A DNA stretch of 33,608 nt from Adhaeribacter rhizoryzae. GTDB taxonomy: Bacteria; Bacteroidota; Bacteroidia; Cytophagales; Hymenobacteraceae. Positions 1 through 33,608 of this stretch are shown here, piece after piece (positions within the stretch are counted from its first letter, which is position 1; the number at the start of each line of letters is the position of its first letter). The notes under the pieces are model-generated. The model saw nothing but the letters and a program-made list of their open reading frames with translations, did not search any database and had not been told where the DNA came from. The stretch spans positions 1 through 33,608 of the forward strand of contig NZ_VWSF01000036.1 in NCBI RefSeq assembly GCF_008629685.1. Reading direction: 5' to 3'. A program made the position numbers and the translations under genes.

Positions 1-123
1 GCTTAAATAAAGCCGCTGTTTCGGGCGAGGGTGGAATTATTTTAGGGAGTGCTGTTTGAGCCCAGCTTTTACTTACAGTAATACCGGCACATTCAATTAT
101 CAATAGGCAAAGCAAGGCCACCC
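1..123. repeat. Terminal direct repeat (assembly overlap, left copy)
   Basis: Bases 1-123 are identical to bases 33486-33608. The coding frame of the Rhs gene at the right end continues through this repeat to an ATG at 163 with a proper signal peptide, so the two copies are one locus of a circular molecule seen twice, not a biological repeat. The true circle is about 33,485 bp. Confidence 0.95.
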
Positions 124-163
124 AAAAAGCCGTGGCTTTTCTGTCATTATAAGCTGGAAGCAT
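1..163 (-). CDS. 5' end of the exported Rhs/SpvB-like protein (wraps to 33608)
   Basis: On the minus strand an ATG at 163-161 opens a frame that reads through position 1 and, on the circle, joins the long minus frame ending at 30409. It adds 14 codons upstream of the GTG at 121-119, which would otherwise look like the start. With these codons the protein begins with a good Sec signal peptide: a short basic stretch (NDRKA) followed by FWVALLCLLIIECAGI and a likely cleavage after SKSWAQ. The full protein is therefore about 1079 residues. I chose this start because the GTG lies inside the hydrophobic core and would leave the signal without its basic n-region. The part at 1-123 is duplicated at the right end of the window. 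Confidence 0.9.
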   Translation of the reverse strand, partial: MLPAYNDRKATAFWVALLCLLIIECAGITVSKSWAQTALPKIIPPSPETAALFK

Positions 164-257
164 AAGAATGAGTTAGTAAATGGTTCGTTCCAAAGTACGA
201 GGGTAAAGGTTTGTGTTAAAGGATTTATATATACCTATATAGGCAAGGTATGTGGGT

Positions 258-304
258 TTTCTCACATAAAAAATACTGAAAAATCAGTATTTTTATGTGA
301 GAAA
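258..304. other. 21-bp inverted repeat (hairpin)
   Basis: The arms at 258-279 and 284-304 (outer part TTTCTCACATA, inner part AATACTGA) are complementary over 21 bp with a single one-base bulge in the A-run and an AAAA loop. It is A/T-rich in the middle with C/G pairs near the ends. It sits about 100 bp upstream of the Rhs start on the circle. It could be a terminator insulating the Rhs operon or a binding site for a dimeric protein; nothing here decides between them. Confidence 0.6.
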
Positions 305-802
305 TTTTCCCTGGTATTGCCTTGAGATTACTATTCTCCTGATGCTCTGTTTTGAGTTCAAAACCAATAGTCATCCTGAAGCCGCACTTTACACCCTGTT
401 CCGTATTGGTACCAGACCATTGTAACTCACCCTCTAGCATTACTAACAGCTAAGGCCTTACTACAAGTATGTGGGGTATTAGCCTCTAGAAATATCCAGC
501 TAAAATATATCTGTAGCCCATATTTTATGTATTTATTACTTAAGCCGTGCTATCAAAATGTTACTAGCAATACTAATGCGCCTATATTTTGCTATCAAAA
601 AGACCTATACAGCTTACCTGTTCTTCTTTATGAGCCAAAATTGATGCAAAATTCAATGTTACTTCCCCTTATATATTGTCCTTTTTTTTATTTAAAATAA
701 ATATCATATTTGTATCGTTAAAAGAGACCAACCGGATAAGAGCGGCTTTCCCACCATAAAGGGATAAAGCAACTTACCGGATGCATGTTTTAGGGAATAA
801 AA

Positions 803-830
803 AAAGCCCTACTTGCAGCAGGGCACTTTT
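803..830. terminator. Bidirectional rho-independent terminator
   Basis: A GCCCT stem at 806-810 pairs with AGGGC at 820-824. On the minus strand it is followed by seven T; on the plus strand by ACTTTTT. It lies 125 bp downstream of the 36-residue minus-strand ORF and is the likely end of that transcript. Confidence 0.65.
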
Positions 831-929
831 TAAAGGGTTCCGTTGTTTATTGAAAAACCACGTAAAAGAAATACTAGGTCCTTTCTGCCTTGAGTTCACG
901 AGGCCCTGGCAGAATACTTGGAAATGGAG

Positions 930-948
930 GAGCCTGTCTAACAGGCTC
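930..948. terminator. Short stem-loop after the small membrane peptide gene
   Basis: GAGCCTG at 930-936 pairs with CAGGCTC at 942-948, five-base loop. The plus side is followed by TTCTTATT, the minus side is not T-rich. A weak terminator or an RNA 3' stabilising stem. Confidence 0.4.
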
Positions 949-954
949 TTCTTA

Positions 955-1065
955 TTATCGTTTAGCCGGTGAATTTAATCCCCGGCATGTGACAATAAGA
1001 CCTACTACAGCGGCAATAAATTCCACCAGCTGAGTTCCGTCGGCAATAAGTGACATAAAGTCCAT
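955..1065 (-). CDS. Small membrane peptide, 36 aa
   Basis: An ATG at 1065-1063 on the minus strand opens a 36-codon frame ending TAA at 957-955. The peptide starts MDFMSLIADGTQLVEF, continues with a hydrophobic helix (FIAAVVGLIVTC) and ends in a short basic tail (SPAKR). I do not recognise the family. Support for it being real: a Bacteroidota-type promoter lies at a proper distance upstream (1089-1120), stem-loops follow it, and the single membrane helix with basic tail is typical of small regulatory or type I toxin-like peptides. No antisense RNA or antitoxin is evident. It could also be a leader peptide or chance. Confidence 0.45.
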   Translation of the reverse strand: MDFMSLIADGTQLVEFIAAVVGLIVTCRGLNSPAKR

Positions 1066-1088
1066 TAGGTTGCTTTCGCTTATAGAGT

Positions 1089-1120
1089 CAAATATAACAT
1101 AAATGCAACCACTACGCAAA
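1089..1120 (-). promoter_or_regulatory. Bacteroidota-type promoter for the 36-aa peptide gene
   Basis: Read on the minus strand, TATATTTG (1096-1089) matches the -7 consensus TAnnTTTG exactly, and TTTG (1120-1117) lies 20 bp upstream, the expected -33 spacing. The ATG at 1065 is 23 bp downstream of the -7 box. Confidence 0.6.
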
Positions 1121-1401
1121 CAGCACCCCATACGGGTTTATATCACTTTTATTTAAATATTTTTATCTTAACTATCTTTTAATCAGGTATTTAAAGAAAA
1201 TTCATGTATTTTTAATGTGATTTATCTAATATAACTGGATACAATTTAGGCAAACTATACCGAAAAATTGTTTAAAAAATTATATTTTATATTAACTCAA
1301 ATCAATAATAATTATCCACTTTTTATCCACCCTGGTCAGCTTACCGGCAACACCTAGAATTACCGCCTACTTTGTCCCCCAAATTAATTTAATTGGTACC
1401 G
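1121..1401. other. A/T-rich stretch with two DnaA-like boxes
   Basis: 1140-1310 is very A/T-rich and has no gene. It ends in TTATCCACT (1312-1320) and TTATCCACC (1323-1331), each one mismatch from the DnaA box TTATCCACA and exactly 11 bp apart, that is on the same face of the helix. This could be a DnaA-assisted secondary origin or a DnaA-responsive control site. Confidence 0.35.
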
Positions 1402-1656
1402 CTAGGATGACTTGGCGGTTGTCCCCGGGTCTGGGTTTAATAAAGCTGCCGGAGAGACTTCCAGGGCTTGCGCTAAGGCTAGTAATGTTAAGATACTGAA
1501 GTTGTGGTTCCCGTATTCTATCCGCTGCACCTGGGAGAGGGATAAGCCTGCCTCAAAGGCTACATTGGCTTGCGTCAGCTGCTTTTCTTCCCGCAGCCGT
1601 TTTAAATTTTGCCCAAAAGCCCGCAGAAAGGCTACTTCTTCGTTGTGCTCCACCAC
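1402..1656 (-). CDS. Xre-family HTH regulator
   Basis: A small DNA-binding protein of about 84 residues. The helix-turn-helix of the Xre/Cro-C1 class is clear: FGQNLKRLREEKQLTQ, then VAFEAGLSLSQVQRIEYG and the closing NFSILTLLALAQALEV. The open frame extends to a TTG at 1671; there is no ATG, and GTG at 1656 or 1653 is the more believable start. It is divergent from the 193-residue gene at 1827, with a perfect 16-bp palindrome between them at 1687-1702, the natural target for a Xre dimer. Likely an autoregulator and regulator of that neighbour. Confidence 0.8.
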   Translation of the reverse strand: MVEHNEEVAFLRAFGQNLKRLREEKQLTQANVAFEAGLSLSQVQRIEYGNHNFSILTLLALAQALEVSPAALLNPDPGTTAKSS

Positions 1657-1686
1657 GCAAAAACACAACAAAAAAATATTACCTTA

Positions 1687-1702
1687 ACAGCATACATGCT
1701 GT
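1687..1702. promoter_or_regulatory. Palindromic operator between divergent genes
   Basis: ACAGCAT at 1687-1693 and ATGCTGT at 1696-1702 form a perfect inverted repeat around AC. It covers the place where the -33 element of the plus-strand promoter at 1715 would lie, so binding would block that promoter. The Xre protein encoded next to it is the obvious ligand, by inference. Confidence 0.6.
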
Positions 1703-1714
1703 GTTGTAAAATCC

Positions 1715-1722
1715 TATCTTTG
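1715..1722 (+). promoter_or_regulatory. -7 promoter element for the 193-aa gene
   Basis: TATCTTTG matches TAnnTTTG exactly. No TTG stands 19-21 bp upstream; that position is occupied by the 1687-1702 palindrome. It leaves a leader of roughly 100 bases before the ATG at 1827. Confidence 0.5.
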
Positions 1723-1826
1723 TCTGCCTGCTTTTAGCACCCTCCCTATTTTACCCTTCCGGCTGCTAGCCGTGCTAAAAGACAGTGTGTAGCCTGACTT
1801 ACCTTACTTCAATCAATTAGACCAGT

Positions 1827-2408
1827 ATGTATATTAACTTGTTTGATACCAAGAAAAACCAGGAGGTGCGGTTAGACGTGACCCTAGAATACACCACCCC
1901 TAGCCCTCATTTACTTTTAGTCTTGTTTAATGCTTACCAAACCGAAATCTTAGCCGATGGTCGGGAATCCAAACCTTTTGGTGAGTACAAATTCCGCGCC
2001 TTGCATCATATTGCCGGCGTTAAATTTAAGTATGAGGGGCGTATTTACGCCCTAACTCTAGGCTTCTATTTGGATAAAACAAGCTTGATTGCCGTAATCC
2101 TCCCCCAAGTCAGCAATCAGCAAGAGAGCCGCTTTGCCAATGCCTCCAGTACCAACGATAGTTATTATGCAAAGCAGCTCCTGATTGACACCCAGGAACA
2201 CGAGTGGCTGGTCCAAATGGGGCTCAGCTCGCGCTCTTTCTCTGAACACGTGACCCATCTTATAGAAACAGAAAATGCGTCTGGTTCCCGGCTTTTTTAT
2301 GATATTGACCCGGATAACCACTTGGAATTTCAATTTCAGCACTTGGTAGGGGAAGAACAATTTCAGGAGTTTATGGAAGAAAATGAGCTTCTGGAGGATG
2401 AGAAATAA
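1827..2408 (+). CDS. Unknown protein, 193 aa
   Basis: Not recognised. It is a soluble protein without a signal peptide or membrane segment. The first 85 residues look like a beta-rich domain (alternating hydrophobics, e.g. VRLDVTLEYTTPSPHLLLVLFNA); the end is strongly acidic (EEQFQEFMEENELLEDEK). It starts with an ATG downstream of a clean -7 box and faces the Xre gene at 1402 across a palindrome, so it is probably repressed by that regulator. A regulator-plus-target pair of this kind is often a stress or plasmid stability module, but nothing in the protein itself shows that. Confidence 0.75.
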   Translation: MYINLFDTKKNQEVRLDVTLEYTTPSPHLLLVLFNAYQTEILADGRESKPFGEYKFRALHHIAGVKFKYEGRIYALTLGFYLDKTSLIAVILPQVSNQQESRFANASSTNDSYYAKQLLIDTQEHEWLVQMGLSSRSFSEHVTHLIETENASGSRLFYDIDPDNHLEFQFQHLVGEEQFQEFMEENELLEDEK

Positions 2409-2497
2409 CGGAAAGAAATTTAATCCGTCGAGAAAGCAACCACCAACAATCCCAACTACAGCCCCTTGGTAACTTTCTAATTTTCTGGAGTAGTGGC

Positions 2498-2567
2498 CCT
2501 GCAATTGCGCAATTGTAGAGCATCATTGCACAATTGTGGTAATTAGGTGTAATTGCGCAATTGCAGG
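2498..2567. repeat. Nested palindromes around CAATTGCGCAATTG
   Basis: CAATTGCGCAATTG at 2502-2515 is itself a palindrome. With its flank CCT it forms a 17-bp arm at 2498-2514 whose exact reverse complement lies at 2551-2567. A third, diverged unit (ATTGCACAATTG) sits between them at 2525-2536. Three evenly spaced palindromic units suggest a cooperative protein-binding site or a cruciform. Confidence 0.65.
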
Positions 2568-2677
2568 CTCCTACTAACTAACTTATAAGTAGCTGATGAC
2601 CCATTATTCCGAAGCTTTTACTTGCTGGAGATAGCCTGGGCTGAGTGCACTATTAGCCTTGACTCCTACCCGATTGT

Positions 2678-2818
2678 TCATATAGCCGAACTTTGGACTA
2701 CTACAATTGCGCCCCCTCGGCAGCGCGGGTCGTGGTGTACTTCGTCAGGCTTGCAGCGCTTTTTTAAGGATTCCAGCTTACTTGATTAGCTTTCAATTAG
2801 TTACTAAAATATTATTGA
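2678..2818 (+). repeat. Degenerate 140-bp direct repeat, copy 1
   Basis: Shares ordered blocks with 3022-3162: ATATAGCC, TACAATTG, CAGCGCGG, CGTG, TGTACT, then AGGCTTGCA, GCTTTTT, and at the end GTTA.TAAAATATTATT. The blocks are the same distance apart in both copies. The GC-rich core followed by a T-run could be an RNA with a terminator, or an origin element. Confidence 0.6.
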
Positions 2819-3021
2819 TAAATGCAGTGTGATTTTATGCCTAAAATGGCACAAAAACCCTAATTACCCCTCTCTCATAAGCTACAATTAGCCGATAAAG
2901 GGTAAAAAGAGGCCAGAATTAGGTTTTAAATCAAACATTATTTACTAGATAGAAAGAAGAAAATTCTAAGCCCAGCTCGTCAAACGATGGCTCACTAGAT
3001 CCTCTATTTCCTCCCTTGCAA

Positions 3022-3162
3022 TTCATATAGCCTCACTTACCTAGATTACAATTGTACCTTGCTACCAGCGCGGAACGTGCTGTACTCCGTGAGGCTTGCA
3101 TTGCTTTTTACAGGCTTTACCATATATAACTAATATTCAGGTAGTTAATAAAATATTATTAT
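3022..3162 (+). repeat. Degenerate 140-bp direct repeat, copy 2
   Basis: Second copy of the repeat at 2678-2818, about 344 bp downstream, same orientation. Differences are scattered substitutions, and the frame is not kept open, which argues for conserved DNA or RNA rather than protein. Confidence 0.6.
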
Positions 3163-3482
3163 CAAAACTAAGATTAAACGTTAAATATTGGTTGAGTTTA
3201 GACCAACCCTATGTTTAAAACCTTTAAAAGAAGGAAAATTAATCGATAATATTACCCTGGGTCAGATCCTTATAAATAAAAATTAAATATAAAAATAAGT
3301 AGATAATAAGCTATCCATTACAACAATAACTTGAATTTTTAAGCTGGAGCTTTTTAATAAAAAAATCAATTATTGATTGAATAAAGGCATTTTAGGTAAT
3401 CGGAATTTAAAATATCAATTTTTATAAGCAATGAAATCTCTATTAAAAAATATGGTTAAAAATTGATAACACTTATGTTAAT

Positions 3483-3623
3483 ATGTACAGAATCCCACTC
3501 AAGCAGGATGAAACTGATTCATAATTAATACTTAATGGTTAGGACCTCACTAACTGGTATTTGCAAATTGTATATAATTGCACCAACTAGAGTTATTTAC
3601 CTGTTTTATGTACAAAATCCCAA
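3483..3623 (+). repeat. Outlying iterons
   Basis: A perfect iteron ATGTACAGAATCCCAC stands alone at 3483-3498, and a diverged one, ATGTACAAAATCCCAA, at 3608-3623. Both have the same orientation as the main array 176 bp further on, with A/T-rich DNA between, so the Rep-binding region is broader than the array. Confidence 0.8.
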
Positions 3624-3798
3624 ACTTGGCAAATTCAGTATTCTTAAAATGAGGTTTAAAACTAAAAAAAGTTAAGTTTATTCTTAAAAATTTAAAAGTT
3701 AAATAATGAAAGCTTTATAAATTCATTATCTTTTATATTATTATTAAATTATTAACTAGCCATAAATATCTATAAATGAATGAGTTTTGGTTAAGTAT

Positions 3799-3920
3799 AT
3801 GTACAGAATCCCACTATATATGTACAGAATCCCACCTTCATATGTACAGAATCCCACTTTTATATGTACAGAATCCCACCTTTATATGTACAGAATCCCA
3901 TTCGATGTACAGAATCCCAC
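3799..3920 (+). repeat. Iteron array of the replication origin
   Basis: Six direct repeats of ATGTACAGAATCCCAC start at 3799, 3820, 3842, 3864, 3886 and 3905; the fifth has a changed last base. Spacing is 21-22 bp, two helical turns, except the last (19 bp). Such arrays just upstream of a Rep_3 initiator gene are the Rep-binding sites of iteron plasmids, where they drive initiation and copy number control by handcuffing. The A/T-rich stretch 3620-3790 would be the melting region. Confidence 0.95.
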
Positions 3921-3960
3921 CTTTATAATTTAGAATAGGTAACTTAATGTTTCTCTTGAT

Positions 3961-3990
3961 ATATGTACTACTAATGTATCCAGTACATAT
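3961..3990. promoter_or_regulatory. Inverted-repeat operator in the rep promoter
   Basis: ATATGTACT (3961-3969) and AGTACATAT (3982-3990) are perfect inverted 9-mers that contain the ATGTAC half of the iterons. In Rep_3 plasmids, dimeric Rep binds such inverted half-iterons to repress its own gene while monomers bind iterons. The right arm overlaps the -7 box at 3988. Confidence 0.8.
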
Positions 3991-3995
3991 ATTTG
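3988..3995 (+). promoter_or_regulatory. -7 promoter element of rep
   Basis: TATATTTG, exact match to TAnnTTTG, 28 bp before the rep ATG at 4024 and overlapping the inverted-repeat operator. Confidence 0.6.
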
Positions 3996-4023
3996 TAATA
4001 AGACTAACCACCTATTTTAGCTA

Positions 4024-5151
4024 ATGAAAGATCACATTGGAATTCCTCTTAAAAAGCCAAATAAAATAGTTACTCAAAGTAACAGTTTGATAAACAGTTG
4101 CTTTGATATCCCAACTGTACAATTGAGAGCATTTCTATACTCATTAGGGCATATTAATAAAGAAGATAAAGAACTAACACATGTAAAAATTCCTATTGAT
4201 GTGCTACATGCATCTAAAGGAGGAAAAAATTATAAACAGGTAAAAAAATTAGTCTCTGAATTACAGGAGATAAAATTTAAAATTGAAAGCTTTTTTACAA
4301 ATAAAGATGGAATTGAAAAGAAGGCTTACAGGAGTATGGTGATTTTTCCTACTGTTGATTATACAGAAGATAATAGATATCTAATTACAAAAATCAATAG
4401 CGATTTAGCTCCATTTCTTCTTGATCTAAAAGGCAATTATACCCAAGCGGAACTGGAGCAATTATTAAGTCTTAAAACTATTCAAGCATACCGAATATAC
4501 ATGTTTATTAAACAGGAGCTGTTCAAGAAGAAACCTGAACCAATAAAATACAAGCATTTACGCTTGATGTTAGGGTTAGATATAGAATTAGAGGAAGACG
4601 AAGTAAAAAAGGTAGATAAGATTACATTTAAGCCTAATACTGACTTATTTGGTGAGATACCATCTGCGCTCCCTCCCATTCCTAATGTTAAAGTTGTTAA
4701 GTATCCATTATTTGCTGAATTTAAAAGAAGAATCTTAGATACTGCTAAAGCTGAACTTGCAAATACAGAGATGGCTTTTAATTATAAATTAAAAAAGAAA
4801 GGCAGAAATGTGGACACAATTACATTCGAGCTAATAAAGACAGTTCCGATCCAAGCGCCTTCAGAAGAAAAATTAGCAAAAACATCTGAACTACCTGATG
4901 AATGGAAGCGACCAATGGAGAGAATGCTTGAATATGGGTTAACAGAAAAGCAAGCAACATACATTATAGAAAGGGTTCCAATAGCACGTATTAAAGAAGA
5001 TTTAAACCCTGTTCTCTACCGTATAAATGCTGAAATAAATTCAGGAGATCATTCTAAATTAAAGAGAACCAAAGGGCAACACTCTGTAATAATAATAAAG
5101 GAAGTTCTAGGCATAAAATACAACTTATGGCAAAAAGAGCAATCCGAGTAG
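4024..5151 (+). CDS. Rep_3-type plasmid replication initiator, 375 aa
   Basis: The initiator that binds the upstream iterons and opens the origin. The fold of this family is two winged helices: WH1 from about residue 15 to 120 (NSLINSCFDIPTVQLRAFLYSLGHIN, the usual opening of the domain) and WH2 from about 130 to 280, with the typical LSLKTIQAYRIYMFIKQEL helix and KHLRLMLGL. The C-terminal 90 residues (EEKLAKTSELPDEWKRPMERM onwards) are an extra helical region seen in many Bacteroidota Rep proteins. Length is normal for the phylum. It starts with ATG at 4024 behind an operator that shares the iteron half-site, so autorepression is expected. The gene is A/T-rich like the par genes after it, unlike the Rhs genes. 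Confidence 0.93.
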   Translation: MKDHIGIPLKKPNKIVTQSNSLINSCFDIPTVQLRAFLYSLGHINKEDKELTHVKIPIDVLHASKGGKNYKQVKKLVSELQEIKFKIESFFTNKDGIEKKAYRSMVIFPTVDYTEDNRYLITKINSDLAPFLLDLKGNYTQAELEQLLSLKTIQAYRIYMFIKQELFKKKPEPIKYKHLRLMLGLDIELEEDEVKKVDKITFKPNTDLFGEIPSALPPIPNVKVVKYPLFAEFKRRILDTAKAELANTEMAFNYKLKKKGRNVDTITFELIKTVPIQAPSEEKLAKTSELPDEWKRPMERMLEYGLTEKQATYIIERVPIARIKEDLNPVLYRINAEINSGDHSKLKRTKGQHSVIIIKEVLGIKYNLWQKEQSE

Positions 5152-5360
5152 ATCCTTTAGAAGTAGGCATTTCAATCACTCAAGATTTTATTCTCCTAAA
5201 TCACCAGATCCTCCCCTCATTCAAATGGGTGAGAATATGATAAATTAATAAAGTTAATACACTTAATAAAGTTAATAAAGTCAATAAAATTAATATTTTG
5301 TTTACTCATAATAAAGTTAATAATATTACGCATTGATTAACTTTAAGTAATTTATTAACT
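5152..5360. other. A/T-rich TTAATAAAG repeats upstream of parA
   Basis: The unit TTAATAAAGT(T/C)AATA recurs in direct orientation at about 5244, 5263, 5272 and 5308, with shorter variants between (CAATAAAATTAATA). Related A/T repeats, partly inverted (TTAACTTTATT), lie at 6457-6523 after the RHH gene. Type Ib partition systems have such short repeats flanking parA as centromere and operator; I infer that role. Confidence 0.6.
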
Positions 5361-6119
5361 ATGACTAATGTATTTGCAATTGTTAATGCAAAAGGAGGGG
5401 TAGCGAAGACCACATCCACTATGAATATTGGTTACGCACTTAACAAATTAGGTAAAAAAGTTTTATTAGTAGATTTAGATGCGCAAGCAAATTTGACCTT
5501 AACAGTAGGTATACGCACTGATGAATCTCTAAATATTTCTGATGCCTTAACTGATGGATGTAAAATTACAGACATAATACATAAAGTTAATGGTGTTGAT
5601 GTCATTAATTCTGGTCGAACTTTAATCGAAAGAGAACACACAATATCAAATTCAATTACTGGGGCAGTTAAGTTAAAATCTTTATTAAAAAAGATTAAGG
5701 ATAAATATGATTATATATTAATAGATTGCCCACCTTCATTAGGAATTTATACAGTATCCGCTTTGGTTGCCTGTGATTCTGTTTATATACCAATGGTTGC
5801 GGAGCCATATGCCTGGGATGGACTTTCGCGATTACTGGAAACAATCTCTATTATAAAAGAAGAGGAAATAAATCCAAATATTAAATTAGGAGGGTTATTT
5901 TTTACAAATAACTCAAAAAATGCTCAAACTATTTTAGGTAAAACTATCATCAGTGAAGCAAAAGAACAATTAGGAGAGAAGGTCCTAAAAACAACTATCC
6001 GTACTAATGTGTCATTAAATGAATCTATTGCTGTGAAACAGAATATATATGATTATGCTCCTGAATCAAATGGGGCTAAAGATTACATGAAACTTGCCAA
6101 AGAAATTATTAATAGTTAA
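5361..6119 (+). CDS. parA: ParA-family partition ATPase, 252 aa
   Basis: Deviant Walker A ATPase that segregates the plasmid by forming ATP-dependent patches on the nucleoid. Seen directly: KGGVAKTT at residues 11-18 with the signature lysine, LVDLDAQANLT at 36-46 (A' motif), and YDYILIDCPPSLG at 116-128 (Walker B). It begins with the core beta strand and lacks an N-terminal HTH, which places it in the short, type Ib-like group that works with a small RHH centromere-binding protein; that protein follows at 6187. The repeat-rich leader at 5244-5330 probably serves as centromere and operator. Confidence 0.95.
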   Translation: MTNVFAIVNAKGGVAKTTSTMNIGYALNKLGKKVLLVDLDAQANLTLTVGIRTDESLNISDALTDGCKITDIIHKVNGVDVINSGRTLIEREHTISNSITGAVKLKSLLKKIKDKYDYILIDCPPSLGIYTVSALVACDSVYIPMVAEPYAWDGLSRLLETISIIKEEEINPNIKLGGLFFTNNSKNAQTILGKTIISEAKEQLGEKVLKTTIRTNVSLNESIAVKQNIYDYAPESNGAKDYMKLAKEIINS

Positions 6120-6186
6120 TATTTTATTAAGTATTAATAATTGATTAATTTTAAATAAATTGTTAAGTATTAGTAAAGTATTAAAT
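6120..6186. other. A/T repeat linker between the partition genes
   Basis: Very A/T-rich with TTAAGTATTAATAATTGATTAA-like units (6127-6150) and a second AAGTATTAGTAAAGTATTAAAT run. It may hold further RHH-binding half-sites. Confidence 0.3.
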
Positions 6187-6456
6187 ATGGCAAAGGATAA
6201 GAAGGACTTTGGTAATGTTCTTGGTAAACTACATGGCAGTAAATCAAGTCTACAATCTGAAACAGTACCAGACTCAGTACAGGTGAAAAGTGCAAAAGTA
6301 AGAAAACGGATAACTTTTTTTGTAGATGAAAGATTAGAGGAAATGATCGATACTGGAACATTGGAAGAGAAGTATAGGAGTAAATCGGATTTTGTAGAAA
6401 ATATTCTGATGAACTACTTCAAAGATAAATATTATGTTAAAAACGCTAATGATTAA
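6187..6456 (+). CDS. Ribbon-helix-helix partition protein (ParB/ParG-like), 89 aa
   Basis: The small partner of ParA. The C-terminal half has the RHH pattern: a beta strand KRITFFVDERLEEMID followed by two helices ending KSDFVENILMNYFKDKY. The N-terminal ~45 residues are charged, Ser/Lys-rich and probably disordered, as in ParG, where that tail stimulates the ATPase. The frame is open to a codon at 6160, but ATG at 6187 (MAKDKKDFGN) gives the usual N-terminus of this group. It follows parA by 67 bp and is presumably in the same operon. Function is assigned from fold and position. Confidence 0.8.
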   Translation: MAKDKKDFGNVLGKLHGSKSSLQSETVPDSVQVKSAKVRKRITFFVDERLEEMIDTGTLEEKYRSKSDFVENILMNYFKDKYYVKNAND

Positions 6457-6523
6457 CTTTTAATAGTATAAATAAATTATTAACTTTATTTATATTATTA
6501 AAAGTTAATAAAATTAATAATTT
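6457..6523. other. A/T repeats downstream of the partition genes
   Basis: Contains ATTATTAACTTTATTTATATT and AAAGTTAATAAAATTAATAA, inverted and direct versions of the units at 5244-5330. Possible second half of the centromere, or the promoter region of the GIY-YIG gene. Confidence 0.35.
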
Positions 6524-6847
6524 ATGCATTTTCTAAATGGATATCAGACATTTAATAGAGTAGAAATTGTTAAAGCTTTTAAATACCAAAGATACTTACA
6601 TTACAACTCTATCTTTTTTGTTTATATAATACTTGAGTCTGATGAACCATTATATGTGGGAAGCACATCTAATGTTTTCTGGAGGATGCAAAAGCATCAA
6701 AACAAGATTTCCTCAAGAACTAGTATATATATCAAGTCATTTGAAAGAAAAGTCGATGCCTTGAGGGAGGAGAGGCATTTTATTAGATTATTAAAACCAA
6801 AGTACAACAAACGACATTGCAATAGATATCAATTGGAGCTATTATAG
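6524..6847 (+). CDS. GIY-YIG domain endonuclease, 107 aa
   Basis: A single GIY-YIG nuclease domain. The two beta-strand motifs are FVYI (residues 32-35) and YVG (44-46) followed by ST; the catalytic arginine is R54 in NVFWRMQKH; the metal-binding glutamate lies in LREERHFIRLL (E82/E83); the closing asparagine is in KPKYN (N95). All key residues are present, so it may be active. There is no DNA-binding extension. Proteins of this size on plasmids are found next to rep/par genes in Bacteroidota; the task is unknown (repair, dimer processing or selfish homing are options). It follows the RHH gene by 67 bp of repeats and may be read with it. Confidence 0.85.
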   Translation: MHFLNGYQTFNRVEIVKAFKYQRYLHYNSIFFVYIILESDEPLYVGSTSNVFWRMQKHQNKISSRTSIYIKSFERKVDALREERHFIRLLKPKYNKRHCNRYQLELL

Positions 6848-7100
6848 ATAATATATAGTAAATTTTATTTCGAGTCTGAATTAAAATAGCCTTATAAACG
6901 GATTTATGTTAAGCAGGAGGGAAGCAGGCCTTATTGGGTCTAGTTAAGGATTTAAACTAAGAATAGTTTAGCTGGTTTACCCTTAACCCACTCTTTCTAT
7001 ACCGGCTTAACATTATAATAAAGCCCTTTTTCTTTAAATACCAACTGCTTTCATTAGCTTGCCGCTGAAAATTTGGAAAGAAGAGGGAAGGTATCTGCTC
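6848..7100. other. Intergenic stretch with a candidate Xer site
   Basis: No gene. It holds the XerC/XerD-like site at 6887-6914 and a small hairpin (AAACTA / TAGTTT, about 6955-6970). Confidence 0.4.
6887..6914 (+). other. Candidate third Xer (pdif-like) site
   Basis: A XerD-type arm TTATGTTAAGC (6904-6914), nine of eleven bases as in E. coli dif, preceded by a six-base spacer ACGGAT and a XerC-type arm ending TTATAA (6887-6897). The bases after the arm (AGGAGGG) resemble those after the site at 9984-10011. Its orientation is opposite to that site, so XerC/XerD order alternates along the plasmid (6.9, 10.0, 23.8 kb). Weaker than the other two because the XerC arm is not shared. Confidence 0.35.
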
Positions 7101-7532
7101 ATGATTAATACTGCTAGTATAAAACTGATTTTTGCTGATGAAGTCCTCCAAATCAGTATCGATTCCACAAAATCTTTATTACGCCTCACCTGGCAACAGC
7201 ATCCCAACAGCACAGATTACCGAAGAGGGTACCAGCAAGCTATCCAGGTGGCTTTAGATACTAACACGAAGTATTGGCTGACGGATGCCCGCCAGGTGCT
7301 TTATCTACCTTTTAGCGACCAGCATTGGATGTATGCCCAGCTGTTCCCCTTACTAGAAAGGGGCCAGCTATTAAAATTTGCTATCTTGATGCACCCTGAA
7401 ACATTCATGACCACGGATAAAGCACCCTTAGCGGAGAACGTTGCGCAACCACTTAGCCTGAAGAAACCGTTCACCATGGATTTGTTTTTAGACCAACCTT
7501 CTGCGTTGGCTTGGCTGTTGCAGGATGCCTAA
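7101..7532 (+). CDS. Unknown protein, 143 aa (paralogue of 7628-8062)
   Basis: A soluble protein of 143 residues. The frame is open to 7059, but ATG at 7101 (MINTASIKLIFADEVLQIS) gives a length equal to that of its convergent neighbour. Its pattern, a strand pair, a helix with YRRGYQQAIQVAL, the strand KYWLTDARQ, a second helix and a strand LLKFAILM, is the alternating strand/helix layout of the STAS/SpoIIAA-like proteins that are abundant as unannotated small proteins in Hymenobacteraceae. The neighbour on the other strand has the same plan (YWFMDSNR, QLAP, LRKVARIIF). I infer a common fold; the function is unknown. Confidence 0.7.
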   Translation: MINTASIKLIFADEVLQISIDSTKSLLRLTWQQHPNSTDYRRGYQQAIQVALDTNTKYWLTDARQVLYLPFSDQHWMYAQLFPLLERGQLLKFAILMHPETFMTTDKAPLAENVAQPLSLKKPFTMDLFLDQPSALAWLLQDA

Positions 7533-7627
7533 ATAGGATAACTGATTTTTACGAATATCCTAGTTGCCTGCTGATGCCAGTACAGATTAAAGTGGTGGTG
7601 CTGGTGAAACTGTTTCATCATTCTCTT

Positions 7628-8062
7628 TCAGGCTCGAATCACAGTAATCCAATTGGCTGCTTCGTTGTAAGTCCAGAATTGCTGTATTTCTACAGTGGCT
7701 TGGTACTGGTTCTTTAGCTCGGTTACCGTTTCATCAAACATGACGCGGTTGTCCGCATCTTGGAAAATAATGCGGGCTACTTTCCTTAAGCAGGAGGCCG
7801 CCACGGCCGGCGCTAATTGTTGAATGACTTTTCTTTGTTCCTCCAGCGATAAGCCTCCCAGGCGGTTAGAGTCCATAAACCAATATTCCACTTTATATTT
7901 TTGCAGATAATGGATAAATAACGCCGCTGCTTCCTGGTACTCCAGGGCACTAGGAGCAGTTAGCCACTCGGTATACATCAGTTTAACCTCGGAATCTACC
8001 CACAAATGGAAGTAAGCATTATAATATTCATGCATGTGTACCGGTAAAGAAGCAGGCTCCAT
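7628..8062 (-). CDS. Unknown protein, 144 aa (paralogue of 7101-7532)
   Basis: Same length and order of elements as the gene it faces: HLWVDSEVKLMYTEWL, a helix YQEAAALFIHYL, the strand EYWFMDSNRLGG, the helix pair EEQRKVIQQLAPAVAAS, the strand RKVARIIF, and a final amphipathic end EAANWI matching ALAWLL. Identity is low, so the duplication is old or the two were recruited separately. The two genes converge with 95 bp between. A STAS-like fold is my guess; there is no catalytic signature. Confidence 0.7.
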   Translation of the reverse strand: MEPASLPVHMHEYYNAYFHLWVDSEVKLMYTEWLTAPSALEYQEAAALFIHYLQKYKVEYWFMDSNRLGGLSLEEQRKVIQQLAPAVAASCLRKVARIIFQDADNRVMFDETVTELKNQYQATVEIQQFWTYNEAANWITVIRA

Positions 8063-8280
8063 CAGGATGAGATTAAAGATTTACCTTAACGTTAGTATTA
8101 CAATTTATAAATAATATAATATATACTAGGATAAAAGACATCTTATATTCCTGAGTGGAACTAAATTACTCTAAGGCAAAGGAGAACTTTCCTAATTATG
8201 AGTAAATAGATGAATAACTCTAGCCTACAGAAATGCACTTATAAGGGAGTAAGCTTTAAGAATATCCTACATAACTTACC
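8063..8280. other. A/T-rich intergenic stretch
   Basis: Upstream region of the minus gene ending at 7628 and of the broken gene at 8289. A run of TATAATATATAT at about 8110-8128 is the only notable feature; I see no clear promoter. Confidence 0.3.
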
Positions 8281-8288
8281 ATTAGGGA

Positions 8289-8621
8289 AATGTAGGTGCT
8301 CAAGGTCGTGGGGCAAGGGCTGAAAATTTTTCGCAAGCTGTAACTCAGCAGTCCAATCCATTGGATTTAGATAGTTTGTCACAGCAACTTTCCTAACTTA
8401 TTGAACAACTAGAGAAAATCAGATAGAAGAGAAAGGTTCAGGTAAAGACTGATATTGCAGTTTGAACTATTGCTGGAGCTAAACAGGCAGCTGATAAAGG
8501 AGATGAAAAACCCATTCTCGAACGTTTAAAATCGGCTGGACAATGGGTGGCTGATTTTGCTTAAGGGGTAGGAATATCAGTAGTCACGGGGATTATAAAT
8601 CAGCAATTAGGCATCAAATAG
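8289..8621 (+). pseudogene. Gene broken by four nonsense codons, no frameshift
   Basis: A single frame gives 110 codons of clearly protein-like sequence interrupted by TAA (8394), TAG (8424), TGA (8463) and TAA (8562), ending TAG at 8619. It starts with a Gly/Ala-rich NVGAQGRGARAENFSQ, has an amphipathic LDSLSQQLS / LIEQLEKIR coiled-coil, then AGAKQAADKGDEKPILERL, and a conserved-looking tail KSAGQWVADFA / GVGISVVTGIINQQL. This order (Gly-rich repeat leader, coiled coil, an HLK-AGKW-like helix) resembles small accessory proteins found near bacterial NTPase/protease conflict genes; the name of the family is uncertain. The start is lost: a further in-frame TAG stands at 8283. Confidence 0.75.
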
Positions 8622-8878
8622 TTCTTGTGGCTCCTAATTAAAGGCGGCAATCCTTTATTGTGAATAGCCCTGAATTTGATTGACAAAGTTGTCTTGTTAA
8701 ATGACTTAAATGAATCGTGGTTTTTTGCCTATCAAGCAATCGCATATAGCCATCTCAAAAAACTACTGCTTTCTTGATTATGGAGACGGGTTAGATGAGA
8801 AACTATACAGATTAATAAGCAACAATATAAAAATGTAGTACTTTTAGCTGTATGTACTCATTCTTTAAAATCTAAAAC

Positions 8879-9121
8879 ATGGCTAAAGAAGCAAATATTA
8901 ATGAAATTGTGCAGACCCTTCAGGATGCACAACAAAACAAAGAACTGTTGGATGCCTTAACCACCAGCCTGGAGCGGTATGTAGACCAGCAACAGAAAGG
9001 TTTGGAAGAACTAAAGAATTTGATTAGCCAGGCGAAAGACGGCAACCTTAAGATTAAAAAAAGAGGTGGGTATCGCGGCCGGAAGAATAAAGCAGCGGAA
9101 GGGGAGAGCCATACCGGTTAA
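8879..9121 (+). CDS. Small coiled-coil protein with basic tail, 80 aa
   Basis: Not recognised. Residues 1-52 are an almost continuous amphipathic helix (INEIVQTLQDAQQNKELLDA, then LTTSLERYVDQQQ), residues 53-72 are Lys/Arg/Gly-rich (KIKKRGGYRGRKNKA). This is the shape of a small nucleic-acid-binding or nucleoid-associated protein. It is a single gene with its own strong terminator 30 bp downstream. It is intact, unlike the gene just upstream. Confidence 0.7.
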   Translation: MAKEANINEIVQTLQDAQQNKELLDALTTSLERYVDQQQKGLEELKNLISQAKDGNLKIKKRGGYRGRKNKAAEGESHTG

Positions 9122-9151
9122 TACTCAATCACCCAGTTCAAAGGACTATGG

Positions 9152-9179
9152 AAGTACACCTGGACAGGTGTACTTTTTT
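9152..9179 (+). terminator. Strong rho-independent terminator
   Basis: AAGTACACCT (9152-9161) pairs perfectly with AGGTGTACTT (9166-9175) around a GGAC tetraloop and runs into six T. It ends the transcript of the 80-residue gene. Confidence 0.9.
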
Positions 9180-9294
9180 CTTATACCTGTTTTCTGTTAT
9201 TCAGGCTTCAGTTTTACATAAATTAACTTATAGGCCAGCGTCAATGCTATGCTGTGGCATGGGTAGGTTAGCCTTTAATTTATTATATTAAATT

Positions 9295-9708
9295 TTATTT
9301 ATAAACTAGTTTCCAATTCTTCAACTTTAGATCTTCAACAGTTAGCACGTATTTTCTAGTATAATTTTGTTGGCTATAAATGTTATCCCAAGTTTTATTT
9401 AAAAGCAAGTTTTTATCAAATAGGAACAATCTTAACTTACTGTCTCTACATTTTTCCTTAATGAAATTTTCCCAACCATTTCTTCCCAACATTTCTAGCT
9501 TTACTATCGAATCTGGTAGCACCATGCTGCTTTGGTGCCAAATAGTGTCGTTATCCCTAATATATAACGGTGATGAATTGCTTATAGAATCATTACCTGA
9601 AATAGAATAAAATATTACTTCTTTTGATTTATTTACTATTGCTAATCTAGTGTCAAAAGGGTCGCAGCCTGCTAAAAAAACAATTGCCAAAAATAATTTC
9701 TTATTCAT
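9295..9708 (-). CDS. Lipoprotein, 137 aa
   Basis: The N-terminus MNKKLFLAIVFLAGC is a lipoprotein signal with lipobox LAGC, so C15 would be lipidated; the next residues DPFDT are acidic, as in Bacteroidota surface-export signals. The mature part has no recognised domain; it is beta-rich (VIFYSISGNDSIS, KLRLFLFDKNLLL, YTRKYVLTVEDL) and of the kind of small lipoproteins that occur singly in this group. It stands alone on the minus strand; no partner gene is apparent. Location: inner leaflet or outer surface of the outer membrane. Confidence 0.8.
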   Translation of the reverse strand: MNKKLFLAIVFLAGCDPFDTRLAIVNKSKEVIFYSISGNDSISNSSPLYIRDNDTIWHQSSMVLPDSIVKLEMLGRNGWENFIKEKCRDSKLRLFLFDKNLLLNKTWDNIYSQQNYTRKYVLTVEDLKLKNWKLVYK

Positions 9709-9862
9709 ATTTCAACCATATCAGGATTTCTAATTTATAAGCGGAGCAATTCTAGTTATCTGTCCTATGGATAAAGTTGCTAGCGGTCCGTTTTCCAGTT
9801 TGTTTTATACTGGAGTAGTTGCAGCTATCCTTCTCCTCCCTTAACCAATTTAATAAAACTTT

Positions 9863-9955
9863 TCAATAATCCTGCAGACCAGCAGAATCTCCGGCCAGTC
9901 CGGCTGTATCAACCGCTGCCGGCGCCAGGCCTTCCCATTCTTTCCCTTTACTTAA
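9863..9955 (-). pseudogene. Fragment of a coding frame ending at the Xer repeat
   Basis: On the minus strand a frame reads LSKGKEWEGLAP, then AAVDTAGLAGDSAGLQDY and stops at 9863-9865. It has good coding character but no start: upstream it runs straight into the repeat at 9950-10095, where TAA lies in frame. It could be the tail of a gene cut by recombination at that repeat. Short, so uncertain. Confidence 0.3.
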
Positions 9956-10095
9956 ATATAACAAAAGCCAGAATTTACCCTCTGTTTAACATAATCTTAG
10001 TTATCGGCGAAAAGCCATCTGAAGTGAACTGAGCGGACCTTTTTTTCGGGATTTTTCTGGTACTTTATAAGTAACCAGCCATTTCTCAGAAAAAC
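9950..10095. repeat. Left inverted ~145-bp repeat (Xer module end)
   Basis: The reverse complement of this stretch matches 23740-23885 over about 145 bp with identical blocks such as AAAGTACCAGAAAAA, AAAAGGTCCG, TCACTTCAGA, TTTCGCCGATAACT, ATTATGT and TAAATTCTGG in the same order and spacing. It contains the XerC/XerD-like core at 9984-10011. The match extends on both sides of the core, furthest on the XerC side, as accessory sequences do in cer/psi sites. Confidence 0.8.
9984..10011 (-). other. Candidate XerC/XerD recombination site (left)
   Basis: Read on the minus strand: an 11-base XerC-type arm TTCGCCGATAA, a 6-base spacer CTAAGA, and an 11-base XerD-type arm TTATGTTAAAC. The last differs from the E. 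coli dif XerD arm TTATGTTAAAT in one base. The 11-6-11 layout is that of dif, cer and pdif sites. The arm TTCGCCGATAA is identical in the inverted copy at 23828-23855. Confidence 0.6.
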
Positions 10096-10249
10096 TATCC
10101 CGTCCCTAAGAAAAATTCAATAATTCCTTCATATATTTATTATTACGTTTACCCCTTGGTTGTCGGTAACCCTTGAATATCTTTTTTATTCATCTTTCTT
10201 GTTAATAATGATATTGGGAGACAAAAAGGCCAATCTAAAATTTACTTAT
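10012..10249. other. Upstream region of the secreted protein gene
   Basis: The rest of the inverted repeat and about 150 bp of A/T-rich DNA. An upstream extension of the frame (from 10160) exists but has no coding character. Confidence 0.35.
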
Positions 10250-11764
10250 ATGAGAACAGTAATCTTTATATTAATTCTGCTGAGCGTTAGTATTTATGGT
10301 TATTCACAAACAAGTGACCCGGCGACTCAAAAAGAAAATTGTTTAAAAAGCATATCACAAGAGAAGAAAAAGGAACTTGATAGAATTGAGAGTACTTATT
10401 TTGAGAATAATCCTAACCCTTCAAAATATGTTTACTTAGCGTGCGATAATCATTTTCCTAAGTATCGTTGTGTAAAGCATCATAAACAATGCGCTGGTTC
10501 ATGTGATTGCCTAAGTGCGTATACAAATCAGGTGAATTATGTTGAGACAAGTTATAAGCAAAAAGAAGACGATTGCGAACAAAATTATAAGGTTGCTATA
10601 GCCAAAATCAATTCCCAAGAAAGAAATCTGAGCGAATTATCAAAATCTGAAAAAACCCTGACAACAAGTAGCCCTAATCCCGCCATCGATAATAAGACAG
10701 AAGTAAGTAATACGACCACAGAAAAGCAGCAATATCAAACTCAAGCGAATAACTATTTAAACCAAGCAAAAAACACCAATCAAAGCGCAGTTTTACGAAA
10801 TCTTAATCTTGATTTGGCGGAGACGAATGCGCGGCTTGCCGGAGATATTAACAAATTGGAAGAAATCAGACGGATTCGATCCCAAGAAAATCAAAGAAGT
10901 AACAGCGAGTTTTTGAATACTGTAAATTCGTTTACCAATTCACTTAATCAACTTACTCAAAATAAGCGACTTGAGAGGGAGAGACATAGAGAGTTTGTGG
11001 CGGCAATGGAACAACAGATAATACAAGAGCACTTAGAAGGATTTGAACGAGAAAGAAATATCAAAGATGCATCTGCACTTGGGCATGCATATAAAGACTC
11101 TGACTCTAAAATCTATTGGTTCTCCATAGCCGTCGGCATGGGACATCTACCTAGTTTACTCTACTTGCGGGAAGAGTACTTAAGAAAAGGAGATTCTACA
11201 ACTGCAAAAGAGCTTGTAAACTTTGGGGCAACTAAAGGGATTCCAAGGTTTATCTACATGGCTGCAAACAAATACTATCCAAATGAAAAATTATATAATG
11301 ATGATTATTTGGGATGGAAAAAGGAATTTTGGAATTTTGAATATGGGCAAACAGTGGATTGTGAAAAAGGACTAACTGCGTTAAATATTCTGATAGCAGT
11401 AGATACATTAAACGTAGATAATGTGCAGAATACTTTTTTTAATGTTATAAAAAAGGGAAACTTAGACGCTGTGCAAGACCCTATTAATTTCTCTTATTAC
11501 TATTACTATAATACGCATTATTTCGCCTTCCTTAAGCAGATATATTATTATATTGGAAGAATAACTGAATTTTGCGGTCCAGGAACTGAACGAGAGAACT
11601 TGGTTGAGGCTTTGCGGCGATATGATCAAGCCATAAAAGCACATAAACTATTTATGCAAGTTAGGGATTGGAATAAATACAAGGAAGATAAAGACTATAG
11701 ACTTAAATATCTTCTTTTTGTTAAAGGAAATACCGAAAAAAAAATAGCTCTGTTGGATAAGTAA
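10250..11764 (+). CDS. Secreted Cys-rich / Sel1-like protein, 504 aa
   Basis: ATG at 10250 gives a classic signal peptide (MRTVIFILILLSVSIYGYSQ), which an earlier start at 10160 would bury. The mature N-terminus holds a Cys cluster (YLACDNHFP, YRCVKHHKQC, GSCDCL) that could bind metal or form disulphides. Residues ~100-270 are coiled coil, rich in Gln/Asn/Glu. The C-terminal ~230 residues are helical with a Sel1/TPR-like cadence (ASALGHAYKDSDSKIYWFS, AVGMGHLPSLLYL, DSTTAKELVNFGATKG). Such proteins act as periplasmic or surface scaffolds. It is the first gene inside the inverted-repeat segment, plus strand, with no operon partner. Function unknown. Confidence 0.75.
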   Translation: MRTVIFILILLSVSIYGYSQTSDPATQKENCLKSISQEKKKELDRIESTYFENNPNPSKYVYLACDNHFPKYRCVKHHKQCAGSCDCLSAYTNQVNYVETSYKQKEDDCEQNYKVAIAKINSQERNLSELSKSEKTLTTSSPNPAIDNKTEVSNTTTEKQQYQTQANNYLNQAKNTNQSAVLRNLNLDLAETNARLAGDINKLEEIRRIRSQENQRSNSEFLNTVNSFTNSLNQLTQNKRLERERHREFVAAMEQQIIQEHLEGFERERNIKDASALGHAYKDSDSKIYWFSIAVGMGHLPSLLYLREEYLRKGDSTTAKELVNFGATKGIPRFIYMAANKYYPNEKLYNDDYLGWKKEFWNFEYGQTVDCEKGLTALNILIAVDTLNVDNVQNTFFNVIKKGNLDAVQDPINFSYYYYYNTHYFAFLKQIYYYIGRITEFCGPGTERENLVEALRRYDQAIKAHKLFMQVRDWNKYKEDKDYRLKYLLFVKGNTEKKIALLDK

Positions 11765-12003
11765 GTATTAATAAACATTAAGAGCTAATAAAGTTTGGTA
11801 ACCTTATATTAAGTTTAATTTTCCCTAACTTTTTTAATTACTTTCCAAAGATTAAAGGACTACCTACAACATTAGTATTATGTAAGTGTGGCAGGATATT
11901 ATAAATTGAGCAGACGAATATTATGGCATCAGTATATTTTTAATCAACAGGAGTGCTTCCAAATTCAAACCTGCATAAATACTTAAAGGTTGAGGTTTCT
12001 TAT
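11765..12003. other. Intergenic stretch, nothing recognised
   Basis: A/T-rich; no terminator with a T-run is visible after the gene ending at 11764. Confidence 0.3.
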
Positions 12004-12320
12004 TTATTCTCTGACCATCAATGTAGTATTACCCACTCCTCTTATAGCAAATCTACCAGTAAACTTTGCAGAATGTATGATTCTATACTCATTTCTGTTC
12101 CTAATACATGGACCCGGAATATACGGTCCTCCAAATAATCATTTAAGTGATTAGGTTTTATCGCATATGTTAATGGCAAAGTATCGGTTATACAACGAGC
12201 AGCGCCATCTTTAATGGTCGTTCAATTTATACTTCCACTAATAAGTATATTGCTCATAGTAGCGTATGCACCAGATTTAATAAGGTGTTTGTAAAGCATT
12301 TTCCCTCTTAATTGAGCCAT
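12004..12320 (-). pseudogene. Possible decayed gene upstream of the hig terminator
   Basis: On the minus strand ATG at 12320 opens MAQLRGKMLYKHL, continues YATMSNILISGSIN, hits TGA (12205-12207), resumes TTIKDGAARCITDTLPLTYA, and after a one-base shift near 12135 continues GGPYIPGPCIRNRNEYRI and FTGRFAIRGVGNTTLMVRE to TAA at 12004. The stretches look like protein but need one nonsense and one frameshift to be joined. Family unknown. Confidence 0.35.
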
Positions 12321-12373
12321 GTTGTAAGATTTATAAATTGGTATACAGTTTTTCTATACTATTAATAAAATAA

Positions 12374-12399
12374 AAAGCCTCTCTAGGTTGAGAGGCTTT
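12374..12399. terminator. Bidirectional terminator after higA
   Basis: AAAGCCTCTC (12374-12383) and GAGAGGCTTT (12390-12399) form a perfect 10-bp stem with loop TAGGTT; T-runs follow on the minus side (TTTTTATTTTATT). It lies 30 bp after the antitoxin stop. Confidence 0.85.
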
Positions 12400-12428
12400 A
12401 AAATCTTTATTTTTTAGCTATTTACAAT

Positions 12429-12824
12429 TTAATGATTGACTGTAGCTTCTAAAACTTTGTCATTAATAAAAACCTCCAGCGGAATATTTAACTCCTTATG
12501 GAGATTATTAATTTGCTCTAGTGTAAAATAGCGCTTGCGGTTTAATATTTCCGATACTCTTGATTTGGGCCCGATAAAAGGCTCAAGGTCTTTATTTTTC
12601 CATCCTTTTTCTTCCATCACATATTTTATGGCTTCTATCGGATCGGGGGTGTCGATAGGATAATGAATTTCTTCGTAGGCATGTACCAGCGTAGAGAGCA
12701 GCTCCAGTTCATCGAAAAGGTCCGTTCCTGGCTCTGGATTTTGCGCTAGAATAGCGTCAATTCGGCTCATGGCCTCCTTGTAATCTTCTTCATTTTTTAC
12801 TTTGTGAATTATTAGTGTTAACAT
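12429..12824 (-). CDS. higA: HigA-type antitoxin, 131 aa
   Basis: Antitoxin that binds and neutralises the HigB-type RNase encoded upstream and represses the operon. The N-terminal half carries the COG5499 pattern (NEEDYKEAMSRIDAIL, then GTDLFDELELLSTLVHAYEE, YPIDTPDPIEAIKYVMEE) and the C-terminal half an HTH (LEPFIGPKSRVSEILNRKR) whose recognition helix is SRVSEILNRKR. Full length for the family. It follows the toxin gene by 33 bp (toxin-first order, normal for higBA). DNA contacts are expected at the palindromes at 13173-13223. Confidence 0.93.
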   Translation of the reverse strand: MLTLIIHKVKNEEDYKEAMSRIDAILAQNPEPGTDLFDELELLSTLVHAYEEIHYPIDTPDPIEAIKYVMEEKGWKNKDLEPFIGPKSRVSEILNRKRYFTLEQINNLHKELNIPLEVFINDKVLEATVNH

Positions 12825-12857
12825 GGGCAGGGAGGGGGGTTGCTCGTTTATTTTTAA

Positions 12858-13151
12858 CTATACAGTATTAGCATCTATTTTATCATATTCCGCATGGGTT
12901 CCTATCCATCTGATGTATACGGTCTGGTTGGCTACTAGGACCACGGCAATCAGGCGATACTTGTTTCCTTTAATATTGAAAATCACTCTATTATTTCCTA
13001 TCACATCTACTGAATTAGCGACACTTCTTAACTCATTCAGGTTCGTAATTTTCAGGGCCTTTATTCTGGAAATAAATAATTGTAAGCCCGTTTTAGAATC
13101 TGCATGTTTGGTGTAGTATTCAACGATGGGCGAAGTAGAAATAATTCTCAT
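12858..13151 (-). CDS. higB: HigB-type mRNA interferase toxin, 97 aa
   Basis: RelE-fold ribosome-dependent RNase (HigB_toxin family, PF09907). The hallmark end is present: NNRVIFNIKGNKYRLIAVV, VYIRWIGTHAEYDKID, with the catalytic-site His/Tyr/Asp of GTHAEYDKI. The frame extends to 13199, but ATG at 13151 gives MRIISTSPIVEYYTKH, the standard N-terminus of the family, and the longer start would lie inside the operator. Expressed with higA from the promoter at 13169. On a plasmid it acts as an addiction module and may also limit phage growth. Confidence 0.93.
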   Translation of the reverse strand: MRIISTSPIVEYYTKHADSKTGLQLFISRIKALKITNLNELRSVANSVDVIGNNRVIFNIKGNKYRLIAVVLVANQTVYIRWIGTHAEYDKIDANTV

Positions 13152-13168
13152 GCCAGTTTTATCTGCAA

Positions 13169-13199
13169 TAAAGTTACATAAAGTGTAACGTTTATGCAA
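13169..13199 (-). promoter_or_regulatory. higBA promoter
   Basis: On the minus strand TTG (13199-13197) and TAACTTTA (13176-13169, seven of eight to TAnnTTTG counting the free bases) are 20 bp apart, the proper Bacteroidota spacing. The -7 box overlaps the first operator. Confidence 0.5.
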
Positions 13200-13223
13200 G
13201 TAATTAGTTACACTTTATGTAAC
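13173..13223. promoter_or_regulatory. Twin palindromic operators of higBA
   Basis: GTTACATAAAGTGTAAC at 13173-13189 is the exact reverse complement of GTTACACTTTATGTAAC at 13207-13223. Each is itself a GTTACA/TGTAAC palindrome with a 5-base centre; the second extends to 11-bp arms (AATTAGTTACA ... TGTAACTAATT). The centres are 34 bp apart, about three turns. This is the arrangement expected for cooperative binding of HigBA complexes and conditional repression. Confidence 0.85.
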
Positions 13224-13254
13224 TAATTAAGTGTAAGATATAAATAGACGGTAA

Positions 13255-13480
13255 TTAATCTGAGCTACGAGCGTGTATGCACTGTACCTGAACTGCCGGG
13301 AATTGTCTACCCCAACTGGTCCGGAACCTGACTTCCTCTAATTTCTCAGCGATGGCCGGCCAGTTTAATCCTTGCGCCCGGTAAAGTGTTACCACGGCCG
13401 CAGCTCTTTTATTATTTTGGTTTAATGATGCCAATGGTTAATGTGTTGGCATCGGCTATATCGGCACAGACAATGCTAGT
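13255..13480 (-). pseudogene. Remnant of a serine recombinase
   Basis: Minus-strand reading gives IVCADIADANTLTIGI, then after a deletion and frameshift NQNNKRAAAVVTLYRAQG, LNWPAIAEKLEE and FPAVQVQCIHARSSD to TAA at 13255-13257. This matches the intact recombinase at 14304 (FICADMPDANTLTIGI ... NQNNKRAAAMVQLYRAQG, LNWLAIAGKLNE, FQAVQVQRIYQRI) with about 75 codons missing in the middle. It proves an earlier duplicate of the recombinase that has decayed. Confidence 0.9.
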
Positions 13481-13521
13481 GGGTTAATGTTAAAGGTGCT
13501 AGGAATCCAATAGGGCAGGAA

Positions 13522-14292
13522 TTAATTTACTTTTTTGTCAATTGTCTCTACTAACTCGAATATATCATCTGGTATGCCTAGGTGCTTTTTTCCACAACCA
13601 CTGCACGCCGGTTTAATACTGGACCTGTAATCTTCATTAGCTTTAAATGCAGGCTTTATTTTAGAATTAAACAGATAAAAAATTAACGATTTATAAAAAT
13701 CTTTGTCATGTTGTAAAAAATTTTCTTGGTTGATATTATCAATTAAAGCATCAATTATACTTAATAGGTTATACAGTTCTTTTAAGGGTGGTGCTTCAGA
13801 ATAGATATCTTCGTGATTTTTGTAATCTTTCAATTGGTCGAGTAATACTCTTATCGCACTTACACCTGTATATGTAACCCTTTCTGTGCTACTCTGTGCG
13901 CCTTTTGTTATAGTTTTTCTAAAATGATATGTAAATTCATTTACATCATTTCTAACTAAATTAAACTTTTCTCCAGCGTATTGAAGTTTCCGTCTGATAA
14001 CTTCCTCTTCTTTTTGATTATCAATTTGTTCTTGTACCAACCGGTTTGCTTTAACCTGAGCATGTAAAGCAAAATAAACTAATATTGCGCCTATTAAATT
14101 TACAAATGGAGCTGTTATACCACCTATGGTGTCCCCAATAGGACCAGTTTCGCGAAAGTCAAAGCCTTCCCAATAATATTGGCGAGTAAAGAGGAGTGGC
14201 GCAATACTTACCAGAACAATTCCAATAAGAAAAATGATTGTTGCCCATTTTAGGGTAGCATCAAGTTTAATAGGCCTATTTTTATATAACAT
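13522..14292 (-). CDS. PutAbiC-like membrane abortive-infection protein, 256 aa
   Basis: Two membrane helices at the N-terminus (about residues 16-35, TIIFLIGIVLVSIAPLLF, and 58-77, ITAPFVNLIGAILVYFAL) separated by the signature RETGPIGDTIGGITAPF, then a coiled coil (QVKANRLVQEQIDNQKEEE) and a helical cytoplasmic domain. This order is that of the putative phage abortive infection proteins (PF16872, AbiC of Lactococcus as namesake), which stop phage spread by harming the infected cell. The C-terminus adds a CSGC pair (C230, C233) with a nearby His, a possible half zinc site. The gene follows the intact recombinase by 11 bp, so the two are probably co-transcribed, and it is enclosed between recombinase copies. 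Confidence 0.8.
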   Translation of the reverse strand: MLYKNRPIKLDATLKWATIIFLIGIVLVSIAPLLFTRQYYWEGFDFRETGPIGDTIGGITAPFVNLIGAILVYFALHAQVKANRLVQEQIDNQKEEEVIRRKLQYAGEKFNLVRNDVNEFTYHFRKTITKGAQSSTERVTYTGVSAIRVLLDQLKDYKNHEDIYSEAPPLKELYNLLSIIDALIDNINQENFLQHDKDFYKSLIFYLFNSKIKPAFKANEDYRSSIKPACSGCGKKHLGIPDDIFELVETIDKKVN

Positions 14293-14303
14293 ATTTAAAA
14301 GCT

Positions 14304-15008
14304 TTAATTGGCAGCTATGCGCTGATAAATCCGCTGCACCTGTACTGCCTGAAATGCGCCGCCTTTACTAGCCCGAAACCCGGCCTCGTTTAACTTACCA
14401 GCGATGGCTAGCCAGTTTAAACCCTGCGCCCGATAGAGCTGGACCATGGCCGCAGCCCGTTTGTTATTTTGGTTTTCGGCGGCTTTTTGCTTGACCGCTA
14501 GCCCACCGGCCAACCGGTGTTCATAGGTGAGGTTAACCGGCTTACCTAATTTATTAATCACGTTGCCATTTTTGGAAACCGTCCAGCCTTCTGTTTCTAT
14601 TTTGTGTTTAATCTGACGCAAGGCCGCTTTGGTGCGGCTGCTAATCATTTCCCGCTCATGTTGAGCCATGACCGCAAAGATGCCAATGGTTAACGTGTTG
14701 GCATCCGGCATATCGGCACAAATAAAATCAACCCCGCTATCCTTCAAGGTAAAAATAAAAGCGGCATTGCGGCTGAGCCGGTCCAGCTTGGCAATCACCA
14801 AAGTGGCTTTGGTTTTGCGGGTATGTTCGATGGCGGCCAGTAGCTGCGGCCGGTTGTTTTTCTTGCCGCTCTCCACCTCGATATATTCCCCGGCAATTTT
14901 CCCGCCTTTCAAAAAAGAAGCCACGGCGTATTGCTGCGCTTCCAGGCCCAGGCCACTGGCCCCCTGCTTGGCGGTACTTACCCGGTAATAGGCGACATAC
15001 TGTTTCAT
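14304..15008 (-). CDS. Serine recombinase (resolvase/invertase), 234 aa
   Basis: N-terminal catalytic domain with the nucleophile S11 in YYRVSTAKQG, the arginines of IAKLDRLSRN, and the usual DMPDANTLTIGIFAVMAQHEREMISSRTK that leads into the E helix. The C-terminal part ends in a HTH (LNWLAIAGKLNEAGFRASKGG). Size is that of small resolvases rather than large integrases. It may resolve plasmid multimers or have moved the AbiC-like gene. Upstream, 16 bp away, is a truncated copy; downstream, beyond the AbiC-like gene, a decayed one. Notably G/C-richer than the AbiC-like gene it precedes. Confidence 0.93.
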   Translation of the reverse strand: MKQYVAYYRVSTAKQGASGLGLEAQQYAVASFLKGGKIAGEYIEVESGKKNNRPQLLAAIEHTRKTKATLVIAKLDRLSRNAAFIFTLKDSGVDFICADMPDANTLTIGIFAVMAQHEREMISSRTKAALRQIKHKIETEGWTVSKNGNVINKLGKPVNLTYEHRLAGGLAVKQKAAENQNNKRAAAMVQLYRAQGLNWLAIAGKLNEAGFRASKGGAFQAVQVQRIYQRIAAN

Positions 15009-15024
15009 GCGGATAAACTAAAAT

Positions 15025-15360
15025 TTAAGCAGTAAAAAAGGTGTCGAACAGATCCAATTGAACGGCCAGAATAACTAAGCCGGACTGGCGCAAATTCGCT
15101 ATAAAAGCCGGGTCACGACACAACCGGTTCAACCGGTCTACTATCAGCGTGCTTCCGGTAACCTGGGCATGGGCAATAGCCGCATCCAGCTCCGGCCGGC
15201 CGTTACTCAGCCCACCACCTACTCCGGTATACTCGGCTACCAGTTCGCCTTTCCCTTTGATAAAGGTTTTTACCATCTCTTGCTGGGCCTTTAACCCAAA
15301 ATCGCTTTTGGCCTGGAGCGGGGTACTGGCCCAGTAATAAGCGATATACTTTTTCTCCAT
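15025..15360 (-). pseudogene. Truncated serine recombinase copy, 111 aa
   Basis: MEKKYIAYYWASTPLQAKSD aligns with the start of the intact enzyme; the nucleophile Ser is kept but the preceding conserved Arg is Trp. It continues SNGRPELDAAIAHAQVTGST, LIVDRLNRLCRDPAFIANL and stops after residue ~110, before the E helix and the DNA-binding domain. The frame is open further up to 15402, but those codons lie in an inverted repeat. Without a C-terminal domain it cannot recombine; it could at most form inactive dimers. Confidence 0.8.
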
Positions 15361-15388
15361 CTTAGGGTAAAAGTAATCGTTTTGGGTT

Positions 15389-15428
15389 ATTTTACAAACC
15401 ATGAACGAGCGTTTATGGTTTGTAAAAT
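15389..15428. other. Perfect 14-bp inverted repeat upstream of the recombinases
   Basis: ATTTTACAAACCAT (15389-15402) and ATGGTTTGTAAAAT (15415-15428) with a 12-base spacer. It sits between the divergent recombinase cluster and the YhcG gene. The 40-bp length fits a resolvase-binding subsite or an operator; as a terminator it would be odd here. Confidence 0.65.
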
Positions 15429-15521
15429 GGCCAGAATCACCATTCTTTCCGATATTAATTTTTTCACTATAATCATCTGGCTAGTTCTTGCAGCTGTATA
15501 TGTTATAATGTAATATTAGGA

Positions 15522-16649
15522 ATGACAGATTTGGACTTAAATCAAGGAGAAACTTACCGGACTTGGCTGGCAGAGTTGAAGAATAGAATACAAGTTTCTC
15601 AACTGAAAGCAGCAGTTAAAGTAAATACTGACCTCATTCTATTATACTGGCAATTGGGAAAAGAAATAGTTGAAAAACAACAAGCAGCAAATTGGGGAGA
15701 AGCCCTGATTGAGCAATTGTCAAAAGATCTAAGTTCCTCCTTCCCTGAAATGAAAGGCTTCTCTCGCACTAATCTCTTCTATGTTCGGAAGTGGTATCTC
15801 TTTTATAGTCAAGAACAGGAGTTAGTCCCACAGCTTGTGGGACAATTAAGTGAAATTACTCAGTTAAATAGAGAGCAAGAATTAATCCCACAGCTTGTGG
15901 GATTAATTCCTTGGGGACATAACAGGGAAATAATAACCAAATGCGCGGACGTTAAAGAAGCGCTCTTTTATGTGAGTGAGACGATTCGCCACAATTGGTC
16001 CCGTACTGTACTGCTATACCAGTTAGAAAGTAAGCTATACCAGCGGCAGGGAAAAGCCTTGAACAATTTTGCTTTGACTTTGCCCCAACCTCAAGCAGAA
16101 TTAGCCATAGAAACGCTCAAGAATCCATATAACTTTGATTTCCTCAGTTTAGGTCCGCAAGCCCGAGAAAGGGACCTGGAGAATGCGCTGGCTGATCAAG
16201 TAACAAAATTTCTCCTTGAGTTGGGTCAAGGTTTTGCTTACATGGGCAAGCAGTACCGGCTCAGTATTGGAGGAGATGATTTTTACCTAGACATTCTATT
16301 GTATCATACGAAGCTACGCTGCCATGTGGTGGTTGAGTTGAAGATGACAGAGTTTCAGCCAGAATATGCGGGAAAACTGAATTTTTACCTCAATGCCGTA
16401 GATGCGCAGTTGCGGCACCCGAATGACAATCCCAGCATTGGAATTCTTCTCTGTAAGACGCCCAATAAAGTGGTGGTGGAATATTCACTAAAAAATCTAA
16501 CCGCTCCGCTAGGAGTAGCAGAATATCAGCTGACGCAGGCTGTTCCCGAAGAGTTAAAAGGGGAGTTGCCGGCCATTGAAGAGCTAGAAGAAGAGCTCGA
16601 AAGAAGACTCAATACTAATAGCGATCATAAGAAGGATAACCGTGTTTAA
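15522..16649 (+). CDS. YhcG/DUF1016 PD-(D/E)XK nuclease, 375 aa
   Basis: N-terminal DUF1016_N helical domain (ILLYWQLGKEIVEKQQ, WGEALIEQLSKDL, KGFSRTNLFYVRKWYLFY) followed by the linker IPWGHN typical of the family and a C-terminal PD-(D/E)XK domain. Catalytic residues visible: E220 (RDLENAL), D257 (FYLDILLYH), E272 and K274 (VVELK), then the AGKLNFYLNAVD helix. Family members occur in restriction and other defence loci and are predicted DNA nucleases. Two palindromic insertions duplicate QELVPQLVG just before IPWGHN. It is read toward the giant STAND gene 95 bp downstream and may form an operon with it. Some fold-level uncertainty about substrate remains. Confidence 0.9.
   Translation: MTDLDLNQGETYRTWLAELKNRIQVSQLKAAVKVNTDLILLYWQLGKEIVEKQQAANWGEALIEQLSKDLSSSFPEMKGFSRTNLFYVRKWYLFYSQEQELVPQLVGQLSEITQLNREQELIPQLVGLIPWGHNREIITKCADVKEALFYVSETIRHNWSRTVLLYQLESKLYQRQGKALNNFALTLPQPQAELAIETLKNPYNFDFLSLGPQARERDLENALADQVTKFLLELGQGFAYMGKQYRLSIGGDDFYLDILLYHTKLRCHVVVELKMTEFQPEYAGKLNFYLNAVDAQLRHPNDNPSIGILLCKTPNKVVVEYSLKNLTAPLGVAEYQLTQAVPEELKGELPAIEELEEELERRLNTNSDHKKDNRV
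15825..15909 (+). repeat. Two coding palindromes inside the YhcG gene
   Basis: CCCACAGCTTGTGGG occurs at 15827-15841 and 15887-15901. The first is palindromic over GTCCCACA/TGTGGGAC, the second over 14-bp arms from 15879 to 15909 (arm GAATTAATCCCACA). Both encode the same phrase PQLVG. The insert lies in the variable linker before the IPWGHN motif, so the protein tolerates it. Confidence 0.85.
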
Positions 16650-16744
16650 TCTTAAGCTAAGAACCCTATTTGCTAAAGAAAAACCCCATTCAAGCATTAT
16701 AGACCAGTATATCTATTTTAATTTTACTTGTTAATCAATTTATT

Positions 16745-19700
16745 GTGCTTGCCTCCGCCCACCAAGGATATATCTATCAAGACATCTTAGGAGCTTATTT
16801 TGTAGCTCAAGAACTCGCTTATGGAAGAGTATCAACAACATTTGATTTTGATCATAAAAAAACGACTAAAGGAGTTCCTGATAAGTTTGATGATCTGGTA
16901 ATTTTTCAAGAAGGAAAAACAACCTTTCTCCAAGTTAAGTATAGCAATGACGAACACAAGCATGCTTTAGCCAAACAGGATTTTTCTTCAACTGGTCCCT
17001 ATGGTTTAGCACTATTTGACCTCTTTAAAACGTGGAAAGACCTACATAGACCTGGATGTTCTTGGAGGATATGCTTAGCTTGGGATCAACCAGCATCTGA
17101 CGATCCGATTCGCACAGTACTTATCCAGCTACCTGACCAAAAAAGTTTTCTTACAGGAACAACGTGCTATAAATTCGATAGCGATGCACTTTGGCCAGAA
17201 AGTGGTGAAGTTTTATCTTCATGGAATGCACTGAAAAAATGGTCAAAATCAGCCGATAGAACAATGTTCAAAGAGTTTCTGGATTGCCTTGTTATTGAAG
17301 TGAACTATCCAAAATCAACACTTCTACAAGACTACACTCAAGGACTTGAAAAGCAGTTAGCTCGGACAATAGAAAAAATTGGTATCGGTGTCTATCCCAA
17401 TGATCATCTAACTGTCCGCCAAGTTGCTGAGAGCTTGTGTACTATCGCACAAAGAAGAAGAGCTACAAAAAATAGCAAACCAATAAGTTGTAAAGACATT
17501 GCTCAAGAAATTGGCATAATCCAGTCCTATGGTGGCATAGAACAGAATTTCCCTATTGATGAAAACGTGCTTGTCACAACGTCCGAACGTGTTGAGCAAG
17601 TTGCTAAAGCCCTAGAAGAGCATCGTATAGTTGTTCTCACTGCTGAGCCGGGTGCTGGGAAGTCATGGTTTATTGAAAATCTCGAGAAGCATCTCCAGGA
17701 TACTACACAGATAGTAAAGCACTACTGTTATACTGCACTTGAAGACCCTCTTTCTCTTAAAAGAATTACCGTAAATGTTTTGTATGGTAGTCTTATTACT
17801 CAAATTCTTCAAAGTGATGAAGAATTAGGAAGTTTTAAGACCAAAAAATATGCTTCTAATCTAGAAGAACTAAATCTTCTTCTTAGAAATATCAGGAAAA
17901 AGACGCTCCTAATTGTCGACGGAATCGACCATATCTGGAGGGTGTACCAAAAGAACAGAGGAGGACTTACTGAAGACGAAACCACAATACTTCGGGCACT
18001 GGCACAACTCGATTGCTCCAATTCGTATGTATCGCTCCTTATAGTCTCACAGCCAATCGAGCAATTAGGTAAGCTTACACCATTTTATCAGTGCATATTA
18101 GCCCCTCTTACAGAGACTTTCGTTGAGGAGCTTTTAGGAAACCATGCAATTCCAAACAGTGAAGTAAATGAAATGTCACTTTCGCATATTATCCATAAGA
18201 AAAGTAATGGAAATGCCTTATATTGTAAATATATTATTGACCATGTTCTAGCCAACAAGGCACATACCTCTTTTGATTGGATTACCTCTCTTCCAGCCTA
18301 TCAATTTAATCTAACTGGATACTATCAATATTTGTATGAGCAGATTCAAGGCGATACGAGGGTGCCTTATGCGTTATGTGGAGCAGATTTTTCATTAACT
18401 GAAGATGAACTCAAGCATATTACCCATCTTGGCAAAGCTGTTTCGACACAACTAAATCAATTAAGACCGATCCTCAAGTACACAGCCGCACATGGATACT
18501 CTGTTTATCATGAAAGTTTTAAGCGTTTTGTAGTTAATACGATTAGGGAAGAAGAAGCATCAATTAACGACCTGATTTATCGCCCGCTTATTGCATGGCT
18601 TGAAAAGCATTCCTTTTTTGAATCTACGAAAGCATATGGTCATCTTTTAAAACTATACTACGAAATTGGTTCTTACGGTCGGATCGCAGAGACAATTGCA
18701 ATAGACTTCGTTAATAATAGTCTCTATTATGCTCAGCCCTTCCATAGTATCTATCGAAACCATCATCTTCAAAAAGCATCGCTCCATCATGTGGATGGAT
18801 TTGCTCCAATGATTATTATCGCAGAGCAGTCAAAAATTATTAACGAACTTGAGCATGTCGCTGAAAGTGTTCTTATCAACTATCTTAAGGCGGTTCAGCA
18901 GATTCATGGAGAAGAACCGATGTATCGTGTTCTTTGGGACGGAGAACATCTCTTAGTTAACACTAACGAAGCATTACGTTTTCTAGCTCAACAAGCATAC
19001 CTAGGGGAGCCTATTGTTCATTGGTCAATTGTTCCTAAACCTTCGAGCATACCATATGAAATTCTAGGTTTAATAGCAGTTAAATTTCTTCATACGAAGC
19101 AGTATGACAAGTTTGAAGAAATGTTCAAGAAAGCATATGAAAATCCAGAGTATAGAGAAGCTTTAGAAATTATAATAGATGAAATCGAATGGTACAGGAT
19201 ATACATTAAAGTTGATTGGACTATAAACACTCCATATTTTCATAGTATCCTCACTTCATCTAAACCTTCTGCCCTAACACTTAAGCAGGCAGTAGAACGA
19301 ATTATTTTAAACAAAGATTTTGTTTACGATGATGAGTGGAAGAGTATGATTCATGAGCTTTCTGCTTTAGCAAAAATAGCGACGCCGGAAGAAAGAGATA
19401 TGGCTATAGAGACTCTATCCCAATATAATTGGTTTCGGAACTGGCTTATCTATCTGATTAAGATAGCTGAACTTTCACAAAGAAAATATGACAGCGAAGA
19501 GCTTATAGATGCATTTACCTACCTTGTACGAGATCTCGAGCCTTTTAAAGGAGAGCCTCGTGTAAGTGATCTCTACAAACAACTTCCTTTTATTAAGAAG
19601 ACATTTCATAAGGGTTTACTACTCTGTAATGGTGATGAGAGCCTTCTCACCTCGTGTTGTGAACTTCTGGAAAAAGTGACAGAGGTTACAACAAGCTTTC

Positions 19701-22348
19701 AACACTCTTTTAGCGGTCCATTGACAGACGAAGAGTACCTAGAACTAATCGCGAACTATTTGCCAAGAGAGTACGTGATTGCTAAATATGAAAAGTATTT
19801 TGCTCCGTTAGGTTCAAGAAGACTCTATTCCTATGTGGCTGAAATTGCCTTCGAATATGCACGCTTATTGAGTAAGTCAGGAAGGGCTGAGGAAGCAAAG
19901 GTGAAGTACGGCGAAGGAATTCAAGCACTCACCGCATATGGATTTAGAAAAGATCGCACTTTCAGTGAAATATTATACTGTAGTGTTCCATACCAAATAG
20001 CATACGGTACATTAAGTGTAGAATGGTTCTATGAACTTTATTCTATGGCCATGACCGTTGTTACTCATACGGATGGAAAGTCTACAAGTAGATACCCGAT
20101 TGAATGGTTTGAAGAGTTTATTAAAGTATATCCACTTGATGCGCTGAGATTTATAGTGAGTGAAACACTAGAAAGTTCGGGAGCGAATTGGCACCAGGAG
20201 AAAGAATTCTCTCATTTATTAGAAGAGCATCCTTCCATCTTTACACCGACGCAGTGGTTTCTCCTGTGTAGGTCTCTTCCCATCGCTTCATCAGGTAAGA
20301 TTATTGATCAGGGTTTAACAGTATTTAATCAGATTGATGCAAGCCTGCAAGAAGTGTATCTCAGATGGCTACAATCACGGTCTCGAATTTTACAGGACGA
20401 GGAAGAATCGACATATACCTTAGAAATAGCTACTCGGTTTAAAAAGCAATTTGGTATTTCTCTTAAAATTAAAGAAGAATCAGAAAAGCGAACCGGCCTA
20501 GAAAAAATTCAAATACCAGAGGAGTTTCCAACAAAGTCAATAGAAGAGGCTCTTGCATTTCTTGAGAAGAATAGTCTAGCGGAACACCACGCGCAAGCAC
20601 TTATAGAGTTAATTGCCTCTACAACTGACTGGGAGGAAACCAAAGCAATTCTCAGTCAAGTTGCTCGTAGTTTTAGATATGGCCGTAATGAGGAGAAGTG
20701 GGTAAACTTTCTTTTTGAACCCGGAAGCCGTACATGGCTCTACTTTAATGTATGTCTCTTCGTATTCGTTACAGATGGATGGTACCATGGCCTTCACTAC
20801 ACACAATACCTTAAGCAGGCTTACGAAGTTAATTCTAAAGAAACCCTTTTGATACTTAAAGAGGTGCTAGCAGACTTACTATCTGCTGATATATATACAG
20901 GCCTTATTTCGTGTAATCTCATCAAAGCATTGTCTGAACTCCAAGTTGATGAATCTCAGGTTCATGATCTCATTCAGATGACATTTCAAATCGTAAAACG
21001 TCGTCTGCCCCATCCTCCAAACTCAGATATAAATACAACTATATATCAGGGACTTGAAGGATTTAGTCGCGATGAGATGGTTGTAGCACTATTGATCGCA
21101 AGGCTCAAAACTTTAACAACTGAAAAAACCCAGGGTGTTATATGGTCACTAACATATATAGCACAAACAAAACCAGAGACGCTTTTTAAACCTTATAGTT
21201 GGGCATTTTCAAACAACACTTACTTCCTACCTATCCATAGAGGTGTTCTCCTTCAGATTCTTAAAGAATTTGTCGATCTGAAATTAATCCCTATAGGGCT
21301 CATTGGGCAATTTATTAATAATTACCCAACTGGATTCTTTCTTGAAGACCAATATATTCGCTCATTTGTCAATTACAGTATAGAATTAGATGAGACCTCA
21401 GCAAGAAGTATTCTACATCAAGCTCATCAAGAAGACAACGGGTTCTTTTCTTATATTCATGTAAAATACAGAACTCTCTATAAATACTTTGGACCTCTTA
21501 CAGGATCATTTAATGCTTATGTCTATAAAAGGGACGAAATAAATAAAAAGCATAAGTCCTACTATATGAGGGCCGAGGATATAATAACTCCTATTGTTCC
21601 TCTTGCCAATGCAACATACGAAATAATAAATAGTCAATTTTACGAGCACTTAAAAGAGCTTACGGATTACTTTAATCCAGCTTATGTTTGTGATCTTAAT
21701 TTCTTCTTGCCAGAAATTGTCCTTCAGGTTGGTACCTTATCAACAAGGCCACCAAGTATCCCATACCCCGAGAACTTTCCTTCCTTTGAAGTGCGTGACA
21801 CTACCACTCCTTTAAATGATAATGATTGGATAGTTCTCGCTTCAAAGGAAAAAGAACTCTATGGTGACCGTCATAAATCTAAGAATACTCGGTACTCATC
21901 ACTATTGCTAACATCCGGTGAAAGACCAAAGCCTGATGAAGAATTCTATGCACGACATCTCTTTAGGGCAAAACAATACAGAGGAGGAGAAATTAAAAAA
22001 TATCCATACGACCAGCCAATCTGTATGCTAGATATTTTTGACACTCTTGAACGTACTAACCTTGTCTATGTCTCTCCTTTTATCATTAGAGAACTCGGGC
22101 TTAAAATCAATCCTAACCTTCATGCAGGCTTCCAAGCACTCAATAATTTTGGTGAGGTTATAATAACTATGGTTACCTGGAAAGAGAATTACTATGGTAG
22201 CGTTGAGGATGGGACGGAAGCCCCACAATTGGAAGGAGTAGCAGTAATGATAAGGGCAGATCACTATGCTCGCCTTTTAGCTGTTTATAAAAACGAGAGT
22301 TGGTTTGTTTTAAGACAGGATGATACTAGAGAGCATATATGGAAATGA
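16745..22348 (+). CDS. Avs-like STAND NTPase with Cap4-type nuclease, 1867 aa
   Basis: A giant intracellular sensor-effector protein. Residues 1-~200: nuclease domain of the Cap4 type, with GYIYQD (8-13), FDDLVIF (48-54, acidic active-site residue) and LQVKYSN (62-68, the Q-x-K of PD-(D/E)XK). Residues ~275-600: STAND/NACHT-type ATPase, Walker A in TAEPGAGKSW (299-308), Walker B LLIVDGIDH (388-396), sensor LLIVSQP (431-437) and winged-helix end YHESFKRF (588-595). The remaining ~1270 residues are helical, TPR-like repeats that in Avs proteins recognise phage proteins such as terminase or portal. Start is GTG at 16745, directly before the domain; no ATG fits. It follows the YhcG nuclease. Which Avs type, or a new one, cannot be told by eye; the C-terminal sensor has no feature I know. 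Confidence 0.88.
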   Translation: MLASAHQGYIYQDILGAYFVAQELAYGRVSTTFDFDHKKTTKGVPDKFDDLVIFQEGKTTFLQVKYSNDEHKHALAKQDFSSTGPYGLALFDLFKTWKDLHRPGCSWRICLAWDQPASDDPIRTVLIQLPDQKSFLTGTTCYKFDSDALWPESGEVLSSWNALKKWSKSADRTMFKEFLDCLVIEVNYPKSTLLQDYTQGLEKQLARTIEKIGIGVYPNDHLTVRQVAESLCTIAQRRRATKNSKPISCKDIAQEIGIIQSYGGIEQNFPIDENVLVTTSERVEQVAKALEEHRIVVLTAEPGAGKSWFIENLEKHLQDTTQIVKHYCYTALEDPLSLKRITVNVLYGSLITQILQSDEELGSFKTKKYASNLEELNLLLRNIRKKTLLIVDGIDHIWRVYQKNRGGLTEDETTILRALAQLDCSNSYVSLLIVSQPIEQLGKLTPFYQCILAPLTETFVEELLGNHAIPNSEVNEMSLSHIIHKKSNGNALYCKYIIDHVLANKAHTSFDWITSLPAYQFNLTGYYQYLYEQIQGDTRVPYALCGADFSLTEDELKHITHLGKAVSTQLNQLRPILKYTAAHGYSVYHESFKRFVVNTIREEEASINDLIYRPLIAWLEKHSFFESTKAYGHLLKLYYEIGSYGRIAETIAIDFVNNSLYYAQPFHSIYRNHHLQKASLHHVDGFAPMIIIAEQSKIINELEHVAESVLINYLKAVQQIHGEEPMYRVLWDGEHLLVNTNEALRFLAQQAYLGEPIVHWSIVPKPSSIPYEILGLIAVKFLHTKQYDKFEEMFKKAYENPEYREALEIIIDEIEWYRIYIKVDWTINTPYFHSILTSSKPSALTLKQAVERIILNKDFVYDDEWKSMIHELSALAKIATPEERDMAIETLSQYNWFRNWLIYLIKIAELSQRKYDSEELIDAFTYLVRDLEPFKGEPRVSDLYKQLPFIKKTFHKGLLLCNGDESLLTSCCELLEKVTEVTTSFQHSFSGPLTDEEYLELIANYLPREYVIAKYEKYFAPLGSRRLYSYVAEIAFEYARLLSKSGRAEEAKVKYGEGIQALTAYGFRKDRTFSEILYCSVPYQIAYGTLSVEWFYELYSMAMTVVTHTDGKSTSRYPIEWFEEFIKVYPLDALRFIVSETLESSGANWHQEKEFSHLLEEHPSIFTPTQWFLLCRSLPIASSGKIIDQGLTVFNQIDASLQEVYLRWLQSRSRILQDEEESTYTLEIATRFKKQFGISLKIKEESEKRTGLEKIQIPEEFPTKSIEEALAFLEKNSLAEHHAQALIELIASTTDWEETKAILSQVARSFRYGRNEEKWVNFLFEPGSRTWLYFNVCLFVFVTDGWYHGLHYTQYLKQAYEVNSKETLLILKEVLADLLSADIYTGLISCNLIKALSELQVDESQVHDLIQMTFQIVKRRLPHPPNSDINTTIYQGLEGFSRDEMVVALLIARLKTLTTEKTQGVIWSLTYIAQTKPETLFKPYSWAFSNNTYFLPIHRGVLLQILKEFVDLKLIPIGLIGQFINNYPTGFFLEDQYIRSFVNYSIELDETSARSILHQAHQEDNGFFSYIHVKYRTLYKYFGPLTGSFNAYVYKRDEINKKHKSYYMRAEDIITPIVPLANATYEIINSQFYEHLKELTDYFNPAYVCDLNFFLPEIVLQVGTLSTRPPSIPYPENFPSFEVRDTTTPLNDNDWIVLASKEKELYGDRHKSKNTRYSSLLLTSGERPKPDEEFYARHLFRAKQYRGGEIKKYPYDQPICMLDIFDTLERTNLVYVSPFIIRELGLKINPNLHAGFQALNNFGEVIITMVTWKENYYGSVEDGTEAPQLEGVAVMIRADHYARLLAVYKNESWFVLRQDDTREHIWK

Positions 22349-22575
22349 ACATCTGCTGTATTTTTAAAAGAGTAAATCCATATACGCACGGAGAAGTTTA
22401 TTTCTAGTTAATATAAAAACGATTATTAGTCTAATTACCCTTTGTTAAGCATTCGACTGGAAGATGGACTATAAACGGGAGCAGCAGGAAAGTTTTGCTT
22501 ATTGTTATGCTATTCGCAGCAATGAAGGAGCCGGGGTATAGGACGGCGGGGGATAGTATTTACTCCCTTTATTTT
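22349..22575. other. Gap between convergent defence genes
   Basis: 227 bp between the STAND gene and the minus-strand nuclease gene. No clear terminator; nothing else seen. Confidence 0.35.
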
Positions 22576-23595
22576 TCATTCTAAATGTATAGTTTCATAA
22601 TCAATAATTATATCCTTTGGTTGAAAGTTTATCGCCAATATTAAAACCTCTTTTACTCCTTCAACCCTTAATTCGTTAACGTAGTTATTTAATTTAATTT
22701 GAGTTAATGCAGTACTAACATTTGTATTGTCTGATTTAATTTCAATAAGAAGTCCTGGGTGATTTTTGTTAATTGGGAAAGCACAAATATCATATCTGCC
22801 GAAACCGGATTCTTTATTCGATTTTAAATTGTAGAGATTTAATCGACCTTCTAATATTCCAAGAAGATAAACATGATAGTATTTTTCTTTTTCATCTTTA
22901 CTTATGTCGTGATAGCTCGGTATGAACAAAGCATTTTTTAAATTTTCAGTCAGAAGTTCATAATTCCTTTGAAGTAAAGGAGTTAAAAAGTTTCTCCCTT
23001 TTACGTTTACCTCTAATCCTAATTTATAGCTCTCAATAATCTCTTTTAGCTCAATTCCAAAATCTAATTTATCAAGCTCAATCAGTTCTTTTAAATCTTT
23101 GATTCTCTTATCTAGGTATTCTTTATATCTCTCTATGAATTTCTGTGGATGAGTATTATTATAACTATCTTTCTGTTTCTCAATCGTTAGGAGCTTTATT
23201 GCTTCACTATACTTTTTGTCCTGGATTTTTACTTCAATTTCTCTTTCATATTCATTAGAAATCAAATTTATCATTGAATTTGTAAGCCAGACTAAATCTA
23301 TGTATAGTACATGACTCATCATTTCATTTGCAGATGTATCATTTTCAACTTCTTTTTTCTCATAAAACTCAATTCCCTTCATCGCTGAATAAATTGCAGG
23401 ATGAGAAGTCATAGGGACTTTGCCATCTATTGACTTGATGCTTTTTCCTATTTGAATTGAGCATAAAATTTCTTTTCTATCATATGGAATATTTCTATCC
23501 GTAAAAAAAGTTATTTGAAATTTATCAATTAGAGCAAGTATTTTTTCCGCAGCTCTTGCTAATTCATAAATACTATAATAGGGCCCGTATTCCAT
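22576..23595 (-). CDS. PD-(D/E)XK nuclease-domain protein, 339 aa
   Basis: The last ~100 residues form a PD-(D/E)XK nuclease of the type seen at the end of DUF1703/AAA proteins: YHVYLLGILEGRL, then NKESGFGRYD (D269), GLLIEIK (E285, K287) and a long TALTQIKLNNYVNEL helix. The usual N-terminal AAA ATPase is absent; instead there are ~240 residues of helices (e.g. YDRKEILCSIQIGKSIKS, MMSHVLYIDLVWLTNSMINL) that I do not recognise. A stand-alone nuclease with an unknown sensor or regulatory half fits the defence context. Low G/C like the AbiC-like gene. No partner in an operon. Confidence 0.8.
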   Translation of the reverse strand: MEYGPYYSIYELARAAEKILALIDKFQITFFTDRNIPYDRKEILCSIQIGKSIKSIDGKVPMTSHPAIYSAMKGIEFYEKKEVENDTSANEMMSHVLYIDLVWLTNSMINLISNEYEREIEVKIQDKKYSEAIKLLTIEKQKDSYNNTHPQKFIERYKEYLDKRIKDLKELIELDKLDFGIELKEIIESYKLGLEVNVKGRNFLTPLLQRNYELLTENLKNALFIPSYHDISKDEKEKYYHVYLLGILEGRLNLYNLKSNKESGFGRYDICAFPINKNHPGLLIEIKSDNTNVSTALTQIKLNNYVNELRVEGVKEVLILAINFQPKDIIIDYETIHLE

Positions 23596-23739
23596 ATCTT
23601 TTTTTATTGATACTGTTTTCTTTCTTGAGCATAATTAGTGGCTAAAAGGAGTTATTACGCTTAGCCGCCGATCAAGGGTTAGCTAAACGTAATTGCGGCC
23701 GTATATATAGTAAAAAATTAATGTATTTAAAGGAAGTAC
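23596..23739. other. Gap with a short interrupted inverted repeat
   Basis: ATTACGCTTAGC at about 23652 and GCTAAACGTAAT at about 23681 are near-complementary around CGCCGATCAAGGG. It may be part of the recombination region next to the repeat that follows. Confidence 0.35.
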
Positions 23740-23885
23740 CGGATGGTTTTTAGGAAACGACCATTTATAGAGAAAGTACCAGAAAAAGCCTCTAAAAAAG
23801 GTCCGTTCAGCTCACTTCAGAGGCCCTTTCGCCGATAACTCGTATTATGTAAAATAAAGGATAAATTCTGGGTTTCTTTATATTT
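23740..23885. repeat. Right inverted ~145-bp repeat (Xer module end)
   Basis: Inverted copy of 9950-10095; see there. A 31-codon frame (ATG at about 23742, ending CGCCGATAA at the XerC arm) is open in this copy but frameshifted in the other, so I do not call it a gene. Confidence 0.8.
23828..23855 (+). other. Candidate XerC/XerD recombination site (right)
   Basis: XerC-type arm TTCGCCGATAA (identical to the left site), spacer CTCGTA, XerD-type arm TTATGTAAAAT (one mismatch from E. coli dif). Orientation is opposite to the left site, so recombination between them would invert the 13.8 kb between; the differing spacers may limit that. Confidence 0.6.
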
Positions 23886-24259
23886 AAAAGAAGGGTTTAG
23901 AAGAAATTCTGACGCCTAGTGTTGCTAGTGGATGAATTACCCGTACTGCCTTGGTCTCACGAATTCCATCTCAAATGTTTTGTTTGGCCCTTTACGCTCC
24001 CCCACCATCTATGGCCTATAATTGCACTTATCCTACTTCAATTAATAGTTAATAGTTCTCCTCCAGAAGACGACAAACAGTTGGTAGGAACGAAGCGTTT
24101 ATTTACCATTGACAACTTCGCCTGCAGCCATATCTATGTAGATAAGGGGAATAGACGAAACTCCGCATCGGACCATTGTTCGATAGCTCAACACTGTCCG
24201 ATTAAGTAGTGGCTACTACAACTTAGAGATTACTTTGAGCTAATATTTTCTAAGGTATA
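23886..24259. other. Intergenic stretch, no gene supported
   Basis: A 96-codon plus-strand frame at 23919-24209 is open but has the composition of chance translation and no recognised motif. Nothing else seen apart from the terminator that follows. Confidence 0.35.
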
Positions 24260-24298
24260 AAACAATAAAGTCCACTACATAAGCGGACTTTATTGTTT
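24260..24298. terminator. Bidirectional terminator after the Rhs operon
   Basis: AAACAATAAAGTCC (24260-24273) and GGACTTTATTGTTT (24285-24298) form a perfect 14-bp stem with an 11-base loop. It lies about 60 bp after the stop of the immunity gene. Confidence 0.8.
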
Positions 24299-24356
24299 GT
24301 GTAATTATAAGCACGAGCTACAAGCCCAGGTCAGTGGGGAAACTTAAATCAGTTAC

Positions 24357-24611
24357 TTAATGTGCACCTAAACTCTCTTTTATTTGATTAATCCAATTAA
24401 TTAAACCATCATGTTTAGCTAATTCTTCTAACTCCTGCACAATCTCTTCAATCTGATGTTCGCTTTCTCCTCTATTCTCAAGCACAAGAGGAAGATTATG
24501 AAGATAGTCGCTTAATCTAAAGATCTTTTTATTACCAATATTATAAGCCTCCTCTCTAATTTCGATTAAAGCACTATAAAGCAAGTAGAACAAAAACTTT
24601 CTATTTTCCAT
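24357..24611 (-). CDS. Presumed immunity protein, 84 aa
   Basis: A small acidic all-helical protein (LYSALIEIREEAYNIGNKK, LSDYLHNLPLVLEN, HQIEEIVQELEELAKHDG) with no signal peptide. It begins 24 bp after the end of the toxin-bearing Rhs gene and is followed by a terminator. In polymorphic toxin loci the small gene straight after the toxin domain encodes the cognate immunity protein, which is how I assign it. I recall similar small proteins (IEIREEAY...HNLP) widely scattered in bacteria but cannot name the family. Confidence 0.7.
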   Translation of the reverse strand: MENRKFLFYLLYSALIEIREEAYNIGNKKIFRLSDYLHNLPLVLENRGESEHQIEEIVQELEELAKHDGLINWINQIKESLGAH

Positions 24612-24635
24612 GATTCTAATACTTAAATTTAACGT

Positions 24636-27600
24636 TTAATCCAGATCAGCAGGCCGGTATCTTTCAACTGGCACTTTGGTATCAGGAGTTATATTGCTCT
24701 TTGAGTCTGCAGCCCTTTTTTGTAATTCATAAGCTCTGGTATTACCATCAATTAATCTACCTGTATTAACATTAACCTTCATCTTTTGCCCATCTTTCGG
24801 TTGAGTAACGCTTTTCATCAATTCGTCATCAGATAGCTTTCCTATATCCTGTGCTGATTTTTTACTTTGGACTGTTTCCTTAGAATGTAATGGGTTTAAG
24901 TTCTTTATCTTCATATTGCCATCAGAGTCAGGCAGATTTTCGGACGCATTTACTCTACCATTCTTGTCAGTAGCCTTGAAATTTTTGTCAGCATTCATCA
25001 TGGTACTCCAACCATGGGCGGCGGCAGCAGAGCCAACTGCAGCGGCCGGAACACTGACACTAGCAGCTAAACTACCTGACGCCACAGTGATGGTTGTGCT
25101 TCCTGCTGCTATAACGGAGCCAAGAGCAGTTTCTGCAGCGCCTATAATTATACTAGCAAAGTCTCCTGCTTTTTGGCCTGCCTGAAAATTAGAAGAACCA
25201 CTCTGTCTAGCTCCAAAGCCCATATTGGTACGGATAGCGCTGGCAAATCCGGTGGCATAACCTAAAGGGTCATCCGGCCATCTACCATCCGGGTCTGTCA
25301 ATCTAACCGGATTATTAAACACATAATTATACGGCGTCCATGATTCGGCATCATCCGTCATTGGGTCCACGCTATTCCACCGACCGAGTTGCGGATTATA
25401 CATCCGGGCCCCATAGTCACTCCAGTTCAGGTCAAATTCATGCTGCTTTTCTTTGCCGTTGTACTGGAACTTATGGTCTGGTAAGCCTAACTTCTCGATA
25501 CCCACCAGGTTCATGCCCCAAGGGTCATAATGATTTTCCTGGATGGTCAAGGGCGTGGCGGTAGTCAGCATCAGGTCATCAAAGAATACCTCTTCCCCGC
25601 TCTCCGTGGCCGTAAACACTTCTACGTACCCGTCCTGCTCGGCAATATACTCCAGCTCTAGCTTTTCCCAGCTGTCTTTCGCCTGCTGCGAGAGCACCTG
25701 GTAATGACTGCTAATATAATGACCCGTGCTGTCATATACTATATATTTTAAATAAGCCTGCGGTACATTTTTCTCTTTCTGCACCACTTGCGGCGATAAA
25801 GCCAGGCCCACACTCAGATAAGGGAACATTGGTTTGCCCCTACCCGGCATGCTGCCCTCCCGCGCTGGTGGCTGGGCTACCTGCATTGCGCCATTGCTCA
25901 ACACCCAGGCCGCTAAACTGGTCAGCACACTGGCTTTATTTTCTATTTCGTAGTGGCCAAACACTTCCGCCCGGATGGTATCGCCTTTGAACACCGTCAG
26001 CCGCTTACCCGGTCCCAGCAGCCTTTTTTCTTTGGCATTCAACCGGGCCGCGTAGCTACCGGTACGCGCCCGCACCTGGTCCTGCTTACGGGTCTGAGCC
26101 ACATTAGTAAACACGGTATCTTCTTCCGATGCCCGCGAAGCTTCCATCGTGGCCATCAGCGTCGTAGTGGTGCCTTCGGCAAAAGCAACGCGTAAATTCC
26201 CTAAATGGTCTTTCAAATGATACTCATATTGCCATTTATTGGTCGCATTGGGCTGGTACAAGGCCCGGCCTTCCGGTGTATGGGCAAACTGCAGCACGCC
26301 AGCTTGATACACTAAGCTGCCCACGTAATCGGTTTCCGGGGTGCCTGTCCCGGGTATCTCGGCCCGCTTGCGCAGTTTAGTGCCATCTCCGGCATAGGTG
26401 TACAGTATCCGACGGCCACCGTTATAATCAATCAGGGTAGGCAGGTTCAGGTGGTTGTAATTGATATTGACAATGCCCTTGTTATTGTCTTTCTTCAGGT
26501 TGCCATTGGCATCGTACTCATACTCGGGCGTGGTCACACTGTACTTATTGACGACATTATTGATGTTCTTATCGTCAAAATCATGCAGCAGCGATGTGCT
26601 TTGCGTATCATCTACCCCTACTAGCTGGTTACCTTTGCCTAACTCATACTTATAGCTGAGCTGGTCCATCAGACCATAGGTATAGGTTGCCCCCACCTTG
26701 GAAAGTGAGCCGTTGCGACTTAGGTTCAGGATATTGCCGTTCGCATCGTAGCGCATCCCCCATAAGTCATAGTTGCCGTTGGTGGCATCCAGTTGCTCTC
26801 CAGCCCAAGCTGTGCCCTTATACGCCCGGAAGTCGGCTTGCAACAAACGGTTGAGCTTATCATACTGGTAGCCGTAGGTGCGCCGCACGGTATCTATGGC
26901 ACTCTTCCATTTTACCCCGGCAATATTGCCGTTAAAGTAATTCTGGTTAAAGCCATAGTCGTAGCTGAGCTCCATCCCGAACAAATCACCCGTATCGTTG
27001 TTGGTAACGCTGTTATCGCTAGACAAGGAGCTGTTGTTGATACTGGTGAGCCAACCCCGAATGTTATAGCGGTAATCCACCGACTGCATGTACTGAAAAC
27101 CATCGTTTTTGCTGTGCAGCCCTTTGTCGTGGAGCTGGCCCAGCTCGTTGTAGGTATTCCCCACCAGCAGCACTTCGGCTAGGTTAGGCGGGTTGGTAAT
27201 CTGGGTGGTATCGGTAACCATTAGCTGGTAGTTTTTCAGCAAGCGGCCGGGCACGTCATAAACCATCCGGTTTTGAATTACGTGCTGGCTGGTACCTTTG
27301 GTGTGGGTCAGTAGGGTTTTCTCTACCCGGTTATTAAAGCTTTCGTATTTGGTGGTGAGCCGGTCCTTGGTCTCCCCAAATTCATTGAACGCATTGGAAA
27401 GCCGCTGAATCACCCGGTACTCGTCATCGTAGTAGTTCATCGACCATATCCAGTAAGTATAACTTAGTCCGAGCACTTTGGACCATTGGCCAGTAACCTG
27501 CCCCACCACCCGCTGGTTGCGCTTACTGGCTTTTACCCCGGCCTCCGGCACAAAGGGTTTGTTCTGCATATACGGGTAATTGTAGTCGTCGTAGTAGGTA

Positions 27601-30398
27601 TAGGTCAGCACATCCGCCTCTAAGACATTGGTGGGGAAAGAGCTGGTTATGGTATAACCCGGACCGGTCGAAGAAGTGGGACGGGTTTCAAACTGCGGAG
27701 CCGTTGAATTTTTAGCATCGGTTTGGAGCTGGGCGTGGGTGCGGGTATCGGTGATAACACCAGTGTAAATAGGCCGGTTCAGCGCATCGTACTTGGTAAA
27801 GCTCCACTTGTTGCCATTATTGGCCCGCTGGTTGCCGTCTTGGCTCATCACCAGCTGGTCGCGTTGGTTGTAGACCAGGTACACCGGCTCCGCGCCCGGC
27901 ACTTGTTTGATGATGAGGCGCTGCCGCGCATCGTAGTGATAGCGGAACGCCAAGGCACTAACGGCGGTGGAGAATATCCAATTATTCTGGCTCATCTGCT
28001 CCACGGCTTTCGGCGGCAACACATAGCGTAAGTTGCCCAAGTCGTCGTACACGTAATACGTAGATAAATACTGCCCAGCGGCTTTCTCGACTCTCTTAAG
28101 CACCACCCGCCCCTCTTTGTCTTTAAATTCCTGGGTTTTCGCATCCTGCTCATCCGTCACCTGATTTACATAAAGCTGGCCGGCGGCATAGGTTCCGGGG
28201 GAAATCAAGTTGGTACTCAGGCCCGCCTCAATCTGCCAAATTCGAACGGCATCCGTGGTCGTATTGGTCTGCTCCTGGAACCGTTGCGTGTGGCCGGAAG
28301 CCAGGTCCCAGTTTTTCCCGGGCGCGGCCTGCTGGAGCACCCGGTTCAAAGGGGAAGCCTCAAACTGCTTCTCGGCGTAGGCAATGCCCGTCCGGGGCAG
28401 TTTGTTACTGTAAGAATCGGTCGTAGTGGTATAAAATCCGTATTGCTCCTGCAAGGCATTGGGCCGGTATTCTCCGGCCGTGGTGCCACTGGCCGCCGCA
28501 ATCGTATAGGGCAGGTAATCTTTACTTTGTCGCCCGTAGGCATCATAGGCAATAGGTTGCACCAAGTCGCGGGTACCCGGTGATTCCTGCCGGGTAACCG
28601 TTTGGATGGGGCGGCCTAGACCATCAAAGTAGGTGGTGCTTCTCTGCACGAAACTAGCCCCCCAGCTCGCCACATTGTTCTCATCAACGGTCCCCAGGTA
28701 AGGCGTAAAGGTACGCACATAGTTGATAGGGGCCGTGGTAGTGCCGGCTGCCGGCAAACTGCCACCCATCGTTGGAGCAAGAGAAGTAGTACTGGGCAAA
28801 TTAACCGGTAGTTTAGTAGATGTTGTATTCTTGATAAGGACTACCTCGTAGCTGGTAAGGGTTAATGCTGTAGCCCAATTGTTGGTGACAATACAACGAT
28901 AGGTGCCTGCAGTAGCATCTACTGGTGTGTTAATCGTATAAATGCGGGTAGTCGCCCCAGCAATATCAATCCAGTTTCCCGCATTGTACTTCTGCCACTT
29001 GTAAGCGTTTCCAGAAGCTTCATCTAGCACCCACATTTGGATAGCTTGCCCATTGGTATAATGGAGGGTATCTTTACCACTTTCTTTATTATTAACCCTA
29101 ATAGGTTTTTGACTATTATAGAAAAAGGTGTAAGGAGAATCTTGATTAAACCCTGTAAAAAAAGGTCGTATTGAAGAAAACCCTAAATTATTATCATATA
29201 CCCTAAGATCTACAATTGATATATCAGGGATTTGTATAAGGTTTTGAACAGAAGTAAATTGATTACTATGGAGCCAAATAACTTCAATCTCATTTAGACC
29301 ATTTAAGACTGGAACATCCCCAGATAACAGTTGATTCATTTCTAGATATAGAAATATCAATGATCCTAAATTTCCTATCTCCTTTGGTATCTTTCCAGTA
29401 AGGCTATTTTCTCCTAAATCTAAATAATATAAATCTGTTAAATTCCCAATTGATGGGGGAATAGACCCTGTTAAGTCATTTTCAAATAAATCTAAATAGA
29501 ACAATCGATTTGGTTGTCCCAATGAGGCTGGGATTGGGCCGCTTAAATTATTATAGCTTAAATCTAGTTCTATCAAATTGGTTGAATTTCCTATTAAGGG
29601 AGGAATGGAACCAATTAATTCATTATCGTATAAATATAAATAACCTAAACCATTTAGCTTAGTTATAGAATTAGGTATTGTTCCATAGAGATAGTTCTCA
29701 TGTAAGAATAAATAATATAATTGCTTTAAATCACCTAATGATGAAGGCAATTCACCATTTAAATTATTATCAGACAAATCTATTTCTGTTACATCTCCGT
29801 CAGTTACTCCTATGCCAAACCATGTACTAAAATCGGCACTTGTATTACCATTTAACCAATTAGTTGTATCTGCCCAATTAGGCCCATTTGTATAAGTGTA
29901 TAAGTCTACTAATGCCTGATATTCTACTGAGTCAGGTACTAAATCAAAAGTATTAAAACTCATTTCCTGAGAGATTCCAGCTTCTTGGATACGAGTTTGT
30001 GGCTGTTTCTTTTTATTTGACAAGCCGCGCTGCTTCATAGCGAAACGCAATGAGTCGAATTCCTTATAATAGTTCTGCTTTCGATTTAGGGACTCTTCCC
30101 TCGTTTCTTTCTTGCTTTGACTATTTTCTTTAAATGGCTTTCGTAGTAGATATTCTTTTCTAAATTTTTTAACCTCTAGTTCTAAGGAATCATTGGAACT
30201 AACATCTAGAGGCTGAGCTATTTTCTGTTGTTGAATCTGTATTGCCGTTGCTTGTAACGTCTTTGGAAGATTGAGTAATGCCAGCAGTATAATAAACCAT
30301 TTTAACTCTCTTCTATAATAGAATATAGATTTGGGAGCTATTGTCATTATTGATTGAGAAGAAAAGCCATACATGCGAAATGGATAAAGTTGTTTCAT
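24636..30398 (-). CDS. LRR-Ig-Rhs polymorphic toxin, ~1920 aa
   Basis: Start is uncertain: ATG at 30398 lies 10 bp after the upstream stop; ATG at 30347 gives the neatest signal peptide; the open frame reaches 30455. Numbering from 30455: signal helix WFIILLALLNLP (53-64); plant-type leucine-rich repeats (~220-425; LxxLDLxxNxLxGxIPxxIGNL), Ig-like domain (~445-545), DUF6443-like start of the Rhs shell (~575), many YD repeats, and the Rhs core ending YGARMYNPQLGRWNSVDP. Then DPDG...DPLG, the pattern of Rhs self-cleavage, releases the last ~210 residues: an Ala/Gly-rich membrane-like stretch and a tip with VNVNTGRLIDGNTRAYELQ. The LIDGNTR phrase recalls the ParB/sulfiredoxin-like nuclease fold, so a DNase tip is possible. 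LRR and tip regions are A/T-richer than the Rhs core, suggesting separate origins. Confidence 0.9.
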   Translation of the reverse strand: MKQLYPFRMYGFSSQSIMTIAPKSIFYYRRELKWFIILLALLNLPKTLQATAIQIQQQKIAQPLDVSSNDSLELEVKKFRKEYLLRKPFKENSQSKKETREESLNRKQNYYKEFDSLRFAMKQRGLSNKKKQPQTRIQEAGISQEMSFNTFDLVPDSVEYQALVDLYTYTNGPNWADTTNWLNGNTSADFSTWFGIGVTDGDVTEIDLSDNNLNGELPSSLGDLKQLYYLFLHENYLYGTIPNSITKLNGLGYLYLYDNELIGSIPPLIGNSTNLIELDLSYNNLSGPIPASLGQPNRLFYLDLFENDLTGSIPPSIGNLTDLYYLDLGENSLTGKIPKEIGNLGSLIFLYLEMNQLLSGDVPVLNGLNEIEVIWLHSNQFTSVQNLIQIPDISIVDLRVYDNNLGFSSIRPFFTGFNQDSPYTFFYNSQKPIRVNNKESGKDTLHYTNGQAIQMWVLDEASGNAYKWQKYNAGNWIDIAGATTRIYTINTPVDATAGTYRCIVTNNWATALTLTSYEVVLIKNTTSTKLPVNLPSTTSLAPTMGGSLPAAGTTTAPINYVRTFTPYLGTVDENNVASWGASFVQRSTTYFDGLGRPIQTVTRQESPGTRDLVQPIAYDAYGRQSKDYLPYTIAAASGTTAGEYRPNALQEQYGFYTTTTDSYSNKLPRTGIAYAEKQFEASPLNRVLQQAAPGKNWDLASGHTQRFQEQTNTTTDAVRIWQIEAGLSTNLISPGTYAAGQLYVNQVTDEQDAKTQEFKDKEGRVVLKRVEKAAGQYLSTYYVYDDLGNLRYVLPPKAVEQMSQNNWIFSTAVSALAFRYHYDARQRLIIKQVPGAEPVYLVYNQRDQLVMSQDGNQRANNGNKWSFTKYDALNRPIYTGVITDTRTHAQLQTDAKNSTAPQFETRPTSSTGPGYTITSSFPTNVLEADVLTYTYYDDYNYPYMQNKPFVPEAGVKASKRNQRVVGQVTGQWSKVLGLSYTYWIWSMNYYDDEYRVIQRLSNAFNEFGETKDRLTTKYESFNNRVEKTLLTHTKGTSQHVIQNRMVYDVPGRLLKNYQLMVTDTTQITNPPNLAEVLLVGNTYNELGQLHDKGLHSKNDGFQYMQSVDYRYNIRGWLTSINNSSLSSDNSVTNNDTGDLFGMELSYDYGFNQNYFNGNIAGVKWKSAIDTVRRTYGYQYDKLNRLLQADFRAYKGTAWAGEQLDATNGNYDLWGMRYDANGNILNLSRNGSLSKVGATYTYGLMDQLSYKYELGKGNQLVGVDDTQSTSLLHDFDDKNINNVVNKYSVTTPEYEYDANGNLKKDNNKGIVNINYNHLNLPTLIDYNGGRRILYTYAGDGTKLRKRAEIPGTGTPETDYVGSLVYQAGVLQFAHTPEGRALYQPNATNKWQYEYHLKDHLGNLRVAFAEGTTTTLMATMEASRASEEDTVFTNVAQTRKQDQVRARTGSYAARLNAKEKRLLGPGKRLTVFKGDTIRAEVFGHYEIENKASVLTSLAAWVLSNGAMQVAQPPAREGSMPGRGKPMFPYLSVGLALSPQVVQKEKNVPQAYLKYIVYDSTGHYISSHYQVLSQQAKDSWEKLELEYIAEQDGYVEVFTATESGEEVFFDDLMLTTATPLTIQENHYDPWGMNLVGIEKLGLPDHKFQYNGKEKQHEFDLNWSDYGARMYNPQLGRWNSVDPMTDDAESWTPYNYVFNNPVRLTDPDGRWPDDPLGYATGFASAIRTNMGFGARQSGSSNFQAGQKAGDFASIIIGAAETALGSVIAAGSTTITVASGSLAASVSVPAAAVGSAAAAHGWSTMMNADKNFKATDKNGRVNASENLPDSDGNMKIKNLNPLHSKETVQSKKSAQDIGKLSDDELMKSVTQPKDGQKMKVNVNTGRLIDGNTRAYELQKRAADSKSNITPDTKVPVERYRPADLD

Positions 30399-30408
30399 CA
30401 GCTTTTGA

Positions 30409-33400
30409 TTATTGATTAGCATACTGGTAGGTGTACTTTTTGCGAATGAGGCCATTATGGTCTTTTATCAAAGACAAGCGCCCATAGGCATCATAGGTGT
30501 AATAAGTAATCAGGTTATTGGCATCACAGCTAGCAGTCTGCCCCACCAGCGGGTCATAGGTGTAAGTCGTCATTTGCGCCTCCACCGGGTAAAGCCGCAG
30601 CTCATCCAGATTGCCTGTACCCGATATGGTAACCGTGCTCACACCCGTAATGCGGTGCTCATACAAGTTCCAGCCGTTGATGGTCCGGATTTTAACCGCA
30701 GAGCCGGCAATGGTACCGGCAATACTCAGGGCAGCGGCATTCTGGCTCCAGTAGGAAATGATATAAGTCTTACTGGCGGTTAGGCCTGTTTTGGAAATAG
30801 CCCCGTTGCCTAAGGCATAGTACCTTTTACCGGTGGGAGCCACACCATTGGTTCTTAGCGTCGAATTGATGGTCCAATTACCCGTTTCATCGGCTTCAAA
30901 GGAGGTATAAGCAATATCCGCCTGAGCGGCATTTTTCACTTCGGCTATGGGATAGGTCTTGTTATAGCCCCACAGGTAAGACATATCCGCATCCTTTTCT
31001 TTGGCTACTGTTAACACATTGCCGCTATTTATGTCATATGCTTTATAGCGCAGCCGGGGTTCGTAAGCATTGGTGCCTTGGCGGGTGCTCACTATTTCGG
31101 GCGCGATGATATTATTACCCCAATCTTTATAAATTGTCTTGACACTCTCCAAGGACATAGTATTCTTGTTTTCATGCTGCTCTACCACGTAATTGAGCAT
31201 GTTGCGGGTGATCATAGCAGCGTGGGGTGTTTCTGTTGCTATATCGAAAGGATATTTGTTTTGGGTAATCAGGCTTTGATTATCCGAACTTTCGGTTTTA
31301 ATCTCACTTACTAATTGCTTGGCATTGTAAGTGTAATAAGTATTTTTAGCAATAGCCTGACCAGTCTCGGTAGAATCCAGCTCAGTGGTAGAAATAAGAT
31401 TTTTGGCACCGATTTCGATTACATAGCTTCGGTAAGCATATACTTGTGTCCTTTGACTCGAATAAACGCTGGCCCATAAGTCAATGTATCGATTAGCTTG
31501 GTCAATTACTTTGTCCTGGGGAAAAATGTGCGTCCTTTCCACGTGTAAACCCGTTACTTGCTCTGCTGGAATATTAGCATAGAAATTTGAAATCCGTTTC
31601 CGTAAGCTATAGGGCTTGGGACCGGTAACTTTTGCGTAGATTGATTTTTCTCTTAATACATTTTCTTCCCACAGCCGATTCATATAAATATGATACCGCG
31701 GCATTGAAATACCGGAAGCATATAATAAAGTACCTGGTGTTTGGTGAAAGAAGTCGTATTTATATACCGTCTTGCCGATATTGCTCGTTTTGGTACCCTC
31801 GTACTCGGTCACTTTATTATAAATAACCGGTTTTTCCGCTAAATAACTGAGAGCAGGAAGAAAACCGGAGTAAAAGGTTCTTTCCCGATACGTTCCACCT
31901 CTGTCACAAACGTAGGTTCCTGAGTAACAAGTGGTAAGAACATTAGAAAACATATACTTGGACTCTGAACGCATGTATTCCGGATGGGGCTGCAATTGCA
32001 TGATGCCCCAGTTTAATCCATTAGGCACATCCGTTTCATATTCATACGTCTTGTAATAAACATTTCCGGCCGCATCGCTCGACTTGGATTGTTCTAAGCG
32101 TAAACCACCCCCATTCCGAATTTGCAAGGTTTGGTCATCCTGGTACTTATTTAACCCGTAGGTGAATTCAATGTTGCCCCCAGTGGGATAGGTAATCTTT
32201 TTTAGAACCCCACTTTTCATTGCGTCTAAATCCGACTCCCGGTTATAATCCGGGGAGCCAAATGTTTGGTTAGATATATTCCCTTGGGTCACGAAACTGA
32301 CCGTAATAGGAGCCAGCATCACTTCTTTACCTGAGGCATTGTAGTATCCCCACCAATCACAATGTCGGAAATCAATATAATTTGGTATAGTGGGAACAAA
32401 CTTCATAGGGTAATATTCAAGCGAATATTTTTCAATGGTTGCCCCAGCATTACTCTTGAAATGAATTTGGTCTAATTTGTTTACGGCATATAAATCACCT
32501 GTTAGGCCATTCGCAAAGCCATTTAAAAAGGATTGCGTAAATTCAATGGTTTTAATTACACTATTACTTTTATTGATAATCTGTATGTTTTTGACAATAT
32601 CATTGTGCAGAGAACTACCGGCCGGCAGACCCGTATGAAAGTTAAATTTTATTTTACCCTCTTTAAACTTAATCTCAGTTAAGCGTTGCAGATTATATCC
32701 ACTTCCTACATTAGGGGATTGCCTCCATTCAAAGTGGTCATTAGGAAAGGATTCAAAATACATGGCCCAATCATCTATCAAGACATAGCTTTGATTGGCA
32801 CTGTAGTGTTGTCGGTAAAAAGCGGTGTAAGTGAAAGAGATGGTGTCCTTCTTATCCGCCGAGATAATCTTCCGAATTGTCCAAGAAGAAGTGACACTTT
32901 CGGTTCCATTATGGAGAAAATCCTCTCCTGGTATAAATTGGTATATTATTCCCTTATCATCGGTGATATTAATATAATCTAAATGGCTGGCCTCCCATTC
33001 CAGTTTATAGGGTTTAACGGGTATAAGGGCCGGGGTCTTAACGCCATTGTTATCTTTAAAGATAAATTTGCCACTGCTGCCATTTAAGGAATAAGAAAAA
33101 ACATCGTATTCGGAGTCGCGCCAGGTATCGACACCTTGGCCATACTTCTGAGCCTTCTCATAATGTTCTATTCCCACTAGGTACTGAAAATCCGCTTCGG
33201 TTTTTGAATCACTTAGCTGTCCTTCTATTTTCAACGGGTTAACAAAGGGGTAGGTGCCCACACTGGCCGATCCTAAATCCGGTGAGCCGTAGACAGTACG
33301 GGATATCATCCCGCCCGCATTTAAAGACCACCCCAAAGCAACCGGTCCATTCTGGTCCGAAACTTTTCTCCCGGAGGCATGATAGCTAAGGCTAATAGGA

Positions 33401-33608
33401 ACGGATAAACTGCCTGACTTTACTTCATAAAGTGGTACATTAATGGAAGGTACGCCCGTGGAATAATCAACCGGATAATCTAAAGGCTTAAATAAAGCCG
33501 CTGTTTCGGGCGAGGGTGGAATTATTTTAGGGAGTGCTGTTTGAGCCCAGCTTTTACTTACAGTAATACCGGCACATTCAATTATCAATAGGCAAAGCAA
33601 GGCCACCC
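30409..33608 (-). CDS. Exported Rhs/SpvB-like partner protein (continues at 163)
   Basis: Main body of the 1079-residue protein whose first codons are at 163-1. After the signal peptide comes the SpvB/TcdB-like opening seen in Bacteroidota Rhs proteins (DYSTGVPSINVPLYEVKSG, VPISLSYHASGRKVSDQNG, LGWSLNAGGMISR), a beta-propeller-like middle, a carbohydrate-binding-like sandwich near 905-1010 (TSFEADETGNWTINS, KRYYALGNGAISKTGLTASK), and ends in Rhs/YD repeats (YDPLVGQTAS, YYTYDAYGRLSLIKD). It has no toxin tip. The pair resembles the TcB/TcC split: this protein would form one half of the shell that encloses the toxin of the next gene, whose start follows closely. Stop TAA at 30409. Confidence 0.9.
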   Translation of the reverse strand, partial: VALLCLLIIECAGITVSKSWAQTALPKIIPPSPETAALFKPLDYPVDYSTGVPSINVPLYEVKSGSLSVPISLSYHASGRKVSDQNGPVALGWSLNAGGMISRTVYGSPDLGSASVGTYPFVNPLKIEGQLSDSKTEADFQYLVGIEHYEKAQKYGQGVDTWRDSEYDVFSYSLNGSSGKFIFKDNNGVKTPALIPVKPYKLEWEASHLDYINITDDKGIIYQFIPGEDFLHNGTESVTSSWTIRKIISADKKDTISFTYTAFYRQHYSANQSYVLIDDWAMYFESFPNDHFEWRQSPNVGSGYNLQRLTEIKFKEGKIKFNFHTGLPAGSSLHNDIVKNIQIINKSNSVIKTIEFTQSFLNGFANGLTGDLYAVNKLDQIHFKSNAGATIEKYSLEYYPMKFVPTIPNYIDFRHCDWWGYYNASGKEVMLAPITVSFVTQGNISNQTFGSPDYNRESDLDAMKSGVLKKITYPTGGNIEFTYGLNKYQDDQTLQIRNGGGLRLEQSKSSDAAGNVYYKTYEYETDVPNGLNWGIMQLQPHPEYMRSESKYMFSNVLTTCYSGTYVCDRGGTYRERTFYSGFLPALSYLAEKPVIYNKVTEYEGTKTSNIGKTVYKYDFFHQTPGTLLYASGISMPRYHIYMNRLWEENVLREKSIYAKVTGPKPYSLRKRISNFYANIPAEQVTGLHVERTHIFPQDKVIDQANRYIDLWASVYSSQRTQVYAYRSYVIEIGAKNLISTTELDSTETGQAIAKNTYYTYNAKQLVSEIKTESSDNQSLITQNKYPFDIATETPHAAMITRNMLNYVVEQHENKNTMSLESVKTIYKDWGNNIIAPEIVSTRQGTNAYEPRLRYKAYDINSGNVLTVAKEKDADMSYLWGYNKTYPIAEVKNAAQADIAYTSFEADETGNWTINSTLRTNGVAPTGKRYYALGNGAISKTGLTASKTYIISYWSQNAAALSIAGTIAGSAVKIRTINGWNLYEHRITGVSTVTISGTGNLDELRLYPVEAQMTTYTYDPLVGQTASCDANNLITYYTYDAYGRLSLIKDHNGLIRKKYTYQYANQ
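33486..33608. repeat. Terminal direct repeat (assembly overlap, right copy)
   Basis: Exact copy of bases 1-123; see the left copy. When the molecule is closed, one copy should be removed. Confidence 0.95.

What the first reader, a model, noticed from the sequence alone, without database searches (positions are those of the whole stretch)
9950..23885. Defence island framed by inverted Xer-like (pdif/cer) repeats
Two ~145-bp repeats in inverted orientation flank 13.8 kb that holds nearly all conflict genes. Each has an 11-6-11 core with an identical arm TTCGCCGATAA and an arm one base from the E. coli XerD arm. The homology extends further on the XerC side, as accessory sequences do in cer. In Acinetobacter, pairs of inverted pdif sites bound movable gene modules, often toxin-antitoxin and resistance; an equivalent carrying anti-phage genes in Bacteroidota would be new as far as I know. 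Recombination between the copies would invert the island.
Basis: partly seen in the sequence, partly recalled or inferred. Interest (0 to 1): 0.8.

Follow-up and report, generated by a model that had tools for sequence, protein, structure and literature searches.

The report
Xer-site gene modules in Bacteroidota plasmids
A small plasmid of a Bacteroidota bacterium carries a 13.8-kb block of defence-type and toxin genes between two mirror-image copies of a chromosome-separation-type recombination site, and plasmids of related bacteria show gene blocks swapped exactly at such sites, a layout so far described for Acinetobacter.

Summary
Two inverted 149-bp repeats (9944-10092 and 23747-23895, 77% alike) each hold an 11-6-11 Xer-type core, with similarity reaching further on the XerC side. 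They belong to a multi-copy site family of Hymenobacteraceae (Adhaeribacter, Pontibacter): 39 of 204 family genomes match, 33 without one genus that gives only single weak hits. The XerD arm matches the family's chromosomal dif to one base; the XerC arm differs. Most aligned sites share an upstream AGTACCA box that dif lacks.

In six Pontibacter plasmids, four kinds of insert sit in one slot between two dif-like cores, with homology switching in or beside the 6-bp spacer: Xer-type module exchange. In the window the island is a module with XerC arms inside; the Rep_3/ParA backbone is its complement.

One claim fails: the spacers of the two sites differ at 3 of 6 bases, so by the rule measured in Acinetobacter they should not invert the island. 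Site B matches a site on another contig of the same genome, which suggests cointegrates. Movement of this island is not shown. A cer-like multimer-resolution role is a live rival and may coexist.

Verdict: a new variant of the pdif/dif-module kind, with cer-like flanks.

The parts
9984..10011 (-). Xer core, site A: XerD arm 9984-9994, spacer 9995-10000 (CTAAGA read on -), XerC arm 10001-10011
23828..23855 (+). Xer core, site B: XerC arm 23828-23838, spacer 23839-23844 (CTCGTA), XerD arm 23845-23855
9944..10092 (-). full repeat around site A, accessory flank on the island side
23747..23895 (+). full repeat around site B, accessory flank on the island side
10052..10066 (-). accessory box AAAGTACCAGAAAAA of site A
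   Evidence: sequence; box AGTACCA exact in 18 of 25 aligned sites (alignment)
23773..23787 (+). accessory box AAAGTACCAGAAAAA of site B
   Evidence: sequence; box AGTACCA exact in 18 of 25 aligned sites (alignment)
10012..23827 (.). 13.8-kb island, a C module in the Acinetobacter terms (both XerC arms inside)
   Evidence: orientation of cores; terms from PMC13141974
10160..11764 (+). 534-aa protein, no Pfam family above cut-off
12858..13199 (-). HigB-type toxin (PF09907)
   Evidence: E 2.8e-25
12429..12824 (-). HTH antitoxin (PADLOC PD-Lambda-2_B, E 1.1e-40; PF01381 below cut-off)
13522..14292 (-). 256-aa protein of unknown function (phrog_8999, unknown)
14304..15008 (-). small serine resolvase (PF00239); relatives in many of the loci fetched around other sites
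15025..15402 (-). partial serine resolvase (PF00239)
15522..16649 (+). YhcG/DUF1016 PDDEXK nuclease (PDC-S02); 82% aa identity to a gene on Pontibacter akesuensis plasmid Paks1
16745..22348 (+). 1867-aa STAND-type NTPase (AAA_22, NPHP3_N), no PADLOC match
22576..23595 (-). PDDEXK_9 nuclease family protein
3817..3941 (.). 22-bp direct repeats upstream of rep, iteron-like
   Evidence: family D2; reading as iterons is inference
4024..5151 (+). Rep_3 replication initiator (backbone, D module)
5361..6119 (+). ParA partition ATPase (backbone)

Best explanation
The two repeats are plasmid-type Xer recombination sites of a family found in Hymenobacteraceae. Each is a XerC/XerD core plus a conserved XerC-side accessory flank. 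Host XerC and XerD, perhaps with accessory proteins on the flank, recombine sites whose 6-bp spacers match, on different replicons or within a cointegrate; a second recombination at another matched pair resolves the cointegrate and leaves genes exchanged. The segment between neighbouring sites therefore behaves as an exchangeable module. In the window the 13.8-kb block with HigBA, serine resolvases, a YhcG nuclease, a STAND NTPase and a PDDEXK_9 protein is one module, and the Rep_3/ParA replicon is the other. Shown: the sites, their family, their distribution, and exchange breakpoints at such cores in relatives. Inferred: the use of host XerCD, the role of the flank, the cointegrate route, and the mobility of this island. 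Single-site plasmids probably also use the site to resolve multimers.
For: Core and repeats. Chromosomal dif of the family: the 27-mer TTGTCTTATAATTTATATTATGTTAAA is identical in 17 of 150 family genomes, and in G002 it lies at 2.55 Mb, near the maximum of cumulative GC skew in 20 samples (2.0-2.7 Mb). Own genome encodes a XerD over the cut-off and a second close homologue, as do 3 of 3 other genomes tested. Site family: 39 of 204 family genomes at E up to 0.001, including 8 of 8 genus genomes (at most 16 candidates scored per genome; six of the 39 belong to genus g5 and have one weak match each, at least one of them the chromosomal dif itself, leaving 33); 12 of 390 order genomes at E up to 1e-6, all 12 in this family (8 candidates scored per genome); 16 exact stretches in the collection of 84,980 species, 13 Pontibacter and 3 Adhaeribacter. 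The AGTACCA box is exact in 18 of 25 aligned sites and absent within 110 bp upstream of 23 of 23 chromosome-type dif records held. Exchange: six Pontibacter plasmids share both outer flanks (88-96%) but hold four kinds of insert, 1.1-2.8 kb, between a left dif-like core and a right core; one insert is annotated merTP, ArsR/SmtB-family regulator and oxidoreductase. Two further one-sided breaks at a core with identical spacers: own C11 against A. aerolatus C24 (CTGGTA; right side 227 of 227 bp identical up to the contig end, left side only the site flank, 76%), and L126 against L128 (CTACTT; left side 96% over 3 kb, right side none). Related 35-kb plasmid G006:C3 has rep/ParA DNA 75-76% identical and also two inverted sites. 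Neighbouring strong sites (E up to 1e-12) within 30 kb are inverted in 8 of 8 pairs, the window pair being one of them. Identical spacers recur: 34 pairs among 70 sites against 9.1 by column shuffling, 0 of 5000 reaching it; after dropping sites with homologous flanks, 20 pairs among 61 against 6.3, 4 of 5000 reaching it. Site B spacer equals that of contig C25 in the same genome.
Against: No gene-length homology was found that crosses only one border of this island. Taking all 147 listed matches instead of the strong ones, neighbours are 15 inverted to 11 direct, no bias, and the 1e-12 cut was chosen after seeing the data; one of the eight pairs (C32) has a broken XerD arm in its second site. 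Spacer recurrence could still reflect descent. The two ends of the Pontibacter slot have unlike spacers, so a single perfect-homology integration does not explain it; in G076 and G094 the left core is degenerate. A Pontibacter kalidii plasmid that lacks the insert also lacks any recognisable site, its homology stopping about 100 bp outside each core. In L126/L128 I saw no site at the far end of the replaced 0.7 kb. Many plasmids and small circles carry one listed site only, which fits multimer resolution. Seven of 25 aligned sites lack the exact box, and the site on C37 lacks the flank. No biochemical or long-read evidence.
Confidence: 0.72

Rival explanations
1. The sites are only cer/psi-like multimer resolution sites, one per replicon. 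The window plasmid has two because two plasmids fused, and the gene content between them is accidental. The accessory flank would enforce resolution and forbid exchange between plasmids.
For: Conserved XerC-side flank, as in cer; several plasmid contigs and small circular contigs such as G150:C84 (6 kb) and G132:C16 (5.5 kb) show one site.
Against: Exchange breakpoints at cores in Pontibacter and Adhaeribacter plasmids; eight inverted strong pairs, two of them on chromosome-sized contigs (G002:C2, G003:C3); a related plasmid with the same two-site layout. Only one rep gene was found among the 20 window ORFs scanned.
Confidence: 0.2
2. The inverted pair is an invertible switch: recombination between A and B flips the island and changes expression.
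For: Inverted orientation of two Xer cores 13.8 kb apart.
Against: Spacers differ at 3 of 6 bases. [quoted passage not shown] The seven other strong inverted pairs also have unlike spacers, though chance predicts that too.
Confidence: 0.03
3. The repeat is an abundant dispersed intergenic element (regulatory or structural) with a dif-like look, unrelated to recombination.
For: 13 matches at E below 1e-4 in the own genome, some on long contigs; several have damaged cores.
Against: 70 of 77 site records keep the 11-6-11 core within 2 mismatches (the site model includes the core, so this is partly by construction), the XerD arm is that of the chromosomal dif, and homology switches inside or beside the spacer.
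Confidence: 0.05

Closest known systems
Acinetobacter dif modules / pdif sites on Rep_3 plasmids (PMC13141974 abstract, introduction and discussion read; PMC11705084 passages read)
   Same: Modules between inverted Xer sites with unlike spacers, alternating C and D modules, Rep_3 replicon as one module, cargo including higBA-type toxin-antitoxin and serine recombinase genes.
   Different: Different phylum; most sites carry a conserved XerC-side flank with an AGTACCA box, whereas PMC11705084 reports no accessory sequences near two sites it discusses; the window backbone is a D module, not a C module; the island is 13.8 kb and carries defence-type genes. PMC13141974 calls the system unique to Acinetobacter.
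cer / psi plasmid multimer resolution sites (ColE1, pSC101; features recalled)
   Same: Xer core with conserved accessory DNA on the XerC side; single sites on small plasmids.
   Different: The binding proteins of this flank are unknown and no cer sequence was compared here; two sites per plasmid in inverted order; exchange between plasmids, which cer-type topology should prevent (recalled).
Chromosomal dif of Hymenobacteraceae
   Same: XerD arm to one base, ATAA/TTAT inner bases.
   Different: XerC arm differs at 4 of 11; 0 of 23 dif records held have AGTACCA within 110 bp upstream.
Xer-exploiting integrated elements, such as Bacteroidetes microvirus proviruses with dif-like ends (PMC3091885, passages read)
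   Same: Foreign DNA joined to the host at dif-like sequences, in the same phylum, presumed to use host XerC/XerD.
   Different: Those are phage genomes in chromosomes; here a resident dif-like site on a plasmid holds 1.1-2.8-kb cargo pieces, and plasmid modules are bounded by accessory-flanked sites.

Membership tests
Xer recombination site (dif/pdif type) | 11-6-11 layout with inner ATAA and TTAT and an XerD arm close to the host dif | tested here: met
Xer recombination site (dif/pdif type) | host encodes XerC and XerD | tested here: met
   XerD over cut-off at G000:C1:701123 and a second close homologue at C20:37593; calling the second XerC is inference
Xer recombination site (dif/pdif type) | bound and recombined by XerCD | not testable with these tools
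   needs protein and DNA work
dif module system | segments bounded by inverted sites, C and D modules alternating | tested here: met
   window and G006:C3; 8 of 8 strong pairs inverted, but 15 to 11 over all listed matches
dif module system | module exchange with breakpoints at the cores | tested here: met
   for relatives:
dif module system | exchange of this particular island | tested here: inconclusive
   searches found only short one-sided matches beyond the repeats
dif module system | Rep_3 backbone being a C module with OrfX | tested here: not met
   Rep_3 present but the window backbone has XerD arms inside; OrfX not tested. In G006:C3 the backbone is a C module
dif module system | recombining partners share the spacer | tested here: inconclusive
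   A and B differ at 3 of 6; B equals C25; C11/C24 and L126/L128 share spacers; the two slot ends in Pontibacter differ
cer/psi resolution site | conserved accessory DNA on the XerC side | tested here: met
cer/psi resolution site | ArgR/ArcA and PepA binding sites | not tested
   no binding model was searched
cer/psi resolution site | one site per plasmid | tested here: not met
   two in the window and in G006:C3; one listed in several other plasmids
invertible DNA switch | identical crossover sequence in both copies | tested here: not met
   CTAAGA against CTCGTA

The most novel reading that the evidence does not exclude
Hymenobacteraceae have, independently of Acinetobacter, turned host Xer recombination into a gene-capture system. 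Circles or plasmids that carry one complete accessory-flanked site are joined to, or exchanged at, simple dif-like slots on larger plasmids, giving Xer cassettes of defence, toxin-antitoxin and metal-resistance genes. The AGTACCA flank is a new accessory element that lets XerCD act at these sites apart from chromosome segregation.
Probability: 0.35. Interest if true: 0.82.

Novelty: new variant of a known kind. Interest (0 to 1): 0.68.

Why it matters
dif modules are described in print as found uniquely in Acinetobacter (PMC13141974 abstract). A second, unrelated lineage that uses Xer sites as module borders would show that this way of shuffling plasmid genes can arise repeatedly. It gives a set of sites with conserved flanks on which the role of accessory sequences in Xer recombination between plasmids can be tested directly. 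It would also offer a route by which defence, toxin-antitoxin and mercury genes pass between plasmids of these bacteria.

Tried and rejected
Tried: similar plasmids in PLSDB for the first 8 kb (4 records, the best being Pontibacter akesuensis Paks1, rep only) and for the bare site (one short match, E 0.4, in Bartonella). A search for an empty slot: a Pontibacter kalidii plasmid lacks the insert but also lacks any recognisable site, so it is not a clean empty site. The far end of the C11/C24 shared segment shows only weak, differently oriented dif-like cores. Defence enrichment of modules was not tested against a control set; only list what is there, for 141 of the 171 ORFs (10 of 11 modules; the G005 module and 5 short ORFs left out), and show only the 25 commonest families. 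Orientation bias depends on the threshold. The STAND protein has no sequence match among solved structures. Paper searches. No listed title or abstract start described Xer modules on Bacteroidota plasmids (searches list only part of their hits). One search lists phages of Bacteroidetes that use Xer (PMC3091885, passages read; PMC9719478, listing only). One search gave one wastewater paper, not read. PMC3025954 was seen in passages only.

Rejected: inversion switch (unlike spacers); plain dispersed repeat (breakpoints at the spacer); the G002 site at 4.45 Mb as chromosomal dif, since a dif of the family type lies at 2.55 Mb near the skew maximum. The spacer test was repeated without flank-homologous sites because the first count included related sites.
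Full report
What was checked. The window is contig C30 of a genome of 6.52 Mb in 53 contigs. Its first and last 123 bases are identical, so it closes as a circle of 33,485 bp. One other contig, C41, begins with the same 123 bases, so closure is likely but not proven. It encodes Rep_3 and ParA with 22-bp repeats upstream of rep. The genus is Adhaeribacter, family Hymenobacteraceae. This is inferred: contig C24 of same-genus genome G001 has the length and match of an Adhaeribacter aerolatus record, and G004:C2 has the length of an A. aquaticus record. Other organism names given to G handles rest on equal contig or record lengths in the same way.

The sites. The inverted repeats are real and are the longest inverted pair listed for the window. 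Each contains an 11-6-11 core: A, TTCGCCGATAA CTAAGA TTATGTTAAAC on the minus strand at 9984-10011; B, TTCGCCGATAA CTCGTA TTATGTAAAAT on the plus strand at 23828-23855. Identity between the copies runs from about -80 to +60. The accessory flanks and XerC arms of both lie inside the island.

Host dif. A pattern search over 150 family genomes gave matches in 37, with the reversed control matching in 2. One 27-mer, TTGTCTTATAATTTATATTATGTTAAA, is identical in 17 of the 150 and is taken as the chromosomal dif: in G002 it lies at 2.55 Mb, near the maximum of cumulative GC skew in 20 samples. In the own genome the form with spacer TTTTTG is found on C22 and C11. In the other 113 genomes this pattern found nothing, so dif there was not identified. 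The window sites share the dif XerD arm to one base and differ at 4 of 11 in the XerC arm. Host XerD and a close homologue were found in 4 of 4 genomes.

A site family. Aligning 25 sites from Adhaeribacter and Pontibacter shows a box 43-53 bases before the core, exactly AGTACCA in 18 of 25; it is absent within 110 bp upstream of 23 of 23 dif records held. A sequence-only model of the sites matches 39 of 204 family genomes at E up to 0.001 (at most 16 candidates scored per genome). Six of these belong to genus g5 with one weak match each, and the one in G133 is the chromosomal dif itself; 33 remain. At order level 12 of 390 genomes match at E up to 1e-6, all within the family. An exact pattern scan of 84,980 species gave 16 stretches, 13 Pontibacter and 3 Adhaeribacter. 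The own genome has 13 matches below 1e-4. So the site is multi-copy and, as far as searched, lineage-specific.

Exchange at the cores. Comparing both flanks of 77 site records showed pairs homologous on one side of the core and unrelated on the other. The clearest case is a slot in six Pontibacter plasmids (G096, G026, G150, G144, G076, G094). Both outer flanks are 88-96% identical. Between the left core (shared XerC arm AATTCTCATAA followed by GC, then variable) and the right core (variable XerC arm and flank, XerD arm TTATGTTAAAA shared or one base off) lie 1.1-2.8 kb of four kinds; in G076 and G094 the left core is degenerate. In P. actiniarum the insert is annotated as merTP, an ArsR/SmtB-family regulator and an oxidoreductase. 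Homology changes in or beside the spacer, which homologous recombination in flanking DNA does not explain. Two other breaks have identical spacers: own C11 against A. aerolatus C24 (CTGGTA) and two Pontibacter contigs, L126 and L128 (CTACTT). Results that do not fit neatly: the two ends of the slot have unlike spacers; a P. kalidii plasmid without an insert has no recognisable site either; and one replaced segment has a visible site at one end only.

Layout. In the window the island is a C module (XerC arms inside) and the replicon a D module, in the terms of PMC13141974 (introduction and discussion read). The related plasmid G006:C3 (35,266 bp, assembled with redundancy) has rep/ParA DNA 75-76% identical and two inverted sites, but there the replicon is the C module. 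Neighbouring strong sites (E up to 1e-12) within 30 kb are inverted in 8 of 8 cases, the window included; at 1e-10, 8 to 1; at 1e-8, 11 to 3; over all 147 listed, 15 to 11 (three duplicate copies dropped from 150). The bias therefore rests on the strong sites, with a cut-off chosen after the fact. Identical spacers recur beyond column shuffling: 34 pairs against 9.1 among 70 sites, and 20 against 6.3 among 61 after dropping flank-homologous sites, 4 of 5000 shuffles reaching it. This fits matching of partners but also older common descent.

This island. Searches of 8 genus genomes with 3.3-3.6 kb across each border found no gene-length match crossing one border. Short one-sided matches exist: window 9803-9973, beside the XerD arm of A, recurs at 74% in G006:C3 and G006:C2, and in G006:C3 it lies next to what looks like a decayed core; the XerC side of B extends up to 263 bp in C32. 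So movement of the island is inferred from its borders, not shown.

Mechanism. [quoted passage not shown] By that rule sites A and B (3 of 6 spacer bases differ) should not recombine with each other, so the predicted inversion is unlikely. Site B has the spacer of the site on contig C25 of the same genome, so a cointegrate there is the specific prediction. The conserved flank resembles cer in position only; its proteins are unknown. A resolution role for single-site plasmids is compatible with this. Use of dif-like sites by mobile DNA in Bacteroidetes is known from microvirus proviruses (PMC3091885, passages read).

Cargo. The island carries HigB, an HTH antitoxin, serine resolvases, a YhcG nuclease, a STAND NTPase and a PDDEXK_9 protein. 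The YhcG gene has an 82% identical relative on Paks1 of P. akesuensis, where it lies next to a weak site and with a second, same-strand site 6.6 kb away. Ten other modules, 141 ORFs scanned, include resolvases, RES/Xre toxin-antitoxin families, an oligonucleotide cyclase, E2 and capP models of CBASS type, and other PADLOC families. No control set was scanned, so no enrichment is claimed.

Verdict. The sites are real and the module reading is well supported for the family, but only inferred for this island. PMC13141974 states that the system is found uniquely in Acinetobacter; searches of the paper library listed nothing on Xer modules of Bacteroidota plasmids among the titles and abstract starts shown. 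I rate it a new variant of a known kind.

Noticed in passing
window 24636-33606 and G000:C41 (L230): Giant LRR/DUF6443 protein gene (1939 aa) followed by a 1065-aa protein of no Pfam family. Contig C41 carries an 88-94% similar partial copy of this region with a dif-like core at about 380, near the shared 123-bp contig end.
   Followed up: partly
G000:C11:81-107 and 124285-124311; G000:C22:126-152: A 124-kb contig with identical 123-bp ends carries a chromosome-type dif (TTGTCTTATAATTTTTGTTATGTTAAA) that also occurs at the start of C22, besides its own plasmid-type site at 103123. It could be an element joined at dif by Xer.
   Followed up: no
window 13277-13473: Fragments similar to parts of the neighbouring resolvase gene (14304-15008), as if an older HigBA-resolvase unit had decayed; G006:C2 keeps the antitoxin and a resolvase close together.
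   Followed up: partly
window 16745-22348: 1867-aa STAND-type NTPase with no PADLOC family, no PHROG and no similar chain among solved structures; possibly an undescribed sensor.
   Followed up: no
G000:C32:27515-27610: Site with intact flank, XerC arm and spacer CTGGTA but a XerD arm that breaks off after TTAT, like a half site left by a recombination or deletion event.
   Followed up: no
L209/L275 (NZ_CP014767.1 42000-56000): P. akesuensis Paks1: NERD, DUF4209 and YhcG-type genes between two same-strand Xer-like sites next to resolvase, Rep and ParA.
   Followed up: partly
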